Source: Candidatus Dormiibacterota bacterium
Lineage (GTDB): Bacteria; Chloroflexota; Dormibacteria; Aeolococcales; Aeolococcaceae
Assembly: GCA_003153505.1 (NCBI GenBank)
Contig: PLZA01000044.1
Span: 124,001-188,000 of the forward strand
Length of the DNA stretch: 64,000 nt
Direction: 5' to 3'
Part shown: in pieces, positions 1 to 64,000 of the stretch
How the letters are laid out: the number at the start of each line of letters is the position of its first letter
How positions within the stretch are numbered: position 1 is the first letter of the stretch
The notes under the pieces: generated by a model
Database searches by the model: none
Told to the model about the DNA's origin: nothing
The model's input: the letters and a program-made list of their open reading frames with translations, nothing else
Program-made: the position numbers and the translations under genes

Positions 1-4
1 ATAC

Positions 5-1279
5 ATGTTGACAACGCGCAGATGGATCGTCCCGTGTGCCGCTCTTGGAGGCTTTCTTCCCTTCGCATTAGGAGCCTGCGGGGGCGGCGGGGCCTCGAGC
101 AGCAGTGGCCATCCGAGTTCACCGGTGGTTTTCGCGGTCACCACATCACTGACAGGGCAGTATGCCGACTCTGGGATTCCAATTTTGGAGGGCGCGAAAG
201 CCGCTGCACTGGAGATCAATGATGCCGGCGGGATCCTCGGGCAGAAGCTGCAACTCGACACGGTTGATACTCTGGCGGACCCGGGGGATGCCGTACCAGC
301 CGTGAATAAGGAGCTTGCGGTTGGGCATCCAGTGGCTCTCGTCGGGATGAAGACGGGTGAGATTCATGCGGTGGAGCCAATCTTCGATCGCGCACACATT
401 CCGGATGCGTGGATGGGCGGTGATACCGCCTTCACGAAAAATACGGATCCATGGATGTGGGATTGCGTGGCGCTCGATTCGCAGCTCGGACTTGCCATGG
501 CCCTCGAGGCTCGAGATAAGGGGTATGCGACGGCGGCCACCATTATCTCGTACGGCGCGGATACTCAGAGTCTTCAAGATTCGGTCACGCAACCCTTTAC
601 GGCGCTCGGCGGCAAAATCGTCGACAGCGAGCAGATCACGTCAAACCAGACCTCGTACCTGTCCGAGGTGCAGAAGATCATCAACGCTCACCCTGCGGTC
701 ATTTTCGCCCAGCTCACCCCGAGCGATGCCGGAGTGGTCTTCGGCAACTTCAAAGAACTCGACAACCTCGGGATTCCCTTCATCGGTACCGACCAGATGG
801 GGTCACCGCCGGTAATTCAGGCGATTGGCCCCAGCGTCGCGAAGGCGCATGTCATCTCACTCCAGGGGAGTACCGCCCTTAGTGGTAGCGGGCAAGAGTT
901 CGCGATGTACTATCAGGAGGCGAACGGTCATGCGCCGCTGAACAACTCCGCACAGTCCTACGACTGCACGATTGCCTTCGCATTGGCGATTACCAAGGCC
1001 GGTACGACTGATCCAAATGTCTGGACCAAGGATATGACGGCGGTGACTAACCCACCCGGAACCCAAGTAAGCGATTACAAGACGGCAGTGGCGGACATCA
1101 AGGCTGGGATGAAGATCAACTACGAAGGAGTGAGTGGACCACTCGACTTCAACCAGTATCACAATGTCGCCGGACCGTGGGACGTCGTCCAGGCGTCGGG
1201 AAGCGGGACTAATGTCACCACCCTGACGACGATCACAGCTGATCAAATCCAGACGGCAGCGAAGCAAATCGGATCTTAG
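5..1279 (+). CDS. ABC transporter substrate-binding lipoprotein (branched-chain amino acid/urea type)
   Basis: The 424-residue product is a periplasmic-binding-type lipoprotein that would present a solute to an ABC importer at the outer face of the membrane. The N-terminus has two arginines, a hydrophobic stretch and a lipobox ending at Cys25 (L-G-A-C), then a Gly/Ser-rich linker. The mature part has the receptor-ligand layout of the LivJ/Peripla_BP_6 family (TSLTGQYADSG near the start, EGAKAAALEIN, a VGMKTGEI pocket segment). The permease and ATPase genes are not in the window; they may lie upstream, since only four bases precede the start. The neighbours are hydrolases and hydantoinase-like enzymes, so the ligand could be an amide or N-heterocycle-derived acid; that is inference. 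Family assignment is firm, ligand unknown. Confidence 0.88.
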   Translation: MLTTRRWIVPCAALGGFLPFALGACGGGGASSSSGHPSSPVVFAVTTSLTGQYADSGIPILEGAKAAALEINDAGGILGQKLQLDTVDTLADPGDAVPAVNKELAVGHPVALVGMKTGEIHAVEPIFDRAHIPDAWMGGDTAFTKNTDPWMWDCVALDSQLGLAMALEARDKGYATAATIISYGADTQSLQDSVTQPFTALGGKIVDSEQITSNQTSYLSEVQKIINAHPAVIFAQLTPSDAGVVFGNFKELDNLGIPFIGTDQMGSPPVIQAIGPSVAKAHVISLQGSTALSGSGQEFAMYYQEANGHAPLNNSAQSYDCTIAFALAITKAGTTDPNVWTKDMTAVTNPPGTQVSDYKTAVADIKAGMKINYEGVSGPLDFNQYHNVAGPWDVVQASGSGTNVTTLTTITADQIQTAAKQIGS

Positions 1280-1293
1280 AGCGGCGAACACGC

Positions 1294-1328
1294 GGGGGAG
1301 TTTCCCGCCTCACGCGGGCAACTCCCTC
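1294..1328 (+). terminator. Candidate intrinsic terminator after the binding-protein gene
   Basis: GGGAGTT (1296-1302) pairs perfectly with AACTCCC (1320-1326), and CCCGC (1304-1308) pairs with GCGGG (1314-1318) inside it. This makes a long near-continuous hairpin 15 bases after the stop codon. There is no clear T-run, as is common in high-GC bacteria. Confidence 0.5.
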
Positions 1329-1444
1329 GCCGCGTCCGATATGGCGTGGTATCGCCAGATTTGGATGTGTCGATGCCCCAAAATGTTTAGCGCCGTTCGA
1401 TGCGACGCGTCGGCCGGCATCAGCGTCTATGGAGGATGACTTCG

Positions 1445-2701
1445 ATGGCGAATAACTCGCGACCGACGCCCCGCCTGTCGCGGGACAGCCAACAATGGTT
1501 CTTCGACTGGATGATCCAAGAGACGGGCAAGACATTTCACTTCCAGACTGAAGGGCGGGGCAGGCTCCCGCGCGCCGTTCGGCGGCATGCGATGATCAGT
1601 AAGCACATGGGGCGGTCCGCTCAGCGGATGCAACGCCTGGCTGAGGAAGAGGCGGCCGCTGGCCACGAAACAACGGCACTCGCGAGATACTTCGATGCAG
1701 CAACGTTGTACGGCCACGCTCAGCATCCGATCTTCGAGAACAACGAAGAGAAGAAGTTCCTTCACTCGGCTTCGCTCGAGTGCTTTGCTCACGTTCGCAG
1801 GCTCGCGCCATATCGAATTGAACATGTCGACTTCGAGTGGAACGGGGCTACCCTTTCAGGCAACCTGCATCTGTGCTCCACCGAAGAGCCCGCGCCGTGC
1901 GTCCTCTACATTCCTGGCTGCGATCAGACCAAGGAGATGCACCCGAATCCGCTGATGAATCAAGCGCTCCAGCGCGGCATGCATCTGTTCTCGTTTGACG
2001 GGCCCGGTCAGGGTGAGAGCAATCTGAGAGGAGTCAAGCTGACCGCTACGAATTACGAGGAAGCTGGCAGCGCAGCGATTGACTATCTCCTCACACGCCC
2101 AGAGATCGACGCCGCCAAAATCGGAGTGTATGGTTTCAGCTACGGGTCCCGTTGGGGCATGCGCCTCGCTGCCCGTGACAGCCGGGTTGCGGCTTTGGCC
2201 GCAACCTTAGCGTCCTTCGGGGAGAGCTACCACCTCATGGACGAGGAGTCACCGCGTTGGAAGCAGCTCTTCATGTATCTGACAGGCGCCGGCTCGGAAG
2301 CCGAACTCGATCGGATCATGGCTGCGACGAGCCTCAGGGGAGTCGTGAAGGACATTCAATGCCCGACGCTCGCGGCTTCGGGGGAGTATGACCCGCGTAG
2401 TCCTCTTGAGGAGGTGTATGAGCTGTTTGACGAACTCACGTGCCCGGCAGAACTGTGGGTTTTTGCGGACTTGCATCACGCGCTGTCTCTAGTCAGACCG
2501 AACGGCGAGGGCGGCCCGATCTGGCAGTGGGATATGCATGATATGGCCTGCGATTGGCTCCGTGACCGATTTGAAGGCAGATCTCAGGTGAATCGGGGGA
2601 AAGTCCTGTACATCGATCCCGGTGTTGGCGGCCCGTACTCTCCGAAGACCTCCGAGAAGCGTCACTGGTATGAGGCGGACAGCCGGCAGGCTCAGGTGTA
2701 G
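1445..2701 (+). CDS. Alpha/beta hydrolase, 2,6-dihydropseudooxynicotine hydrolase-like
   Basis: A serine-type alpha/beta hydrolase of 418 residues. The start at 1445 is chosen because GGAGGA (1431-1436) sits 8 nt before it; in-frame ATG/GTG codons upstream lack a site. An all-helical N-terminal cap (about 120 residues) precedes the hydrolase core. The core shows YIPGCDQTKE (oxyanion region), FDGPGQGES, the nucleophile elbow G-F-S-Y-G with Ser232, Asp316 in EYDPRSP and His344/345 in LHHAL. This arrangement matches the C-C-bond or ester hydrolases typified by dihydropseudooxynicotine hydrolase and FrsA-like proteins. With the downstream GntR regulator and the convergent hydantoinase genes it suggests degradation of a nitrogen heterocycle, but the substrate cannot be read from sequence. 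Confidence 0.8.
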   Translation: MANNSRPTPRLSRDSQQWFFDWMIQETGKTFHFQTEGRGRLPRAVRRHAMISKHMGRSAQRMQRLAEEEAAAGHETTALARYFDAATLYGHAQHPIFENNEEKKFLHSASLECFAHVRRLAPYRIEHVDFEWNGATLSGNLHLCSTEEPAPCVLYIPGCDQTKEMHPNPLMNQALQRGMHLFSFDGPGQGESNLRGVKLTATNYEEAGSAAIDYLLTRPEIDAAKIGVYGFSYGSRWGMRLAARDSRVAALAATLASFGESYHLMDEESPRWKQLFMYLTGAGSEAELDRIMAATSLRGVVKDIQCPTLAASGEYDPRSPLEEVYELFDELTCPAELWVFADLHHALSLVRPNGEGGPIWQWDMHDMACDWLRDRFEGRSQVNRGKVLYIDPGVGGPYSPKTSEKRHWYEADSRQAQV

Positions 2702-2864
2702 CTACGGGTGGCAGGTACCCCACTTGCGCTCCGACGCGTGCTCCTCTCGCGCTTGGAATCGCGTGGTAGTCTTAAGCGGGCCCTTGAGCCGCCCGGGCGA
2801 ACTGGCTTCCTATGGGGAACAACGCATGGCTCGTATCACTGGGCACTAGCTGAGGCAACGATCT

Positions 2865-3581
2865 GTGATCTCCTCGCGCACTCCAGATTCACTGGGCCAG
2901 CCGAAACTGGCTCGAATCCGCCAGCGCCGTCGGCTCGGAGACGAGGTTGCGCAACAGGTGCGCGATGCCATCATGTCGGGCACATACGTCGCTGGCGAGA
3001 AGCTGGTCGTGGAAGACCTCGCGTCGCAGCTTGGAGTCAGTACCATGCCGGTGCGAGAAGCTCTGGTTGCATTGGCTCATGAGGGAGTTCTTCAGGTCAG
3101 CCCGCGTCGAGGTTTTGGGGTCGCGCGGCTTGGCAAACAGGACATCGAAGATATCTTCCGCGTCCAAGCCTTCCTTGCTGGAATCCTTGCCGAGCGTGCA
3201 TCTCAGACGATCGACGAAAAAGGTCTCCGCCGATTGCAGCGCATACAGGAGAAGGTGGAACGTGCGGCGGCGAACGGGGACACAGGCGCCTCAAGCGCGC
3301 AGATTGAGGATTTGAACTACGAATTTCACTATTCACTCAACCACGTCGTGGACGCCCCTCGCCTGCGGTGGTTTCTGCGCGTGGCAACGCAGTATGTACC
3401 CCGTCATGTATACGAGACGATCCCCACGTGGACACGCCTCACGGTCGTTGATCATCCACAGATTATCGAGGCGCTGGAAAGTCGTGATCCGACGGCGGCG
3501 CGCCGACGCGCGGAGACGCACGTGATGCGCGCCGGAATGCAGGTGGTGGAGAATCTAGAAGCCCGCGGCTTCTGGGTGTAA
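2865..3581 (+). CDS. GntR-family transcriptional regulator with FCD ligand domain
   Basis: The 238-residue protein has an N-terminal winged helix (residues about 20-85; LGDEVAQQVRDAIMSGTY, then LASQLGVSTMPVREALVAL as the recognition-helix segment). A C-terminal all-alpha FCD domain follows, with the metal/ligand motif region EDLNYEFHYSLNHVV and a late HPQIIEAL...RAETHV segment. These are hallmarks of the FadR subfamily, which usually repress catabolic operons until a carboxylic-acid effector binds. The start is GTG 2865, with GAGG about 9 nt upstream. It lies between the hydrolase gene and the convergent hyuB, so it probably controls one or both sets; the operator was not identified. Confidence 0.88.
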   Translation: MISSRTPDSLGQPKLARIRQRRRLGDEVAQQVRDAIMSGTYVAGEKLVVEDLASQLGVSTMPVREALVALAHEGVLQVSPRRGFGVARLGKQDIEDIFRVQAFLAGILAERASQTIDEKGLRRLQRIQEKVERAAANGDTGASSAQIEDLNYEFHYSLNHVVDAPRLRWFLRVATQYVPRHVYETIPTWTRLTVVDHPQIIEALESRDPTAARRRAETHVMRAGMQVVENLEARGFWV

Positions 3582-3616
3582 CGCTCCGCATTTCTTCAGG
3601 TCGCCACCGACGCGCC

Positions 3617-3643
3617 GACTCGGTTCGTAGTGCCAGCCGAGTC
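3617..3643. terminator. Hairpin between convergent genes, candidate bidirectional terminator
   Basis: GACTCGG (3617-3623) and CCGAGTC (3637-3643) form a perfect 7-bp stem in the 149-bp gap between the plus-strand GntR gene and the minus-strand hyuB. No T-run is visible, so the terminator call is tentative. Confidence 0.35.
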
Positions 3644-3730
3644 GAGTGCCTATGCCGCGCCGGGTAGGGGATTCGGCGAACAGCGCTTCGCCACTGCCGC
3701 CAAGCCCAGAGCCTACAGGTCTCGTTCCGC

Positions 3731-5494
3731 CTAGGGCGTCGTCTCGAGCCGCCTTCTGAGGTGGCGTGTTGCTTCGAGGTCGACGCCGAACGACTCAGGA
3801 TGTATCAGCACCCCATACGCTGTGCGAGCCCGCTCGACTGTGATGTAGCCGAGGCGGACATCCTCCGCGACCAATTCGGCAGGTCGTTCGAGAGGGTTCC
3901 CATAGCCTCCACCGCCACCAGTTCTAATCAGGCATAAGGTGGAGGCGCTCACGGGGACGTGCTGTGCTTTGAGAACGGATTCGGCTTCTTCCGAGGGCAT
4001 GCGCTGAAGAAGGAAGTCATTCGAGAGAGCCTCTTTCCCGCCGTCGACGCCCCAGGGGTGACACTGATGACGCTCAACTCCCACGAAGAGCTCGGCGTCC
4101 GCTTGGATGCGATATGCGGCCTCGTATCCGAACCCGCCCCGATATTTCCCGGCGCCTTCGCTGTCAGTGCGAAAGGTCGCGTACTCGGTAAGAACGGGAA
4201 ACTGATGTTCCTCCACCTCAACGGGGATGTTCATCATGGCGCCCTCGTGAAGGCAGTTCGTACAGCTTTCTCCGTCCTCATACGACCTTCCTCCGTATCC
4301 CCCTGGGATGGGCTGGAAGAAGATGAATTGCTTATTGTCGTGTCGAGGGTCCCGGCCGGAGACCATGATGAGCGGAATATCTCCGAAGTGCGCTGCTGGG
4401 ACCAGGAGTGGCACGGCCTGAGCGAGTGCCGACAGGACCGTGTCGATCGTTGTATTGGTGACCTTGGACCACCAGCAGGTGGGGGCAGGAGACTGTGCGC
4501 TGATAATCTTCCCCGGGGGGATCGTCACGTGCAAGGGACGGAAGTGTCCCTCGTTGGGGGGTTCATGGGGGGTGGTGATCGCTTTGAATGCGAAGGCGGC
4601 GATTCCCTGCGCGGATGCGATGCCCGTGTTGATTGGCCCAGCTACCTGCGCGCTCATTTCCGAATAATCGACCTCAAGGTCAGCACCGTCAATGCGGACG
4701 GTCACAACGATGGGAACGTGGGTATCGAACGACACGCCATCATTGTCGAGGTATGCCTCAGCTCGATATTCCCCGTCCGGCATTCGCGAGACGGCCTGTC
4801 GGGCCAGTTCCTCACCTTGGCGGAACATTGCGGCTGCTGCGGCGTCAATCACGTCGGTGCCAAACTTCTCAAGAAGGGTCACCATTCGGCGGCCGCCCAT
4901 CTTCGCAGCAGCAACTTGAGCCCTCATGTCGCCCAGGACAGTCTCGGGAAGGCGAACGTTGTCAGCGATGAATTGCATCATGTCTTCGACCGCTTCTCCG
5001 CGATCAAAGAGCTTCATATGGCGGAACTGGAACCCTTCCTGCCAGATATCGCGGATATCGAACGACTTGCCTCCGGGCACTGCCCCACCGGTGTCGATCC
5101 AATGTGCCCGAGTGGCGGTAAAGGCTACGAGCCGGTCTTCAAAGAAAATCGGCGAATACATGCCCATGTTGCTGGAATGGGTGCCGAGGACATACGGGTC
5201 ATTCGACGCGAAAATGTCGCCTGGCTTCATTTTCTCAGCGCCTACCTTCTGGAGGCCATCCCTGACAATCGCCCCTAAATCGACGAGCATCATGGGACTC
5301 CCTGGCGCTAAGGCGAGCGAATTCCCTTGCGCGTCGAAGAGTCCTGTCACGCAATCTTCGACCTCGTAAATGTGAGCACCGTACGCGGCACGCTTCAGGC
5401 TCACCATCATTTCCTCCGCGCCGGCGAGCAGCGAGTGGCGAACAATCTGCAGGGTGACTGGGTCCATGATCGGCGTTTCGACAGCTGTCGACAT
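3731..5494 (-). CDS. hyuB: Hydantoinase B / oxoprolinase beta-type subunit
   Basis: The 587-residue product belongs to the Hydantoinase_B family (N-methylhydantoinase B, acetone carboxylase alpha relatives). It pairs with HyuA to open cyclic imides/hydantoins or carboxylate ketones in an ATP-dependent way. Family features include MDPVTLQIVRHSLLAGAEEM near the start, FASNDPYVLGTHSSNMG, VDYSEMSAQVAGPINTG and GGYGGRSYEDGES. The ORF opens further upstream, but ATG 5494 is preferred: GGAGGGAATTAAA precedes it, and it falls one base after the hyuA stop, so the two are translationally linked. The last residues RTGGGGGYGNPLERP match the conserved C-terminal glycine-rich turn. Exact substrate unknown. 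Confidence 0.9.
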   Translation of the reverse strand: MSTAVETPIMDPVTLQIVRHSLLAGAEEMMVSLKRAAYGAHIYEVEDCVTGLFDAQGNSLALAPGSPMMLVDLGAIVRDGLQKVGAEKMKPGDIFASNDPYVLGTHSSNMGMYSPIFFEDRLVAFTATRAHWIDTGGAVPGGKSFDIRDIWQEGFQFRHMKLFDRGEAVEDMMQFIADNVRLPETVLGDMRAQVAAAKMGGRRMVTLLEKFGTDVIDAAAAAMFRQGEELARQAVSRMPDGEYRAEAYLDNDGVSFDTHVPIVVTVRIDGADLEVDYSEMSAQVAGPINTGIASAQGIAAFAFKAITTPHEPPNEGHFRPLHVTIPPGKIISAQSPAPTCWWSKVTNTTIDTVLSALAQAVPLLVPAAHFGDIPLIMVSGRDPRHDNKQFIFFQPIPGGYGGRSYEDGESCTNCLHEGAMMNIPVEVEEHQFPVLTEYATFRTDSEGAGKYRGGFGYEAAYRIQADAELFVGVERHQCHPWGVDGGKEALSNDFLLQRMPSEEAESVLKAQHVPVSASTLCLIRTGGGGGYGNPLERPAELVAEDVRLGYITVERARTAYGVLIHPESFGVDLEATRHLRRRLETTP

Positions 5495-5495
5495 T

Positions 5496-7553
5496 TTAAT
5501 TCCCTCCCTGGAGGCTGATGTGCAGGTTGCCGAACTCATCGACGCGCGCTGTCTCTCCTCTCCCGATGGGGATGACGGAGGCGCTCTCTTGGATGATGGC
5601 CGGCCCAGCGATCCGATTCCCAGACTGAAGCAGTTCTCGTTGAAAGATCGCGGATGCTACTTCGGTTCCATCTTCCCATGTCACCCTTCGCATTCCTAGC
5701 CGAGCGCTGTCTGGAGGAAGATCCGTGCCAACATCGATCCTAGGGAGCGCGGGCTTGGACAGCTGGATGATGGCGGCCAGCCGCAAATTAATGATTTGGG
5801 TCGGCTCGCTCAGGGCTGCGTGTCCATAACGGGCTTCGTGAGCTTGATGGAATCGGGCGGCGAGACGGTCCATGTAGCTGTCGTCGTATGGGCCGTCGGG
5901 AAGAACGACCACGAGCGTATGGAACTGTCCGACATAGCGCATGTCCGCACTTCGGACGAATCGAACGTTACCGGAACCGACGTCATTTGCCAGCTCAGCA
6001 CGCGCCTCGGTTTCGAGGGCGCAGAATCGGTCGTCCAACTCTGTCGCCGCCAGATTGGCCGTTGCCGAGGGGTACGTCTGCGCAAAGTCGTATCGGAAGT
6101 CGGTGGTCAACATGCCGAGCGCGCTGAACTGGCCGGGTGCTTGAGGAATGATCAATCGTTGCACCCCAAGCTCCCTCGCGACGGCCGTTGCGTGCATTGG
6201 GCCCGCTCCGCCGTACGCAACCATTACGAAGTCACGGGGATCGAACCCCCGCTCGACGGTCACTTTTGAGATCGCTGCCGCCATCATTGCATTCGCAATC
6301 CGAAGAATGCCATTCGCCGTATCCACAGGGGTGAGGCCCAGCCGCTCACCCAAGGCGCTGACAGCTTCGAGGCCACGGCGTTCGTTGAGCTTCATTTCGC
6401 CCCCGAGGAAGCGCTCGGGGTCGAGCTTTCCGACCAACAAGTTGGCGTCGGTTACGGTGGCGTGTGCGCCGCCGAGGTCATAACAAGCGGGTCCGGGCTC
6501 CGCGCCTGCGCTGTGTGGTCCGACGTTTAGAGCCCCGACGGTGTCGACGGTCGCAATGCTCCCACCACCAGCTCCGATCTCGATGATGTCGAGAAATGGA
6601 ACTTGAACCGGGTGGCCCGTGATTCGTCCACCGATATAGTAGTCGGTGGTCACCTTTGCTTGGCCGTTCTCGATTAGACATGCCTTGGCGGTCGTGCCAC
6701 CCATATCAAAGGCGATCGCATTTCCCTCGCCCAACATAGAGCAGAGCCACAGAGTGCCTGCAACGCCTCCAGCCGGGCCGGACTCTATGATCCGAACGGG
6801 CTGACGCGATGCCGCTTCCAGTGTCATCACGCCTCCGCTCGATTGCATAATGAGCGTGCGGCCCTCGAAGCCAAGGGTCGTCATGCGGCTGTCGAGTCGC
6901 CTGAGATAGGCGCCCACAACTGGTATCAAATAGGCGTTTATCGCGGTAGTCGACGTACGCTCGTATTCTCGGTATTCTCGATGGATATCGCTCGACAGCG
7001 TAACGTATGTCGAGGGCAGCGCATCCTTGATGATCGCGCCCACACGCCTCTCATGCTCAGGATTCGCGTACGAGTGAAGGAGGCACACGGCAATGGAGGC
7101 GGTATCCGTCGCCTCGATCTGACGGAGAGTGGAACGCAGATCGTCTTCATCGAGAGCGATGAGTACGGCCCCGGTTGCGGCGAGGCGTTCGGTAACTTCG
7201 AAGCGGCGATCGCGCGGCACAAGGGGTCGAGGGCGGCGGAAGAGCAAGTCCCAGATGTCCGGGCGATTGCGCCGCCCCATCTCATATACGTCCCGAAACC
7301 CTTTCGTCGTAACGAGCGCGGTAATGGGTCCCGTACGTTCGATGATTGTATTTATGCCGACGGTCGAGCCGTGAACAAAGAGATCCACATCGCTCAGCGT
7401 GACAGCGACCTTGTTGACGCAGGCAACAACGGCGTTGGTGAGCTCTCGCGGTGTCGTTGACGACTTGGTAAAAGTCAATGCCCCCGTATCAGTACGATAT
7501 GCGACGAGATCGGTGAACGTGCCTCCAATGTCGATAGCGAGGCGTTCGCTCAA
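5496..7553 (-). CDS. hyuA: Hydantoinase A / oxoprolinase alpha-type ATPase subunit
   Basis: The 685-residue protein has the Hydant_A_N and Hydantoinase_A domains with an ASKHA (actin-like) ATP-binding core. The phosphate-1 loop AIDIGGTFTDLVAY is at residues 6-19, and a second loop AFDMGGTTAKACLIENG lies mid-protein. SGPAGGV and GAGGGSIA loops are also present. Together with HyuB it would form an ATP-dependent ring-opening or carboxylating enzyme in the cytoplasm. Translation starts at TTG 7553, inside a TTGA overlap with the stop of the upstream FAH-family gene, which explains the rare start codon by coupling. The full family length is present, with no interruptions seen. Confidence 0.9.
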   Translation of the reverse strand: MSERLAIDIGGTFTDLVAYRTDTGALTFTKSSTTPRELTNAVVACVNKVAVTLSDVDLFVHGSTVGINTIIERTGPITALVTTKGFRDVYEMGRRNRPDIWDLLFRRPRPLVPRDRRFEVTERLAATGAVLIALDEDDLRSTLRQIEATDTASIAVCLLHSYANPEHERRVGAIIKDALPSTYVTLSSDIHREYREYERTSTTAINAYLIPVVGAYLRRLDSRMTTLGFEGRTLIMQSSGGVMTLEAASRQPVRIIESGPAGGVAGTLWLCSMLGEGNAIAFDMGGTTAKACLIENGQAKVTTDYYIGGRITGHPVQVPFLDIIEIGAGGGSIATVDTVGALNVGPHSAGAEPGPACYDLGGAHATVTDANLLVGKLDPERFLGGEMKLNERRGLEAVSALGERLGLTPVDTANGILRIANAMMAAAISKVTVERGFDPRDFVMVAYGGAGPMHATAVARELGVQRLIIPQAPGQFSALGMLTTDFRYDFAQTYPSATANLAATELDDRFCALETEARAELANDVGSGNVRFVRSADMRYVGQFHTLVVVLPDGPYDDSYMDRLAARFHQAHEARYGHAALSEPTQIINLRLAAIIQLSKPALPRIDVGTDLPPDSARLGMRRVTWEDGTEVASAIFQRELLQSGNRIAGPAIIQESASVIPIGRGETARVDEFGNLHISLQGGN

Positions 7554-8470
7554 GGCTCTCGCCCTTCCTGGGGCGCTGCGATAACGGGATTGCGCATTTC
7601 TCCGAGTCCCTCAATGCTAGTCACTACGACGTCACCGTCTTGCAAAAATTGGGCCGGCTTACGATTCATTCCGACGCCAGCGGGCGTTCCAGTGAGGACT
7701 ATGTCACCGGGCTCGAGGGTCGCAACTTGTGAGATGTATGCGAGCAGCTGGGGGATGTTGAAGTGCATAGTGGTCGCGGCATCTTGCATCACTTCTCCAT
7801 TAACTTCGCAGCGCAGCTGCAGGCTATATGGATCTTGGAGCGAATCTGCGGTCACAAGCACCGGCCCCAGCGGGAGGAAGGTGTCGAAACTCTTGCCGAG
7901 GGTCCACTGACGAAGTGGCTTGCGGAGTTGCCAATCGCGAGCGGTCACATCGTTACAAACGGCGTACCCAGCCACATGTGACAGGGCGTCAGACTCCGCA
8001 ATATCGCGCCCGCGACGTCCGATCACGACGACCAACTCTGCTTCCCAGTCGACCTCGGCGCCGACCCGCGGCAGGATGATCGGATCGTAGGGACCGGTCA
8101 GCGTGTTCTGGAACTTGGCGAAGATGACCGGTTCATCAGGCAGTGCCACGCCGACCTCTGCCGCATGATCAGCGTAGTTGGTCCCGACGCCGATAATTTT
8201 TCCCGGTGTGAGCACGCACGAGTGGATGCGAGGTCGGCTCACTACATGCCGCTCACCCGCTGCGCCCGTGAAGTCATCGAGAGTGGTGAGAGCCTCCTGA
8301 ACGACCGGAAGATATCCGGCCTGGAGGAGTTCGTCGACTGTATTTGGCAGCATCGGCCCGTCAGGCCTGAGCTGCACGAACGTTTCCCTAAGGTCGGTGA
8401 GCTTGCCTTCCGACCCTTCGAGTCCGATATGAACCTCGCCATCACCCAAGCTGTAGTGAACCAATCTCAT
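7550..8470 (-). CDS. Fumarylacetoacetate hydrolase (FAH) family protein
   Basis: A 306-residue FAH-superfamily enzyme. It has a short N-terminal domain and then the FAH fold with the divalent-metal ligands visible as Glu143 and Glu145 (DWEAEL) and Asp174 (CNDVTARD). Substrate-loop motifs GVGTNYADHAAE and LTGTPAGVG are also present. Members hydrolyse C-C bonds in acylpyruvates or isomerise/hydrate 2-oxo acids. It is the first gene of a minus-strand operon with hyuA (4-nt TTGA overlap) and hyuB, so it likely handles the ring-opened acid downstream. No convincing Shine-Dalgarno is seen before ATG 8470. Confidence 0.85.
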   Translation of the reverse strand: MRLVHYSLGDGEVHIGLEGSEGKLTDLRETFVQLRPDGPMLPNTVDELLQAGYLPVVQEALTTLDDFTGAAGERHVVSRPRIHSCVLTPGKIIGVGTNYADHAAEVGVALPDEPVIFAKFQNTLTGPYDPIILPRVGAEVDWEAELVVVIGRRGRDIAESDALSHVAGYAVCNDVTARDWQLRKPLRQWTLGKSFDTFLPLGPVLVTADSLQDPYSLQLRCEVNGEVMQDAATTMHFNIPQLLAYISQVATLEPGDIVLTGTPAGVGMNRKPAQFLQDGDVVVTSIEGLGEMRNPVIAAPQEGREP

Positions 8471-8761
8471 GGAGCTAATCTCGCAGCAGGAATCGCGGAT
8501 ACAAAACTGGGCGCCAGCCGCACCCGGGTCACAATAACCGATCAGAAATCCAATGTCAAATGGACGCGCACGTCGTGCGCACAGTGTCCCGCACGAGTCA
8601 AGCTGGAGTTAGCCTGACAGATGCTTAGCACGCCCTCCCAAGGCCGCCGAAGGCTTCGCGTCGCGCCGAAAGAGCTGCGGAATCCCACTTTTGCGTCGGG
8701 TATGGGTATAAGGAGCCGCTATGTGGGGCAAATGGACCGGCGTGCGATCTCAAGTGACGCG

Positions 8762-9538
8762 TCAGAGGTGATGTTGCAAGTGAATGGCGGCGTTTTCGGC
8801 GAGGCCGTCGCTCTCCACGAGACTCAGGTGGCGAACTCGATCCACGATCTGCAATTCGGCCGCCGGGATCGCTGCCGCCAGTGCTCGCGCCATGCTTGGT
8901 GGAGTCGCGTAGTCCTCGGCGCCGACCATGACGAGCGTGGGGGCCATTATGGTCGATAGGAGAGGTCGCGCATCCAAGCCGCCGAGGGCCTTGCAGGCGA
9001 ACGCATGTAGGCGGGGGTCGGTAGCCAGAAACTCGGCGCAAATATCATCAACGATCTCGGGACACCGCTCGCGAAACGACTCTGTGAACCAACGCGGGAT
9101 CTGGAAGTCAAGCAGGGCTGTGCGTGGCGATCGGAGTGCATCTTCTGCGCGCTTGTTCCAATCGTCGACGCGGCTCGCCCCGTACCAGGCTGTCGTGTCG
9201 GCAACGACCATTGACCCGATCCGATGCGGCTGGCTCGCCGCGAGGACGAGGGCGACACTTCCTCCCATTGACATGCCAACCACGCCTACCCGAGGGACGT
9301 CCGCCTGGTCAAGAAGAGCTTCAACGTCGCCTGCCATATCTGCGATCGAGAACGGCGAACCGTCCCATCCGCTCCGGCCGTGTCCGCGGAGGTCGATCAA
9401 CCAGACTTCGAACTCTCGTGCTAGGGCTTCAGCGAACCCTCCCCAGATTCGGGATGAGAGGGCTAGCGGATGAAGCAGCAGTACGGGTCGACCCGCTCCG
9501 ATGCGTTGCATCCAAAGGGTCTGGGTGGGCATGGACAC
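8762..9538 (-). CDS. Alpha/beta hydrolase, 3-oxoadipate enol-lactonase-like
   Basis: A 258-residue alpha/beta hydrolase of the PcaD/esterase type. HPLALSSRIWGGFAEAL forms the oxyanion loop, DLRGHGRSGWDG the strand-4 motif and G-M-S-M-G the nucleophile elbow. GAEDYATPPS carries the late acid residue and VRHLSLVES the histidine. It is on the same strand as the FAH-hyuA-hyuB operon, separated by about 290 bases in which nothing else is supported, so it may have its own promoter. An enol-lactone or simple ester hydrolase role in the same catabolic route is plausible but unproven. Confidence 0.82.
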   Translation of the reverse strand: MSMPTQTLWMQRIGAGRPVLLLHPLALSSRIWGGFAEALAREFEVWLIDLRGHGRSGWDGSPFSIADMAGDVEALLDQADVPRVGVVGMSMGGSVALVLAASQPHRIGSMVVADTTAWYGASRVDDWNKRAEDALRSPRTALLDFQIPRWFTESFRERCPEIVDDICAEFLATDPRLHAFACKALGGLDARPLLSTIMAPTLVMVGAEDYATPPSMARALAAAIPAAELQIVDRVRHLSLVESDGLAENAAIHLQHHL

Positions 9539-9950
9539 TTACTAGATATCACACTGCATGCCTCCGGCTGCCCTATCGTTCTCGTCGGAGGGCAATTTGA
9601 TGTCCTGATCACGAATCTTCGCCAGGCGCCGGTGGCGTGAACAATACGAAGTCAATCGGGGGAAGCTGGTGGGTCAGGGATAAAGACTGAGTCGCACTAC
9701 GTCGCGGCAATTCTCCGATGCCAATGCCGAGACCAACCGGAGGTCGGAGCCAGTCGGTCGCTGTCGGTCTGACCGGCCGGTTTGTATCCAGGAGACGGTC
9801 CCAGTCAGCGCTGGTCAGGCCACGTGGGCTTTCCGGAAATGCTTTCGCCAATCGCAGCGTTCACGATTCGAGAGTTCTCGAGGGTCGATGTCGCATCAGT
9901 GGCGGCGTGGTCATGCTCACGATTCGTCTGTGGCACGGTCGCCGGCAGGT
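9539..9950. other. Gene-poor junction between catabolic genes and element genes
   Basis: About 410 bases with no recognisable gene. An open frame of 80 codons exists on the minus strand (9609-9851) but has no ribosome-binding site and no family resemblance. The character of the genes changes here from metabolic to conjugative, so an element boundary or attachment site may be present. No integrase gene or obvious direct repeat was found by eye. Confidence 0.4.
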
Positions 9951-10487
9951 CTAATCAGCGACCGAGTCGAGGGGAGGCGCGTCACGATGCGTGCTCAGGC
10001 ACCGCTGAGCGATGTGTCGAGCGGATTCTGTGTTGACTCGGTGCAGGGCCCCACTCCATCGGATTGCCGAGCTCGGGTCGGTGGCCAGATCGGTGCGGAG
10101 GGCAACGTGCCAGCGACGGAGCGACTGCATCTCGAACACCAGACCTTCGTGGCGATACCAGCAGCTCGGCCAACGTTCGGAGAGGTCGAATGCCATCGCC
10201 ACCCAGTTCACCCAGGCTGCTAGGGAGGCCAGCTCGACGCTCTCCTGGTCGCCATACGATGGCGGAACGATCGCGTCCGCGACAACGGACGCGGCGGAGT
10301 GCTCGGCTGCGTTGAGCAGACGGTCTCGCGCCTCGGCCTCGGACGTGGTGAGAGGACGCTCACGTGCGCCAATCGTCAGGCTGTCGACCAGCCATCGGCG
10401 GGCATCTGCAATGAAGCTGTCGATCCCTTCAAGGCGAAGCTCGATCGCCGCCAGCCGTCGCTCCGCCTCGTCTGCTCGCGCTGTCAT
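9951..10487 (-). CDS. Hypothetical protein, DUF4913-like, coupled to the relaxase
   Basis: The 178-residue product starts with a helical segment (ADEAERRLAAIELRLEGIDSF). A block LASLAAWVNWVAMAFDLSERWPSCWYRHEGLVFEMQSLRRWHVAL follows in parts, with aromatic and tryptophan spacing like the DUF4913 family found next to transfer genes in actinobacterial plasmids. Its ATG overlaps the TGA of the relaxase gene (ATGA, 10484-10487), so the two are co-translated. A relaxosome accessory role is suggested only by position. The family match is by eye and moderate. Confidence 0.55.
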   Translation of the reverse strand: MTARADEAERRLAAIELRLEGIDSFIADARRWLVDSLTIGARERPLTTSEAEARDRLLNAAEHSAASVVADAIVPPSYGDQESVELASLAAWVNWVAMAFDLSERWPSCWYRHEGLVFEMQSLRRWHVALRTDLATDPSSAIRWSGALHRVNTESARHIAQRCLSTHRDAPPLDSVAD

Positions 10488-13426
10488 GGAGACAGTTCTC
10501 CGGGGGCGAGCGACGCCTCGTACTCCAGCTGGGCTGCTTCGAGCATGGCGTCCATGGTTGGCGTGATGACGCCGGCAGTCTTACTGCTCTCGACCATCTT
10601 GCGCACGTCGGCCGCCTTGGCCTGACCCACATCGTCCGCGGCGCGCCGGATCAACGCATGTGCCGCGTGCTCGGAGACGCCCATGTCACGCAGCCAGCCC
10701 TCGAGGCGACGACCCTCTCGCTCAACGAACTCGTGGTCGATCTCCAACGTCGCATCCACCCAAGTCACATCCTGAGGAAGTTCAGACACGCCGAGTATCT
10801 CCAGCAGGGCTCGTTGCGCGTCGGTCGCGGGCGCGTCGAGGTTGGCAGCGCCGGCAACACGGTCGCGGTCTTCCCGCTCATATCGATCGGGATAGTCGAG
10901 CGCCGACTCCTTCTCCTCGCTGCGGCTCCAGGAGTGCACGGTTCGTTCCTCAGCGGTCGGTGATGGCTCCTTCCAGTGCATGATCCCGAGGGGGTCTCGC
11001 TCAAGGGGCGTCGCCACCTCGTAGTGGTGCGTGGCGAGGGTGGCCCTCGACATCGCCGTGTACGTCCACTCGCGGCTGGCGCCATCCGAACCCACCACCA
11101 TCGCGATATCCGCGGTCATGCCCTGGGCCTTATGGACGGTGAGGGCGTAGCCGCGGTCGAGAGCGTCGTATTGCCTGGTATCGATGGTCACCTGGCCGTG
11201 GTCTGGACGCTCGAGGGTCAGCGTGCCCCGTTCAGGATCGACGCTGGTGACGACGCCACGGGTGCCGTTGCGTACCCCGGCGTGACGATCGTTGGTCAGG
11301 CAGACGATCCGGTCGCCCGCCTGGTAGTCCTTGTCCCTCACGCTCAGCGCCGGTCCGTGCACGCGTCCGTCCTCCACAGCCCTGGCGCGGGCGAGCTCGT
11401 TGAGCGTTTCCACCTCGTCCCGACGGCGGGCGAGCATGATCGCGTCGAGGCCGCTGGCGCTCAGAGCGCCGTGATGCGCGACCATCTCCGCCCGACGTTC
11501 CGGTGCCGACGGTGCAATGTGGACCCGGTCGTGTCGCATGTACTCGCGGTACGCCGCGCGCGCTTCGGCGTCGCGCAGCAGGGCGAGCGTCGCCCGTTCC
11601 CACGGATCCACTTGGCGAATGTTCTCGGTGAGCTCGACCTTGCCGATGCGCTCGCCAAGCGTGCGCAGCGGCGCCCCGGCCTCAATGGGCTGCAGCTGTT
11701 TGGGATCGCCGACCAGCACCAGCTTGGCGTCGTCCCGCGCCGAGAGCGAGACCAGCTCGGCGAGCTGACGGTCGCCGAGCATCCCAGCCTCGTCCACTAC
11801 CAGCACACCTCCAAAGGGGAGGTGGTCCATCTGCAGTTCGTTGAGCATTCCCGCCACCGTCCACGACGGGATGGCCGATCCCTCCTCAAGCCCCTGGGCC
11901 GCCTTGCCGGCCAGCGCACAGCCGACAACTTGAATGCCGCTCGCCTGCAGGGCTTCGCCGCACGCCTCGAGCGCATACGTCTTGCCCACCCCCGCCGCGC
12001 CCTCGATGATCACGACGCCGGCGGACGTGCGGCAGACGGCATCGACCATCGTCCGCTGATCGCGGGTCAGCGTTGGCCGCGATGCAACGGCCGCCGCGAT
12101 GTGCGCATCGCGCGCCACACCGACGTCGGCGTGAGCCCGCTCCTGGGCGGTGCTGAGCATCCGCTCCTCGAGGAGGAGCATCTCCGGCGTGGTGTAGCGG
12201 AGGTCGCGGCCGGACTCGATCCAACGCATGATCGTGTCGACCTCCACCTCGCCGTCCCGCGCGCTGGGGAGCAGTGCCACCACCGCATCGCGGTCGGCCA
12301 GGATTTCGTCGGCCGTCGTCTCGATGCGACTCCGGCTCATGCCCAGGGGTGCGTGCGCGGCAATGCCGCGGATCAGTTCGCGGCGGGTGAAGGTTGCCGA
12401 TTGGGCGGTGAGTCCGTGGACACCGAGGATCTCGGTGGGATCGCGCACGTCGAGCTGGCGAGGCAGCAGAGCATCGGGTTCGCGGTGCATCAGGTCGCCC
12501 ACGCTCGCGCTGTCGAGTCCGACGCTGCCCGCACGCTCACGCCATCGTGCGAAGAGATCCTCGGTGGCAACGATCTCGCGCTTGCTCTCCCGAGTGTCGA
12601 GCGTGGCCACCTCCCGGCCGCTGGCCGACTCGATGGCCATCGCCCTTGCCGCGGCGTCGATCTGTTGGGACCGCCGCGAGAACTCGCGGCGCTGCGCCTC
12701 CGTGATCCCGACGACGGCGAAGTATCCCTTGCCGTCGACCACGGTCGAGATCCCCAGTTCCCGCACCAGGCGATCGCGCCACTCCGCCTGTGCGATCGCG
12801 CCAGCCGCGGCAGCGTGGCGGTACACCGGTTCGCTGTACAGCTGCCCCCAGGTGCCGTCCAGCCGCTGCGCCCAATTGGGCACCGTCAGGTGGGTGTGCA
12901 GCTGTGGATCGACCGTGACAGTGCCGGTGGCCGGATCGGTCACGGGACGAGCGGTGCGGTGCACGAACTCGGCCATCACCAGGCGGGCGCGCACCGGTTC
13001 CGCGCGTTTGCTCACGGCGTTGAACTGCCGCGCCCAGCCGGCGTGCGCCTGAAGGTACTCGGCGGCAGCGCGCACGCCCTCGTCGTGGATGCGCAGGATG
13101 GTCGTGCGAGTGTGGTCGTCGCCGAGCGCGTAGAGGATGCTCACGTCCTTGGGTGCGGAGACTGCGACGTCGAAGGCGACCACGTGCTGACGCGACCAGT
13201 GGCGTCCCAGATCCTCCGCGGTGTTCGGATGCTTGCCGCTGAGGACCGCGGCGAAGTCGGTGTCGGTGACCTCGCCGCGCAGACCGAGCGCCTCCGCCCC
13301 AAGACCGCGCCAGCGGCCCGGCGACTCGCCACGGGCGGTGTAGTACTCGAGTTGCTGATCGGCCACGGCCTCGCGCAGGTAGCGCACCGCCTGCTCGACG
13401 CTGGTGAGTTTGCCGATGGAAATCAC
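10484..13426 (-). CDS. MobF-family conjugative relaxase/helicase (TrwC/TraA-like)
   Basis: A 980-residue relaxase that would nick oriT and unwind the transferred strand. The N-terminal TrwC domain (about 1-300) starts VISIGKLTS, with a tyrosine pair at LEYYTARGESPGRW, FDVAVSAPKDVSILYAL, and metal-binding histidines in DPQLHTHL (His177, His179). The second half is a RecD2-like helicase with Walker A EGAAGVGKT (Lys482), VVDEAGM Walker B, GDPKQLQP motif III and a C-terminal ALTVHKAQG motif. A coiled, charged tail follows. The GTG start is preceded by GGAGGC almost without spacing, and it lies exactly where transcription from the tandem-repeat promoter at 13434-13467 should start, so the mRNA may be leaderless. 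Full length for the family. Confidence 0.93.
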   Translation of the reverse strand: MISIGKLTSVEQAVRYLREAVADQQLEYYTARGESPGRWRGLGAEALGLRGEVTDTDFAAVLSGKHPNTAEDLGRHWSRQHVVAFDVAVSAPKDVSILYALGDDHTRTTILRIHDEGVRAAAEYLQAHAGWARQFNAVSKRAEPVRARLVMAEFVHRTARPVTDPATGTVTVDPQLHTHLTVPNWAQRLDGTWGQLYSEPVYRHAAAAGAIAQAEWRDRLVRELGISTVVDGKGYFAVVGITEAQRREFSRRSQQIDAAARAMAIESASGREVATLDTRESKREIVATEDLFARWRERAGSVGLDSASVGDLMHREPDALLPRQLDVRDPTEILGVHGLTAQSATFTRRELIRGIAAHAPLGMSRSRIETTADEILADRDAVVALLPSARDGEVEVDTIMRWIESGRDLRYTTPEMLLLEERMLSTAQERAHADVGVARDAHIAAAVASRPTLTRDQRTMVDAVCRTSAGVVIIEGAAGVGKTYALEACGEALQASGIQVVGCALAGKAAQGLEEGSAIPSWTVAGMLNELQMDHLPFGGVLVVDEAGMLGDRQLAELVSLSARDDAKLVLVGDPKQLQPIEAGAPLRTLGERIGKVELTENIRQVDPWERATLALLRDAEARAAYREYMRHDRVHIAPSAPERRAEMVAHHGALSASGLDAIMLARRRDEVETLNELARARAVEDGRVHGPALSVRDKDYQAGDRIVCLTNDRHAGVRNGTRGVVTSVDPERGTLTLERPDHGQVTIDTRQYDALDRGYALTVHKAQGMTADIAMVVGSDGASREWTYTAMSRATLATHHYEVATPLERDPLGIMHWKEPSPTAEERTVHSWSRSEEKESALDYPDRYEREDRDRVAGAANLDAPATDAQRALLEILGVSELPQDVTWVDATLEIDHEFVEREGRRLEGWLRDMGVSEHAAHALIRRAADDVGQAKAADVRKMVESSKTAGVITPTMDAMLEAAQLEYEASLAPGELSP

Positions 13427-13433
13427 GCCTCCG

Positions 13434-13467
13434 AGCGTACTGGCAAAGCGCTCACAGATCGCTTACA
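13434..13467 (-). promoter_or_regulatory. Tandem-repeat promoter A (relaxase)
   Basis: On the minus strand TGTAAGCG-ATC-TGTGAGCG (13467-13449) is followed, 17 bp after the second repeat starts, by TACGCT (13439-13434). The relaxase GTG lies at offset 42 from the first repeat base, 7 bp past the hexamer. The same layout recurs at 16052-16085, 35493-35526 and 56362-56396. Confidence 0.75.
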
Positions 13468-13560
13468 CTTTCGGTCGAAAACGGGGTCAAAACCGCAGGT
13501 GAAAGTGTGTGTGAGATATAGGCGTGGGGCAGTGCTGCAGGGATGAGGAGGGCGGAGATG

Positions 13561-13605
13561 ATGGGGTGTCGGATGAATGCGAGGCGTGAGGAGTTGAGCT
13601 GGTGA
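13561..13605 (+). CDS. Possible short leader ORF coupled to the next gene
   Basis: ATG 13561 opens a 14-codon frame ending in TGA at 13603-13605. This overlaps the next gene's ATG as TGATG. GGAGG (13548-13552) sits 8 nt before it; ATG 13558 is an alternative start. Arrangement suggests translational coupling or a short leader peptide; the peptide itself has no recognisable feature. Confidence 0.35.
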   Translation: MGCRMNARREELSW

Positions 13606-14396
13606 TGGCGGTGGAGATGGTGATGCCGGCGACGCTGCATGGAGTGGCGGGGCTGGAGCGGGACTGGGAGGGCCCGGGTCCCCGCTTCGTGCAGATCACC
13701 GCGCGCTATCACAACCGCTGCGGTGGCTGCGACGGTGAGGCGCCGGTTGGCACCGGCATCATCTACGACCGGCTCGAGCGCCACCCGTACCACCCGGGAT
13801 GCGCGTGGGTCGCGATCGAGCAGCCCCCCTGGCTGATCCCCGTCTTCGCCGGTGATGCGCCGGCCCCGGGGCAGGTGGTGGCACATCCCAGCTACGGCTG
13901 GCTCGTGTGCGTGCGTGTGGCGGGGCGGACCTGGGCGGACAACGGCGTGAGCGCTGGGAGCGTCGTCGGCGTGGCCGCTCGCCGGGCGCTCCCCGAAGAG
14001 GTCGAGCTGGCGCAATGGCGGGCGTACGCTGGCATAGGCGATGAGGCCGAGTGGTCCTGGCTGCAGCCAGAGCACGTGGGCGACATCGCGGAGTCCGTCG
14101 CGGAGTTCACGGGCTGGCCGATCGCGCGCATGGCGCGCGAGCCCGCACACTTCGTCGCGCCTCACCCCGGCGGGCTGTTCGTGTTCGGCGAGGTCACGCC
14201 GCTCGATGAGACCGACCGCTGGATCGCGGCGGATCCCGAGGAGCGCTCGCTATATCAGCGCGGCTATCGCTGGTGCCGCTGCTACTCGGTGCAGTGCCTG
14301 ACCGGTGAGGAGGGCCATGTCCAGCTCGGCTCGGTCATTCCCGTGACTCGAGCCCAGTTCGACGCGGCCAATCAGCGGGGCTGGACGCTGCGTTAG
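13605..14396 (+). CDS. Hypothetical protein with putative N-terminal zinc site
   Basis: The product (about 263 residues) is not recognised. Residues about 28-62 contain a RYHNRCGGCDGEAPVGTG segment and then RHPYHPGC, a Cys/Cys...His/Cys spacing that could bind zinc. The rest is rich in tryptophan and charged residues, with WLQPEHVGDIAESVAEFTGWP and a C-terminal EGHVQLGSVIPVTRAQFDAAN. ATG 13605 overlaps the stop of a short upstream frame, and GAGGAG (13588-13593) lies 11 nt before it; GTG 13602 is possible. It is transcribed divergently from the relaxase within the element. Codon bias, a zinc-like motif and the ribosome site support a real gene; function is unknown. Confidence 0.7.
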   Translation: MAVEMVMPATLHGVAGLERDWEGPGPRFVQITARYHNRCGGCDGEAPVGTGIIYDRLERHPYHPGCAWVAIEQPPWLIPVFAGDAPAPGQVVAHPSYGWLVCVRVAGRTWADNGVSAGSVVGVAARRALPEEVELAQWRAYAGIGDEAEWSWLQPEHVGDIAESVAEFTGWPIARMAREPAHFVAPHPGGLFVFGEVTPLDETDRWIAADPEERSLYQRGYRWCRCYSVQCLTGEEGHVQLGSVIPVTRAQFDAANQRGWTLR

Positions 14397-14856
14397 CCGA
14401 CCGTCTGTCCTCTGCGTGTACGTGTCGTGACGTGGCGCGGTGCTCGCGACTGTCGCGGAGGCAGCGATGCGTGCGAGGCACGCGGGGACCGCGAGGTCCG
14501 CGACATTGCGTCAATGCGCTGCCCGCGCGAGTGTCGCAATACGCGCGAAGGGGGCGAGGCAGGGGCTGGCAACGTCATGCCCGAGATGCGCGACACATGC
14601 GTCATCAGAGGCGTGCGCACGGCCCGCGGAAGGCGCACGCTCCGCAAACCTGGCGACATTCGCGAACGACGCGAAGTGCGCGGAGCCCGCCGGATTGAGT
14701 CGATGCGCGCGACGAGCGTCCGGCGCGCAGCCCGCGGCGCACGCCGGACGCGCAGCAAACGCGACATCAGCCGTGTGCGAACCATGGGGACAGATGCGCG
14801 CTTGAGCGATCTCGTGAGCCACACCCGGCCAGCGCGCCGCTCCGCGGCAGCGTTGG
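14397..14856. other. GC-rich tract dense in TCGCG/CGCGA words, no supported gene
   Basis: About 460 bases open in several frames on both strands because stop codons are rare. The translations are low-complexity Arg- or Ala-rich with no start context. The DNA is crowded with short words such as the perfect palindrome CGCGAC-T-GTCGCG (14445-14457) and TTCGCGAA near 14660. It lies directly downstream of the parA/RHH pair, and similar words occur upstream of parA, so it may be part of a centromere. That is inference. Confidence 0.4.
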
Positions 14857-15204
14857 TCAGATCGTCTGTGCTGTGGAGTCCTCGGGGTTGGTGCCTAGCG
14901 CCCGGACCGGGCGTCGGAGGCTTGCCTTGCCGCCACGTGTTGGGAATGGCCGCCCGCGCTCGTACTCCAGGTCATCGACCGCCGCAGCCAGCGCCTGGGT
15001 TGCGAGATCGGTCAACGTGAGCCCCGGAGTCCAGTACACGGCGTTGCGCGCGCGCTCGAGGACCTCGGGGTCGAGTGACACCCCCACCGTGATCGTCCGA
15101 GCGGAACGCGACACTTCACGCTGCGCCGGCGGCGCCGTGGAGGTGGATAGAAACACCGCAGCGAGGGGGTCTGCTCCCAGAGTGCTGTCACGCGGCCGGC
15201 GCAT
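14857..15204 (-). CDS. Ribbon-helix-helix partner of ParA (centromere-binding candidate)
   Basis: The 115-residue product has a short disordered N-terminus and then a ribbon-helix-helix fold: TITVGVSLDPEVLERARNA (strand and first helix) and LTLTDLATQALAAAVDDLE (second helix), ending in a basic RPFPTR tail. Small RHH proteins encoded directly after a ParA gene are the DNA-binding partners of type Ib partition loci. They bind repeats upstream of the operon and repress it. Its start overlaps the parA 3' end by 17 bases, supporting one transcript. Confidence in the fold is high; the partition role follows from context. Confidence 0.8.
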   Translation of the reverse strand: MRRPRDSTLGADPLAAVFLSTSTAPPAQREVSRSARTITVGVSLDPEVLERARNAVYWTPGLTLTDLATQALAAAVDDLEYERGRPFPTRGGKASLRRPVRALGTNPEDSTAQTI

Positions 15205-15961
15205 GGCAAATCTCCTGCGCGATCACCTCGCAGGCGAGGCTGCGGTAGTCGGCGGCGCCGCTGCAGCGCGGGTCGTATTGGGTGATGGGCTGCCCGAACG
15301 ACGGACACTCTGCGAGGCGCACGTTCTCGCGGATGACCGTGCTGAAGACCAGGTCGCCGAAGCGTCCGCGCAGGCGCTCCACTACCTCGGGACCATGCCG
15401 GGTGCGGGCATCGACCCGGCACGCCACGATGCCGCTCACGCGCAGCCGGGGGTTGACGCGCTCACGGGCGGCCTCGACGCCGCGCAGCAGTTGGACGAGG
15501 CCGGCCACTGCCATGACGTGTGCCTCAACCGGGATGAACAGCTCCTCGACGCTGGCGAGGGCGTTGGCGGTGAGCGCACCGAGCGCCGGCGGACAGTCGA
15601 CCACCAGGTAGTCCCAGCGGTCGGGGAGGTCGCCGATGAGCTGGGCGAGCCGGCCCTCACCGGCGCGTATCTCGGCCAGTCTGCGCTCGGCGCCCAGGAG
15701 CCACATCGACGACGGCACGATGTCGAGCCCGAGGGTGCCGGTGTGGTGGACGGCATCGGATAACCGAATTCCCCCGAGGAGCGCGTCGAGCAGCGTGCGC
15801 GATTCCGTAGGGGCGGCCACCCACGCCGAGGCCGACGCCTGCGGATCGAGGTCGATCAGAAGGACGTGCCGTCCGGTCTCGGCCAGCGCGGCGCTGAGGC
15901 TGACGGCGGTGGTGGTCTTGCCGGAACCGCCCTTGTGATTGACGGTGGCGATGGTGCGCAT
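15188..15961 (-). CDS. parA: ParA-family partition ATPase
   Basis: A 257-residue ParA/MinD-type ATPase. The deviant Walker A KGGSGKTT occupies residues 10-17 with the signature lysine, followed by LLIDLDPQASASAWVA, DYLVVDCPPALGALTANAL (Walker B) and VEAHVMAVAGLVQLLRGVE. Such proteins pattern DNA cargo over the nucleoid using a centromere-bound partner, here the following RHH gene. The absence of an N-terminal HTH matches small type Ib ParAs. The tandem-repeat promoter at 16052-16085 lies about 90 bp upstream, and the intervening leader holds three TCGCGA words, a candidate centromere/operator. Confidence 0.93.
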   Translation of the reverse strand: MRTIATVNHKGGSGKTTTAVSLSAALAETGRHVLLIDLDPQASASAWVAAPTESRTLLDALLGGIRLSDAVHHTGTLGLDIVPSSMWLLGAERRLAEIRAGEGRLAQLIGDLPDRWDYLVVDCPPALGALTANALASVEELFIPVEAHVMAVAGLVQLLRGVEAARERVNPRLRVSGIVACRVDARTRHGPEVVERLRGRFGDLVFSTVIRENVRLAECPSFGQPITQYDPRCSGAADYRSLACEVIAQEICHAPAA

Positions 15962-15989
15962 GGCTGCGATGCCTCCCAGATCGTCGACC

Positions 15990-16039
15990 TCGCGAAGCCC
16001 GCGCGAGTCGCGAACATCGCGGGACCCGCGGAGTCGCGA
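15990..16039. repeat. TCGCGA repeats upstream of parA, candidate parS/operator
   Basis: The palindrome TCGCGA occurs at 15990-15995, 16008-16013 and 16034-16039, between the parA start and its promoter, in a GC-rich leader. Type Ib partition sites commonly lie here. The spacing is irregular (18 and 26 bp), so the assignment is tentative. Confidence 0.4.
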
Positions 16040-16051
16040 GATTCAGCGAAC

Positions 16052-16085
16052 ACGATAGCGTCCGCGCGCTCACAGAGCGCTTACA
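16052..16085 (-). promoter_or_regulatory. Tandem-repeat promoter B (parA)
   Basis: On the minus strand TGTAAGCG-CTC-TGTGAGCG (16085-16067) is identical over 19 bases to the site before the transfer operon. TATCGT (16057-16052) follows at the same 17-bp offset. Unlike the relaxase case, parA has a leader of roughly 80 nt. The site also lies 41 bp upstream of the divergent OB-fold gene and could affect both. Confidence 0.75.
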
Positions 16086-16113
16086 TTTCTATCGGGTACG
16101 CACCGTGCTCGGC

Positions 16114-16119
16114 TAGGCT
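16114..16119 (+). promoter_or_regulatory. -10 element of a leaderless gene
   Basis: TAGGCT is followed after six bases by the GTG start at 16126, the spacing expected if transcription begins on the start codon. No good -35 hexamer is seen at the proper distance. Confidence 0.45.
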
Positions 16120-16125
16120 GAGTAG

Positions 16126-16545
16126 GTGAGTGTCAATGCCGTGTGTCTGATCGGCTTGGTGGCTGTCCGTCCGATGTGGGACCGGGAGTCGTCGTTGGCA
16201 TCGGTGCTTGTCGTCACCGCTGGAGGCGATGGAGCGTTCCGCGAGCGCCATCGGGTTGTCGTCGACGGGTCGATCGCAGAGGTGGCGCTGGCGCTCGGCG
16301 TGGGGCAGCAAGTCTTCGCGGCCGGCACCGTGCAGCGCGATCACAGGAGCCGCGTGATCATCGTGGCACGTGACCTGTGGCCAATCGGGGGCGTGCCGAG
16401 GGAGACGGCGGTCGGCGTTGCGATTGGAACGCATGCGTCACCTCGCGAGCACCAGCGAGCCGGGCACTGGCGTCGTATTTCGATCGGCGGTCCTCGAGAA
16501 CGCCTGGTCTGGGTACGGACGACCACGGTCAGGCGTGGTCGCTGA
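16126..16545 (+). CDS. OB-fold-like small protein, possible ssDNA-binding protein
   Basis: The 139-residue product reads as beta-rich in its first 95 residues: NAVCLIGLVAVRPMW, LASVLVVTAGG, ERHRVVVDGSIAEVALAL, QQVFAAGTVQRD and SRVIIVARDLWPIGG. The strand order and the G-x-V/T-x-x pattern resemble the OB folds of SSB-type proteins, but the aromatic ssDNA-contact residues are not obvious. The C-terminal third is basic and likely disordered. It is transcribed divergently from parA, with no ribosome-binding site, consistent with leaderless translation from GTG. A role in element DNA processing or conjugative SSB function is an inference; real coding status is likely. Confidence 0.55.
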   Translation: MSVNAVCLIGLVAVRPMWDRESSLASVLVVTAGGDGAFRERHRVVVDGSIAEVALALGVGQQVFAAGTVQRDHRSRVIIVARDLWPIGGVPRETAVGVAIGTHASPREHQRAGHWRRISIGGPRERLVWVRTTTVRRGR

Positions 16546-16586
16546 CGGCGGCCGGCCCAGCCCGGGGTGCACCGTTCGCAGCGCCG

Positions 16587-16796
16587 TCAGCGAGTCGATC
16601 GATGGGATCTGGAGTCGATGCTTGCGGCATCGCCGTCGTGGCGATGGAGAATGGGGTTGTCCCGGTTCAACTCCTCATCAACCCCTGCGTCAACGCAGGC
16701 GCGGCAGAAGAACCGGCTGGTGCGCGCCCCGCCGCAGGCGATGCACTGATTCCACCATTCGGCAGCGTGGTCGTCGGGGATGATCGTTGCGGTCAT
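16587..16796 (-). CDS. Small zinc-ribbon-like protein
   Basis: A 69-residue protein starting at ATG 16796, chosen because AAGGAGA lies 8 nt upstream. It holds two knuckles, C-x-x-C (QCIACGG) and C-x-x-C (FFCRACVDAG), typical of a four-cysteine zinc ribbon, and then an acidic/His-rich tail. Upstream is a hairpin leader of the kind shared by four other minus-strand genes of the element. Function unknown; small zinc ribbons of this size are frequent among accessory genes of actinobacterial plasmids and may regulate or bind nucleic acid. Confidence 0.7.
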   Translation of the reverse strand: MTATIIPDDHAAEWWNQCIACGGARTSRFFCRACVDAGVDEELNRDNPILHRHDGDAASIDSRSHRSTR

Positions 16797-16847
16797 CTCG
16801 GGTCTCCTTCGTGCGGTTGATGCATGCAAGCTCTCGGCCCGGACGCC

Positions 16848-16899
16848 GCTGCGCTGTCAGGGGCGCGGTTCGTGCGTCAGCTCGAACCCGGTGCGCAGC
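16848..16899 (-). promoter_or_regulatory. Leader hairpin before the zinc-ribbon gene
   Basis: GCTGCGC (16848-16854) pairs with GCGCAGC (16893-16899), and GGTTCG (16867-16872) pairs with CGAACC (16883-16888) inside it, 52-103 nt upstream of ATG 16796. The ribosome-binding context GCATCAACCGCACGAAGGAG resembles those of SSB and ParB. Confidence 0.55.
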
Positions 16900-17045
16900 A
16901 CGTCACCCTTGACAGAAGGAGCAGCGGCGGGAGGGACCCTGCTGCATGCGTCGGCCGGGCGGAGGAGCCGCGACGCGATCGCGTGGCCGAGCGCGCGCTG
17001 CCCGCGAGCGTGCTGGCGTCTCGCCACGACGCGCAGGCCGGCGCC

Positions 17046-17501
17046 TCACTCCCACCCCTCCTCAGAACGGAAGGAGAAGTGCTCGGTGTCGGTCACGATA
17101 ATGTGATCCAACAGCGGGAGGCCGACGATCTGCGCAGCATTGCGCAGCGCCGCGGTGACGACGCGATCCGCACGCGACGGTGTTGCGTCGGCAGATGGAT
17201 GGTTGTGGCAGACGATCAATCCCGCAGCGTTCGCGCAGAGTGCCGGCACGAGCACGTCGCGGGGTTGCAGGCGGGCCGCATTGATCGTGCCTCGCGCCAC
17301 CTCGGCGTAGCCGCTGATGCGATTCCGGGCGTTGATGAAGAGCACCAGGATGCACTCGGTGATCTCCTCACCGATGATGTGCCGGGCGATGTCGACAGCC
17401 TCACGCGGACTGTTGACCGGCGCGTGGTTGGGATACGTCGGATCAGCGTCGCGGACGACCGAGAACGAGTAGCGGCGGGTGGTGACGCGAACTGCGGGCA
17501 T
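17046..17501 (-). CDS. RadC-like JAMM/MPN metalloprotease-fold protein
   Basis: The product is 151 residues from ATG 17501 (GGAGAG 5 nt upstream); an open extension to 17645 has no site. It has the RadC/JAB fold. SPREAVDIARHIIGEE precedes the core strand ECILVLFINARNRI, then GTINAARLQPRDVLVPAL and the metal motif HNHPSADATPSRAD (His99, His101, Asp112). The helix-hairpin-helix domain of chromosomal RadC is absent, as in the short versions encoded by plasmids, phages and islands. The biochemical role of such proteins is unsettled. It is one of five minus-strand genes with the shared hairpin leader. Confidence 0.85.
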   Translation of the reverse strand: MPAVRVTTRRYSFSVVRDADPTYPNHAPVNSPREAVDIARHIIGEEITECILVLFINARNRISGYAEVARGTINAARLQPRDVLVPALCANAAGLIVCHNHPSADATPSRADRVVTAALRNAAQIVGLPLLDHIIVTDTEHFSFRSEEGWE

Positions 17502-17564
17502 GGTGGCTCTCCGTTGCTGTGGATTCAACGCCCACGGGCCGGCAGGTGTCGCCGGCGCGGAAGA

Positions 17565-17596
17565 GGCCCGAGCCGCAGGCGAGCTCGTCTTGGGCC
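17565..17596 (-). promoter_or_regulatory. Leader hairpin before the JAMM gene
   Basis: GGCCC (17565-17569) pairs with GGGCC (17592-17596), with an inner GAG/CTC, 64-95 nt upstream of ATG 17501. The loop-side word GCCGCAGGCGA plus CTCGTCTTGGG is shared with the SSB leader. The rest of the 315-base gap to ardC holds no supported gene. Confidence 0.6.
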
Positions 17597-17816
17597 TTGC
17601 AGCGCCAAGAGGCGGCATCTGCCACGGTGGCGGAGGTGAATCCACACCGAGAGTCCACGCATATCGGTTCGCGGCTCCGACCAGCGATTGCGGAAGGTCG
17701 GTCGCATATCAGGCCCCGCGCGCACGAGCGACGTCGATCCACCCAATCCAGGTCGTGCCGACATCGGACCGTGTCGGCTGTTGCCCCGACAACTCGACGC
17801 ATCCGAACGTGCGGTG

Positions 17817-18683
17817 TCAGCCGGTCGCGCGAGCGGCGTCTTGCGGCGCCCCGCTATCACCGTCGGCGAGCCGTTCGAGCAGGCGCTTGCTCACGCGCTG
17901 GATGCGCTGCGCTGAATCCCTGATCCCGGCGATGGCCGCATCACCACCGCTGGCCCATGAGGCCACGTAGGCGAACGAGTACCCGTCTGAAACAATGCCG
18001 ACTGCGTCGCAGCAGATCCACGCAACGGATTCCGCCTCAAGCTCGGCGACGCTGCGCGCACCGAACGCGCAGCCGCCGTGTTCGAGTGCGATGTGCGCCA
18101 GCTCGTGGAACATGGTCTTCACGCGATGCGCGGGTGAAAGATCATGTCGAATCGTCACCGTCCGCGTCGCGAAGTTCGTCTCTCCGCACTTGCTCGGGGA
18201 ATCGAAGGAGTCGAGAGCAACCTGGTAGCCGAGCTCCCGCGCTTGATCGCAGAGCGTGTCGAAGCACCCGGCGGGGTCGTCGCCCAATACGCGAGCGATC
18301 GGCAACTCAGGCAGAGGTTCCCCGTCCGTCTGCTCGAGCGCGAACACGACGGCAACGCGAAAGCTGCGCACGGTGTCGACAAGGTCGGAACCGTCGTTGT
18401 CGTTGTCTCCGTCACGTGCCGTGCGATACCGGCAAGGCGCGAGAATGCGGATGCCGGTCTCGCCCTGGCGCACCTGGCGGCCCAACTCGAGCCAGCGCCG
18501 GTATCCCGCAACCAGTGATGCATCCGGCCGCTGCCAGGCGATGAGCAGTGTGTTGCCGAAGCTGTACCGGTGGAAGCGACTCTGGAGGCGCATCCAGCCG
18601 ATCCATGCCTCGGACGTGGTGAGCCGGCGGATGCCCTCGGTGAGCTGGCTGAGCAGATCGTCGCGGGTCACCGCGGCGTTCAC
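17817..18683 (-). CDS. ardC: ArdC-type antirestriction protein (ssDNA-binding plus zinc metallopeptidase-like)
   Basis: A 288-residue protein with the two ArdC parts. The N-terminal DUF1738-like ssDNA-binding domain (about 1-125; WIGWMRLQSRFHRYSFGNTLLIA, GYRRWLELGRQVRQGETGIRIL) is followed by a zincin domain with H-E-L-A-H (His193, Glu194, His197) and a later AELEAESVAW segment that can supply the third ligand. ArdC proteins protect incoming plasmid DNA from type I restriction. GTG 18683 overlaps the TGA of the preceding small gene (GTGA), so the two are co-translated. An acidic insertion DGDNDNDGSD near residue 91 is unusual. The element also carries its own type I system at 49-56 kb. Confidence 0.85.
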   Translation of the reverse strand: MNAAVTRDDLLSQLTEGIRRLTTSEAWIGWMRLQSRFHRYSFGNTLLIAWQRPDASLVAGYRRWLELGRQVRQGETGIRILAPCRYRTARDGDNDNDGSDLVDTVRSFRVAVVFALEQTDGEPLPELPIARVLGDDPAGCFDTLCDQARELGYQVALDSFDSPSKCGETNFATRTVTIRHDLSPAHRVKTMFHELAHIALEHGGCAFGARSVAELEAESVAWICCDAVGIVSDGYSFAYVASWASGGDAAIAGIRDSAQRIQRVSKRLLERLADGDSGAPQDAARATG

Positions 18684-18925
18684 AGGAGTCCGCTCCCGTA
18701 GTTGACCGACTGGTCCTCAGGGGCGGAGCCGTAGTCGGCGGCGAATCGAGCGATGCTCTCCGGCTCGGTCGAATGACGGCTGTCGTGAGGCAGGCTGAGG
18801 AGACCGTCGAGCTCGTGACGCCCGTGCATCCGCTCGACCCGTCCGGGGTGGTCGGCGAGGTCTTGCAGGCGCGCCTGGATGGCCGCGATCTCCGACGGGC
18901 TGCGGGGAGTACGTGTTGTCGCCAT
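18680..18925 (-). CDS. Small hypothetical protein coupled to ardC
   Basis: The 81-residue product starts at ATG 18925 with GGAGG 8 nt upstream. It begins with a basic MATTRTPRSPSEIAAIQARLQ helix and ends RFAADYGSAPEDQSVNYGSG. No family is recognised. Its stop overlaps the ardC GTG, and it carries the shared hairpin leader, so it is a genuine element gene; a regulatory or antirestriction accessory role is only suggested by position. Confidence 0.6.
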   Translation of the reverse strand: MATTRTPRSPSEIAAIQARLQDLADHPGRVERMHGRHELDGLLSLPHDSRHSTEPESIARFAADYGSAPEDQSVNYGSGLL

Positions 18926-18994
18926 GGGATGACCTCCGTGCGGGGCCGGCCTGTCCGACCCTCGAGGGCCTCCCAGGACCACCGCCGCCGGCCG

Positions 18995-19034
18995 GCGTCA
19001 AGGGCGCCCGTGGCGGCGAAGCCTCCCTTGACGC
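18995..19034 (-). promoter_or_regulatory. Leader hairpin before the ardC operon
   Basis: GCGTCAAGGG (18995-19004) and CCCTTGACGC (19025-19034) form a perfect 10-bp stem with a 20-nt loop, 70-109 nt upstream of ATG 18925. Position and size match the leader hairpins of the SSB, ParB, JAMM and zinc-ribbon genes while the stem sequence is unrelated. Confidence 0.6.
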
Positions 19035-19928
19035 GATGAGGACGGCGGCTGTGGTGGGATGGCTCCATCGAGGGCGATCTGTGCCGGCTCGCCGTGGGTC
19101 TTTCGTGGTCGAGCCATCTGCGTGCAACGACGGTGGTCGAGCGTCAGAAGTGCTTCCTGGACCCGGGTTGCGCGTCACCCGCAACCTAGGTCGCGACAAA
19201 CGAATTTCGTCACGCGGGCACTCGGCCGAGGGCCACTGCGAGTTCGGGATTTGATTCCGAGCTTTGAAAAGATTCGGTAGAGGTGCGTACTAATCGACCA
19301 GATACTTTGAAACGGCTGCGGTGCCGTGACGTCGTTCGCGTCGGTTGACGACGTTGCAGCTTGCCGTCGACAAAGTGCTCGCGGGCGAGTAACAACGTGG
19401 GCTGACACTCGAACCCTTGTTGGCGTGCCAGTTGGTGCACAGCCGGGTCACCAGTTTGAACGCGTGGGAGAGCGCCTTCTCGCGCAACGCGCATGCGCTC
19501 GGTGGAGCTTCGAAGGCGCCAGCGCGCGCGGCCCCCAGTGACCGCAGCCTCCGGCGCCGGAGCGTCGCGCTCCAGCTCGGCCAGCACGCTGCGGTCGGCC
19601 TCGCCAAGCTTTGCTGGCTCAGGCGATCCCAGGCCTCGGCGATCACCGCTCCATCGCGTCGCGCGAGACGGTGAATCCGCAACTGTCTGATCCGCACGTC
19701 GATCAACTGCTGCATCGTCGCCGCCGACCTTGCGTAGGAGCTCTCCGTCGCCAGCCAAAGCGTCGCAGGGGCGATGCCCAGGCTGAAGTGCTCGCCGGCG
19801 TCGAGACCCAACCGCAAGCACTGACGGAGTGGCAGAAAGCGTGATCGAGCTTGCCAGCACAACGTACCCCGGGGTTCAACCAGCGTCACTGGACGGAGGT
19901 GCAGGCGGACCGCGAGGGCATAGAGATA
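19035..19928. other. No supported gene; upstream region and uncharacterised DNA
   Basis: About 890 bases. Near 19108 the word GAGCCATCTG recurs near 31258 upstream of SSB, which may mark a shared promoter. Overlapping open frames at 19210-19889 (minus) give Arg/Ser/Ala-rich translations without ribosome sites or family features. They could be a decayed gene, but nothing is recognised. Confidence 0.35.
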
Positions 19929-19957
19929 TTGTGGTCCCTACGCCATTTGGATATACT
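19929..19957 (+). promoter_or_regulatory. Sigma-70-type promoter of the propeller gene
   Basis: TTGTGG (19929-19934), a 17-bp spacer and TATACT (19952-19957) precede the gene. An AGGAGG ribosome site lies at 19964-19969 before ATG 19978, giving a very short leader. Confidence 0.65.
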
Positions 19958-19977
19958 CATGAGAGGAGGGTGTAAAC

Positions 19978-21084
19978 ATGGGACCGATCGACCGACCCAT
20001 CGCAAAGGCGTGGCGCGGATGCGCACGACTGGTCACGGCGACCAGCATGTTCGTAATTCTCGGCTTCGCGCCTGCCGCTTCAGCCTCCGCGGCAGCCGTT
20101 TCGTGGCACGTTGTCCCGAGTCCCACGACGGCGAACGACGTCACATGCGTGGCGGCCAATGACTGCTGGGCCGTCGGGTCGTCGATCATGCACAACGTTG
20201 GGGCCGGCTGGGTCACGGTCAGCAGTCCCACCCCAACTGGCTCAATCAATAGCCACCTTGATGGCGTGACCTGTGTGAGCAACACGGACTGTTGGGCTGC
20301 GGGTGGCTATCTGGCCCCTCCTTTCAATGAGCTGACCTTGGTCGAGCACTACGACGGTGTGAATTGGAGCATCGTCAGTAGCCCATCACCTGACCCGAAT
20401 AACAGCCAATTCCTCAACATTAGGTGCACCAACGCAACAAATTGTTGGGCGGTGGGGATGACCGTCACCAGCGCCGGAGACGAGTATCCCCTCATCGAGC
20501 AATACACCCAAAGCAGCTGGGTTGTCGCCAGTAACCCGAGCGGCACCAATCGCGGGGCGTTGCGAGATGTCGCCTGTTTGAATGCAACTGGCGTCTGTTG
20601 GGCTGTCGGCTGGCTCGACAACCCGGCGAATCAGCCCTTGGTTGAGTACAACCCGGGTACGGGGTGGGTCGTGATCCCCAGCCCTGCGGCTTCCACTGGC
20701 CAGTTGTACGGTGTGACGTGCATGAGCGCCACTAATTGTTGGGCGGTGGGCTCGTTTGACAGCTCAGCTCGCAGCACCACTTCGACGTTCACCGAGCGCT
20801 ACGACGGAAGTCGTTGGAGCATCGTCCCAAGCCCGAATGTCGGCAGTCGCCATCCGAACTGGCTCAACGACGTGAGCTGTACCTCTGCCTCTGACTGTTG
20901 GGCGGTCGGAAGCGACGGAATCTCCGACCAGAAGACGCTGATCGAGCACTTTGCCGGCGGTCGGTGGCGAACAGTTGCGAGCCCAACGGGAGCGTCGAGT
21001 GGGAGCCTCGTTGGCATCAAGTGCGTTGCCAGATTTGATTGCTGGGCTGTGGGCGACGATAATCCCATCCTGCAGTACACTTAG
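19978..21084 (+). CDS. Secreted seven-repeat CWAVG beta-propeller-like protein
   Basis: A 368-residue exported protein. The N-terminus has basic residues, then a hydrophobic segment (VTATSMFVILGFAPAASASAAA) that fits a cleavable signal peptide. The mature chain consists of about seven repeats of roughly 45-50 residues. Each carries a Cys-x5-Cys-Trp-Ala-Val/Ala-Gly core (NDCWAVG, TDCWAAG, TNCWAVG, GVCWAVG, TNCWAVG, SDCWAVG, FDCWAVG) and a W-x-V/I-V-x-SP strand. Paired cysteines within each repeat suggest disulfides outside the cell. Seven equal repeats suggest a seven-bladed propeller. Function unknown; similar proteins are usually annotated only as hypothetical in high-GC soil bacteria. It is cargo beside an IS481 copy. 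Confidence 0.8.
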   Translation: MGPIDRPIAKAWRGCARLVTATSMFVILGFAPAASASAAAVSWHVVPSPTTANDVTCVAANDCWAVGSSIMHNVGAGWVTVSSPTPTGSINSHLDGVTCVSNTDCWAAGGYLAPPFNELTLVEHYDGVNWSIVSSPSPDPNNSQFLNIRCTNATNCWAVGMTVTSAGDEYPLIEQYTQSSWVVASNPSGTNRGALRDVACLNATGVCWAVGWLDNPANQPLVEYNPGTGWVVIPSPAASTGQLYGVTCMSATNCWAVGSFDSSARSTTSTFTERYDGSRWSIVPSPNVGSRHPNWLNDVSCTSASDCWAVGSDGISDQKTLIEHFAGGRWRTVASPTGASSGSLVGIKCVARFDCWAVGDDNPILQYT

Positions 21085-21182
21085 CAGGGAGCTGAACCGC
21101 GGGCCGCGATGAGCGCTTGGGTGGGCGTTGGCCCGCTCGCATGGTTGTGGTGTCGGCGATCGCGGACAGAATTCGGACCTGT

Positions 21183-22252
21183 GGCCCCCTAGGTGTAAGC
21201 GTTCGCGAGGTTGGTAACACTCACGCCGCCTGCAGTTGAGCGAGACGGGTCCACGGGCTGAGTCCTCCCAGGGCTCGGTGAGGCCGGTGCTGGTTGTACC
21301 ACTGGAGGAAGTGAGCGAGGCCGTCACGGCGTTGCTCGGAGCTGTGGAAGACCTCGAGATAGAGGCACTCGCTGAGCACAGTGCGGATCCAGCGCTCCGC
21401 CTTGCCATTGGTCTGCGGGTGGTACGGCCGGGTGAAGCGGTGTCGGAGTCCGACGACACGGCACACCCTGCGCCACGCTTTGGAGCGGTACGGGCTGCCA
21501 TTGTCGGTGAGCAGGCGGTCCACGGTCATGCCCTGCTCACGAAACCAGCGCACCGCGCGAATTAGGAAGTGGGCCGCGGTCCGGCCCCGCTCGTCGCTGA
21601 GCATCTCCGCATACACCAGCCGGCTGCACTCGTCGATCGCCATGTGGAGCACTTCCCAGCCCACGTGCCGGTGCCGTTGCCCCTGGTCGCCGTGGATGCG
21701 ATGCCCAGGCCCACCAACGATCCGGCCGAGCTTCTTGGTGTCGCAGTGCACCATCGCGCCTGGGGTGTCGAACTCGTAGCGAATCACCGGCGGCCGTTCC
21801 GCTTTGTCGCGCCGCAGTCCCTGGCGCCGAATCACCCGGTGCACTGTGGCCGCAGGCACGCCGCACAGCACGGCCAGGCGGTCGGGCCCCCACCCGGTCT
21901 GTCGGCGCAGCGCCGCGATCGCCGCCTCCTGAACCAGTGACAGCCGCTGGGGCGAGCTCCGTGGCCGGCTGCTGCGATCGTGCAGCCCGAGCTTGCCCTG
22001 AGCGTCCCAGCGCGGTCGCCAGCGGTAGTACCAGCGCCGCGACACCCGAAAGGCGAGACACGCGGCCGAGACCGTCATGCCCGCTTCGACCGCCGCAAAG
22101 ACCTGCGCTCGCCCGCCTGTTGTCAGCCGTGCATTGGGGTGAGAATGCATCCCAGAGCCCTCCTCGGTTGGGTTGGTGTTAGCAACCTCACCTTGCCGAG
22201 TTCAGGGCTCCTTTTGTGTCACCAACCTCGCGAGAGATCTCACCTAGGGGCC
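21183..22252 (-). mobile_element. IS481-family insertion sequence with terminal inverted repeats
   Basis: A transposase gene is bracketed by inverted repeats of about 38 bp. The left end begins GGCCCCCTAGGTG (from 21183) and the right end, read inward, CGGCCCCTAGGTG (from about 22252). Both continue to TCGCGAGGTTGGT and end before the gene. The flanks do not show an obvious target duplication. Confidence 0.8.
21221..22150 (-). CDS. IS481-family transposase (DDE integrase fold)
   Basis: The 309-residue transposase has a helix-turn-helix N-terminus (GGRAQVFAAVEAGMTVSAACLAFRVSRRWYYRW, with a second wHTH around residues 60-110) and an rve integrase core. Catalytic acids are visible at MVHCDTKKLG (first Asp), LLTDNGSPYRS (second Asp) and HPQTNGKAERWIR (Glu). 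This order matches IS481 elements, which lack the orfA of IS3. It is intact and flanked by matching terminal repeats, so it is potentially active. Confidence 0.93.
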   Translation of the reverse strand: MHSHPNARLTTGGRAQVFAAVEAGMTVSAACLAFRVSRRWYYRWRPRWDAQGKLGLHDRSSRPRSSPQRLSLVQEAAIAALRRQTGWGPDRLAVLCGVPAATVHRVIRRQGLRRDKAERPPVIRYEFDTPGAMVHCDTKKLGRIVGGPGHRIHGDQGQRHRHVGWEVLHMAIDECSRLVYAEMLSDERGRTAAHFLIRAVRWFREQGMTVDRLLTDNGSPYRSKAWRRVCRVVGLRHRFTRPYHPQTNGKAERWIRTVLSECLYLEVFHSSEQRRDGLAHFLQWYNQHRPHRALGGLSPWTRLAQLQAA

Positions 22253-22572
22253 GGTCCTCGGGGCATGTTCCCCATTTTCACGCCCCGGTTTGGCCAGCAG
22301 TTTCGACATTCGCACACGTAATACATCGTGACCGCGAGCGCCGCCCAGGGTTGATGGCGGTCAACCCCGATGCATCAGAGTTTGGCCCTCCGCGGCGGGG
22401 GTACCTCGGTACTGCGACCTTCGTGGCCCGGTAGCTGTTGATAACGCCTCCGTGTCGTAGGCCGCGTCCGCGGACACAGTTCGCCGGCGGCTTGCACCTT
22501 GGCGATGCAGCATGCGCAGTGTAATGTCCCGCTCCGCGCGACCGTCTGGCGGCGCGACCTGCACATCGACGA

Positions 22573-22929
22573 CTAGGCTTCGCCGGTGGGCACGGCACGG
22601 GCCGCGGCCTCGGCGTCGATGAGGTCCGACTTTCCCCGGTTGCGACGGTGCTGGCGTGACGGCGGCGACACCTCGACCACCCGCACACCTCGCGCTTGCA
22701 GCAGCGCGCAGAGGGCGCTGCCGTACGAACCGGTGCCTTCCATTGCGACCACGGCCACGCTGCCGTGCTCGAGCGCCCAGGCCACCAAACGCTGGTACCC
22801 GGCTGGTGACGCTGGAATGCTGATGTCGTCGCAGCGGTGACCCAACTGGTGAACTGCGACGGCGACGTGCACGAGATCGTGGGTGCCAACGCCAATGACC
22901 ATCTGCTGTGCCAAGCTCTTTCCAGTCAC
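22573..22929 (-). pseudogene. IS110-family transposase, N-terminal fragment
   Basis: The 118 codons read VIGVGTHDLVHVAVAVHQLG, VVAMEGTGSYGSALCALLQARG and NRGKSDLIDAEAAARAV, the DEDD RuvC-like start of an IS110 transposase. The expected first Asp of the DEDD set is replaced (GVGTHD instead of GxDxxK). The frame ends where the full protein should continue for about 280 residues. Downstream DNA to 22253 shows only scattered frames, so this is a truncated, inactive copy unrelated in sequence to the intact one at 28.9-30.2 kb. Confidence 0.75.
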
Positions 22930-23151
22930 CGGTTCCTCCGAATGGGTGGCGACGTCGCCAGCGGCCGGGCAGACCTGTGACGGGGACGTCAGGGGTCAAG
23001 CTCATATCAAGTCACGGCCCGTTTGGCGGCGCCCCGTGGCCAGAACCCTCGCTCGTGGACACATCCCGGGAAAGGCACCTCCGGCGCCAGGCGGTTCACG
23101 AGTCACACGAGCGAGGGCGGGACTCCCATATCCTCACAGGCGGTTCACGGT

Positions 23152-25485
23152 CTAGGGACAGGTTACCGAAGTGAAGTTGTTGAGCGCGATCACTTGGGCC
23201 AACGTGAGGGTGCTATATCCGGGGTGGGCGTCGTCGGCCGAGAAACCGGACGGGAGTTCGACGTGCAGGGCAAAGTAGCCCCCGCTAGCCGTCGACTCGG
23301 CGTTCTCGATTACTTGGCAAAGCGTCCCAGTCCCGGTCGAGGAGAAGTGCGAGGATGTGTCTGTCGCAGTCTGGTAGGCCAGAGGAATGCCGGCTGTGAC
23401 GAAGTTATCTCCTGTGCCCACGCTTCCGTTGTACATCTCTTGGTCCTCGACTGACAGGCTGCCGCTCAGCGAGTTGTTCTCGATGCTTTGCGAAGCGCTG
23501 TAGTTGCGGATCTGTTGTATGGCTTCCGCCGTATCAGTTGGGCTAGCGCAACCGCTATCACTCGAGTCGAGGCAGATGCTGTGGTCGTCTGAGTCGGGTC
23601 CGCCAGTGTCCGGGGCAAGGACCTGATCGTAAGGGTTAAAGGTGGAGCCGACCGGTGTCAGTTTCCAGACGGTGGGAATCCACTCAGCGTCGGCTATCGT
23701 CGCCGCGACATCGCTCGAGGCGCTCCAGCACTGCGATGAGCACGAGCCTCCGTTTGCCGTAGTCATATTGAGGCGGAGGCCGCAGACCGTGGACGGAGGA
23801 CCTATCGAGTACGCGGCCAGCCCCGAGGGCTCAGAGGGAGACCAGGTGCCGGTTAGAGTGTTGGAAGTGTTGGAGGTGACGGTGAAATCGTACGTCACGG
23901 GCCAGGTGGCGCTTCCGGCCGTCGCCACGTAGTTCGCCCATTGATTGGTCGCCCAGGACTTGCTGGTGTCCTGGATTGTGGTCGAGCCGAGAGTGACCGT
24001 TCCACCGCTGCCTGAGTCGTAAGTGCAGGCCAGCCCTCCCGCGGACTCGGGTGCGTCGTTGACCTGACGTAGGTACGGCTCATCGTAGATCGTGGCGTTA
24101 CGGGACGCAACTATCTCACCGATCTCGGGCGCCGTGTCGTACTTGGAGGCAAGCCTCGTCATGAGGTCCTGCCAGTCGGTATTGAAGGCACTCTTCCAGA
24201 ACTGCGGGCAGTTTCCAGCCTCGCCGTTCTGGTCGATGTCGCGGCAGGGGAAAGTCGTCCCGGCAGCATATGCGGGCGTGTCGATGCCAGCCATTACGCG
24301 AACCTTGAGTACCTGCTTGATGCCCCCAGCCGGGCAGTTGGTTGCCAGATTTGTGTTCCACCCAGTGGTGGGATCATTGAGTTCCTTGATCGCAGTGTCG
24401 ATCGGGTTGTTGCTCGTTATGGTGCCGCCGAAGCTGGTCAGGAGCTCGTTCCAGCCAACGCCGTTGGCAAGTCGATCGTTGCCCTGCACCACGTAGCCAG
24501 CCATCGCGCATCGGATGGCGTTCGCCCCGTTGGCACCGCAGCTTGTGGAGCAGGACGGAAAGTTCGCCCCGTTTCGATTTAACAACCCGCGGATGAAACC
24601 CTTGGTCGCGGATCCGCTCCCGGCGAAGAAGACGGTGATGCCAATCTCGATCTTGCTTACATTGAAGGTCGGGGTTTCTGAGTCGATCGAAGAAGTCGAC
24701 GGGTTCAGGTGATAATCCCCCCCTCCGTGCAGCTTGGTGTTGGAACCATACCAACTTCCCTGGGTGAAGCTCCCGCTCTTGGTTTCGGTAACGGCTGCGG
24801 CCGTAGCGTCGTATTCGGTAAGGGCGGTGACAGTTATGCCACCCGAGCTCGCCGGGTTGACCCCAGTTGCGCCACTGCACGAGGTTTCCAGAGGCGCGGT
24901 GGACGGCGACATGCCACACCACGCGCCGGGAACAATCTGGACGCTGCTGTAACCGTTGCTCTGACCTTGCCCAACGACGCTGACCTGGGGAGGGTTGTCG
25001 AGAGCCACTCCCGAGAACTCTTCAACCGAGGCGACCATTGCTGTCGCGCTGCTGTTCGTAACTGTTGCTACGGCGTCGTTACCAACTGTCACCATGAACC
25101 AGACTTCGGCTTCGACCAAATCGCTACCCGTTTGGTAACCGGTTCCGAAGTACCACCAACACCCCGGCACCGGACCGGTCCGAACCGAGCACAAACTGGT
25201 GGACCAGTTCGCGTTGCCACCGCCAAAGCTGCTGACTCGAAGCACGAGGAGGTCGTTGGCTGGGACCTTACCGCTCACCAGCTCGTCTGAATGAAGTGCC
25301 GGTGTGATCGAGCCGCTGCCAGCGCTACCAGTCCATGTGTATTCGGTTGGCTGCGACGCGGAGACCTTGGCGATACTGGCAGCCTGAGCTTCGATCGGCT
25401 TCAGTGGTGCCTCTGGCACGATGACCATCCCGATGGTCAGTGCCAAGAGGGCCGCTAGAACGAATGGGACCTTGCGATTTATCAT
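23152..25485 (-). CDS. Large secreted protein, N-terminal beta domain and possible glycoside-hydrolase-like core
   Basis: The 777-residue product starts at ATG 25485 (GAGGTGAGC upstream) rather than at 25638, because a signal peptide begins there: INRKVPFVLAALLALTIGMVIV then a cleavage region near EAQAAS. Residues about 40-200 form a beta-sandwich-like part (TYTWTGSAGSGS, AVWFMVTVGND, ASVEEFSGVALDNPP). The middle part (ATKGFIRGLLNR, VRVMAGIDTPAYAAGTTF, FWKSAFNTDWQDLMTRLASKYD) resembles TIM-barrel glycosidases by layout only. The catalytic acids cannot be fixed by eye. Several Cys pairs support an extracellular location. It follows a frameshifted secreted gene on the same strand. Confidence 0.7.
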   Translation of the reverse strand: MINRKVPFVLAALLALTIGMVIVPEAPLKPIEAQAASIAKVSASQPTEYTWTGSAGSGSITPALHSDELVSGKVPANDLLVLRVSSFGGGNANWSTSLCSVRTGPVPGCWWYFGTGYQTGSDLVEAEVWFMVTVGNDAVATVTNSSATAMVASVEEFSGVALDNPPQVSVVGQGQSNGYSSVQIVPGAWCGMSPSTAPLETSCSGATGVNPASSGGITVTALTEYDATAAAVTETKSGSFTQGSWYGSNTKLHGGGDYHLNPSTSSIDSETPTFNVSKIEIGITVFFAGSGSATKGFIRGLLNRNGANFPSCSTSCGANGANAIRCAMAGYVVQGNDRLANGVGWNELLTSFGGTITSNNPIDTAIKELNDPTTGWNTNLATNCPAGGIKQVLKVRVMAGIDTPAYAAGTTFPCRDIDQNGEAGNCPQFWKSAFNTDWQDLMTRLASKYDTAPEIGEIVASRNATIYDEPYLRQVNDAPESAGGLACTYDSGSGGTVTLGSTTIQDTSKSWATNQWANYVATAGSATWPVTYDFTVTSNTSNTLTGTWSPSEPSGLAAYSIGPPSTVCGLRLNMTTANGGSCSSQCWSASSDVAATIADAEWIPTVWKLTPVGSTFNPYDQVLAPDTGGPDSDDHSICLDSSDSGCASPTDTAEAIQQIRNYSASQSIENNSLSGSLSVEDQEMYNGSVGTGDNFVTAGIPLAYQTATDTSSHFSSTGTGTLCQVIENAESTASGGYFALHVELPSGFSADDAHPGYSTLTLAQVIALNNFTSVTCP

Positions 25486-27014
25486 GTGCTCACCTCTGAA
25501 CAACCTTGTGGTCGGCAACCGGCGAGGTATGCCCTCGTGTGTGCGACGGACTGCGAAAAGCGCTTTCTCATCGTCGTGACGAAAAATGCGGACATGCGTA
25601 TCAACGTGCGGTTCCACCTCCTGCTCCAACCGGCCCAAGCGAGTGGTCCGATTCCACTTATTCGCGGGTTGTTAGACCTAGGCTGGTCAACGAGGTCTCT
25701 TCGGTGTACGCGGGCGCAACCACCCTGCCCGCCGTCATCGACCCACTCGACAACGCCGTACCCGCGCGCCACTCCAGGGGTGACCGTGTAAGTCTTGGTC
25801 GCGTTCATGAACACAGGAAGCTGCAGGTGCGCTGCGTCGGGCGTGGGACCGACCTGGCGGGACGCCGTCTCGGCGACGATGTAGTCGCCCGCCGCGTCGC
25901 AGGTCTGGCCGCTGACGGTGACGCAGATCCCGAAGTCGATCGGATCGATTCCCGATGCCATCGCCAAGGTCAGGTTGGCGGTCACGTACGTCAGCACGTT
26001 GACGGATGGGGTGAAACTCTGAGTCTCCGAGCCGATGGTCTGCCATGCGGTCCCGTCATCACCAGTCCCAAACGCGCGCGTTTGCACAGCGCTGGCGGCG
26101 GTACTCAGGAGTTCGCCGTCCGCGGTCGGTGTCATTTGCGCAATCACGCTCGTCAAGGAGTACCCGCCTTCCGTGCCACCGCTCGCTCCCGCGTCGATCG
26201 TGTGCGCACTCTCGGCCTGCCAGAAGATTCCCATCGTGTAGGTCGTGCTCGGGGTAAGGGTTGCCGTCGCCTCGACTAACGCGGCGATTGGCATCGCTAA
26301 GGCGGCCGCTCCACTCGTCTGCGCTGCAATGATGCTCTCGCCCGTCCTCGTGCAGGTGGCACTGAGCACGCTCGCGGCCGCTAAGCAGATGCCCATGTCG
26401 GCGTTTGCTTGGGGGGACACCGAGTACAGGTCGGCGCTCGCGGTCAGCAGGGTGCTGTGGTTGCCACTTCCCGCCGGCGTCGTGAAGCTCTTCTCAACCG
26501 TGCTATCCATCACGTGCCACGAGGTGCTGTTCGTCGAGAATTGCGTCGTGCCTGTGGAGGGCTGCGCGGCCACGAGGTTGTCCGCTGTTGGCGTAAGCAG
26601 GGCATTGAGCGTGGTCGGCGAGAAACCTGGACCATACGGTGGCACCGGATCTCCAGCCTCAAGGAACACGCCCGCTGGCTCGGCCGTCGCCGGTCGCCAC
26701 ATCAGCTCGAGCGTGTACGTCTGTCCCGCATTCATCGTCATGGCGTTTTGGACGTATACCGGATCCGGTGAACTGCCGCTGTACTCGCCCCCGTCCTTCC
26801 ACGCGACCACCATGCCGCCGACTGCGATGCCCACTTCCGTATTGAGTGTCGTTGAGCTCTCGACGTCAGCGAAGGCGGTGAGGACAGCTGTCGAAGTGAC
26901 AGACGGAGTCACCGAGAGCACGCGTTTGCTGGGATCCATCGCCTTCCACGGCGGAGGATCGTAGCGGTCGTATCCCCCTCCAAGCGATACATCTGCTTGC
27001 TGGAGGCGTTCCAA
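25482..27014 (-). CDS. Secreted repeat protein with two apparent frameshifts
   Basis: The open frame holds three copies of a domain of about 150 residues, each with a T-W/SW-x-x-M/I start and TxSxxVLTxxADL strands (PPWKAMDPSKRVL, TSWHVMDSTVEKSF, TAWQTIGSETQSF). The expected signal peptide is in another frame: ATG 27193 begins NGQSTRSNHRGVARRH, then LAVLVALASSLSGVFLF and a cleavage region AHADTAQ. A one-base shift between about 26.95 and 27.01 kb would join it. Near 25.73 kb the frame turns into an Arg-rich, unrelated tail to 25482, while shifting one base restores a plausible domain end and a TAA at 25658-25660. It is either a pseudogene or carries two sequencing errors. Confidence 0.65.
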   Translation of the reverse strand: MERLQQADVSLGGGYDRYDPPPWKAMDPSKRVLSVTPSVTSTAVLTAFADVESSTTLNTEVGIAVGGMVVAWKDGGEYSGSSPDPVYVQNAMTMNAGQTYTLELMWRPATAEPAGVFLEAGDPVPPYGPGFSPTTLNALLTPTADNLVAAQPSTGTTQFSTNSTSWHVMDSTVEKSFTTPAGSGNHSTLLTASADLYSVSPQANADMGICLAAASVLSATCTRTGESIIAAQTSGAAALAMPIAALVEATATLTPSTTYTMGIFWQAESAHTIDAGASGGTEGGYSLTSVIAQMTPTADGELLSTAASAVQTRAFGTGDDGTAWQTIGSETQSFTPSVNVLTYVTANLTLAMASGIDPIDFGICVTVSGQTCDAAGDYIVAETASRQVGPTPDAAHLQLPVFMNATKTYTVTPGVARGYGVVEWVDDGGQGGCARVHRRDLVDQPRSNNPRISGIGPLAWAGWSRRWNRTLIRMSAFFVTTMRKRFSQSVAHTRAYLAGCRPQGCSEVST

Positions 27015-27193
27015 CTCGTGCGTTGCGCCGTGTCCGCATGTGCGACGAGTGCGGGACTGAACAGGAACACGCCACTGAGTGAGGAGGCGAGCGCTACCAA
27101 GACCGCTAGCGGTCGCCGTCCCTGCAGGAATCGCGCGGATGCGTGACGCCGAGCAACACCACGATGGTTTGACCGGGTGCTCTGCCCGTTCAT

Positions 27194-27595
27194 TACAGCT
27201 GCGCAGTCAGATTGACGATGGACGCAGACACAGAGACAGCCCTCCCAGTAGCCAAGGCTCCAATGCAGCACTCCGTCGCAACGGAGTTTCAGTGCCGTCA
27301 TGCTAGGCACGCAAACGCCTGGTATGTGGTGATGGTGTAACAAGCGCTGCTGCACCTAAAGCAGGCTCGGCCAGTGCGACAGGGGAGCAGATGCTCGTGC
27401 ACTTCGCATCGATGCAAGCGGCTCAAATTACCGTGGGTTGACTGCCGGTGGTTCCCGCCGTGCATTCGACGCTGGCCAACATGCGAACGTGAGCGGGTCG
27501 ATCAGCCGATCTCCGCATCGTGTAGCGAACCGTGCGATCGCGTGGCGTTCCTCGGACGACTCATCATCATCCATTCCATTCGTGTGGAGGTGTAG
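27194..27595. other. Divergent intergenic region
   Basis: About 400 bases between the two divergent exported-protein genes. It presumably holds their promoters, but no clear -35/-10 pair or repeat was found. Confidence 0.3.
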
Positions 27596-28273
27596 ATGAC
27601 CCGTGTTTCCGATTCGACGCCCAGAGCTGTGCGTCGCGCGACCACGCGCCTACCTTTCCATCGAACGCCTGCGAGGGCGCTCGTAGACCTCACATGTATC
27701 CTGCTCCTCCCCTTGGTGCTCGCCGGCTGCGCGAGGAGCGGTTCGCACGCCAACCTAAGCCGGCCGAGCAGTTCGCTGTTCATATCGACCCCATTACCGG
27801 ACCCGACGCCGACCCCAGTGGCGGCGCACACCGTCCCGGTACCAACGTGCTGCACGGCTTCAACCCCGACGAGCTGGAGCACACCGACGCTCATTGCCAA
27901 TGGTATCTACGGCGCCGCCGATCCCACCAACAGATTGGCGGCGACCTGGCAGGTGATCGGTTCGGCACGGAGTTGCCCGCTGGAGCCGGCCGCAATGCTC
28001 GGAAGCCTCGTTTCTCCAACCCAGCTCTCCGGCGATGTCATCACTGCCGTTGATGCGATCACCGTGAACGGCAAGCATGCCACCGTCTACGTGACCGTCC
28101 CCAGCACCGGGGTACCGCGCGGCTATCAGTATCTGAACGCCGACGTGGTTGTCGGAACCATGTGCGTCGATCTCGGCGGCGCGGAATACGGGGTTGCGAA
28201 TGCCTCGAATGTGCATGCGCTGCTCCAGATCCTCGCCACTACGCGTCCCGTCACGTCCCCGGAGCGTCCGTAA
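27596..28273 (+). CDS. Putative lipoprotein of unknown function
   Basis: A 225-residue exported protein. A long basic N-terminus precedes a hydrophobic segment LTCILLLPLVLAGC with a perfect lipobox ending at a cysteine near residue 46. A Pro/Ser/Thr linker follows (PLPDPTPTPVAAHTVPVP). The folded part is about 130 residues (TWQVIGSARSCPLEP, DVITAVDAITVNGKHATVYVTVPS, VVVGTMCVDLGGAEYGV). ATG 27596 has GGAGG 7 nt upstream. No family is recognised. It stands alone between a frameshifted secreted gene and a dead oxidoreductase. Confidence 0.72.
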   Translation: MTRVSDSTPRAVRRATTRLPFHRTPARALVDLTCILLLPLVLAGCARSGSHANLSRPSSSLFISTPLPDPTPTPVAAHTVPVPTCCTASTPTSWSTPTLIANGIYGAADPTNRLAATWQVIGSARSCPLEPAAMLGSLVSPTQLSGDVITAVDAITVNGKHATVYVTVPSTGVPRGYQYLNADVVVGTMCVDLGGAEYGVANASNVHALLQILATTRPVTSPERP

Positions 28274-28320
28274 AACTTCGACGCTGCTCGGCTCACACGG
28301 TTACGCCTCCACAGCTGATC

Positions 28321-28682
28321 GACGTCGATGTCAGCTGGAAGAGAACCGAGGTTGCGTGTTTCGACCGCGTTGTACTCGGCAAGGGAGCCGTTGCGAGTCC
28401 AGGGAGTCATGCCGAACACGCGCTGACCGACGGTCAGGCCGGTGGTTCCGTGCCCCAGTTCGACGACGACTCCCGACAGCTCGTGGCCAGGCAGGCTCGG
28501 CGTCCGGTCGTGGCCATCCCGGTCGGTCCACGTCGACGGCCACTCCAGCTCGCCTGGGGTGAACCCCGCGGCATGCACCCGCACGATGACGTCGTTCTGA
28601 GTGGCGTCGGGGTAGAGATTTCCGTCAAAGAGTGTCCGCCGACACCCGCGGCGCGATCTCGAAGGGTGATGGCTTGCGTGAC
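28321..28682 (-). pseudogene. NAD(P)-dependent alcohol dehydrogenase/quinone oxidoreductase remnant
   Basis: The N-terminal GroES-like domain of a medium-chain oxidoreductase is readable: QAITLRDRAAGVGGHSLTEIS in one frame, then after a one-base shift near 28.61 kb DVIVRVHAAGFTPGELEWPS, RTPSLPGHELSGVVVELG and LTVGQRVFGMTPW. It stops at LPADIDVDQL near 28321, where the Rossmann domain should follow but unrelated DNA begins. A frameshift plus truncation mark it as dead, probably cut by IS activity. Confidence 0.75.
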
Positions 28683-28936
28683 ACCTCCTTCGGCGTCGGG
28701 ATTGTTGAAGCTTGCCGGCGGGATCGAGGCCGAGATCGGGTGATTATCCGGTCGCCTCATGCCTCCGCGCAATTTTCCATTCCGGCCTGACCACCGATTG
28801 TGATCCCGCGTTAGACAGGAGACTGGCGACGAGTGGACATGCGTTCACTTGCGACTGAACTCTCGGCGCTCAGTTGCGAACCCGCGCACTTGGTCGGCCG
28901 ACCAGGATTTCGCCCGGGCGTTTCGCTGAGGATGTA

Positions 28937-30160
28937 TTAGATCCCATAAGTTCTTGTCAAGCTGATCCGGCCGCTGCCATGCGCCGGGTCGAAATCCTTG
29001 CCGCCGCGCCACACGCCCCAGACGATGGCCAGTGCTTTGCTCATGTAGTGACCAAGGGCGTTCATCGCTGACTTGCCCGCGGCCCGCTTGCGAGCGTAGT
29101 GGGCGCGGAGGATCGGGTTGTGCTGCACGCCGACCACGGCCATCCGGTATGCGGCCGCGCGAAGGTAGGCGTTGCCGGTCTTGGCCATGGTCCAACTCGT
29201 CTCCGGGTTCGCACCTTTCTTCCCTGAGCTCTGCTCCTTGGGATGCACCCCCGCGTAGGCGAGTAACTGGTCGACATCGGTGAAGCGCCAGATGTCACCG
29301 ATCTCGGCCATGAGCGTGGCCGCGGTGGAGGGACCCACCCCGGGGATGGAGAGCAGCCGCTGCGACACTTCGCCATCGAGCAGGGAGGCGATCCGGGTGT
29401 CAGCGCTGGCGATCTGCTGGTCGAGCAGGTCGTGCTGGGCGATCAGCAGGCGCATCTCGAACCCCACTTGCTGCTCGAGTTCCGGCGCCGCCACCGAGGT
29501 CTGAGCCAGCTGCTTGAGCTGGCCGGCCTTGAGCGGTCCGATCGCACGGCCACCACTGCCCGGACGCTTGAGCCGACCCAGGCGGTCCTGGTGCATGCGC
29601 GCCACTGCTGCTGCGGTCGGCGCGTGGCGAAGCACCGCCAGGGCGCTGACGCAGGTGGGGTCGTCCCAGACGTCGCGCAGCTCGGGAAAGCCGATGTCCA
29701 CCAACCGCTGAATGCGCTGGCAGACCTGTGCCTGCTCACGCACCAGGCGCATCGCAAACCGCGCCGCCTCCTTGAGCTCGGCCCCCACCAGGGGCTCGCT
29801 GATCCGCGGCTGGTCGTGCGTTCCCAACGCCGCCAGTGTGCGCGCGTCAGCCGGGTCGCTCTTGCTCCGCTGCAGCCGGCTCTTGGCGAAGTACTTGGCC
29901 TGCAACGGATTCACCACCGCCACCGGATACCCCTGCCGGCGCAGATGACTGGCCAGATTGAACCAGTAATGGCCGCTCGACTCCATCACCACCACGTCGA
30001 TCGGCGCTCCCTGCTGCACCATCCACGCGTCTAGTGCAGCGAAGCCGCCGCGCTGGGTCGTGATGTTGAGCACCTTCCGCTCCGCCTCGCGCTCACCCTG
30101 GCGACACACCGCCGCCGCGCACTTGTATGCCCCTACGTCGATTCCCACCGCCAGACTCAT
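28937..30160 (-). CDS. IS110-family transposase, full length
   Basis: The 407-residue DEDD transposase starts at ATG 30160 (GGAGGTGCGT upstream). The RuvC-like domain has GIDVGAYK, VVVMESSGHYWFNLASHL and KSDPADARTLAAL. A coiled middle region and a C-terminal Transposase_20 domain follow (LLSIPGVGPSTAATLMAEIGDIWRF, LAYAGVHPKEQSSGKKG). IS110 elements encode a bridge RNA next to the transposase that guides recombination between target and donor. The flanks on both sides (28773-28936 and 30161-30300) could hold it but were not resolved. No terminal inverted repeat is expected for this family. Confidence 0.93.
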   Translation of the reverse strand: MSLAVGIDVGAYKCAAAVCRQGEREAERKVLNITTQRGGFAALDAWMVQQGAPIDVVVMESSGHYWFNLASHLRRQGYPVAVVNPLQAKYFAKSRLQRSKSDPADARTLAALGTHDQPRISEPLVGAELKEAARFAMRLVREQAQVCQRIQRLVDIGFPELRDVWDDPTCVSALAVLRHAPTAAAVARMHQDRLGRLKRPGSGGRAIGPLKAGQLKQLAQTSVAAPELEQQVGFEMRLLIAQHDLLDQQIASADTRIASLLDGEVSQRLLSIPGVGPSTAATLMAEIGDIWRFTDVDQLLAYAGVHPKEQSSGKKGANPETSWTMAKTGNAYLRAAAYRMAVVGVQHNPILRAHYARKRAAGKSAMNALGHYMSKALAIVWGVWRGGKDFDPAHGSGRISLTRTYGI

Positions 30161-30645
30161 ACGCACCTCCTGTGTCGGGTTGCGACCTCAGGGGTCCTCG
30201 CCTCGCTTCGCCACCGCGTGGGCTGATGCTCCATCACCGGTCATGCCGTCGGATCCCAATCACCGCTCGAAGACGAAGCACGAGGGCCGGTCACTAATAC
30301 CATCGGTCGCGGCCGGATAGCGAAGCGCCGGTCTCCCCGTCAAGGTCAGTTTCCGTGCGATTCTGACCCCGCCAGGAGATATATCAGCGATATACGAGGT
30401 TGTCGAGGTTGGTGTCCCGCGGTGCCCCAGAGCAGAACGCCATGGTCGTCGGTCCACACATGACGGCGGAATGGTGGGCGGCACGACGAGGTCACGCTCG
30501 CGCGGCCGAGGTCGGCGGGCTTCAGAACGTACTGCGCAGCCAGGGAGCTGAGCGCGTTTATGTGACCGACAGCCACTTTTCGCGCGCGGCACTCGAGGCC
30601 GACAGGGTATGAGGAACGGGGCCGGTCTCCCGGCCCCATTCTCAG
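30161..30645. other. IS110 flank and intergenic region before SSB
   Basis: About 485 bases. The part next to the transposase start may hold the IS110 noncoding (bridge RNA) region. Open frames at 30346-30639 (minus) and 30400-30612 (plus) have no ribosome site or recognisable content. Confidence 0.3.
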
Positions 30646-31038
30646 CTAGGCCTCGGCCTCGCCGGTGGGTGCGGGTCCGAGCAACTGGAAGCTCTCGACC
30701 ACGAGGTCGAGCTGCTTGACGCGGTGCCCCTCAACGTCGCGGATCCTCGAGGTGATGCGCCCCTCGACGTGAATCTCGCGACCCTTGCGGCCGTACTGGC
30801 CGATGATCTCGGCGGCCTTCTCCCACGCCACCACATCGTGGAACTCGGCGAAGCCGTTGACGTTGGTGGCGATGCCCAGGTTGACGACGGCCTTGCCGCT
30901 CTGGGTAAACCGCTGCTCCGGGTCGGCCGTCATCCGTCCGAGGATGCGGAAGTGGTTGATCCCGTACGACCGGGACTTCGCCGGGGTGTCGGTGACGTCG
31001 CCGTCGACGTCGGCTGCGAGGTCGGGCTTCCGGGCCAT
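30646..31038 (-). CDS. ssb: Single-stranded DNA-binding protein (element-encoded)
   Basis: A 130-residue SSB with the OB-fold order NHFRILGRMTADPEQRFTQSGKAVVNLGIATN, FHDVVAWEKAAEIIGQYGRKGREIHVEGRITS and KQLDLVVESFQLLG. The start ATG 31038 is chosen over an upstream open extension because GGAGGACACATGC precedes it. The C-terminus ends in an acidic GEAEA instead of the DDDIPF tip of housekeeping SSBs, common for plasmid copies. It would coat transferred strands on entry. A hairpin leader and an ATCAACC-CACGGAGG context link its control to ParB, ardC and two other genes. Confidence 0.92.
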   Translation of the reverse strand: MARKPDLAADVDGDVTDTPAKSRSYGINHFRILGRMTADPEQRFTQSGKAVVNLGIATNVNGFAEFHDVVAWEKAAEIIGQYGRKGREIHVEGRITSRIRDVEGHRVKQLDLVVESFQLLGPAPTGEAEA

Positions 31039-31104
31039 GCATGTGTCCTCCGTGAGGTTGATCGCGTGGCTTTCGGGGAGCGGCGCGCACAAGGGCGGAG
31101 CGGA

Positions 31105-31138
31105 AACCCCTCGCCGCAGGCGACTCGTCTTGGGGGTT
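31105..31138 (-). promoter_or_regulatory. Leader hairpin before ssb
   Basis: AACCCC (31105-31110) pairs with GGGGTT (31133-31138); inside, TCGCC-GCA-GGCGA (31111-31123) makes a second perfect stem, 67-100 nt upstream of ATG 31038. It shares CTCGTCTTGGG and the GCCGCAGGCGA word with the JAMM leader, although the outer stem sequence differs. The rest of the 31039-31474 gap holds no gene. Confidence 0.65.
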
Positions 31139-31474
31139 GCAGTGAAGGCCGCGCGGTGCTCGAATGCCATGAGAGCGATCAACAGCTCACCGATAAGGGG
31201 GACACCTCGTGGTCGCGCGGAGGTTCGGCCTCGTGGTCGAGGGCAGCGGGTCGGTTAGAGCCATCTGTGGTACGAACGGCCCGGTGATCTAAATGCCCAA
31301 TGCGGCGAACGGATAAGGATGCGAATGTGCAGCCGCCGTGGGCCGCTGGTGGGGAATGCGCGGGAACGCGAGCATCCGAATGGTTGCAGTGGCTTGTGCG
31401 CTGACGCGAGTGCGGAGCCCTCGCTGAGCGGCGTGGGAGCGGCCACCGCGCGGCAGCCGCCCCCGGGCGGGTGG

Positions 31475-31921
31475 CTACGAAGCGCCCACGCGCTCAATGT
31501 CGGGGTTGGCGTTGGCGTCTTCCTCGCCGACGGTGATGTCCTGCTCACGAATCACGTCGAGCTCCAACTCCGTGGGCTGGTACCCCAGTCCCGTCAGGTA
31601 GCGGAAATGCTCGGCGACGAGTGCGCGCTGGTCGGGCGAGATGTACTCCCGTCCCGAGTAGACCTCGGCGCGCCCCATGGCCACGGCGAGCGCCACCTGA
31701 GCCAGCTCTCCCGGGTTTGCGGCCACTCGAGCGGTGAGCGACCGCGCATGGCCGTGATACCCGTCACTGCCGCCGGTATGGCCGAGCAGCTCGCAGGCCA
31801 CCGATGCAACCGCCTCGTCCACATCGAGCACCGAGATGCGCCGTGCGTGGTGGTTCGCAGCAGCAGTGTCTTCGACGCTCTGCAGGTGCCGCGTGAGCAA
31901 CGCACGGCGTTCTGCGAGCGC
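31475..31921 (-). pseudogene. C-terminal continuation of the ParB-like gene after an in-frame TGA
   Basis: The codons directly after the ParB stop continue in the same frame without interruption to 31475 (ALAERRALLTRHLQSVEDTAAANHH, VLDVDEAVASVACELLGHTGG, QVALAVAMGRAEVYSGREYISPDQR). The helix running up to the stop (AERAAKRSERQAQR) continues smoothly after it. The TGA is therefore most simply a CGA-to-TGA nonsense change in a protein of about 457 residues. An internal TTG (31900) could start a separate 141-residue product, but no ribosome site is seen. Confidence 0.65.
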
Positions 31922-32848
31922 TCACCGCTGCGCCTGACGCTCGCTGCGTTTGGCAGCACGCTCGGCCTTCGCATCGGCGGGGGCCTGGATGCCCGGCACG
32001 ACTCCGACATGACGCTGCACGTCGATGCACACGAAGACGATGTCTCCGGTGTGCTCCTCGATGTATGCCGCGTGGCACGCCTCCCGGGCGTGCTTCGCCT
32101 GCGTGAGTGGGATGCATCCCCAGCCGTTGCCCAGGCGCCGCACTCTCGCGCGCGGCGAGAAGCTCTCGCGCGGACGTTCGATGATGGGAACGCCGCGCTG
32201 CTCGAGCTCCACTCGGCTCGACTCAGTCTTGCGGTCCAGCTCACGCGCGTGCAGCTCGTGCTGCACCGCGGAGGTGAGGCTCGATCCGTCGCGGGTGTTG
32301 TGCAGCGCACGGGTGAGCCTTTCCGGGGTGTCGGCGAGCTGCGTGAGCAACAGCGCCGTCTGGTAGTCGATCGCCCCGCCGGCAAGTTCGCGACGCACCT
32401 TCCTGGGGAGGCTCAGCAGGGACGTGTGGTCGCTGACCTGTTGTGCCGACGTCCCGGCGAGGGCGGCAACCTCTTCACTCGCGATGCCGAGATCGAGCAG
32501 CTCCTGATAGGCGGCGGCGGCCTCAAGCGGCTCCAGATCCTTGCGGTTCAGGTTCTCCATAGCCATCGCCTTGCGACTCTCGACGTCGGCGTAGCCGCGC
32601 ACCACCGCCGGGACGGTGCTCAGTCCGGCGAGTCTCGCGGCGGCGAGGCGTCGCTGCCCGGCGACGAGCTCGTAGCCCCCGGCGTCGCGCTGACGCACGG
32701 TGATTGGCTGCACCAACCCGATGGTGCGGATGGACTCGGCGAGCCCATTGAGATCGCCGAGATCCTGGCGATGGTTACCGGGCGGGATGGTGATGTCGTC
32801 GAGGGACACCTCGATCAGCTCGGCGATCTGGACGTGCGACGCGCTCAT
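31922..32848 (-). CDS. parB: ParB/Spo0J-family protein, truncated by an in-frame TGA
   Basis: The 308-residue product has the ParB N-terminal nuclease-like/CTPase domain (SLDDITIPPGNHRQDLGDLNGLAESIRTIGLVQPITV, GYELVAGQRRLAAARLAGL, ENLNRKDLEPLEAAAAYQELL) and a helix-turn-helix (ASEEVAALAGTSAQQVSDHTSLLSLP). The GERR-type motif is GQRR. Such proteins load on DNA for segregation or act as KorB-like regulators. No ParA gene is adjacent; the only one lies 17 kb away with its own RHH partner, so a regulatory role is as likely. ATG 32848 follows GGAGGAGATGCC. The same frame continues after the TGA to 31475. Confidence 0.85.
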   Translation of the reverse strand: MSASHVQIAELIEVSLDDITIPPGNHRQDLGDLNGLAESIRTIGLVQPITVRQRDAGGYELVAGQRRLAAARLAGLSTVPAVVRGYADVESRKAMAMENLNRKDLEPLEAAAAYQELLDLGIASEEVAALAGTSAQQVSDHTSLLSLPRKVRRELAGGAIDYQTALLLTQLADTPERLTRALHNTRDGSSLTSAVQHELHARELDRKTESSRVELEQRGVPIIERPRESFSPRARVRRLGNGWGCIPLTQAKHAREACHAAYIEEHTGDIVFVCIDVQRHVGVVPGIQAPADAKAERAAKRSERQAQR

Positions 32849-32904
32849 GGCATCTCCTCCGGTGGGGTTGATCCGACGCCCACCCGCAAGGCGCGCCGCG
32901 AGCG

Positions 32905-32950
32905 CGCGGCAAGGCCGAGCCGCAGGCGAGCATCAGGCAGCCTTGCCGCG
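32905..32950 (-). promoter_or_regulatory. Leader hairpin before parB
   Basis: CGCGGCAAGGC (32905-32915) pairs perfectly over 11 bp with GCCTTGCCGCG (32940-32950), 57-102 nt upstream of ATG 32848. The loop carries GAGCCGCAGGCGAG, the word also found in the JAMM leader. The following ribosome context is ATCAACCCCACCGGAGGAG. Confidence 0.65.
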
Positions 32951-33307
32951 ACCGAGCGAGCGGCGCAGCCAGGGTCCGGGGTGGCGGATCCTCACCGGAG
33001 GTCGATGCACCGCCCGCCTCATGCAGGAAAAGTGAGACCCCCGGCGCGGCCAGGGGTCTCGTCAGGAAGGGATTTGGGTTTCGAGATATCGGCACCTGCG
33101 CACGCCGGGGCCGGCCGCCATTACTGCGCGATGTTGCGGAATGGTACGTCAGCAGTGATCGTTCTTGTTCGAGCGAACATCAAGTGCGTAGGCCATCGGT
33201 GCGCTCTTCACGCCGGCGCAGCGGTCGGCCATCGGAGGCATAACCGAGTTGCCGAGTCTGGAGACCGCGGCGCTCGCCGGCGGAAGCCCTTGAGTTGCTC
33301 TGTGCGG
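32951..33307. other. Intergenic region upstream of parB
   Basis: About 360 bases with no supported gene. It contains the palindrome TGTTCG-AG-CGAACA (33166-33179), a possible operator for a dimeric regulator; its owner is unknown. Confidence 0.35.
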
Positions 33308-34615
33308 CTACGGCAGCAGGATGATTCCGCTTCCGTCGCTGAGTCGCCGGGTGATAGCGTCGTCGCGGTCGGTGTCGGCCACGTGGATGGCGATCCGTCC
33401 GTCGCGCATGCGGAGGTCCGCGGTGAGCCTCGACGCGAGCACAGCAACGAGCGCGGGGCTGGGCGCGGCAGCCCCGGTGAAGCGGCCCGGGAATGGTGGT
33501 GCAGCGACAGCATCGGCGGCGCTCGGGTATCCCTCGTCGAACGCCGCCGGGGTCACGCGGTGCGCGGGGTCGCCGAGCAGCAGCGCGATCACACCCGCCA
33601 GACCATCGATGCGGGTCGCGAAGGGCTGCGGTGCATCGAGGAGATCGCGCTCGTGCTCCAGGCCACGGATGACGTCGCGCGCCCTGTCGGCGGTGCCCTC
33701 CGGGGGGATGGCGATCCACACGGTGCCCTCATCGGCACGGGCGCGCGCGCTTCGGGCGCGCTGGATGACCCCTGGGGAACTCGACGCCGCATCCACCAGC
33801 CGGCTCCAGCGCTCGGGGAGCCGCGACCCCGGAGGCAACTGGGTCTCCTCGTCCCATGCCGGCGATGCCGCATCGACGACGCCATCGCGGATCGCCGCCA
33901 GGGGAAGCTGCGGTCGCGGCGATGGGTCGACCGACAGGATGGCGGCCACCCGGCCGACTCCGTCGAAGGCGGGGGAGAGGGAGACGCCGCCGAGCGCGTC
34001 CATGGCCAGCCTGACGAAGCCGAGTCCCCAGCGGTCGCGGTCGGCCTGATGGCGCGCGGTGCTGATGCCCTGGGGCGGAAGCTCGCCGTGCCAGCGGACG
34101 CGAAACATCGGTCCGGGATCGATGTCGATGGTGACCGCGGTCGCGTCGTCGTGGCGGCGGGCGTTGATCACCAACTGGAGCAACGCCAGCGCCAGCACCG
34201 GCGCATCCGGAACCGCCCCGGGGGTGTGCGCGCCGATGGTGACGCCGTGGGCGCTGACCGTCGACAGCAGTGCCGCGAGGTTGTCAAGGACATCAGCGGT
34301 GCTGCCCCCGTGCAGGTCGGGGATCCCGGCTACTAGCGCAACGCTGCTTGCCAGCGCACCGAGGCGGAGCTTTTGTGCGCCCGCGCATGCCTGGGCACCC
34401 TCGCGCATCGCGGCCACCAGCTCGGTCAGCAGTACAGCGATGTCGGCATCCTGCTCGTCGCATCCGACGGCGAGCGACGCGGCGGGCAGGCGGTAGACGA
34501 CGGTCCCGGGGCCACCCCCGGCCCACTCCGCAGAGCTGGCGAGCAGCGCCCCGTCACGGTCGAAGAGCGCCACCGGAAGGGGCAGCGCGGCGACGTCAGC
34601 GGCGCTGAGCCGCAC
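33308..34615 (-). CDS. Atypical histidine-kinase-like ATPase
   Basis: The 435-residue product starts at GTG 34615, overlapping the end of the response-regulator gene by about 20 bases; the frame is open further upstream but is there only a shadow. The middle has a GHKL-type ATPase signature: LALALLQLVINARRHDDATAV (N box) and DRWGLGFVRLAMDALGGVSLS (G box). No H-box/DHp helix pair with a phosphorylatable histidine is visible, and no sensor or membrane segment. About 180 residues of unknown fold follow, ending in a TDRDDAITRRLSDGSGIILLP segment. It likely works with the adjacent regulator, perhaps without classical phosphotransfer. Confidence 0.65.
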   Translation of the reverse strand: MRLSAADVAALPLPVALFDRDGALLASSAEWAGGGPGTVVYRLPAASLAVGCDEQDADIAVLLTELVAAMREGAQACAGAQKLRLGALASSVALVAGIPDLHGGSTADVLDNLAALLSTVSAHGVTIGAHTPGAVPDAPVLALALLQLVINARRHDDATAVTIDIDPGPMFRVRWHGELPPQGISTARHQADRDRWGLGFVRLAMDALGGVSLSPAFDGVGRVAAILSVDPSPRPQLPLAAIRDGVVDAASPAWDEETQLPPGSRLPERWSRLVDAASSSPGVIQRARSARARADEGTVWIAIPPEGTADRARDVIRGLEHERDLLDAPQPFATRIDGLAGVIALLLGDPAHRVTPAAFDEGYPSAADAVAAPPFPGRFTGAAAPSPALVAVLASRLTADLRMRDGRIAIHVADTDRDDAITRRLSDGSGIILLP

Positions 34616-35255
34616 GACCGGACCGCGTCCCGGTGACCTCGAGGTGATAGAAGCCGGCCCCTTCGGATTCCAGCGAGACCGTGGATTCAACGTCGCGCAG
34701 CCAGACCCCGAAGCGATACATGGCCATGTACGGCGTCGTGTGCCGCTTTGCCATGGTCGCTTGCGGATAGCCGCAGAGCAGCCGCACTCCCCACTTGTTC
34801 TGATAGCGGGTGCCGCTGGGGACGTGGACCACGGTGCCGCGATCGACCCGGAGATCACCCACCTTGCGCTGCAGGAGCTGGCGAACGCGTACGAGCAGGC
34901 TGGTGAGTCCCTGGTGCTTGTCGTGCGGGATCGCGCCCGGGTGCGCGACCGCGATCCGATTCTGCAAATCGAGGTCACTGCCTGCGCGCAGTGCGAAGAC
35001 GATGGTGAAGGTCTCGGGATGATCCCGGGCCAGGGTGCGAAGCACGTTCTCGGCGGTCCGCTCCGCATCCGGCGACAGGCGCATGTTCCAGTCGAGGATC
35101 GCCAGGACCGGGTCGTTGGCGCGGAGCAGGCGGATCGCCTGTTGCGGAGAGCGGGTTGCCAAGGTGTCGAGCCCGCAGGCCTGGGTGACGGTGACAATTT
35201 CCTCGAGTTCGGTCGGGTTGTCCTCGAGCACCAGGACATCGGCTCGCTGCGTCAC
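34596..35255 (-). CDS. Response regulator with unrecognised output domain
   Basis: The 219-residue protein has a receiver domain (residues 5-125) with acidic pair Glu11/Asp12 (VLVLEDN), phosphoacceptor Asp55 (LAILDWNM) and Lys113 (HDKHQ). The C-terminal part (about 130-219: LRVDRGTVVHVPSGTRYQNKWGVRLLCGYP in parts, MYRFGVWLRDVESTVSLE) is not an obvious winged-helix, LuxR or LytTR domain. GTG 35255 is the start. It lies between ParB and the transfer operon, transcribed away from the latter. It is a natural candidate for controlling the tandem-repeat promoters, but no direct evidence exists. Confidence 0.75.
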   Translation of the reverse strand: MTQRADVLVLEDNPTELEEIVTVTQACGLDTLATRSPQQAIRLLRANDPVLAILDWNMRLSPDAERTAENVLRTLARDHPETFTIVFALRAGSDLDLQNRIAVAHPGAIPHDKHQGLTSLLVRVRQLLQRKVGDLRVDRGTVVHVPSGTRYQNKWGVRLLCGYPQATMAKRHTTPYMAMYRFGVWLRDVESTVSLESEGAGFYHLEVTGTRSGRAAQRR

Positions 35256-35492
35256 CCCGGGATCATGACGGACGGAAGGCGAGAGCGCGCGACCTTAGAA
35301 CTGTAAGCGGATTGCAGACGGCCGCTCCTGACCACGTCTCCAGGCCGCGAGACGCCCCGCCGTCGCATGTTTCCAGGTCGATGTCGCTCGCCGCGCGTGC
35401 ACGAGATGAATCGACCCCGGTGGCCAAACTGCGGGAGCGCGCCAGTTCGGCACGGCTTGTCACATGGATAAGGGAGCTGTCGCGTCGAAAAC

Positions 35493-35526
35493 TGTAAGCG
35501 CTCTGTGAGCGAAATCCCCCTAGGGT
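35493..35526 (+). promoter_or_regulatory. Tandem-repeat promoter C (transfer operon)
   Basis: TGTAAGCG-CTC-TGTGAGCG (35493-35511) is followed by TAGGGT (35521-35526), 17 bp after the second repeat starts. ATG 35534 is at offset 42, exactly as for the relaxase. It drives a plus-strand operon reaching at least to 40.8 kb. Confidence 0.78.
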
Positions 35527-35533
35527 TTCGCTC

Positions 35534-35716
35534 ATGCACATCGTGCGGTTCACCGCCGACGTCTCGGCCATCCGGCAGTTGCGGCACCGGCAACCCCTCC
35601 AGCCGGCCCACGTGACCACTGCGCCGCAGCAGCCGCCTGCGGGTGACCCGTCGCGCTCTGGCGGTGGGCCCACGATGTGCACCGACGACACCGTTGCCCA
35701 GGACGCCCGGGGGTGA
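35534..35716 (+). CDS. Small basic protein, first gene of the transfer operon
   Basis: The 60-residue product starts where transcription from promoter C is predicted to begin, so it is probably read from a leaderless message. It is His/Gln/Pro-rich (RQLRHRQPLQPAHVTTAPQQPP) with no recognised domain. Its TGA overlaps the GTG of the next gene (GTGA, 35713-35716), which argues that it is translated. It may serve mainly to deliver ribosomes to the next gene. Confidence 0.55.
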   Translation: MHIVRFTADVSAIRQLRHRQPLQPAHVTTAPQQPPAGDPSRSGGGPTMCTDDTVAQDARG

Positions 35717-35988
35717 TCGCATCCATCCGGGCGCTGCTTGCCGATAGCAGCTCCGGCCTGGCCGAGCTCTTCTATGCGCATTTCCTCGTGCCCTTCGCCG
35801 ACGTCGCCCAGGTGCTCGTGTTTGTCGCCATGATCGCCACGGCCCTGCAGCGCGGGCTGGTCCAGCAGGACGAGCACTGGGGCAACGCCATCCTGCGCCC
35901 GGTGGGCATCGGCCTCGCCGGCCTCGGCGTGATCGAGGTGTGCAAGCTGGCCGCGAGCGCCATGCTCTCCGGCTCGCTGAGTCTGTAG
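35713..35988 (+). CDS. Small membrane protein of the transfer apparatus
   Basis: A 91-residue protein with two hydrophobic segments: FADVAQVLVFVAMIATALQ (about 28-46) and ILRPVGIGLAGLGVIEVCKLAASAML (about 59-84). These are joined by a short polar loop RGLVQQDEHWGN. Size, topology and position before a VirB6/TrbL-like gene resemble the VirB2/VirB3 class of small transfer proteins, but the sequence is not diagnostic. Translation begins at GTG 35713 within a 4-nt overlap. Confidence 0.6.
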   Translation: MIASIRALLADSSSGLAELFYAHFLVPFADVAQVLVFVAMIATALQRGLVQQDEHWGNAILRPVGIGLAGLGVIEVCKLAASAMLSGSLSL

Positions 35989-35997
35989 CGGGCGAGC

Positions 35998-37617
35998 GTG
36001 GCAGCCACAGCAGTGCCGGTCTTGCTCGGCGCCCAGATCGTCATCCCGGTGCCGTCAGCGAGCTGCCCCGGCGTCGGGGGCAGCGGCCCCGACCTGAACC
36101 CCATCGACTACGTCCCGGTGATCGGCGATGTCGCCCACCTGGTCAGCGCGCTGACCGGGATCCTCGGCACCGTGCTCGGGTGGATCGCGGTCCCGGGACA
36201 CGCCGCGCACGACATCCTCGGCTGGATCACCTGGAACACGGTGGGCTGGAACCCGGCGTCGCCCAACTGCTACGACCCCACGTCGGCGTACGGGTTCGCC
36301 CGGTCGGTGATCGGCGGCGACGTGCAGCTCGACGCGTCAAGCCTGTATCACGAGGCGTACTCGTCCCTCGCCCTGGTGTCCGTGGTCATCGTCTTCGCCG
36401 CGGCCATCGCCCGGATCGTGCGCAGCAGCCACGACCAGCGCAACCACTGGGGCACGGGCGTCGCCGAGACCGCGCTCCGCGCGGTCGCCGGTATTGCCGC
36501 CATCCAGCTCGGCTTTGGGGTGCTGAGCTGGCTGATTCCACTCTTCTCCGCACTCGCCGCCGAGGTGTTCCTCACCTTCGTGGGACTCGCCGTCCCGGAT
36601 CCGAGCGGCTTCGACCCGCTCGGGGCGCTGCTCTTCGCCGGGCTGCTGCGCCTGCCGCAGCTCGGTCTGGTCGCGATCGTGCTCATCCCCGTGCTGCTGT
36701 TTCAACTCATTCGCTTCGTGCTCCTGATGGTGATCCGCTTCATCGTCATCAGCTTCGGGATTGCCGCCGCCCCGCTGTTCTTCGCGCTAGCCGTCTTCGA
36801 CCACCAGGCCCAGGTGGTGCAGTGGTGGTGGCGGCTGATGCTCGGAGCCCTGGTGGCCCCGGTGGTCGCGCTCGGCATGCTCGGGCTGACCATAGGGCTC
36901 GCCCTGCGCACCGCGGTCGAGGGCCAGTCGCTTTCGAGCTCCTTCTTCGGTCCGCTGGTCTCGGTCATCCTGGTGATCGGCGGGCTCTGGCTCACCGGCA
37001 AGGCGATGCGAGCGCTGCTCTTCGGGCTCGGTGGCCAGCACGGCTCGATCGTTGCGAGCGTCCGCCACGCCGCCGAGGCGCTGCTGTTCGTGCCAGCCGC
37101 GGTGGCCAGCGTGGCCGCCGGAGGCGCCCTGCTCGCCGCGGGTGCCGGCGGCGGGGGTGCGTTGCTCAGGGGGCTCAGCTCGGGACGCTTCGGGTCGGGC
37201 GTGGTCGGCAGCGCCATGGCCACCGATAACGCGCTATCGCGCGCGGTGGGGCTCCGGTTCTTCAGCACCCCGACCCAGGCATTCTCGGCATTCAAGGCAA
37301 GCCCGGGTGGGGATCGCTTCATCGGCGAGGTGACCGCAGGGCTGATGCCGCCCTCGGCGCCTGCTTCGGCCCGCTGGGCGGCGGTGGAGCAGCTCCCCGG
37401 GATGGACTCGGCCATGCGCCGGCTGCGTCTGTCCGTCCACGGTCAGTCCACAAGCGCGGGCCGTCTCGAGGTGCCCCCGGTCGCATGGGCCGCCTTCGAT
37501 CACGCGGTCACGAGCGCGTGGCCGCAGCGATCGAGCCGTTCGACCGAGCACGGCTCCGAGCCGCCGCCCGCGAATCCGGTACGGAGCGCCCAGCGCGCCC
37601 CCGAGGTACGCGAGTGA
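35998..37617 (+). CDS. VirB6/TrbL-like polytopic membrane protein
   Basis: The 539-residue product has a periplasmic N-terminal portion with paired cysteines (SCPGVGG...NCYDPTS) and at least six long hydrophobic segments between residues 115 and 345. Among them are SLALVSVVIVFAAAIARIV, LGLVAIVLIPVLLFQLIRFVLL, FIVISFGIAAAPLFFALAVF, LGALVAPVVALGMLGLTIGLAL and LVSVILVIGGLWLTG. A cytoplasmic tail rich in Ala/Gly/Ser follows. This matches the inner-membrane channel component VirB6/TrbL of type IV secretion systems. It is co-transcribed with the VirB4-like ATPase, whose GTG overlaps its TGA. Confidence 0.78.
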   Translation: MAATAVPVLLGAQIVIPVPSASCPGVGGSGPDLNPIDYVPVIGDVAHLVSALTGILGTVLGWIAVPGHAAHDILGWITWNTVGWNPASPNCYDPTSAYGFARSVIGGDVQLDASSLYHEAYSSLALVSVVIVFAAAIARIVRSSHDQRNHWGTGVAETALRAVAGIAAIQLGFGVLSWLIPLFSALAAEVFLTFVGLAVPDPSGFDPLGALLFAGLLRLPQLGLVAIVLIPVLLFQLIRFVLLMVIRFIVISFGIAAAPLFFALAVFDHQAQVVQWWWRLMLGALVAPVVALGMLGLTIGLALRTAVEGQSLSSSFFGPLVSVILVIGGLWLTGKAMRALLFGLGGQHGSIVASVRHAAEALLFVPAAVASVAAGGALLAAGAGGGGALLRGLSSGRFGSGVVGSAMATDNALSRAVGLRFFSTPTQAFSAFKASPGGDRFIGEVTAGLMPPSAPASARWAAVEQLPGMDSAMRRLRLSVHGQSTSAGRLEVPPVAWAAFDHAVTSAWPQRSSRSTEHGSEPPPANPVRSAQRAPEVRE

Positions 37618-40217
37618 GCCGGATCCGTGTGCCCCTGGCCGTCGACGCCAATCTGGGCGTTGACGTCGGTCCGTTCCGGCTTCCGATCCGCGCCGTCGCC
37701 CTGATAGGGGTGTGCCTCCTCCCGGTGATGCTCTGCCTGCACGCGCCGCTCCCGTTCGGGCTTCGCCTCGGGCTGGCGAGCGCGCTCCTTTGCGGGGCGC
37801 TGGTGGTGACCGTGCCGACCCGGCAGGGAGTCTGGATCGTCACGTACTGGACCTTTCTGATCCTCGGCCGTGTGCTCCCGAGCCAGGTGCATCGGCATCA
37901 GCCGGCGCGCGGCACGGTGCGCTTTCTCGAGGAGGGTGTCGTCACCAGTGATCCGCGCCCATCGCTGCATCTGCGTGGCCCGCTCGCAAATCGCCTGTTC
38001 GTGCCATGCGTGGCCGAAACGGCCGATGGGTTGTTTCACGTCGAGGGCGTGGGCTGGCGCGCGGTGGCGCGCGTGGAGGCTCCGCTGGTCGCGGTCGGGT
38101 CGGTCGCCCATGCTCGGTTCTGCGAAACGCTCATGCGCTGGCTGGTCGGCGTGGAGTGTCCGGCGCAGGTGATCGCTAAAGCCGGGCACCTCGACCGCAG
38201 TGAGGCGGAGCACCTCTGGGAGGAGGGCGTCGACCGCAGGCGCGTCGGTGGACCGCTCCTCGAGCTGGAGCGCGAGTTCGCCGGAGAGATGGCGGCCGCC
38301 AGCCTTCACCTGACCCAGTACGTAGTCTGGGCGCCGCGCTCGGCGCGCGGCGACGGCGTCCCATTCGGATCCGGGCTGCTTGGGACGGCGGTACGCGCCA
38401 GCCGCGCCGACGCGGAGCGAGTGCTCGACGCCGCGCTTCGACTGGCGCGCGACAGCGGGCTGGAGGTCACGGCGCTCGAATCCGCGGAGATACATGAGCA
38501 GCTGCTGCAGGGATCGTTGCTCGGCTGCGCTGAGGCGGCCGCGTCGTCTCGCGGTCTCTGGATGGGGGATCACGTCGCGGTCCTGGCGGTGACCGCGCTG
38601 CCACCCGACGTCGATCACGGCGATGTCGTCGACGTGCTCCAGCGCGCCCGAGCGTCCGGGACGTGCTCACTCCACCTGGTGCCCGCACGCCAGGAGGTGG
38701 TGCGGCGATCCCTGCGCCGGCACCGGTCATCGCTGCGCACCTCGCTGCGCGAGGGCCGCGGCGACGTCGACGCCGAGGTGGCCCTCGCCGACGCCGACCG
38801 CCTCCAGGCGGAGCTTGCCGCGGGCAACGCCACCGGCTTGCAGCTCGCCCTGACCCTGGCGCTGCGGGCGAGGACACGGACTCAGTGCGAGGAGAGCGCC
38901 GAGCGCGTCCGTGCCCTGCTCACCGGCCGCGGCTTCGCGGTGGTCCGGCCCACTGTTCCCGGGCTGCTCCCCGCGCTCGCCGCGTCGCCCGGGATGGCGC
39001 CGCTGCGGCGCAGTCTCCAGCTCACCACCGACGCGGTCGCTGCACGTCTGCTGCCCGTGCTCGGGACGCCCTTCAGTGACGCCGGCCAGCCGATCGTCGG
39101 CACCAACCTGCGCACCGGGGCGACGGCATACCTGTCGGTCTGGACCCGGAGCAACCACAACGCCCTGCTCGTGGGCAGTTCCGGGGCGGGGAAGTCGACC
39201 GCGGCGAAGACGCTGCTGGCCCGCCACTGCATGGCCGGTGCCACCGCCGTGGTGCTCGACCCTGACAGCGAGTACGAGCCACTGATCACGCTGCTCGGCG
39301 GGAGCTACGTCGACCTGGCCGACACCTCCATCAACCCGCTCGCGGTGGGACGAGACCTCCCCGTCGATGAGGCGGCCGAGGTGGTGGTCACCGTCCTGTC
39401 CATCCTCGGCGGCGACACCGTCGCGTATGTCGGCGGCCGTCCGGTGCGACGCCTTCCCGGTGAGGACAAGGCGTGGCTGCATGGCCAGGTGGCGTCCTTC
39501 CTCACCGCTCATGGCGCTGGCGACGCCGAGCCGCTGCTCGGCGATCTGGTCGATGGTCTGCGTATCTCGCTCGGCGAGGACGCGTCGCTCTCCGACATCG
39601 AGCGCGACCGCTATCGCCGGATCGCGCTGCGCCTCTCCGGCTATACAAGGGGCTCGCTGGGGCGCATTTTCAACCGCCCCAGCGCGTTGCACATCGACGG
39701 GCAGGCGCCGGTCGGGATCGGCTTTCGTAGCCTCTCGCTCCGCTACGCCTCCGACCTCACCCCGGCGCTGGCCGTGGTCCTCGCCCATGTGCTCGGCGTC
39801 CTGAACCGGCCGCACCGGCCGCTGGTCGTGCTGGTCGACGAGGCCCATGTCCTCACCGCCGACCCGGATGCCGGCCAGGTCCTCGAGCAGCTGGTCCGCC
39901 GCGCCCGCAAGAGCGGTGCCGGCGTCTGGATGGCATCGCAGCGCATCGAGGAGTTCGTCTCCACCGACCTGGGCCGCACCCTCGCCTCGACGGCGGCGAC
40001 CAAGCTGGTGCTCGGCCACGAGGAGACCGTCGCAGCACAGGTGCGTGAGCTCTTCGATCTCGCCGACGACGAGGCGACGGCACTCACGCCGCCGGTCGCC
40101 GGCCGCGGCGTGCTCATCGCCGGCGGGGAGCGGACGGTGGTAGAGGTGACCCCGAGCCCGGTGCTCTGGCCCTGGGTGCGCTCCGACCCCGAGGCCCTGG
40201 AGGCATCGGTGGCGTGA
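37614..40217 (+). CDS. VirB4-like conjugation ATPase with N-terminal membrane segment
   Basis: The product is 867 residues from GTG 37614 (GTGA overlap with the previous stop). The N-terminus has a PrgI-like membrane region: AVALIGVCLLPVMLCL and LGLASALLCGALVVTVPTRQG, then WTFLILGRVLP. The cytoplasmic body has the VirB4 order: LLVGSSGAGKSTAAK Walker A (Lys527), VVLDPDSEYEPLITLLGG, VLVDEAHVL Walker B (Asp742, Glu743) and VWMASQRIEEFVST. A PrgI-VirB4 fusion-like layout is known from Gram-positive conjugative systems. It would energise pilus or substrate movement. No separate TraG/VirD4 coupling protein was found, so that gene may lie outside the window. Confidence 0.88.
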   Translation: MSRIRVPLAVDANLGVDVGPFRLPIRAVALIGVCLLPVMLCLHAPLPFGLRLGLASALLCGALVVTVPTRQGVWIVTYWTFLILGRVLPSQVHRHQPARGTVRFLEEGVVTSDPRPSLHLRGPLANRLFVPCVAETADGLFHVEGVGWRAVARVEAPLVAVGSVAHARFCETLMRWLVGVECPAQVIAKAGHLDRSEAEHLWEEGVDRRRVGGPLLELEREFAGEMAAASLHLTQYVVWAPRSARGDGVPFGSGLLGTAVRASRADAERVLDAALRLARDSGLEVTALESAEIHEQLLQGSLLGCAEAAASSRGLWMGDHVAVLAVTALPPDVDHGDVVDVLQRARASGTCSLHLVPARQEVVRRSLRRHRSSLRTSLREGRGDVDAEVALADADRLQAELAAGNATGLQLALTLALRARTRTQCEESAERVRALLTGRGFAVVRPTVPGLLPALAASPGMAPLRRSLQLTTDAVAARLLPVLGTPFSDAGQPIVGTNLRTGATAYLSVWTRSNHNALLVGSSGAGKSTAAKTLLARHCMAGATAVVLDPDSEYEPLITLLGGSYVDLADTSINPLAVGRDLPVDEAAEVVVTVLSILGGDTVAYVGGRPVRRLPGEDKAWLHGQVASFLTAHGAGDAEPLLGDLVDGLRISLGEDASLSDIERDRYRRIALRLSGYTRGSLGRIFNRPSALHIDGQAPVGIGFRSLSLRYASDLTPALAVVLAHVLGVLNRPHRPLVVLVDEAHVLTADPDAGQVLEQLVRRARKSGAGVWMASQRIEEFVSTDLGRTLASTAATKLVLGHEETVAAQVRELFDLADDEATALTPPVAGRGVLIAGGERTVVEVTPSPVLWPWVRSDPEALEASVA

Positions 40218-40807
40218 TCCGCACGCTGACCTGCGGCTGTCTGATGGCCGTGCTCGCGCTCGCCTTGCTCCTGTTCGGGGTCGTGGGGGCGCTGGGAGCG
40301 CTGCTGCCGTCGTTGCCGAACCAGCCGACGGCGACCCAGGTGGCCGCCGGCCGTCCGTGTGCCGACCCGATCGAGACTCAGGGGTACATGCCTGGCCCGG
40401 GCGCCTTCGAGCCCCACCACACCGGGATCGACTTCGCCTGCGAGGGCAACCTCACCCTCACCGCCGTTCTGGCCGGCACGGTGGTCATCGCCGACGGCGG
40501 ACCCTGCCCCAACACCTACTACACCTCGGGAGCCCGGACCTTCGGGTGCAACGTCGACATCGAGACGCACCTGGACGGTCGCGATCTCTTCGCCCGCTAC
40601 GGACACATGGCTCCGGGGTCACTCGACGTCCTGGTGGGGGAGCGGGTGGGGGCCGGGGATGTCCTGGGCACCGAGGGCGAGAGCGGCTATGCCACCGGCC
40701 GGCACGTGCACTTCGAGATCGACCTGGGAGCAGCCTCCACGGCGGACTGCACCAACCCGGTCCCGTACCTGGACCCGACGATCGTCCACTGCCCATGCCA
40801 CAACTGA
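40214..40807 (+). CDS. M23-family peptidoglycan endopeptidase
   Basis: A 197-residue LytM-type metallopeptidase anchored by an N-terminal hydrophobic segment (MAVLALALLLFGVVGALGALL). Zinc ligands of the family are visible: His69 and Asp73 in H-x3-D (HHTGIDFA), and His164/His166 in HVHFEID, plus His131 in RYGHMAPG. Extra cysteines (CADP, FACE, PCPN, GCNV) suggest disulfides outside the cell. M23 or NlpC/P60 hydrolases accompany Gram-positive conjugation systems to open the wall for the channel. The start overlaps the VirB4-like stop (GTGA). Confidence 0.88.
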   Translation: MIRTLTCGCLMAVLALALLLFGVVGALGALLPSLPNQPTATQVAAGRPCADPIETQGYMPGPGAFEPHHTGIDFACEGNLTLTAVLAGTVVIADGGPCPNTYYTSGARTFGCNVDIETHLDGRDLFARYGHMAPGSLDVLVGERVGAGDVLGTEGESGYATGRHVHFEIDLGAASTADCTNPVPYLDPTIVHCPCHN

Positions 40808-40900
40808 TCTGGCGGCGAGCCCATCCGCGAGAAGGGTCTGGTTGGATTGATACGATGCGGACGAACAGGCGCGACCCATCGCGCCGGCAGGGAGGCGGGA

Positions 40901-41728
40901 GTGCGCGTGGATAACGGCGATCGCCCGCGCATGGCCGTCGCGCCGGTGACGCTGCTGCTCCTGACCGCCCTCATGACGGCGTGCGGCTCGCCTCAGCCTG
41001 GTTTGTCCGCGAGTGCCCACGTGGAAACGCCGACCGCAAAGGCATCCGCGACGCCGATCGTGACCGTAGATCCCGGCGACCCGACGCTGCTCCCGGTGCC
41101 GGCGGACGTGGCGTTCCTTCAGGCATCCATCGCCATCCAGAACGAATGGCGCACGTATTACGCGACGGGAGCGATCACCGTGGTGCCCAACAGCACGGTG
41201 CCCTTCACTCGTCCGGCGACGCCGCCGGTGGTTGATGCGACCAACGGTGCGGTGAGCAGCACGACGGCCCAGCAGTGGGGTGACGCGCTGATGCGCGAAA
41301 CGGCTTGGGAGAACTGGGCAATTACAGCGAACCAGGTGGGCCTCTTCGACAACGGAATCGTCAGCGCCTCTCAAACGGAGCCGGGGTTGGTGCTCCCGCA
41401 GGGTGCAACCGGCTTCCGGATAGTTGGTCCTCGGTGGCCGTCGTCCCTGCGCTTGATCCCACTGTCGTCGGCGTCGCAGACCTTCCTCGGTACCACTGAC
41501 GCGTACGCGCTCGTCTTCACTTTCAACGCGGGATGGTCCGTCCAGGCCGTGTTCCCCAACGGGACAACACACGCGATCACCGATCAGAGTGCGGCGGCCG
41601 GCACCAGCGTGTTCGTTGCTGGCAAATTGACCACGGTAGCCGACTTCGGTCAACTGTGGTACGGGAGCGCCTCCTTCGTCTGCAACACCAATGAGCCAGC
41701 ACCGGTCCTCAGAATCTGTGCGGAGTGA
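40901..41728 (+). CDS. Putative lipoprotein after the transfer operon
   Basis: The 275-residue product from GTG 40901 (GGAGG at 40891-40895) has a signal region MAVAPVTLLLLTALMTAC with a lipobox cysteine. The body (FLQASIAIQNEWRTYYATGAITVVPN, MRETAWENWAITANQ, GFRIVGPRWPSSLRLIPLS, YALVFTFNAGWSVQAVF) is unrecognised. A perfect hairpin GGCGCGA-CCCA-TCGCGCC (40868-40885) lies just before the ribosome site and could be a terminator or leader structure. It may be a surface component of the transfer machine, by position only. Confidence 0.68.
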   Translation: MRVDNGDRPRMAVAPVTLLLLTALMTACGSPQPGLSASAHVETPTAKASATPIVTVDPGDPTLLPVPADVAFLQASIAIQNEWRTYYATGAITVVPNSTVPFTRPATPPVVDATNGAVSSTTAQQWGDALMRETAWENWAITANQVGLFDNGIVSASQTEPGLVLPQGATGFRIVGPRWPSSLRLIPLSSASQTFLGTTDAYALVFTFNAGWSVQAVFPNGTTHAITDQSAAAGTSVFVAGKLTTVADFGQLWYGSASFVCNTNEPAPVLRICAE

Positions 41729-41731
41729 GCG

Positions 41732-42961
41732 ATGTCGCGTCGGAGATTGAGCGTTGCGACGCTGACGATTTTCACGGTGATCATTACAACCACCGTGTCT
41801 GCACCCACAGCTGCTAAGGCTTGGGGAACGGCCCCGGCATGTCCCGGCGGCACTGCAGCATGGGGTGGTACGCAGCAGGGACCAAGTGCGCCCGTCGTCG
41901 TAACCGGTGATGCGCAGATCACCTGCCCAACGCCTCAGGTGACCATCACGGCAGGATCGACACGTCATCGGCAGACGTCGACGACGCAGCCGCAGAACGG
42001 TCAGCCGTGCTACGAGTACGAGGACTCCAAGGTCGCAATAGGCCCCGTGTCGGGCGGACAGCGACCGATCTCGTGGTACGACCCGGGTCGAGGATCTGTC
42101 TGGACGCAGGAGACCCCGGACAAGCCGTCGAGTGGCATCCCCGGATTCATTCCCTCGGACGCGAGCGTCCTCTATGCCTCGTTGATCATGGGCAGCGCCG
42201 ACATGACGCTCCACTTCGAACTGGACGGGACGTGGTCGACGGCAACAAAGAGCTGCGACGGCATCTGGTTCATCCCTGCGGACGGAGGCAAGGACTATTT
42301 CTATCCGATAGCGTCGGTGACGCGCCTAGCACCGCTGACATATCAGACCCCGCCGTCGATGAACGTCGAGCAGCTCGTGGCTACTGCCACGGCGACCTTC
42401 CGACAGGTCTACACGGCCGGCCAGGTCACGTCCTCACCGCCTGCCGACAGCCAGATCGTCCACTACACATCGTGCTTCAGCGAGGTCGGGGCCAATGTGC
42501 CACCCACCGTGGGTTTCAGCATTCGCGACCCGCAGCCGGGAACCGGGCGGGTGCTGGTCGTGAACTATGTCGTGCAGGCAGCGGTCGACGAGACCTGGTG
42601 GGACTTCGGGGAGCCCGAGAACCCGGTGACCACTCAACATGGGGTAAACCCGGCGGCGCCGTGCTCAGTGCAGCACACCTATGCGCACGTCAGCGCCGAT
42701 GCATATAGCAGTAGCACTGACCATCACCCACCTCCTGGTGTCCCGTGGACGTTCGGAAACGCTGAGCCGGCGCCGGACATGGAGGCGGTCGAGGCGTGGG
42801 AGCACGTTCACTTCAGCGTGATCGCCTACTACCAGGAGCCCGACGGTACACAGTTCGCAGTCCCGCTCCCAGTGAACAACGGACTGGACGACTTCTGGCT
42901 CGCGGCGACGCCAGAGTGGGTGCGCGTGTATCAGATTGAGGGCGTCCCTGAGAGTCGCTAG
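41732..42961 (+). CDS. Secreted protein of unknown function
   Basis: A 409-residue protein starting 3 bases after the preceding lipoprotein stop. A signal peptide is clear (RRRLSVATLTIFTVIITTTVSAPTAAKA). The mature part is Trp/Tyr/Pro-rich with several cysteines (PACPGGTAAWGGT, QPCYEYEDSKV, KSCDGIWFIPADGG, YTSCFSEVG, PCSVQHTYAHV). ISWYDPGRGSVWTQ and HVHFSVIAYYQEPDG look like beta-rich surface modules. No family recognised. Close spacing implies co-expression with the lipoprotein and probably the transfer genes. Confidence 0.68.
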   Translation: MSRRRLSVATLTIFTVIITTTVSAPTAAKAWGTAPACPGGTAAWGGTQQGPSAPVVVTGDAQITCPTPQVTITAGSTRHRQTSTTQPQNGQPCYEYEDSKVAIGPVSGGQRPISWYDPGRGSVWTQETPDKPSSGIPGFIPSDASVLYASLIMGSADMTLHFELDGTWSTATKSCDGIWFIPADGGKDYFYPIASVTRLAPLTYQTPPSMNVEQLVATATATFRQVYTAGQVTSSPPADSQIVHYTSCFSEVGANVPPTVGFSIRDPQPGTGRVLVVNYVVQAAVDETWWDFGEPENPVTTQHGVNPAAPCSVQHTYAHVSADAYSSSTDHHPPPGVPWTFGNAEPAPDMEAVEAWEHVHFSVIAYYQEPDGTQFAVPLPVNNGLDDFWLAATPEWVRVYQIEGVPESR

Positions 42962-43018
42962 CCGGGCCAGGGTCATAGATGGCGTGAGGCGGTCGAGCTT
43001 AGGCGGTCGCGGTCGCTC

Positions 43019-43086
43019 GGGCGATGATCGGACAGACCTACGCCGTGATGAGGCGTAGGCCGTGAGTTCAATCCTCGCTTTGCCCT
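43019..43086 (+). other. tRNA-like sequence, degenerate (or a strong terminator hairpin)
   Basis: GGGCGAT (43019-43025) can pair with TTTGCCC (43079-43085) except at the last position. ACGCC-GTGATGA-GGCGT (43040-43056) makes an anticodon-like arm with T at position 33 and GAT as the triplet. GTGAG-TTCAATC-CTCGC (43062-43078) is a canonical T arm. The D-arm region is about five bases too short and no CCA follows, so it is not a normal tRNA. The central hairpin actually extends to 8 bp (43037-43059), so a terminator for the transfer operon is an alternative reading. Confidence 0.35.
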
Positions 43087-43092
43087 CGCCCA

Positions 43093-43111
43093 AAGTACAT
43101 ACGAAGTACAT
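43093..43111 (+). repeat. Direct repeat AAGTACAT-ACG-AAGTACAT
   Basis: Two perfect copies of AAGTACAT with an 11-bp period (43093-43100 and 43104-43111) directly after the tRNA-like sequence. It could be a regulator or recombinase arm site, or chance. Confidence 0.5.
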
Positions 43112-43222
43112 CTGGAATGGGCGTGAAGGCGATGCCCAGGACGCGACCAGCGCCTAGTGAAAGGGCGAACGGAACTCGCGCGTGCTACTGAAGCGAGGCT
43201 CGTTCCGTGGCCTGATTTCGCG

Positions 43223-46200
43223 CTAGAGGACGAGCTTGACCTCGAGTTCTTCACCGGTCAGTGTCGACTCGAAGACGATGCCAGCGTCTACCAGATCAAT
43301 GACATCGGCGTGTGCGTGAAGACGCACCGTTGCGAGCAGCGTGCCATCCGTAAGGTCCCGGACGGCCATAACTGCCGGAGGAGGCTCATCCGGATCGCTA
43401 ACGAGCGTGACGCTGCGACCTTCGGGAGGTTCAGCAGGCGCATCGTTGTCACCAACATGTGTGAGTGTGACCGGCACCGTGACCCTCCCGGTCTCGAGCA
43501 GCGGCCGAAGCAAACCGCTCCGCCGTGATCGCGTGAATTGGAGCAAATCTAGCAGCTCGGAGGACGAAGCTTCGAACCGCGCCCTCCAATCCTGGAGTTG
43601 CATGCCGCTCAGCCACTGTCGCAATTCTCGAAGTGGGATGTTCTCGGCCTCTGCTGCCCGGGCAATCCTCTCCGCGAGTACACGTGAGCCCACCCCAGAT
43701 GTCATTAACTCAACCGCGGCAATCCGATCTACCCCGTAGCGAAGAAACGCAGGCAATGGTGGGCATAGACGCTCAGGGACTCCCATCTCGCCCAACCGCT
43801 CGTTCACTTGGTCCATCAGCGTACCGACCGTCCAGGAGAGGAAGTGCTCGAAGAGTTCCGTGGTCGTGTCTACCATCTGGGTCAGTCGCCAGTCGAGTGG
43901 AACAGTGGCAGGTAGCAACGCGCTCAATAGCGGGATCGGGGTGCCAGCGATCCACGCAAGGAGTGCGGTCTTCGTCTCCACTTCGAGGCTGTCGTCGATC
44001 CGACCGTTGGGGCGCCTCCGAAACCCCCATTGTCGTGGGCACTCCGGTAGATTCAGCAAGTGCTGGAAGGTTTCGACTTCGTTGAGGAGGTGAATGGCGA
44101 GCACAGGGTCGGAGAGATCGACGATGTCATCTCCCGAGGACTCGGCCGGATCTTCCCGTACGGCCCCAATTCGACCGATAATCTGAGCGATGATCGTGCT
44201 TGCGATGTCGTCGAGATGGCGGCTGCTGGCGATCGTTGTCCCGGTGCGCGCCCATCGGCGTCTGGCCCGGGGATCAGTGTTCGCATAGACTTCCCGAACA
44301 CGTTCAGCGATAGCCCGCCATCGGTCACGATCTGGATCAGCGAGCTGCGCGAAGCCGAGTGTGGAGCCGATCGCTTCGATCAGATCGGCGTCTTGAGGCG
44401 TCCTTCCCAGGGTATCTTCGGAGCTGAGCACGAACCATACGAAGGCGACGAAGTCATTGAGGATTTCGGCTCCGAAGCCAAAGATGGCGTCGGCGCTCCT
44501 GCGGACCGACTCCTCCGAGGCTGCGAGCAATTCGAGAGCCTCTGGCGTCGCCAGACTCGAGACCGCCGTAAGCGCCTCGGGTCCAACGTCCGCCCAGTCG
44601 AACTCGTGTTGATTCTCTCCTGTCGGAAGGACGTTGACGATCCACCCCTCACTTTCGCGTCCGGCACGGCCCGCGCGTCCCATCGCGTTGATCAGCCGAG
44701 CCGGACCAAGCCGCACCGCCGCCGGCTGCCCCTCGTACACGGTCTCCGATATCACGACCGTTCGCACAGGAAGGTTCACACCCTCGGTCAGCGTTGACGT
44801 GCACGCCACGTATTGGAGAACGTCTTGGCGGAGGGCTTCCTCGATAGCATCGAGAACATCAGTCGGCAGACCCGCGTGATGAAATGCGACGCCCTTCGTT
44901 AGCAGTACCACCAAAGGATGCTGATCCCCGAGCCGCGTGCGCACGAGATCGGCTAGTGGCACGGTTCTTTGTGATTCTGGCAGTAAGTCGGCGATTGCCG
45001 TGGCAGTGCGCACAGCGCTATCACGCGTCGACGTGACGATGAGTAGTGCACCCGCATGGCCAAGTGCGGTGGCCAACCCGGCAACGGTGCGGTACTTTGG
45101 CGTCTGGCTCTCGTAACGGGAGTGACCGTCTGCGTTTATGCGAAAAGCGATCTCACCGAGGCTACCCGAGATGCTGAGGCGAACGTTGTGTAATCCTTCG
45201 GCTGTGCGGAGGCGAATCGCACCTTGGAGTGGGTAAACAACGCGAGTAGGTTCGATCGAGCTCCTCACAGGCTCCCGGCGCAGTTCCTCCCGTTCGGCGA
45301 TGGTCGTGTTGAAGACCGCATGCAGACGACGAGGGCCACGCCATTCCGACGAGTAAAGCGCCGTTAGGTTGCCGCCGTTAAGCCACGTGACCACCTGGGC
45401 GCTATTGCCGAGCGCTGCGGACAGGAGGACGATACGGTGGTTTGTGGTCTGCGTACGCCAATGTAGGTAGGCGAGCACCCACTCGAGGAGGAAGCCACGA
45501 CCCGGCTCGGCGAGCATGTGGGCCTCGTCGAAAATGAATAGTCCGTAACTCCCGAGGACGTTCTCCGGGTCCCGACGCAACAGACTGGAGAGACGCTCCG
45601 GCGTCATAACGTCGACGTCCGGCTCTTGAGGCTCGAGGAGAGTCGAGACCTGGAGCGGGGCGATCGCGGCCAATGCTGAGTCGGCGACCGCTACCCGATC
45701 CGGAAGATCTCGGCCGACTTCACGCTGCAGGAAGCTCAAGCGACTGCGAAGAGCCCTGCGGATCTCACGAGCGAGGCTGCGGAGAGGCGTGACGTAACAG
45801 ACTCGCGTCGTTTGGGTCGCCAGGTGGGTCACGACCATCATTTGCGCCATGAGTGTCTTACCAGCACTCGTCGGAAGGGCCATTACGAGGCGACGCTGCT
45901 CCGGAGCCAAGGGCGATGGGCGATCGGCCGGGTTCAGCAGATCGCGCTGCGGTGGCCACAGGATGTACACAGACGGCGACGGAACTGCAAAAGCCTGCCT
46001 TACGGGCGTCGGCACTGTTGGAGGGAGCGCCGTCCATATCGACCCTCTGTCGGCATCGTCGCAAAACGACAGGAGATGGGCGGCTACCCAACGCGCGTCA
46101 ACGTCACCTAGGCCTGCGACACCGGACACCACCCCCGCAAATCCGGCCCTCGCTGCGTCGAGTTGCGAACGTACCCCGGTTCTGAGGAACTGCAGCAGGT

Positions 46201-46819
46201 GATCACAACCTTCGACAACAGCTTGGGCGCCGCCGAACAGCGTCCCCTGAAGATTGCCCAAACGAACGGTTTGCGCGAAGCGGGATAGCGCGGCACCCCA
46301 TCGGTGGTAGGTGGCTTGCATGCCGGGTTCGAAAGCAAGAAGTCCGACGCCGGCTTCCACCGCCAGGGTCTCGATTCGCTCGTGAATCAGCGTCTCGACC
46401 CCGCGCGCATCCGATTGAGTGTCTGTCCGGACCATGCGATAGACCGCGCTTGCGTTCGGATCCAGGCCGCCGCGACGGTAGCCGATCTCGGCGGCGAAGG
46501 CCATCTTCAGCCGCTGGGGGCTACCCCAGCCCCGTTGTTGCAGGGCAAGGTCGAAGGCATGCGCTGATACTTGAAACGCTCGCTGTCTTCGAATCGGTGT
46601 AAAGACGCCGAGCGCCTCATTCGAGGAGGCAACTGCATGCAGATACCAAGCTGTGCGGAGGAGTTCGTCGGGCATGGTCGGTCGACGGGTGAAGAGACGC
46701 ACCTCAAGATCACTCATTAGCCGCTGTAGTTGGCTCGCAGTGGGTATGCCGGCCGGCTCAGAGGGTGGTTGGTCCCCCAAAGCCTCGAGAAGCAGAGCGA
46801 GGTCTAACGCCCGCTCCAC
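43223..46819 (-). CDS. hamB: Hachiman-like HamB superfamily 2 helicase
   Basis: A 1198-residue Ski2-like helicase. After a 300-residue N-terminal region comes Walker A LPTSAGKT (Lys321), CYVTPLRSLAREI (motif Ia), DEAH at 431-434, LLSAALGNS (motif III), STLTEGVNLP and NAMGRAGRAGR (motif VI), then a long C-terminal part. Together with the upstream DUF1837-like nuclease this matches Hachiman antiphage systems, where HamB senses altered DNA and licenses HamA cleavage. GTG 46819 lies 16 nt inside hamA. Size is at the upper end for HamB. Other nuclease-helicase defence pairs (AbpAB-like) remain possible. Confidence 0.75.
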   Translation of the reverse strand: MERALDLALLLEALGDQPPSEPAGIPTASQLQRLMSDLEVRLFTRRPTMPDELLRTAWYLHAVASSNEALGVFTPIRRQRAFQVSAHAFDLALQQRGWGSPQRLKMAFAAEIGYRRGGLDPNASAVYRMVRTDTQSDARGVETLIHERIETLAVEAGVGLLAFEPGMQATYHRWGAALSRFAQTVRLGNLQGTLFGGAQAVVEGCDHLLQFLRTGVRSQLDAARAGFAGVVSGVAGLGDVDARWVAAHLLSFCDDADRGSIWTALPPTVPTPVRQAFAVPSPSVYILWPPQRDLLNPADRPSPLAPEQRRLVMALPTSAGKTLMAQMMVVTHLATQTTRVCYVTPLRSLAREIRRALRSRLSFLQREVGRDLPDRVAVADSALAAIAPLQVSTLLEPQEPDVDVMTPERLSSLLRRDPENVLGSYGLFIFDEAHMLAEPGRGFLLEWVLAYLHWRTQTTNHRIVLLSAALGNSAQVVTWLNGGNLTALYSSEWRGPRRLHAVFNTTIAEREELRREPVRSSIEPTRVVYPLQGAIRLRTAEGLHNVRLSISGSLGEIAFRINADGHSRYESQTPKYRTVAGLATALGHAGALLIVTSTRDSAVRTATAIADLLPESQRTVPLADLVRTRLGDQHPLVVLLTKGVAFHHAGLPTDVLDAIEEALRQDVLQYVACTSTLTEGVNLPVRTVVISETVYEGQPAAVRLGPARLINAMGRAGRAGRESEGWIVNVLPTGENQHEFDWADVGPEALTAVSSLATPEALELLAASEESVRRSADAIFGFGAEILNDFVAFVWFVLSSEDTLGRTPQDADLIEAIGSTLGFAQLADPDRDRWRAIAERVREVYANTDPRARRRWARTGTTIASSRHLDDIASTIIAQIIGRIGAVREDPAESSGDDIVDLSDPVLAIHLLNEVETFQHLLNLPECPRQWGFRRRPNGRIDDSLEVETKTALLAWIAGTPIPLLSALLPATVPLDWRLTQMVDTTTELFEHFLSWTVGTLMDQVNERLGEMGVPERLCPPLPAFLRYGVDRIAAVELMTSGVGSRVLAERIARAAEAENIPLRELRQWLSGMQLQDWRARFEASSSELLDLLQFTRSRRSGLLRPLLETGRVTVPVTLTHVGDNDAPAEPPEGRSVTLVSDPDEPPPAVMAVRDLTDGTLLATVRLHAHADVIDLVDAGIVFESTLTGEELEVKLVL

Positions 46820-47640
46820 GCGATCTCCCGCACGCGTTCACAGAAATCCGAATAGTCGCCGAGTGCCACGATCAACCCCTCGAGCCTTTGGGCGGCCGCC
46901 ATCGAAGGGAAGGCCCTCCGCAGTGCGCCAAAACTTCTTCGGGTGGGGGCTTTGACGCGCGAGGTGGCGATCGCAACGCCGATGCCGGCGCGCTGATCAT
47001 CGTCCCGCCAGAGCTCGGGGAGCTGAGCATACAACGCGGCGATTTCCGCATCCTCCGATCGGGAACCGTACGCCGTGCACTTCGCAAGGTATTCGATGCC
47101 GTTCGATGACAACTGCGATGACGCCTTTCTAATCGTCGCGGAGACATGCGATCTTCCGGTGGTTTTCTTGATCTCCCACAGCCTGAAAACAAGCACGCCA
47201 GGCGCGACTTCGTACACCGCGAGCCCATCTCCTCCGGGTTCGGTCGTTGTCCAGCTCGGTGGGTCGATGTTGCGTAGCGTCCGAGTTTCGTCGGTAAATT
47301 CCAGGGTCAGGAGGTGCCACAAGGCCTCGGCGATGTAGCCCTGCAAATGATCGTCTGGCCTGGGGTGCTCGGGGAGGCCGAAGGCGGGCCTGATGAAGGC
47401 GTCGACCACGTCTCGATCGCGATCGGACAGTGTGATGCCCGGAGACGTCGTCGCCTTCGTCAGCCACAGGGCGTAAGCCGCAGACCCGTTCGTGCGCGTC
47501 TGCATGATGTGGTCTGCGACGATCCATGCCGCTCCATCGAGAACAGCCGCTGGTTCGCGGTCGCAGGCTGCGAGGCGCCATTCGCACTCCGCACTTGAAG
47601 CGGGTCCGGGGTGCGGATTCAACAGGGCGCTGAGCGTCAT
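46804..47640 (-). CDS. hamA: Hachiman-like HamA nuclease (DUF1837-like)
   Basis: A 278-residue protein with a PD-(D/E)xK-type layout: Glu105 in the helix DHLQGYIAEALWHLL, Asp138 in GGDGLAVYE and the E-x-K core LWEIKKT (Glu156, Lys158). A helix ATIRKASSQLSSNGIEYLAK then follows. This order, and the partner helicase overlapping its 3' end by 16 nt, fit HamA of Hachiman systems, an effector that degrades DNA when released by HamB. No good ribosome-binding site precedes ATG 47640. The gene is divergent from a small RHH gene with a strong promoter. Confidence 0.7.
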   Translation of the reverse strand: MTLSALLNPHPGPASSAECEWRLAACDREPAAVLDGAAWIVADHIMQTRTNGSAAYALWLTKATTSPGITLSDRDRDVVDAFIRPAFGLPEHPRPDDHLQGYIAEALWHLLTLEFTDETRTLRNIDPPSWTTTEPGGDGLAVYEVAPGVLVFRLWEIKKTTGRSHVSATIRKASSQLSSNGIEYLAKCTAYGSRSEDAEIAALYAQLPELWRDDDQRAGIGVAIATSRVKAPTRRSFGALRRAFPSMAAAQRLEGLIVALGDYSDFCERVREIAWSGR

Positions 47641-47781
47641 CGGTGCCGTGGAACCGTACCGCGTGAGCCGTCTTCCCGCGCTCGCGTGCCAGCTTGGGCG
47701 GGTTGACGGGGCCGCGAGTAGCCCAATCGCACGAAGACAAGGGGTCGGGCGTTGTGACGACGATCACGTCCCTGCCACCAC

Positions 47782-47810
47782 TGGACACCGCCCACCCGCC
47801 ACCGTATACT
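47782..47810 (+). promoter_or_regulatory. Leaderless promoter of the RHH gene
   Basis: TGGACA (47782-47787), 17 bp, TATACT (47805-47810), then ATG 47817 after six bases. The spacing places the transcript start on the initiation codon. Confidence 0.72.
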
Positions 47811-47816
47811 CTGGGC

Positions 47817-48359
47817 ATGGCTAAACTCACTGTCTACCTGCCTGACGAGTTCGTGGCGCGACTCCAGCCGTTCCGCAACGAGTTGAATCTGAGTGAGATC
47901 GCCAAGGCCGCGATTGAGGAGCGTCTAAGAAACGAGGAGAGCGCGGTCGAGGGGGACGTCCGACTCCAGGTACTCACTCGACTTCGCAGGGGCGACCTCG
48001 ACAAGGCGGCAATGCGAGCCCGCGGCTTCGATGCTGGGCGCTCGTGGGCCAGGGACGTCGCAACGTGGCCGGAACTGAAGCAGGTTGCGAGTTGGCCGGA
48101 GGTCACGGCGTCTTGGCAAGTGATGCCGGCCAAGCCGGGCAACGTGCTGGGAGTGGTAGGGGCTGGCCTCGCCATGATGGCTGTTTCGAAGACCTACGTT
48201 CCAAAGATGAGTCACTGCTTCGTGCCGCTCTCAGTCAAGAGCGGACCCCCGCCCGGGACGAAGGAAGACAGGGTGGTTCTGTATTGGCAAGGTTTCGTGG
48301 CAGGCGTCATCGACGTGTACGGGCTCGTCAAGGATCACATGGATCGGCCAACTGAATAG
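47817..48359 (+). CDS. Ribbon-helix-helix protein with C-terminal domain of unknown function
   Basis: The product is 180 residues from ATG 47817; an open extension to 47694 lies upstream of the promoter and is not expressed. The N-terminus KLTVYLPDEFVARLQPFRNELNLSEIAKAAIEERL is an RHH DNA-binding fold. The rest (RLRRGDLDKAAMRARGFDAGRSWARDVATW, SWPEVTASWQ, VVLYWQGFVAGVIDVYGLVKDHM) is unknown and contains a hydrophobic stretch GVVGAGLAMMAVS. Divergence from hamAB and the DNA-binding domain suggest it may control that defence pair or itself. A toxin-antitoxin pairing with the next gene was considered but not supported. Confidence 0.7.
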   Translation: MAKLTVYLPDEFVARLQPFRNELNLSEIAKAAIEERLRNEESAVEGDVRLQVLTRLRRGDLDKAAMRARGFDAGRSWARDVATWPELKQVASWPEVTASWQVMPAKPGNVLGVVGAGLAMMAVSKTYVPKMSHCFVPLSVKSGPPPGTKEDRVVLYWQGFVAGVIDVYGLVKDHMDRPTE

Positions 48360-48438
48360 GGCAGCAACGCCGCCGCAACTGAACCTTGATCGCAGGGAAG
48401 AACACTCGGATGCTCGGCGAAAATGGAGGAAATAGCGC

Positions 48439-48723
48439 ATGCGAACGATTGTCATCGAGGGGCTTGAGCGCGTTGGACCCGCACAAACCGAGGGTGCCCA
48501 TTGGTTCGTACACGGCTACGTCAAAGGGAAGCCTGAGGTACGCGTCACCGTCGAGTTGAGAGACGGTGAGGGCAAATGGCGAGGTTCAAACGTGATCGGG
48601 CAGCTGATGGATGGAGACACTCAAGAGGTCGAAGTGGATCTTCAGCAGCGGACTGTGTGGATCTCTATTCAAGGCGCCGAGTCAACAAACCCACCTCGGT
48701 ACCTCAGCTCGCGCAAGTCGTAG
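48439..48723 (+). CDS. Small hypothetical protein
   Basis: A 94-residue protein with GGAGGA ideally placed before ATG 48439. It reads as all-beta (TIVIEGLERVG, WFVHGYVKGKPEVRVTVELRDGEGKW, QEVEVDLQQRTVWISIQG). No family recognised. It follows the RHH gene by 79 bases on the same strand and may share its transcript. Confidence 0.6.
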   Translation: MRTIVIEGLERVGPAQTEGAHWFVHGYVKGKPEVRVTVELRDGEGKWRGSNVIGQLMDGDTQEVEVDLQQRTVWISIQGAESTNPPRYLSSRKS

Positions 48724-49280
48724 GGACTGCACCTTGTGGCCGCGGGGATTAGCGCTGCGACAAGGAGATGGTCAGCGAAGCCCCTCACAACTGGATCGGA
48801 GCCGCCTCCAAATACGGCGTCCTGACCCCCCCATTCTTGAAACGGTGAGGGGAGGACCAAAGCTCCCGTCGACGTCAGGAGCGGGTTCTCCACTGCAGGC
48901 GGAGCGGCCGTAACGGCCCTGCCACGCTATCGCCGGGCCGCCGGCACCTACGTTGGCGGTAGCTCGCCACCGGTCACGCAGCTCTACACAAACACGGAGA
49001 CGACCGGTGCATGGCAGACGGCGCAGAAACTTGGCATATTCCAACCATTCGAGGCGCCGGGACTCCACTACTCTCGATGTTGCATTGCTCGCCAATCTCG
49101 AAGTGTGAGGCAACAGGTCTATTTACTAAGACAAGAGCAGCCTTCACGGGGATGCTAGTGACGACGCGTGGCATCCGAATCTGGTCTGATGAGACGTCGG
49201 CTTCCGTCGGCGGTGACTCGTAAGCCGAGCCCCGCGGCGAAGCGAGGGATAGAATCAAGCCGCGCGGTTCGGCAGTCACT
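48724..49280. other. No supported gene
   Basis: About 560 bases between the convergent small-protein gene and hsdR. Open frames here lack ribosome sites and recognisable content. The base composition is lower in GC than its neighbours from about 49.0 to 49.2 kb, which hints at foreign or decayed DNA. Confidence 0.3.
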
Positions 49281-52229
49281 TCAGGCGGCACTCGCGGTGG
49301 TGTCATACGTCATTTGGAACACGGTATCGGCGAGCCACTTCCGGAATGACTCGTTATCGTTGAACTGCTTGAAAAGTTCCGAGTCATCGCGGAACAGGCC
49401 GCTGATAACGCGAAGGAGTGCCTTATCGTGTTCCACTCGCGCATTCTGCTTGTCACTGTTCTTGATCGCGTTCTGGTAGGCTTTGTCCGCGGCTACTCGG
49501 GTGGGTATCTCCTCGGTGATGAGCTTGCTGACGCGGTCCGCGTCAGTCCAAGAGACGTTGCCGAAGAGATCATTGAAGACTTTGAGGATGTTGCTCAGCC
49601 GGTCAAGCTCAATCTCGGCTCCACGTCCACCCGCGGATGTAGGCACGGAATCGATCTCGGCATCGTGCTCCGCTAATGTGATCTTCATAGTGGCACGCTT
49701 CTCCGCTCGGTACGTATCCATATCGATGGTCTCGAGAATGCCCCGGGAAAGGTCTTCTTCCACGGGCGCCGGCAACTTCAGGATAAGGAAGTTCAGAAAG
49801 ATCGAGAGCTTCTCCCAGCCGGGGTTGACGTACGGAAGAATGATTGAGAGAAACGCATATGTCCGAACAAACGCCTTGGCCTTGCCCTTGAAAGCGACCT
49901 GGGCATACTCTGTGAGGGCCTTGTAGGTGGGGACGCACGCGTCGAGAATCGGGTCGAGTTTGTCGCGGTCCGCGCCGGAAAGGTAGATGAACGCGAGGTC
50001 GTCGACTGCCGCTTGGGTATAGACCTCATGAGCGTCAAGATCGGCCTGCAGATCGTGCAGTTTGTCGGGATCAGTCTCCCCACTCAGGATCGTGGTCTGA
50101 TAGTAGTCGCTGAACGCTTCCTCGATCACGTGCGTATCGTTCATGAAGTCGAGGACGAATACGTCGGACTTCATCGGATGAGCGCGGTTCAGACGTGAAA
50201 GGGTCTGCACAGCCTTGATGCCGGCGAGGGGTTTGTCGACATACATCGTGTGCAGCAGGGGTTCGTCATACCCGGTCTGAAACTTGTCAGCGCAGATCAA
50301 AAAGCGGTATTGGCCCTGGGCAAACTCGTCGGCGATGTCTTTGGAAGGGAATCCGTTGAGCGTGGCTTCGCTGACCGGGTGGCCGTTGAAGTCATGCTCG
50401 CCGGAAAAGGCCACTACCGCTTGGTACGGGCTCTTAGTTTCGCTGAGGTAGTCGCGGATGGCATGGAAGTACTGGATGGCTCGATGAATGCTTCCGGTTA
50501 TCACCATGACCCGAGCTTCGCCACCGATCTTGCGTGGGGCCGCCACATGTGCGCGGAAGTGATCCACCATGATCTCGGCTTTGACGCGGACCGCGTGGTC
50601 GTGGCTCTCCACGTAGTGACGAAGCTTCTTGTTTGCGCGCCGAACGTCAAACTCAGGGTCGTCCTCAACCTTCTTGACCAGCTTGTACCAGCTGGCCACA
50701 GGGGTGTAGTACTGAAGCACGTCGAGGATGAATCGCTCTTCGATGGCCTGCTTCATCGTGTAGACGTGGAAGGGTCGGTGCTTGGCGTGGCCGTCCTCTG
50801 TGGATGCCTCGCCGAAAATTTCAAGTGTCTTGTTCTTGGGAGTGGCTGTGAAGGCGTAATAGCTCGCGTTGGCGAGCAGGCGGCGAGCCTGGACCAATTG
50901 GTTGATGTGGTCTTCGATTGCTTCTGCGTCATCGAACCCTCCGGCTTCGGAAAGCGCCAGGCTTACCGCCCCGGAAGCCTTGCCTCCCTGACCGGAGTGC
51001 GCCTCGTCGATGACGATGGCGAACTGCCGGTTGCGGTGCTCGTCGCCAATGTCCTTGAGGATACTTGGGAACTTCTGCACCGTGGTGATGATGATCTTCT
51101 TACCTTCTTCGATCAGGCGGCGGAGATCGCCCGAGTGCTCAGCGTGGCCAACGGTCGCACTGACCTGCGTGAACTGCTTGATTGTGTTCTTGATTTGATC
51201 GTCGAGCAAGACTCGGTCGGTGACCACGATGATGGAGTCAAATACTCGAGCTCCGGCGTGCTCGATGGCGATCAACTGGTGAGCGAGCCACGCAATGGAG
51301 TTGGATTTGCCGCTACCTGCAGAGTGTTGAATCAGGTAGCGGTGCCCAATCCCGTGCTCCTCTGCATCGGCGAGCAACTTGCGCACCACGTCCAACTGGT
51401 GGTAGCGGGGGAAGATCTGCGTTGACCGAACCTTGCCGGTCTTGCGATCTTTCTCTGAGACGATCTGCGCGTAGTTCTCAATGATGTTTGTCAAACTGGT
51501 CGGCGACAGAACCTGCTTCCAAAGGTAGTCCGTCTTGATCCCGCCCGGGTTGGGTGGGTTGCCGGCGCCGGAGTTCCAACCCTTGTTGAAGGGGAGGAAC
51601 CAGGACTGCTTGGCGCGCAATTCGGTGCAGAACCGAACTTCCTGATCGTCGACGGCGAAGTGCGAGATACACCGTCCGAACTGGAAGATGAGCTCGCGCG
51701 GGTCGCGGTCTCGCTTGTACTGCTCGACGGCGTCCTCCACCGTCTGCTTGGTCAGGTTGTTTTTCAGTTCGAAGGTGTGAACAGGCAGTCCGTTGATGAA
51801 CAGACACAGATCGAGCGAAAGCTTGGTTTCATCCCTGCTGTAACGGAGCTGGCGGGTCACGACGAACCGGTTCGCCACATTCCTCTCGACCGCCTTCTGA
51901 TTGTCCGGTGACGGAGTGCCGTAGAAGAGTGCGATCTCGTGAGGACCGTGCTTGAGGCCAGCTCGAAGGACGGCGATCACTCCGCGCTTGGTTATCTCCC
52001 CCTGGAGGCGGGCGAGGAAGGAGCGACGCTTGGGGCCGTCGTACTCGACGTCGACAGCGGTTGCGACTTCCGGCTGAGTGGCGCGCAGGAAAGCTGCGAG
52101 CTGGATGAGATCGAGAGCGTATTCGCGATCAAAGTCTTTGGGGTTGCCAGGGAGCCAGCCTGCCACGGTGGCGGTCATGTCTCTGACGATCAGGGCCTCG
52201 AGGCCACCCTCGCTGGTATCTGTGGTCAT
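49281..52229 (-). CDS. hsdR: Type I restriction enzyme, R (motor/nuclease) subunit
   Basis: A 982-residue HsdR. The N-terminal nuclease has Asp140 (LSLDLCLFING) and Glu154-x-Lys156 (FELKNN). The SF2 translocase follows with HSAGSGKSNSIAWLAHQL Walker A, VVTDRVLLDDQI, IVIDEAHSGQGG (DEAH) and FTATPKNKT (motif III), then RFLICADKFQTGYDEP and LSRLNRAHP (motifs V/VI). A helical C-terminus links to the methylase core. It translocates and cuts DNA lacking the cognate adenine methylation. The start ATG 52229 overlaps the hsdS stop (ATGA). All motifs are intact, so the enzyme should be active. Confidence 0.95.
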   Translation of the reverse strand: MTTDTSEGGLEALIVRDMTATVAGWLPGNPKDFDREYALDLIQLAAFLRATQPEVATAVDVEYDGPKRRSFLARLQGEITKRGVIAVLRAGLKHGPHEIALFYGTPSPDNQKAVERNVANRFVVTRQLRYSRDETKLSLDLCLFINGLPVHTFELKNNLTKQTVEDAVEQYKRDRDPRELIFQFGRCISHFAVDDQEVRFCTELRAKQSWFLPFNKGWNSGAGNPPNPGGIKTDYLWKQVLSPTSLTNIIENYAQIVSEKDRKTGKVRSTQIFPRYHQLDVVRKLLADAEEHGIGHRYLIQHSAGSGKSNSIAWLAHQLIAIEHAGARVFDSIIVVTDRVLLDDQIKNTIKQFTQVSATVGHAEHSGDLRRLIEEGKKIIITTVQKFPSILKDIGDEHRNRQFAIVIDEAHSGQGGKASGAVSLALSEAGGFDDAEAIEDHINQLVQARRLLANASYYAFTATPKNKTLEIFGEASTEDGHAKHRPFHVYTMKQAIEERFILDVLQYYTPVASWYKLVKKVEDDPEFDVRRANKKLRHYVESHDHAVRVKAEIMVDHFRAHVAAPRKIGGEARVMVITGSIHRAIQYFHAIRDYLSETKSPYQAVVAFSGEHDFNGHPVSEATLNGFPSKDIADEFAQGQYRFLICADKFQTGYDEPLLHTMYVDKPLAGIKAVQTLSRLNRAHPMKSDVFVLDFMNDTHVIEEAFSDYYQTTILSGETDPDKLHDLQADLDAHEVYTQAAVDDLAFIYLSGADRDKLDPILDACVPTYKALTEYAQVAFKGKAKAFVRTYAFLSIILPYVNPGWEKLSIFLNFLILKLPAPVEEDLSRGILETIDMDTYRAEKRATMKITLAEHDAEIDSVPTSAGGRGAEIELDRLSNILKVFNDLFGNVSWTDADRVSKLITEEIPTRVAADKAYQNAIKNSDKQNARVEHDKALLRVISGLFRDDSELFKQFNDNESFRKWLADTVFQMTYDTTASAA

Positions 52230-53668
52230 TCACCCACTTCCTCGAGTTGGGCCTCGGTGTCCTCCGGGTCGACTGCCCTGTCGAGGCCGTGACTTGCCAG
52301 ATCGGCGGTGAGATCTTCACTCTCGATCACTTCATCTGGCAGAGCTGCGGCAGCTGTTCGGACGTCGAGCTTACCAGTGACCACATCGGCGATCAGTCGA
52401 GTGCGGAACTCGCGAATGAGGTCCAATTCGCGGCGTAGTCGCGAGATGCTGAGATCGATACCTGCTGTCAAATTCGAAAGATATGCTGCGATCGCTCTCT
52501 GCTCGTCGAGTGGGATCAGGGGGAGATCGACCTGACGAAAGTTGTCGTATGTCAAGTCTTGACCGTCTCGGATGAAGTCGGCGGTCGCCTGCAACGCGCC
52601 GATGTAGCCCTTTGACTTGAATAGATAACTGAAGAACTCCACATCGACGATCGGTATAGGCTTGAGAACAATATACGAGGATCGGATGGCCCCCGACACC
52701 CAGGCACGTTCGAGGCCCCCTTGGAAGCTCCTCATACTGATAACGAAGTCATCCTTCTCTACGTGCTTCCGCCTCTCCAAGTGCATGGATATCTTCACGA
52801 CCCGTCGGCCAACCCTCTCTTCGTAATCCGACTGCCGGATTACCCCATATGCCTGTGTTGCGGATAGCTGCACATCATCCGGTCCGGCGAGTTCCTTCCG
52901 AACTGAGAACAGACGCCTGCTTCTCGATAGCGTCCAGTGCTGGGGAATGTCGCCGAGCCAATCTACGCCGGAGGACTTAACTGGCACAAAAGGGTCGAGG
53001 CCCCGGGTCACGCTTTGATAGATGCTTGCCTGCTTCTGCTCGTTAAGGAGGTTGATCAACCGTCCCTTGGCACGAAGGTAGGCCCCTATGCGTTGCCCCG
53101 TGTAATCGAGGAACTTCACGATGGACCTCTGTTCCGCCATCGTTGGTACGGCGAATGCGAGGCGCTTGAGTTCGCTCGCGTATATGTGTACGACAGTAAA
53201 GCCTCTCCCCATCAGGGATTTCTGAGCGACGGACGGCCAGCTGTCGAGCGCGTAGCCAAGAAACCGAGCATCGAGTCCTTGTCCGGCGGGACGGAAGACG
53301 AGAACATCGCCACCACAGCAGATTTCTGATCTCACGAGAACGACGGCGGACTTCCCTATCTCTTCGATGGTCTCGCCAGATGCCGCAAAGAGGGCGTCTC
53401 TATAAGTTACGCGAGTGTAATCTTGTGCGCGTTCTGGGCTTATAGACGCGCGAGTCTGCTCGATGAACTGTGTGTGGGTGGTGTAGAGGTCACCGTAGCG
53501 CACGCATGGCACACCTCCGACGACCTCGTCGTCCTTGCTGCCTCCCTTGCCCTTTGCAAGGCGCCCGAGCTGCCCGAGCTCACGCAATGCCCAATGCGCT
53601 GGAATATCACCAACCAGGGGATGGCCCGAGGCAATCATCTCAGGGTAAGGTGCTACGCCCACACTCAC
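52226..53668 (-). CDS. hsdS: Type I restriction-modification specificity subunit
   Basis: The product is 480 residues from GTG 53668, which overlaps the hsdM stop as GTGA and follows GGAG; the longer open frame to 53830 is inside hsdM. It has two target-recognition domains, each introduced by the usual W-L/IPxHW element (GDIPAHWALRELGQLGRLAKG and WLGDIPQHWTLSRSRRLFSV). Two central helical repeats follow, FLDYTGQRIGAYLRAKGRLINLLNEQKQ and LSNLTAGIDLSISRLRRELDLIREFRTRL. The C-terminal tail DEVIESEDLTADLASHG is acidic. It sets the bipartite DNA recognition sequence. Confidence 0.92.
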   Translation of the reverse strand: MSVGVAPYPEMIASGHPLVGDIPAHWALRELGQLGRLAKGKGGSKDDEVVGGVPCVRYGDLYTTHTQFIEQTRASISPERAQDYTRVTYRDALFAASGETIEEIGKSAVVLVRSEICCGGDVLVFRPAGQGLDARFLGYALDSWPSVAQKSLMGRGFTVVHIYASELKRLAFAVPTMAEQRSIVKFLDYTGQRIGAYLRAKGRLINLLNEQKQASIYQSVTRGLDPFVPVKSSGVDWLGDIPQHWTLSRSRRLFSVRKELAGPDDVQLSATQAYGVIRQSDYEERVGRRVVKISMHLERRKHVEKDDFVISMRSFQGGLERAWVSGAIRSSYIVLKPIPIVDVEFFSYLFKSKGYIGALQATADFIRDGQDLTYDNFRQVDLPLIPLDEQRAIAAYLSNLTAGIDLSISRLRRELDLIREFRTRLIADVVTGKLDVRTAAAALPDEVIESEDLTADLASHGLDRAVDPEDTEAQLEEVGE

Positions 53669-55644
53669 ATTGAGGCTCCGAGGATTGTCGCTAACAATCC
53701 TTCCGCCTCTGCGTCGACGGCCAGAATGTCTGCGCGGATCTCGCCGAGTGATCTCGGGATCGATGGCTTGTAGAAGTGTCGTGTGAAGCTGATCTCGTAG
53801 CCGATCTTGACGCTGTTGGGCAGATACCACGCGTCGGCCGCGTGCGGGAGGACCTCGCGTCGCATGAAGCCGTCGATGCCGGCATCCTCTAGCAGGGGTA
53901 CCTGCTCAGTGTCCCGCAGGTCGGGGTCTGGTTCGTACTCAACGACCCGTGGCTCACCTTGGATGGTGCATTCGAACAGTCCGCGAATCGGGTCGGCAGC
54001 GACGCCCCGCATGTGAATCTTGTTGACGACGGGCAAGCCATCCTCGCCGCGGGCGGCACTCTCTTTGAGCGCTTTGATCTCCTTCGCTGCATACGACCGC
54101 CCTGGGTCAACACCCGCGAAGCGAAGCGGCCGCTCGACGGTGCATTTCCAGTAGCCGAAGGCAGCATTCGGAAAGATCTTGGACTGCTCGGTTATCGTGA
54201 AGGCAAGGAACGTAGCGCAGATCTTCTCGATGTCCTCATCGGACAGTTCGCAGTTTTTCTGGCCGAGGTTCTTGCGTAGCGGTTTGAACCACTGGGTTGC
54301 GTCGATAAGTTGTACCTTCCCGCGCCGGTGCTCCGGCTTTCGGTTGGACAGCACCCAGATGTAGGTCGCTATGCCGGTGTTGTAGAACATGTTGAGCGGT
54401 AGGGCAACGATTGCCTCCAACCAGTCGTTCTCGATGATCCACCGCCGGATGTTGCTCTCCCCCTGGCCGGCATCGCCAGCGAACATGCTCGAGCCGTTGT
54501 GAACTTCAGCGATTCGACTACCAAGCGCGGTACCGTGCTTCATCTTGCTGAGCAAATTGGCAAGGAATAGCATCTGCCCATCACTCGAGCGAGTAACCAG
54601 TGAGTATTCGGATTCACCCCCGTGCCGGGTGGTGAAGCGCGGATCCTTCATCCCATTCTTGCCACCCATGCGCTCGAGGTCGCCGCTCCAACTCTTGCCG
54701 TAGGGCGGATTTGAGAGCATGAAGTCGAACTCGCGAGACGGAAAGGCGTCGTTGGAGAGTGTGGAGTACTCAGGGCCACCGATAATGTTGTCCGCTGCCT
54801 CGCCTTCTCCCTTTAGGAGGAGGTCTGCTTTGCAGATGGCGTATGTCTCGCCGTTGATCTCCTGCCCGTAGAGGTGGGTCGACACCTCCTTGGCCCGCTC
54901 AGTCGCAAGCTCTTTGAGCGTGTCCTCTGCAACGGTCAGCATCCCGCCCGTCCCGCACGCTCCGTCGTAGAGGAGATAGGTGCCGGATTCGATCTTGTCG
55001 GCGATGGGCAAGAAGATCAGACGAGCCATTAATCTGACGGCATCTCGAGGCGTCCAATGCTCGCCGGCCTCTTCGTTGTTCTCTTCGTTGAACTTGCGCA
55101 CGAGCTCTTCGAAGATAGTGCCCATGGCGTGATTGTCCAACCCGGGCAACTTCTCCGAACCGTCGAGGTTCTGGACTGGGTAGGGGCTCAAGTTGATGGT
55201 TGGATCCAGAAACTTCTCGATCAACGAGCCAAGCGCATCGGCCTTTGAGAGCCGAGGGATCTGGTGCCGGAACTCGAAGTTCTCCAGGATGTCCTGGACG
55301 TTCGGCGAGTAGGAATCGAGGTAGGCCTCGAAGTCATCCTTGAGTTGCTGCTGGCTCGTGCGCGCCTGAAGGTCTCGCAGCGTGAATGGTGAGGTGTTAT
55401 AGAAGGCTTGATTCGCAGCTTGACGCAGCGCCATGTCTTGATGAGTCACCCCCATCTTGTCCAACCGCGCCTTCATGTCGAGAACACCGGCCTTGGTGGA
55501 TTCGAGAATTGCGTCGAACCTCCTCAGGACCGTCATCGGCAGGATGACGTCGCGGTACTTCCCGCGCACGTATACATCCCGCAGGACGTCGTCAGCGATG
55601 TTCCAGATGAAGCCGACAATCCGACTGTGCTGCTGGCCGTTCAT
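53665..55644 (-). CDS. hsdM: Type I restriction-modification methyltransferase subunit
   Basis: A 659-residue N6-adenine methyltransferase. The helical N-terminal domain (about 1-165) is followed by the catalytic domain with AdoMet motif I DGACGTGGM (227-235) and the catalytic N-P-P-Y at 312-315 (SNPPYGKSW). WTPRDAVRLMARL and GNLLSK-like segments are also present (FLANLLSKMKHGT). The C-terminal region contacts HsdS. ATG 55644 overlaps the stop of the preceding HARE-HTH gene (ATGA). With HsdS it protects the host; the set is complete, intact and in one operon. Confidence 0.95.
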   Translation of the reverse strand: MNGQQHSRIVGFIWNIADDVLRDVYVRGKYRDVILPMTVLRRFDAILESTKAGVLDMKARLDKMGVTHQDMALRQAANQAFYNTSPFTLRDLQARTSQQQLKDDFEAYLDSYSPNVQDILENFEFRHQIPRLSKADALGSLIEKFLDPTINLSPYPVQNLDGSEKLPGLDNHAMGTIFEELVRKFNEENNEEAGEHWTPRDAVRLMARLIFLPIADKIESGTYLLYDGACGTGGMLTVAEDTLKELATERAKEVSTHLYGQEINGETYAICKADLLLKGEGEAADNIIGGPEYSTLSNDAFPSREFDFMLSNPPYGKSWSGDLERMGGKNGMKDPRFTTRHGGESEYSLVTRSSDGQMLFLANLLSKMKHGTALGSRIAEVHNGSSMFAGDAGQGESNIRRWIIENDWLEAIVALPLNMFYNTGIATYIWVLSNRKPEHRRGKVQLIDATQWFKPLRKNLGQKNCELSDEDIEKICATFLAFTITEQSKIFPNAAFGYWKCTVERPLRFAGVDPGRSYAAKEIKALKESAARGEDGLPVVNKIHMRGVAADPIRGLFECTIQGEPRVVEYEPDPDLRDTEQVPLLEDAGIDGFMRREVLPHAADAWYLPNSVKIGYEISFTRHFYKPSIPRSLGEIRADILAVDAEAEGLLATILGASM

Positions 55645-55952
55645 CGAGCGGCTCCCCGGCGTTCCGTATCCGGCTGGCGCGCCACCGACTGATGCCTTGA
55701 CGGGTCGTCCGAGAGCCAGGTCACCGTGTTTCTCATGGCCCTGGTGGGACCAGGCAGATACTCCTGGCGGATGAGCCCACTCGCGCGGCCATCGTGAAGT
55801 GCGGCGTACAGCGCGGCTCGCATGGTCGCGCTCGGAGTTTTCCCCTTGGGGGTGATGAGCCGTCGCTCGATGGCTTGTTCAGTGAGCTCGAGGGTCGTTA
55901 GCGGGCGCTTCGCCGACTTAAGGACCGTCGCCGCGGCCTCAAGGTAGGTCAT
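55641..55952 (-). CDS. HARE-HTH domain protein leading the type I operon
   Basis: The 103-residue product (ATG 55952) carries a HARE-HTH winged helix: MTYLEAAATVLKSAKRPLTTLELTEQAIERRLI, TPKGKTPSATMRAALYAALHDG and SGLIRQEYLPGPTRAMRNTVTWL. HARE-HTH modules often accompany restriction-modification and other DNA-modification genes and may read modified or duplex DNA. It is translationally coupled to hsdM and probably controls or assists the system. The basic tail is short and disordered. Confidence 0.8.
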   Translation of the reverse strand: MTYLEAAATVLKSAKRPLTTLELTEQAIERRLITPKGKTPSATMRAALYAALHDGRASGLIRQEYLPGPTRAMRNTVTWLSDDPSRHQSVARQPDTERRGAAR

Positions 55953-56361
55953 TGGGGTGGATGGTAGGGCAAGCCGAGAAGAGGGGCGGCAGGGCGCACG
56001 CAAGCTGGGCATGTCACCGAACGGATGTACGGAGAAGTTTCAAGGCGCCGGGAGCTACCGATCCTGCTGCGCCAGAAGCCACGCGCGTGGCCTGACCAAC
56101 GGAACCAAACTGCGCGGTCCCCACTTGCCCGGGTTGCGGTGGAGGCGGCGAGCGCACACGGACGTCGGCTGACTCGCACAGCGGAATACACCCACGAGAC
56201 CGCGGCGACCCATATCGCCACGAGTTCGGGGATCTTGCCTGGATCGCTTTCCATTCCTCGCCTCACCGTGGGAGCCCGTAGGTCGGGTCATCGCAACAGT
56301 GGTCCCGAAGGATGTGGCGGGGTGTGCGACCTAGCCTGAGTAGAGTCGTACGCTGGCAATC
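55953..56361. other. Divergent region between the type I operon and the Tad operon
   Basis: About 410 bases with no supported gene. It must hold the type I operon promoter, not identified. Promoter D of the Tad operon starts at its right edge. Confidence 0.35.
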
Positions 56362-56396
56362 TGTAAGCGCTATGTAGGCATCTGATGAAGTAGATT
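56362..56396 (+). promoter_or_regulatory. Tandem-repeat promoter D (Tad operon)
   Basis: TGTAAGCG-CTA-TGTAGGCA (56362-56380) matches the other sites at 15 of 19 bases. TAGATT (56391-56396) follows 18 bp after the second repeat starts, and ATG 56406 lies 9 bases further. It is the weakest of the four sites in sequence but has the same layout. Confidence 0.65.
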
Positions 56397-56405
56397 GCTT
56401 GAGAC

Positions 56406-56897
56406 ATGCGTCAGGGGGCGGGGAGGGGAGACGGTCAGGCGATGGTTGAGTTTGCCCTTGTTCTGTCAGTCGTCCTCGCCCTGTTGCTTGGCTGCACGCA
56501 GATCGGTTTGTACGCGCTCACGAGGGGGACTGCCATCACCGCTGCGGAGCGAGGCATCTACATCGCCGCCGGCGCGACGGGGAGCCCGACCGGCCCTCCC
56601 GCCACTGCCGACGTGTATCCGGCGATCCGCTCAGAGTTGCAGAGCGGCCTGGTCGGCGCCACCCCTGCCCCCATGTCCCCGGTGGACGGTGCGTGTCCGC
56701 CGCTCGGTGCCTCCTGGCCGGTGGGCATCGTGTACGTCTGCGCCGTGGCGCATTCCGCCGCCGGCACCGTTGAGGTCGCCATCCGCGGCTGGGTCTCGGC
56801 GCTGGTGCCTCCGGGGTTCGGGCTCGGCTCCTGGCGGACCGGCGCGCTGGCCATCAACATCGACGATGTCGTCCACAGCGCGGTGTTCGCCCCATGA
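56406..56897 (+). CDS. TadE-like pilus assembly protein
   Basis: A 163-residue protein with the TadE signature: a short N-terminal stretch GDGQAMVEFALVLSVVLALLLGCTQIGLYAL (glycine, glutamate at +5 of the hydrophobic segment) and then an extracytoplasmic beta-like part with two cysteines. TadE/TadF pseudopilins are processed and inserted with Tad pili. It opens the Tad operon directly under promoter D, with almost no leader. The next gene overlaps as ATGA. Confidence 0.8.
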   Translation: MRQGAGRGDGQAMVEFALVLSVVLALLLGCTQIGLYALTRGTAITAAERGIYIAAGATGSPTGPPATADVYPAIRSELQSGLVGATPAPMSPVDGACPPLGASWPVGIVYVCAVAHSAAGTVEVAIRGWVSALVPPGFGLGSWRTGALAINIDDVVHSAVFAP

Positions 56898-57373
56898 CTG
56901 CACGTCACAACGGTCGCCGTGGCGAAGGAGCGCAGAGCGTGGTGGAGACGGCGCTCGTGCTCCCCTTCCTCATCGTCCTGGCGCTCGGCTTCGTCGGCGC
57001 CATCTTCGTGCTCGACGCGACCACCGAGCTGCGCTCCGCAACCGGGCTGGCCACATCGGCCGCATTCAGCGTTCCATACGGAGCCACCAGTCAAGCGCTG
57101 TTCAACATCGACGACACCTTTGCGCGCAGCGTGTCTGGGCCGTTCCTCGAGCCCGGATCGCTGCGCATCACGTGTCCTCCGAGCGAGGGCAACCAGTACC
57201 TGTACTCGGCGACGTACCAGCCGGACACGGTGGTGTCCTGCCAGGGGACCGTCACCGTCTCGTTCTCCAACAACCTGATCGGACTCGTGTGGCGCTGGAA
57301 TGTGACGCTGCAACAGAACGCGCAACTCGTTGCACCGCCGTTCCGGCAGTGCGCACCGAGCGTCACGTGCTGA
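56894..57373 (+). CDS. Second TadE-like pilus assembly protein
   Basis: The 159-residue product has the same architecture: GEGAQSVVETALVLPFLIVLALGFVGAIFVLDATTELRSATGLA, a pseudopilin-like hydrophobic helix with Glu, followed by an extracellular domain with cysteines (RITCPPSE, VVSCQGTV, FRQCAPSVTC). The 4-nt overlap with the preceding stop and close spacing place it in the Tad operon. Probably a minor pseudopilin. Confidence 0.8.
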   Translation: MTARHNGRRGEGAQSVVETALVLPFLIVLALGFVGAIFVLDATTELRSATGLATSAAFSVPYGATSQALFNIDDTFARSVSGPFLEPGSLRITCPPSEGNQYLYSATYQPDTVVSCQGTVTVSFSNNLIGLVWRWNVTLQQNAQLVAPPFRQCAPSVTC

Positions 57374-57801
57374 AGCGCCGCCGAGCCGGAGAACGCGGCC
57401 AGGTCATCGTGCTCACTGCGCTGGTGGTGACCATGGTGCTCGGCGCGCTCCTGGTGGCGGTTGCTGACCTCCTTGTGGAGAGCAGCGAGGCGACCCGCGC
57501 CGACACGGCGGCGTACCTCGGCGCCCAGTCGGGTGCGGACTCGGTCGACACGAGCCAGTTCCCTTCGGGAGTGACATCGAGTGGGCAACTCCGTCTCGGT
57601 GCCGATGCGATCACCAACTGTGAGCAGGCGGTCGCCGTTGCGGACCCCGGCGCGGTTGCGTCGTGTGTCGTGAGCGGGGACTCGATCACGGTGATCGTGA
57701 GCAAGCGCATCCAGCTGCCGGTGCCGTTCGTCGGTCTCGGCACCACGGTGCGAGCCGTCCATCAGGCCGGTGCTGCGCTCGGCACCGTGCATCCGTATTA
57801 G
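57367..57801 (+). CDS. TadE/TadG-like pseudopilin
   Basis: The product is 144 residues from GTG 57367, overlapping the preceding stop by seven bases; the long open frame upstream is only a shadow. The N-terminus RRRAGERGQVIVLTALVVTMVLGALLVAVADLLVESSEATRADT has the G-E-R-G-Q signature and helix typical of Flp pilus-assembly TadE/TadG proteins. The rest is a small extracytoplasmic domain with two cysteines. Third member of a tandem set of pseudopilin-like genes. Confidence 0.75.
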   Translation: MLKRRRAGERGQVIVLTALVVTMVLGALLVAVADLLVESSEATRADTAAYLGAQSGADSVDTSQFPSGVTSSGQLRLGADAITNCEQAVAVADPGAVASCVVSGDSITVIVSKRIQLPVPFVGLGTTVRAVHQAGAALGTVHPY

Positions 57802-57822
57802 TCGATAGGGGGAAAGAAGGGG

Positions 57823-58509
57823 ATGCGACGCGGGGCGTTCGTGCTGATCGTGGTGCTCTCACTCGCAGCCGTGAGCGCGGTTGTCTTCACCGCTTTGAGC
57901 ATCGGTGGCCGGCACATCACGGCTTGGGCGATGAGTCAGAACGCGAGTGCCGGCACGCGCCTAACGGCCTCCGTGGTGCGCCCGGTGACCATCGCACAGG
58001 GCTCGGACGACTTCACCGTCCTGACCACCAATCCCGCCGGCGAATACCTCGCGCACTCCGTCTCGGGTGGCGATGTGCTCCGGCCCGACGATCTGTTCGC
58101 CCAATCCATGGTCACCGTGCCGCTCGCCTTCAAGAGCATGGCGCCCGGCCTCCAGGCGGGTGACAGTGTCGACATCTACGGCCCGAGCTCCAGCACCCTC
58201 AGTGTGGGCACGCCGGAGGCGCCCGAGGCAGCGGCGGCGGCCGCGTCCGGGCAGACCGTGCAGCTGTATGGGCGCGGGATCACCATCGTCGCCGCCGGCA
58301 GCGCCACGGCCGTCCTGGTCCCCGCCGCGTATGAGGGGTACTGGGTCGACCTCTCCGTCTCGGGTATCGACCTGGTCGCGGTGCAGTCCTCGGGTGTTCA
58401 GGTGCCCCGCGGCGAGACGTACACGCTGCAGCAGGCCGAGCAGATGCTGACGGCAATCGCCAACGGGACCGCAGGGTCCACACCGGCCGCCGACCAGGCG
58501 GCAGGCTGA
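57823..58509 (+). CDS. cpaB: CpaB/RcpC-like SAF-domain protein
   Basis: The 228-residue protein has one N-terminal membrane helix (GAFVLIVVLSLAAVSAVVFTALSI) and an SAF-type beta-clip domain (ASAGTRLTASVVRPVTIAQ, SGGDVLRPDDLFAQ), then a second beta part (QTVQLYGRGITIVAAGSA, GYWVDLSVSGIDLVAVQSSG). CpaB proteins sit at the outer side of Tad systems and bind wall or pilus components. The ribosome site GGGGGAAAGAAGGGG precedes ATG 57823. Confidence 0.78.
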   Translation: MRRGAFVLIVVLSLAAVSAVVFTALSIGGRHITAWAMSQNASAGTRLTASVVRPVTIAQGSDDFTVLTTNPAGEYLAHSVSGGDVLRPDDLFAQSMVTVPLAFKSMAPGLQAGDSVDIYGPSSSTLSVGTPEAPEAAAAAASGQTVQLYGRGITIVAAGSATAVLVPAAYEGYWVDLSVSGIDLVAVQSSGVQVPRGETYTLQQAEQMLTAIANGTAGSTPAADQAAG

Positions 58510-58511
58510 AA

Positions 58512-59297
58512 GTGGCGCCGCTGCGCGTCGGTGTCGCGGGCGTCCGAGCCGGCAACGGGGCGACCGGATTCGCCGCCGCGCTCGCCTGGTCGTCGGCACG
58601 GGATCGCGGGACCATGCTTGTGGATGCCGACGGCGCCGGCGGCACGGTGGCGTCGATGCTGGGCATCGACGACACGCGGTCCCTGGCCAACGTGTATAGC
58701 CCCCACGGCATCGCCACCGCCGAGCTGGAGCGTCAGGCAGTCACGCTCGGCTCGCGCCCGCGGCTTCGGGTGGTTCCCGGGTTTCGCGATCCCGGCCGCC
58801 CCGGCTCGCACACCGCCGAGCTGCTGGTGCCGGCCCTCGAGGGCCTCCCCGAGGAGCTGGTCGTCGTCGACTGCGGCACGCCGTTCGCGTACCCGGATCT
58901 GGTCGATGGCGATGCCGCGGCCCGGGCACTGGGCTTCGCCCTGCACGCGGTCTTCATCGTCGTGCGCGCGGAGTCGGACCTGCTCGACAACGCGGTGCGC
59001 ACCCTGCGGACGCTGACCATCCCGCGCGCCCGACTCGTGCTTGTGCGCCCGGCCCATCGTCGCGGCGTCTCGGAGGCGACCGAACTGCTGCAGGCGGCGC
59101 TGCCCGGATATCCGCTGGCGAGCGAATGGGAGTGGAACGCGGATCGCTGTGTCGCGGCGCGAGCCCGCCGGGAGCCGATCCAGCGCGAGGCGATGGCCGA
59201 GGAGCTGGGTCTCTTCGGATCCGGAACGATCACCTCCGATACCACGCGTCGCCACCGATGGCCGCTGACCCGACACGGTGCGCCGGTCCGGCGATGA
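58512..59297 (+). CDS. tadZ: TadZ/CpaE-like ParA-family ATPase
   Basis: The 261-residue MinD/ParA-like protein positions the Tad machine. The Walker A loop is degenerate (VAGVRAGNGATGFAAALAW, lacking the usual lysines), while TMLVDADGAGGTVASMLGI and ELVVVDCGTPFAYPDL keep the fold. TadZ proteins with atypical Walker A are known. There is no N-terminal receiver domain. GTG 58512 follows the cpaB stop by two bases, and its stop overlaps the next ATG (ATGA). Confidence 0.78.
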   Translation: MAPLRVGVAGVRAGNGATGFAAALAWSSARDRGTMLVDADGAGGTVASMLGIDDTRSLANVYSPHGIATAELERQAVTLGSRPRLRVVPGFRDPGRPGSHTAELLVPALEGLPEELVVVDCGTPFAYPDLVDGDAAARALGFALHAVFIVVRAESDLLDNAVRTLRTLTIPRARLVLVRPAHRRGVSEATELLQAALPGYPLASEWEWNADRCVAARARREPIQREAMAEELGLFGSGTITSDTTRRHRWPLTRHGAPVRR

Positions 59298-60718
59298 TCG
59301 GCGAGGACCGGCCGCGGATCGATGCCCGCCGGGTGGCCGGGAACGGGATGGCCTCGCGCGCATGGCCGGAGATTCCCGCGGAGATGCTCCCGCTCGTGGA
59401 GCAGCTCTGTGGCGTGCTCCATCGCGAGCGGGGTGACGAGCTCTCCACCACATGGGAGGAGCGCCTCCCCGACCTGGTGAGCGACCTGGTCGAGCGGTCG
59501 GTGCATCGCGGCGGCATGGGAGTCGCACCGGTGCTGGCGGCGCGTCTCGCCGGGGATGCCACATGGCGCGCCGAGGTGGAGTGGGCGCTGCTGGTCCGAG
59601 CCAGCCTGCTCTGGCCACTCTCCCTGCTCGTCTATGAGGATGTCGAGGACATCCAGTGTCTCGGGGCGGACCGCATCCTGGTCGAGGCCGCGGGTAGCAA
59701 GCAGCTGCTCCAAGGGTGGGGACCCGAAGCATTCAGCGCTCCCACCCGCCGGGAGGCGGACGCCAGGCTCGAGGAGTGGTTTCGCACGCTGCTCAGCTAC
59801 GCGGGCGTGCAGCCCCGTACCCAGCTGACCCGTGATCAGCCGCGGGCCGTCGCCACCATGGCGACCGCGGTGGGACAGGTGCGCATCGCCGTGGTAGTCG
59901 CCCCCGCCGCGGTGGGGCGGAACAGCGTCTATGCCTGCCTGCGCATCCCGCGCGTGAGCGGGCCGAGCACGCTCGACGAGTTCGTGGCCAACGGCACCAT
60001 CCCGAGCGGAGTGGCCGCCTTCCTGCGCGAGTGCGTTCGCGCCCGGCTGAACATCATCATCTCCGGCGGCACCGGCGCGGGCAAGACCACGCTCATGCGC
60101 GCGCTCTGCGCCGAGGTCGCCGACGACGAAACGCTGCTGGTGATCGAGGACAGTCCGGAGCTGGCCCTGGCCCAGGAACGCCCCGACGGCCGAATGGTGC
60201 ACGAGAACACGATCACCATGGCCACCGTGCCCGGCGCCTGGAAGGAACAGGAGGCCCGGGTGAGCATGGAGGATCTGGGGCGCGACGCCCTGCGCTTCCT
60301 GCCGTCGCGGATCATCGTCGGCGAGGCCCGCGGCGCGGAGATGGCGGACGCCGCCAATGCGATGACCACCGGCCACGAGGGATCGATGGTGAGCGTGCAC
60401 GCCAACAGCGCCGCCGAGACGATTCCCAAGGTCGTCAACTACGTGATGATGGCGCCGCGCTTCGCCGGCCAGGTCGAGCTGGCCACGAGGGTCGCCCACC
60501 AGGCGATCCACCTCGTGGTGCACCTCCGCAAATCGCAGCGGCTCGGCAGGCGGGCGGTGACCGGGGTGGTCGCATACTCGGCTGACGGCGCCGCGGTCGA
60601 CGTGTACCGCACGGACGAGCACGACGCGCTGGTCCGCCGCGTGCATTCGATCGCCGACCTGCCCCGGCGACTCCAGGAGGCACTTGGCGAGCAGCTGGTC
60701 GAGGTGCCGGCGCCGTGA
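59294..60718 (+). CDS. tadA: TadA/CpaF secretion ATPase
   Basis: A 474-residue VirB11/GspE-superfamily ATPase from ATG 59294 (the frame opens earlier but only inside tadZ). The N-terminal helical part is followed by EDVEDIQCLGADRILVEAAGS (N2 domain), SGGTGAGKTTLMRAL Walker A (Lys264), LLVIEDSPELALAQE (Asp box/Walker B region) and ALRFLPSRIIVGEARGAEM. TTGHEGSMVSVHANSAAETIPKV carries the His box. It powers pilin polymerisation or secretion. All catalytic motifs are intact. Confidence 0.93.
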   Translation: MIGEDRPRIDARRVAGNGMASRAWPEIPAEMLPLVEQLCGVLHRERGDELSTTWEERLPDLVSDLVERSVHRGGMGVAPVLAARLAGDATWRAEVEWALLVRASLLWPLSLLVYEDVEDIQCLGADRILVEAAGSKQLLQGWGPEAFSAPTRREADARLEEWFRTLLSYAGVQPRTQLTRDQPRAVATMATAVGQVRIAVVVAPAAVGRNSVYACLRIPRVSGPSTLDEFVANGTIPSGVAAFLRECVRARLNIIISGGTGAGKTTLMRALCAEVADDETLLVIEDSPELALAQERPDGRMVHENTITMATVPGAWKEQEARVSMEDLGRDALRFLPSRIIVGEARGAEMADAANAMTTGHEGSMVSVHANSAAETIPKVVNYVMMAPRFAGQVELATRVAHQAIHLVVHLRKSQRLGRRAVTGVVAYSADGAAVDVYRTDEHDALVRRVHSIADLPRRLQEALGEQLVEVPAP

Positions 60719-61617
60719 TCGCGCTGCTCTTCTTCGAGGTGCTGGTCATCCTCTGCCTCATCGCCGCGATCACGGTGTGGCAGCGGCCGGGCGTGCGTCC
60801 CGACGCGGGCGCTGCGGTCACGCGCCGGGTCGCTCCCCTGCTCGACGCGGAGCGGGATCTGGCCGCGTCGCTGGGCGTTCCGTTCGCCGTGTGGGCGGCG
60901 ATTCGGCTCACCCTGTTCGCCCTCGCCTTGCTCGTGGGGTTGACCAGTGGCGTCGTGGTGATCGCGGTCGTCCTGCTGCTGCTCGGAACGCTGGGCGTGC
61001 CCTGGTTGGTGGAGGACGTTGCCTCGGCGCGGCGATCGCGCGCATATCGCTCGCTGGTCGCGACCGTTCGCGACCTGGCCAACGGTTTGCAGCGCATGGG
61101 CAATCTCGACGCCGTGCTGCGCGAGGTGGCACAGCATCCGCGTCCCGAGCTGCGCGAGCTGCTGACGCCGCTGCAGACGGCGCTCTCGATGGAGGAGGGG
61201 CTGCTCGACATGGCCGAACGCTCCCGTTCCGCATTCGTCGAAGACGTGTGTGTGCTCCTGCTCGCCGGAAGGAGCCGCGATCCGCGCGAGCTCGTCCACC
61301 AACTCCGCGACCAGGTGATCCCGGAGCTCGAGGAGGACATCGCGCTGCTCGACGCCACCCGCGCCGCGGTGGCGGTGCAACGACGCAGCGCGCAGATGAT
61401 CGGCGCGGTGCTCGCGGTGCTCATCGGCGCCTTCAACACCGTCCCGGTGCTGCACGACTTCCTCGTCAGCGTCCAGGGGGAGATCACGCTCGTGATCGCG
61501 GCGCTGATCTTCGCGGGCTCCATCGCCATCATGGGCACCCTGCTGCGCACGCCTCGCCCGGCTCGCTGGGATGTGCGCCTGGTGCGCGCGGAGCTGGGGC
61601 GGATCGGTCGTGGCTGA
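60715..61617 (+). CDS. tadB: TadB-like inner-membrane platform protein
   Basis: A 300-residue membrane protein. N-terminal helices (LLFFEVLVILCLIAAITVW, LTLFALALLVGLTSGVVVIAVVLLLLGTLGVPWL) precede a cytoplasmic T2SSF-like helical region (VRDLANGLQRMGNLDAVLREVAQHP). C-terminal helices IGAVLAVLIGAFNTVPVL and ITLVIAALIFAGSIAIMGTLL follow. This fits TadB, the platform partner of TadA. The GTG start overlaps the tadA stop (GTGA). Confidence 0.82.
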   Translation: MIALLFFEVLVILCLIAAITVWQRPGVRPDAGAAVTRRVAPLLDAERDLAASLGVPFAVWAAIRLTLFALALLVGLTSGVVVIAVVLLLLGTLGVPWLVEDVASARRSRAYRSLVATVRDLANGLQRMGNLDAVLREVAQHPRPELRELLTPLQTALSMEEGLLDMAERSRSAFVEDVCVLLLAGRSRDPRELVHQLRDQVIPELEEDIALLDATRAAVAVQRRSAQMIGAVLAVLIGAFNTVPVLHDFLVSVQGEITLVIAALIFAGSIAIMGTLLRTPRPARWDVRLVRAELGRIGRG

Positions 61618-62515
61618 GGTCTGGCTGCCGTCGCTGCTGCTCGTGACCACGGCCGCATTGGCTGCGCTGGTCCTGGCGCGCAGCGGCGCGCTGCGAACCG
61701 CCGAAAGCGCCAGCATTCGCCGAGTCCGGGATCGGTTGATGCCCGATCACGGCCGTTGGGCGGCCGTTGTGGCACGCAACCCGATGGCGCGTGCCTTGCA
61801 GGATCGATTTGCGATCCGGCGGCTGCAGCTGGCCGCCGGTCGCGGCGAGACCCAGGCCTTCACACGCCGGGTGGTCGGCATCGCCGCCCTCACGGTCGCC
61901 GCCTGCAGCGTCCTCGACGGCGTGACCGTCCTCGCCGGCGACGGCCTCGTACTCGCTCCCGCGTTGATCCCGGTCGCAGCCGTCGTCGCGACCGCTCTGA
62001 GCGTGGCGAGCCTGCAACGAGAGGCCCGCCGCCGGCGTGAGACGGCCTCCCTCCAGGTGGCCAAGACCCTGCTGCTCTTCGGGCTGCTGCGTGTGCCCCC
62101 GGTGCACAGCCCCGAGGGGCTGGGTCCTGGAGACCCGCTGCTCGCTCTGGCGCGAAGCATGCGCGACCGCACCCTCGCCGAGATGCTGGGCAGCGAGCAG
62201 TGGCGTCAGACGAGTGACGTCCCGCCGCACTCCCGAGCCGAGCTGCTCGAGGCGGTGTCCGCCGCGTACCGCCTCCCCGTGCTGGCGCAGCTGGCTCAGG
62301 TCGTGCGAGCGGCCCAGGAGTATGGAGGCGGTGATCCAGCGACCGAGTACCTTGCCGCCGCGCGCTCGTTCACCGCGCAGCGCCTCGCCGACGCGCGGGT
62401 CCGCTTGGGTTCACGCACCATCACCGTGCTGGTGCCAATGGTCGGCCTGCTCGCAGCCATCTTCGTGGTCATCTTCTCGGCGGTCGCCTACGCCAGCGCC
62501 AACGGCGGGCTCTGA
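61610..62515 (+). CDS. tadC: TadC-like inner-membrane platform protein
   Basis: The product is 301 residues from GTG 61610, overlapping the tadB stop by eight bases. Membrane helices are seen at LPSLLLVTTAALAALVLAR, VVGIAALTVAACSVLDGVTVLAGDGLVLAPALIPVAAVVATALSV and ITVLVPMVGLLAAIFVVIFSAVAYA. The T2SSF-type cytoplasmic part contains LAQLAQVVRAAQEYGGGDPATEYLAAARSFTAQRLADAR. Second platform component next to TadB, as in other Tad loci. Confidence 0.82.
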   Translation: MAEVWLPSLLLVTTAALAALVLARSGALRTAESASIRRVRDRLMPDHGRWAAVVARNPMARALQDRFAIRRLQLAAGRGETQAFTRRVVGIAALTVAACSVLDGVTVLAGDGLVLAPALIPVAAVVATALSVASLQREARRRRETASLQVAKTLLLFGLLRVPPVHSPEGLGPGDPLLALARSMRDRTLAEMLGSEQWRQTSDVPPHSRAELLEAVSAAYRLPVLAQLAQVVRAAQEYGGGDPATEYLAAARSFTAQRLADARVRLGSRTITVLVPMVGLLAAIFVVIFSAVAYASANGGL

Positions 62516-62887
62516 GTGCGCCGGCACGCCTCCGTCCTGCTCGCGGTGGTCGGCGCTGTCGCGGTTGCGGCGCTGGTGCTCCCCCGGCCGAACCTCGCTG
62601 CGGCCATGGGATTCGTCAGCGGTGCGGATCAGACCGGGTTGGCCGCGCTGGCCGCCGCCGAGCTGCTGATCTGGGTAGCTATCCTGGCCGGTATCGTCCT
62701 GGTGCTGGCGCGCACGCTTGGCAGCGTCGGCCTTCGGGTGACCTCGACGCGCGTGCTGGCTGGCGTGACGCTCGCGGTATGTCTCGCGATCCTCGGCGTC
62801 GGAGTGGCGCGCCACAACAGCAACGCATATTCGATGTGCTGCGGCAGTATCAGCCAGGCTCGTCAGCAACTCGCGAAGGCACCATGA
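62516..62887 (+). CDS. Small membrane protein of the Tad operon
   Basis: The 123-residue product has three hydrophobic segments (ASVLLAVVGAVAVAALVLP, AAAELLIWVAILAGIVLVLARTL, VLAGVTLAVCLAILGVGVA) and a Cys-Cys-containing outer tail (NAYSMCCGSISQARQQL). No family recognised. GTG follows the tadC stop directly, and its own stop overlaps the next ATG. An assembly or channel accessory by position. Confidence 0.65.
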   Translation: MRRHASVLLAVVGAVAVAALVLPRPNLAAAMGFVSGADQTGLAALAAAELLIWVAILAGIVLVLARTLGSVGLRVTSTRVLAGVTLAVCLAILGVGVARHNSNAYSMCCGSISQARQQLAKAP

Positions 62888-64000
62888 GCACCACCCGGAT
62901 GCTGGTCAGCCTCCTCCCCGCCGAGGAGTCGGATCGGCTCCTGCGCGCGGTCCATGCGCTCCTGCCACCCGTGGTCGACGGCACCATCGCGCTGCTCCGC
63001 CCCCCGGAGCCGCATCTCGGTGATGCGGCACTTGGGCTCACCGATGCGGAGATCCTGATCATCCGCAACGCGGATCACGACGGAACGGCTGTACGCGACG
63101 CGGCGGACCAACGCCACCTGGTCTGGTGCCGCAACGACGTCGAGGCGGCGGGCATCCCGGCCGGCACCGGGACGGCCGTTGTCGCCGAGAGCCTCGAGGC
63201 GCTCGCCTGGGAGCTGGTGCGACGTCTGAGCGGCGATCTGAGCCCGAGCGGGCATGCACAGCTGGTGGCGATGTTGCACATGTCAGGCGTTTCCGACGAC
63301 ATCGCTCGAAGCCGCGAATCTGGCGAGGCATCCTCCACCGCAGCCACCTCACCGCAGCGGCGCAACGGGAGGGTTCCGGCGCCGCCGGCGTGGGCGCGCG
63401 GCGTGCTTCCCGGCAACGGTCCGGGCGCCGCCGCGGGTGTGCAGACGAGTCGTGAACCGGAGCCGGCGTCCAGCCCTCCGACCGCCGACCGTCGACCGCC
63501 ATCGGAACAGACCGGCGCGCACGCACCGCGGTTGCCGGTGACTCCGCTCGCGGCCCTCGCGGGAGTGAGGTCCGACCAGCCGTACCGCACGGCTACCGAC
63601 GACAACCCGTTCGGGGCGCTGGAAACACAGGATGCGTCGACCCATCTTCTGCCCGCGCATGGTGGCAGCCGCCTGCGGACGCTCATCGGGCGCGTGACTT
63701 CGTCGCGCCCACGGCTTCCGGCGCCCGACCTGGCCGGACTCGGCCAGGTCCTGCTCCGGGCCCACTCCACAGTGGTCACGGTCGGCACGCCCAAGGGCGG
63801 CCCGGGCAAGACCACCGAGGCGGCGGCGATCGGTGTCCTGGGGGCGCGCGCCGTCGAGCCACACGGCGGCAGCGCCGTGCTCGTCGACGCCAACCTCAAC
63901 AACCCCGACTCCTGGCGTCAGCTCGCCGTCCCGACCGACGCGCTCACGGTGCGCGAGGTGGTCGAGGCCCTCAATCGGGGCGCACTCGTGCCCAACGGTG
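62884..64000 (+). CDS. ParA/MinD-type ATPase fused to an N-terminal extension (runs off the window)
   Basis: ATG 62884 (ATGA overlap) opens a frame that is still open at the last base, about 372 codons. Residues 1-125 read as an alpha/beta module (RMLVSLLPAEESDRLLRAVHALLP, AALGLTDAEILIIRNADHD, HLVWCRNDVEAAGIP). About 150 disordered Pro/Ala/Ser-rich residues follow. The ATPase starts near 298 with VTVGTPKGGPGKTTEAAA (signature Lys304, Lys309) and AVLVDANLNNPDSWRQLAV. Walker A is intact here, unlike in the operon's TadZ, so this may be the working partner, possibly for the coupling or positioning of the transfer machine. Confidence 0.8.
   Translation, partial: MSTTRMLVSLLPAEESDRLLRAVHALLPPVVDGTIALLRPPEPHLGDAALGLTDAEILIIRNADHDGTAVRDAADQRHLVWCRNDVEAAGIPAGTGTAVVAESLEALAWELVRRLSGDLSPSGHAQLVAMLHMSGVSDDIARSRESGEASSTAATSPQRRNGRVPAPPAWARGVLPGNGPGAAAGVQTSREPEPASSPPTADRRPPSEQTGAHAPRLPVTPLAALAGVRSDQPYRTATDDNPFGALETQDASTHLLPAHGGSRLRTLIGRVTSSRPRLPAPDLAGLGQVLLRAHSTVVTVGTPKGGPGKTTEAAAIGVLGARAVEPHGGSAVLVDANLNNPDSWRQLAVPTDALTVREVVEALNRGALVPNG

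Follow-up and report, generated by a model that had tools for sequence, protein, structure and literature searches.

Promoters that act on single-stranded DNA are known mainly from enterobacterial plasmids, and elsewhere they have been found through sequence similarity or through −35 and −10 boxes. In mycobacteriophages, start-associated sequences form a repeated context at gene starts and have inverted repeats upstream. In the Frpo (ssi) elements of the plasmids F and ColIb-P9, which encode a MOBF relaxase, a long imperfect hairpin precedes leading-region genes, ssb among them, and the T-strand is the template of these genes, whose transcription runs toward oriT (PMC9849209, PMC11541004). In the pLS20 family, the branched EGeRS1 regions of 400-600 bp are conserved inverted-repeat regions found upstream of several establishment operons, including that of ardC, and there the T-strand is the non-template strand (PMC8708921).

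The locus compared with these systems here lies in a window of 64,000 nt, the whole stretch of DNA that was analysed (PLZA01000044.1, positions 124,001-188,000, assembly GCA_003153505.1), from an uncultured soil bacterium of Candidatus Dormibacterota. Between 10 and 36 kb, its minus strand carries a conjugative module with genes for a TrwC relaxase, ParA, a zinc-ribbon protein, RadC, ArdC together with a short preceding gene, SSB and ParB. Type IV secretion (T4SS) genes, encoding a VirB4/TraC-like ATPase and an M23 peptidase, come next, on the plus strand. The named relatives are Candidatus Dormibacterota assembled from metagenomes, with the isolate names palsa, fen and antarctic. The genes relevant to the analysis are as follows:

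10484 to 13426, minus strand: TrwC/MOBF relaxase-helicase gene (Pfam TrwC, 1.5e-69)
16587 to 16796, minus strand: small cysteine-containing (zinc-ribbon-like) gene, 69 aa (translation; conserved in sister elements)
17046 to 17501, minus strand: gene for a RadC-type JAB/JAMM protein (Pfam RadC, 3.5e-35, scanned as the longer open reading frame 17046-17645)
17817 to 18683, minus strand: gene for an ArdC-type antirestriction protein (ArdcN and M78 peptidase, Pfam)
18680 to 18925, minus strand: ardC-leader gene, 81 aa, directly before and overlapping ardC (conserved in G001 and G003)
30646 to 31038, minus strand: single-stranded DNA-binding protein gene, ssb (Pfam SSB, 2e-20)
31922 to 32848, minus strand: ParB family gene (Pfam ParB_N, 6.6e-19)
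37614 to 40217, plus strand: VirB4/TraC-like type IV secretion ATPase gene (Pfam AAA_10, TraG P-loop)

The 69-aa zinc-ribbon-like product gave no match in the Pfam scan, and the VirB4/TraC-like ATPase has a weaker TraC_F_IV match, below cutoff. All of the genes of leading-region type (ssb, parB, ardC and radC) lie on one strand, the minus strand, and the five hairpin-led genes look like a conjugative leading region, close to the TrwC relaxase gene and a candidate oriT. IS481- and IS110-type transposase genes (21221-22150 and 28937-30160) separate the ardC-leader gene from ssb; in sister contigs, such as L100, these two are near neighbours. At 308 aa, ParB (31922-32848) appears C-terminally shorter than the related open frames of 434-457 aa in sister elements. 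Farther along the window, an HsdR-like restriction gene lies beside two more long genes (49281-55644), and a region with TadE-like and T2SSE ATPase genes occupies 56442-62887.

Folding of the 150-220 nt upstream of each start yields one nested stem per leader, and each leader is a single imperfect stem of roughly 130-180 nt that ends at, or includes, the ribosome-binding site:

16804 to 16967, minus strand: hairpin leader of the zinc-ribbon gene, with CTCCT/AGGAG over the Shine-Dalgarno sequence in its stem (orthologue alignment)
17488 to 17671, minus strand: hairpin leader of radC, whose stem takes in the Shine-Dalgarno sequence and start codon (orthologue alignment)
18945 to 19088, minus strand: hairpin leader of the ardC-leader gene, apical stem CGTCAAGGG/CCCTTGACG (orthologue alignment)
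31054 to 31185, minus strand: hairpin leader of ssb, base stem GTTGATCGC/GCGATCAAC, apex TCGCC-TGC-GGCGA (13 orthologues)
32856 to 33001, minus strand: hairpin leader of parB, whose base stem CCTCCGGTG/CACCGGAGG holds the Shine-Dalgarno sequence (orthologue alignment)

The five inverted repeats reported in an earlier note on this DNA are all present where it placed them, but the short hairpins that it described are the tips of these much longer nested stems. In the consensus structures of the orthologues, the core of each leader has 28-63 Watson-Crick pairs, and few cells fail to pair; for the zinc-ribbon leader, a consensus restricted to Watson-Crick pairs over seven orthologues has 55 pairs and just 4 non-Watson-Crick cells. 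Under a lenient scoring, in which other positions score nearly as high, start codons of these genes (16798, 17500, 18927 and 32850) mark the ends of four of the window's six top-scoring or tied single-stem inverted repeats.

The RadC, parB and ssb leaders are related to one another in sequence, and the loop sequence that three leaders had been said to share is indeed found as the apex GCCGCAGGCGA in these three (17572, 31113 and 32919). A fourth copy, at 16731, lies within the zinc-ribbon coding sequence. This shared apex and the relatedness of the three leaders would fit double-stranded palindromic operators for a plasmid repressor common to the five genes. Such a reading is nonetheless most improbable, as the zinc-ribbon and ardC-leader leaders have no GCCGCAGGCGA motif, the arms are much longer than an operator, and the strand asymmetry described below is unexpected for a duplex site. 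The proposed start context, ATCAACC-N-CAC-N-GGAGG, holds for ssb and parB, is loose in the zinc-ribbon gene, and is absent from radC and the ardC-leader gene. The parallel with mycobacteriophage start-associated sequences, drawn previously for the five leaders, looks weak; the element here is conjugative, its stems are much longer, and the start context is present in some genes only.

The stems were compared with 133 control upstream regions from 360 kb of other DNA of the same genome (contigs C13 and C23), in which genes were called by a crude script. Nesting height, a measure picked only after the leaders had been seen, is 52-59 in the five leaders, against a 99% quantile of 54 in the controls. 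Only 4 of the 133 control regions reach a height of at least 52 (Fisher p 3e-7), as does 1 of the 44 with a GC content of at least 0.66, so that an equal density of such hairpins before unrelated genes, a concern raised in the earlier note, was not seen. Within the module, tall upstream stems precede the five genes and are absent before the ParA, ardC, relaxase and T4SS genes; the region upstream of ardC has a height of 34, and this gene thus has no hairpin of its own. In F, which served as positive control, the known Frpo region upstream of ssb stands out with a nesting height of 64, the 99% quantile of the F background being 42, in a scan that tried more offsets than that of the window. Folding energy was discarded as evidence, since its z values of −0.6 to −2.6 are unexceptional for GC-rich DNA.

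Sister elements of Ca. Dormibacterota have leaders of all five types. Between genera, identity is 81-88% for the ssb leader, compared with 67-71% for the ssb gene itself, and in the next 150 nt upstream it is at the level of shuffled sequence. Among the ssb leaders, both partners have changed in 5 pairs (12 cells), and 97% of cells are paired; none of 500 shuffles matches the observed cell count or covariation score. In the leader of the ardC-leader gene, 3 pairs (7 cells) covary, and in a radC-operon leader from a sister lineage, 3 of 10 apical pairs are doubly changed and none is broken. These figures come from few orthologues, mostly of one genus, and kinship among the sequences inflates the shuffle tests. 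Pairing is thus kept through compensatory changes in the orthologous ssb, ardC-leader and radC-operon leaders, which bears out the suggested selection for structure; both covariation and recurrence in homologous elements, whose absence had been held to count against it, were found.

Single-sequence folds lack the long stem in some orthologues (RadC in L100; RadC and zinc-ribbon in L033), and the parB leaders of G001, G011 and G016 have a different fold and could not be aligned to the others. A class-wide search of 110 genomes gave no match to the ssb leader outside its own family, an exact core pattern gave none among viral contigs, and the ssb leader alone gave none by blastn against 72,556 plasmid records, including the Frpo-bearing F. 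All records returned by a scan of genome contigs for SSB belong to Ca. Dormibacterota, apart from those labelled Ca. Aeolococcus gillhamiae (L127-L129), which are the contigs of G001, a member of the same family. In an element of a sister lineage, a gene of unknown function (L038, 8779-9612) has an upstream stem of height 59, without sequence similarity to the other leaders.

Covariation of this kind could be mimicked by template-switch repair, which would keep the two arms of a quasi-palindrome alike in single-stranded DNA, so that the paired changes would stem from repair rather than from selection and the leaders would have little function. Long imperfect palindromes where DNA becomes single-stranded are in keeping with such a process, as is the 5′ arm of one sister ssb leader (L105, 3565-3775), which has an inverted copy of the gene's own Shine-Dalgarno sequence, start and first codons. 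Yet the loops are conserved like the stems, the leader is conserved above its gene, and the leaders are restricted to particular genes, which makes this explanation very unlikely. The leaders were likewise considered as N-terminal coding extensions; although their frames are open, single-base indels distinguish the orthologues, and the leaders are therefore taken to be non-coding.

No −35/−10 boxes accompany these structures. The dinucleotide TA does not occur in the five 150-nt leaders (0 in 750 nt, where mononucleotide composition predicts 15.8), a value far below that of control upstream regions, and because there is no TA step, a canonical −10 box is absent even in the folded strand. A TTGAC-like apical sequence was dropped as a candidate −35 box, since it varies freely while pairing holds, compensatory changes replacing TTGAC. 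No sigma70-like promoter was found in two scanned stretches, and the tandem-repeat search found no repeats corresponding to the "tandem-repeat promoters" mentioned in the earlier note. The window has no Rfam match at or above the gathering score. The minus strand also has a terminator-like hairpin GAGACCCCTGGCCGCGCCGGGGGTCTC, followed by ACTTTTCC, shortly before the parB leader (33034-33060).

The two strands of the leaders were also compared in their folding. Computation gives the plus strand, the complement of the mRNA, the lower folding energy in 36 of 39 leader sequences, an advantage that is modest in size and partly due to base composition. Regression on G+T content over 122 control upstream regions leaves each of the five leader types with a residual between −1.0 and −5.0 kcal/mol, and the z values of the strand bias against shuffles are −0.25 to −2.1. 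Among non-Watson-Crick events counted on the sense strand, A.C exceeds G.T by 18 to 9 (p 0.06), which corresponds to G.T wobble on the T-strand; in the parB leader, this count runs in the opposite direction. Together, these values provide moderate evidence that the plus strand is the one shaped to fold.

The strand comparison bears directly on the main rival explanation, control at the level of RNA, in which transcription would start at a promoter further upstream and a hairpin in the mRNA would hide the ribosome-binding site until a protein, an RNase or another trigger opens it. The Shine-Dalgarno sequence does lie within the predicted stem, in its base, in the parB, RadC and zinc-ribbon leaders, and can pair in many ssb leaders, while the RadC start codon is itself inside the predicted stem. 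Conversely, the mRNA strand is the poorer folder in all but three of the 39 leaders, G.U is not in excess over A.C in the stems, and neither an Rfam family nor, in the scanned stretches, a promoter-like site was found. RNA-level occlusion as the principal function is accordingly judged unlikely. Of the shared cis-acting element that had been proposed for entry and maintenance genes, the structured leader thus stands, whereas an RNA nature is less favoured, the strand evidence pointing rather to folding of the transferred DNA.

Whether the plus strand is also the transferred one depends on the position and polarity of oriT, for which one candidate is present:

13440 to 13545, plus strand: candidate oriT, with the inverted repeat ACACTTTC/GAAAGTGT and an F-like nic core GCGTGGGGC(A/G)GTGCT at 13522

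The oriT of F and R1 is cut at GCGTGGGGTGT^GGTGCTTT, and its repeat lies on the 5′ side of nic (PMC5422253). The block between the relaxase gene and 13605 is near-invariant in three elements and has an inverted repeat, and by its place and conservation 13440-13545 is a good candidate for oriT. The match to the nic core is modest when taken alone, because GCGTGGGG occurs four times within the window. Since the F-like core is on the plus strand, this strand would enter the recipient first, leading into 13.6-36 kb, and would be the template of the minus-strand genes. The F plasmid has a mirror-image layout, its leading genes being read toward oriT.

If the T-strand is as the candidate nic core suggests, the arrangement resembles that of Frpo in its long imperfect hairpins, its gene set, its MOBF relaxase, the reading of the genes toward oriT and the use of the T-strand as template, and is opposite to that of the otherwise comparable EGeRS1, from which it further differs in that each leader is a single, shorter stem. 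There are also differences from Frpo. The leaders described here are GC-rich, have no −35/−10 boxes, occur one per gene or operon and belong to an uncultured phylum; moreover, they end at the ribosome-binding site, whereas the best-scoring window at ssb of F ends about 120 nt before the start. Because DNA searches with the ssb leader gave no similarity and the boxes are lacking, the leaders were not filed as Frpo. The same strand preference, and the several copies over the leading region, would suit ssi sites, hairpins at which primase or RNA polymerase would mainly prime synthesis of the second strand on the incoming T-strand, gene expression being secondary; transcription and primer synthesis both appear in the title of the Frpo paper (Masai and Arai 1997, cited in PMC11541004). 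However, every copy immediately precedes a gene and has a stem extending to the ribosome-binding site, a feature unnecessary for priming, and no copy precedes the ParA, ardC or T4SS genes. A role mainly in priming is thus distinctly unlikely.

The reading that is narrowly favoured is that the five leaders are single-strand-activated expression elements of the conjugative leading region, working in the manner of Frpo from F. During conjugation, the plus strand would enter the recipient first as single-stranded DNA, from the putative oriT near 13.5 kb, and each leader on the entering strand would fold into a long imperfect hairpin, creating a local duplex. From this duplex, RNA polymerase would transcribe the T-strand in the direction of the gene, giving an early burst of SSB, ParB, ArdC, RadC and the zinc-ribbon protein. 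Once the second strand had been made, the hairpin would be lost and expression would stop. In read-through mRNA from double-stranded DNA, the ribosome-binding site would tend to be hidden, because the second arm of the stem carries it or ends at it. Both transcription from single-stranded DNA and its later shut-off are drawn by analogy with Frpo. That the leaders constitute a separate kind, in which the shape of the hairpin alone starts transcription (or priming) without −35/−10 boxes and burial of the ribosome-binding site silences read-through mRNA, is a tentative and rather doubtful further suggestion.

If this proposal is right, genes on incoming single-stranded DNA would be expressed early in Ca. 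Dormibacterota too, and such expression could rest on structure without the known boxes. Anti-defence genes of leading regions could then be sought more widely, and the comparison of which strand folds could be applied to other elements as well.

Follow-up and report, generated by a model that had tools for sequence, protein, structure and literature searches.

ParB proteins studied so far dimerize constitutively through their C-terminal domain, as stated in PMC12260392. For P. aeruginosa ParB, PMC3542827 reports that removal of two or seven C-terminal residues impaired dimerization and DNA binding, and that the mutant lacking two residues resembled the null. Here, we analyzed a ParB-like gene in a stretch of DNA of 64,000 nucleotides (the window; G000:C13:124001-188000, from a draft genome of 74 contigs). 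The nearest named relatives of this DNA are MAGs of Candidatus Dormiibacterota that were obtained from palsa samples. The encoded protein resembles proteins of the ParB/Spo0J/Noc type (TIGR00180; PF02195 and PF17762) in having an N-terminal ParB domain and an HTH, recognized by clear profile and PDB sequence matches, and in being encoded on an element that also carries ParA. Unlike those proteins, its family has a long C-terminal part that lies outside the curated families (a Cys/His stretch and a helical domain), and a stop codon cuts this part off in the window. A Streptomyces plasmid ParB/RepB/Spo0J protein, WP_327258171.1 (NZ_CP108490.1; PHROG 6218), could be aligned over the full length, CHAA...VC stretch and C-terminal helices included; it differs in being 546 residues long, uninterrupted and about 26% identical to the L005 protein, an intact homolog of the window ParB. 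Both proteins match phrog_6218, the Dormibacterota protein over its N-terminal part only. The locus also resembles nonsense-mutation pseudogenes of mobile elements, with a stop in one copy, intact sister copies and other shared genes apparently intact, whereas its downstream frame has not yet decayed. Taken together, we estimate a probability of about 0.78 that a recent premature TGA truncates this ICE-borne ParB, with loss of the C-terminal helical domain.

The ParB-like gene lies on the minus strand, from an ATG at 32848 to 31475. Reading the frame from this ATG confirmed the claim of an earlier note, made from the sequence of the window, that the gene is cut by one in-frame TGA; this codon is at 31924-31922 and is preceded by 308 sense codons. 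The open run that the note described beyond it was also present, at 148 sense codons followed by TAG at 31477-31475; its count of 149 includes the last stop. The gene comprises the following features.

31925-32848, minus strand: N-terminal 308 codons, with ParB_N, ParB HTH, Cys/His stretch and the start of the last long helix (Pfam, TIGR00180, PDB)
31922-31924, minus strand: in-frame TGA, CGG (Arg309) in 5/5 other copies (frame reading and codon comparison)
31475-31921, minus strand: C-terminal part left orphaned, predicted to be all-helical (148 codons plus TAG; searches and model)
31475-31900, minus strand: mechanical ORF from a TTG 7 codons past the TGA, a possible but unsupported restart

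In DNA this rich in GC, the lack of stops over 148 codons is little evidence when taken alone: when the downstream part was shuffled by mononucleotides, 173 of 5000 shuffles were also open, and one frame antisense to it was open too. The downstream frame was counted as real coding sequence on the basis of homology, not of openness. GC content by codon position was 0.77/0.47/0.80 downstream and 0.73/0.47/0.85 upstream, indicating that the coding pattern was kept. An ORF of 1005 codons (31319-34336, plus strand) runs antisense to ParB and to the gene upstream of it; this ORF is probably a chance product of GC-rich DNA, since the ORF list of L039 contains nothing but shorter pieces opposite ParB.

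The surrounding element encodes a TrwC-type (MOBF) relaxase with helicase, ParA, ArdC, IS481 and IS110 transposases, an SSB next to ParB, a VirB4-like ATPase and, farther on, type I restriction genes. From the relaxase, VirB4 ATPase, ParA, ParB, SSB and ArdC genes, we infer a conjugative, ICE-like element. Two further genes of the element were as follows.

15188-15961, minus strand: ParA-type ATPase, likely partner of ParB (PF13614, 6.1e-44), matched in L038-L040
30646-31182, minus strand: SSB gene, next downstream of ParB (PF00436, 4.9e-20)

The element was found in multiple copies: G000 carries those of the window and C53, G303 carries C16 and C19 (same DNA as L005 and L006), and G415 carries two (same DNA as L004 and L007). 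Among the stops inspected in genes shared with L038-L040, only that of ParB interrupted a conserved gene body; all others were located in upstream extensions, and the ParA matches from L038, L039 and L040 contained none. The inspection covered the matches other than those of L040 with stops at window positions 14797-15228, 33302-34633, 35641-35985 and 36351-36091. Within these inspected matches, general decay of the window copy of the element was not seen. In C53 (L038), ParB residues 296-457 were in frame and without stops, and the first 295 codons were replaced by ~4.4 kb of unrelated DNA (G000:C53 5425-10546). Three ORFs from C53 6432-10384 had no Pfam match.

Other parts of the element showed further differences between copies. 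The region 19346-30381 spans ~11 kb in the window versus ~4.5 kb in the G303 copy (L039 5875-10352); it holds the IS481 and IS110 transposase genes and two long ORFs (23152-25638 and 25482-27014) that had no Pfam match. A gene at 17049-17501 (minus strand) was 98% identical to L039 over 151 residues and contains an HNHPS motif, which we take to be RadC-like. The 130 residues of SSB encoded at 30649-31038 (minus strand) were identical in L039 and L040, and the ParB beside it was 93% identical to the L039 copy. The identity of SSB reflects either unusually strong constraint or recent recombination.

Codon 309 was compared with five other copies (L004, L005, L006, L007 and C53), which come from two palsa MAGs and from the second copy of the same genome. 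Within the genus, all five had CGG (Arg) and none had TGA. TGA and CGG differ at two positions, and the change therefore probably went through an intermediate codon; the earlier proposal of one C-to-T change in CGA was not borne out. Of the four other copies with an N-terminal part, three (L004, L005 and L007) reached the same end at 457 residues, in agreement with the length of about 457 residues that the note had proposed to look for in homologs. The fourth, L006, was frameshifted by a one-base insertion near codon 345. Homologs ending at the same residue as the window frame, which according to the note would mark an ordinary stop, were absent, as 0/4 of these copies ended at residue 308. 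The downstream frame aligned ungapped to the intact copies, with protein identities of 95% (L004), 89% (L005) and 78% (L007). Because the relatives read through the site, the downstream frame was coding ancestrally, and the stop is specific to the window copy.

Homology was also observed outside the genus. G331, from another genus of the same family, encodes a 37% identical homolog that is open over residues 22-430, and the Streptomyces plasmid ParB continues past the stop site, where it aligned to the C-terminal helices. A search of the class with the C-terminal part matched 4 of 110 genomes (G000, G415, G303 and, weakly, G409 at 1.3e-5). The C-terminal part alone had no match in G331 at E 1e-4; its homology outside the genus thus rests on full-length alignments together with the weak G409 match. 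A search of viruses with the window protein found no relatives; a search with alignment A2 returned 7 loci, with matches within residues 8-222. Among plasmids, 229 records matched, and none of them covered 80% of the query. Two further ParB-like matches in the same genome were set aside. C71 (37%, no stop inside) was more distant, and C23 (one TGA inside) matched query residues 23-131 only and was taken to have no bearing on the stop.

Pfam identified a ParB_N domain at residues 13-100 (PF02195, 6.6e-19, above cut-off) and a ParB HTH at residues 103-181 (PF17762, 2.9e-10), and the read-through protein matched TIGR00180 in NCBIfam (4e-32). The N-terminal part matched 11 PDB sequences, including Spo0J, ParB, Noc and KorB; with regard to possible CTP binding and hydrolysis, sequence comparison showed GQRR where the solved ParB 6sdk has GERR. 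A Cys/His stretch is located at about residues 250-282. The C-terminal part had no match in Pfam or NCBIfam, and its L005 counterpart had none in PHROGs or PDB sequences. The intact L005 protein was modeled with a mean pLDDT of 66 and a pTM of 0.38, values at which the model serves as a guide only. In this model, position 309 fell within a predicted long helix (293-324) that opens an all-helical C-terminal part (293-441), consistent with the earlier description of the stop as lying within a charged helix. Foldseek matches of the model at E < 0.001 were ParB, Spo0J, Noc and KorB chains.

We further examined selection on both sides of the stop. Omega was estimated by NG86 separately for residues 1-295 and 310-457. 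Over 10 pairs of copies with the N-terminal part, it ranged from 0.06 to 0.19 for residues 1-295 and from 0.15 to 0.52 for residues 310-457 (C53 excluded). The C-terminal part is less constrained than the N-terminal part even in intact copies, and its loss may therefore be tolerated. The downstream frame of the window contained no second stop and no frameshift, and its omega against L004 was 0.22 (bootstrap 0.06-0.54). Compared with all four relatives, window-only changes downstream numbered 4 synonymous against 1 nonsynonymous, for which a simple neutral model, with a nonsynonymous expectation of 0.707, gives P 0.028; when L006 was left out, they were 4 synonymous and 2 nonsynonymous (P 0.065). 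Small as they are, these counts argue against neutral decay over a long time but are compatible with a young stop. In the upstream part, there were 8 nonsynonymous and 14 synonymous window-only changes versus 10 and 35 pooled over the other copies (Fisher P 0.25), and no clear relaxation of the N-terminal part was seen in the window. The constraint on the downstream frame indicates that the stop is young or that the frame is still sometimes translated. Relaxed evolution past the stop, as expected of a pseudogene, was not seen, with 4 synonymous to 1-2 nonsynonymous window-only changes; we therefore call the gene truncated rather than a proven pseudogene, and the stop may be too young for such relaxation.

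These findings suggest that an ancestral ParB-like gene of 457 codons acquired a TGA at codon 309 in the lineage of the window. Translation would most likely yield a protein of 308 residues in which the N-terminal ParB domain and the HTH are retained and which would end within the predicted first helix of the C-terminal helical domain. By analogy with the C-terminal domains of studied ParB proteins, the C-terminal part of this family may be a dimer domain, and the 308-residue product probably dimerizes poorly. Loss of the domain would probably weaken stable dimerization and partition, and some DNA binding or ParA contact may be retained. A literature search found no title on a truncated ICE ParB of this kind. 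If it is an ordinary nonsense allele, the TGA has little wider consequence. The annotation can be corrected in that a gene finder would give a 308-residue ParB and a hypothetical protein, and the family is about 457 residues long.

Alternatively, the C-terminal domain may be an optional module of ParB on a multi-copy ICE, on which a short ParB may persist. The C-terminal part evolves faster than the N-terminal part and was lost or broken in two of the five copies with an N-terminal part (the TGA of the window and the frameshift of L006), and a sixth copy, C53, keeps the C-terminal part alone. We regard this alternative as unlikely. If it holds, the short ParB may act as a DNA-binding regulator, or as a subunit that interferes among co-resident copies. 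Should the truncated form be maintained, the sister copies of one genome would provide a natural test of the extra C-terminal domain, with a bearing on ICE and plasmid ParB proteins.

An intact gene in the organism is unlikely; in that case, the TGA would be an error of the consensus or the assembly, or else a minority allele within a mixed population. The 74-contig draft contains a sister copy of the element, and related genomes contain others; several near-identical copies make confusion by the assembler possible. The codon also differs at two positions, although its immediate neighbors are the same in the window, L004 and L005. However, TGA was present in 0/5 fetched copies, so mixing among known copies cannot yield it, and two substitutions in one codon would be an unlikely sequencing error.

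Readthrough of the TGA, or restart at the TTG at 31900, would produce two isoforms, one short and one long, or a C-terminal domain on its own; we consider this unlikely as well. Both the omega of 0.22 against L004 and the window-only counts are consistent with continued translation of the downstream frame, but a young stop explains this constraint equally well. The hairpin after the TGA showed some stability in the window (z -1.8) and less in four relatives (L004 +0.27, L005 -0.99, L006 -0.28, L007 -1.18), a weak signal. In programmed readthrough the stop is expected to be conserved together with the extension, whereas none of the five other copies has the stop. A UGA-suppressor tRNA was not found in the same genome: the anticodon was read in 43 of 45 tRNA-like matches and none was UCA, and the remaining two were weak matches with no ARAGORN call. 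The tRNA-Sec, found separately, was the sole UCA reader seen. No Shine-Dalgarno-like sequence was visible before TTG 31900. Low-level readthrough at the TGA is possible but unsupported. Of the alternatives given in the earlier note, truncation is the one favored, and no positive evidence was found for readthrough isoforms.

Genome-wide recoding of TGA was ruled out. TGA ends 35 of the 57 ORFs of the window picked by GC pattern, which upholds both the statement of the note that TGA is an ordinary stop there and its exclusion of recoding. Absent from that account is the machinery of the host for decoding UGA as selenocysteine: the genome encodes tRNA-Sec(UCA), SelA (413 bits) and SelB (289 bits with neighbors). 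The three genes lie side by side at G000:C1:69288-72471, a complete selenocysteine set in a Dormibacterota-like genome; a literature search for 'Dormibacterota' and 'selenocysteine' together found no paper.

Complementation in trans, in which the window would supply the N-terminal part and the C53 copy a free C-terminal part, is very improbable. The two copies are complementary, as C53 holds residues 296-457 open and has its first 295 codons replaced, but the C53 fragment was the least constrained of all (omega 0.55-0.81 over residues 310-457 in five comparisons), no clear start signal was seen for it, and it looks like a remnant. Insertion of selenocysteine at the TGA is extremely improbable: the machinery is present and adjacent on contig C1, but the residue is Arg and not Cys in all close relatives, same-genus relatives have a sense codon at the site, and Rfam gave no match in the window at gathering score. 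For a SECIS hairpin downstream of the UGA, the signal seen was the z of -1.8 given above.

Two further features were observed upstream of ParB.

33019-33210, minus strand: 192-bp segment upstream of ParB (blastn breakpoints)
33034-33060, minus strand: strong intrinsic-terminator-like hairpin, reading towards ParB (1 found, 0.1 expected; z -3.2)

The segment sits 170 bp before the ParB start and was missing from L007, L039 and L040, the three copies with collinear DNA at this point; L004 has different DNA upstream of ParB. A sigma-70 scan found no promoter, which says little for the host phylum. The segment may shield ParB from transcription that starts upstream, and it could represent a small RNA or else a repeated terminator module. 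A box like AAACY..TCCCTTCCTGA precedes the terminator hairpin and was found at 6 places in the genome in all. Segments similar to the insert were located at 6 other sites of the genome, on G000 contigs C16, C46, C5, C22 and C45 (L077-L082), and the L077 copy was alike to the 192-bp segment over about 158 columns.
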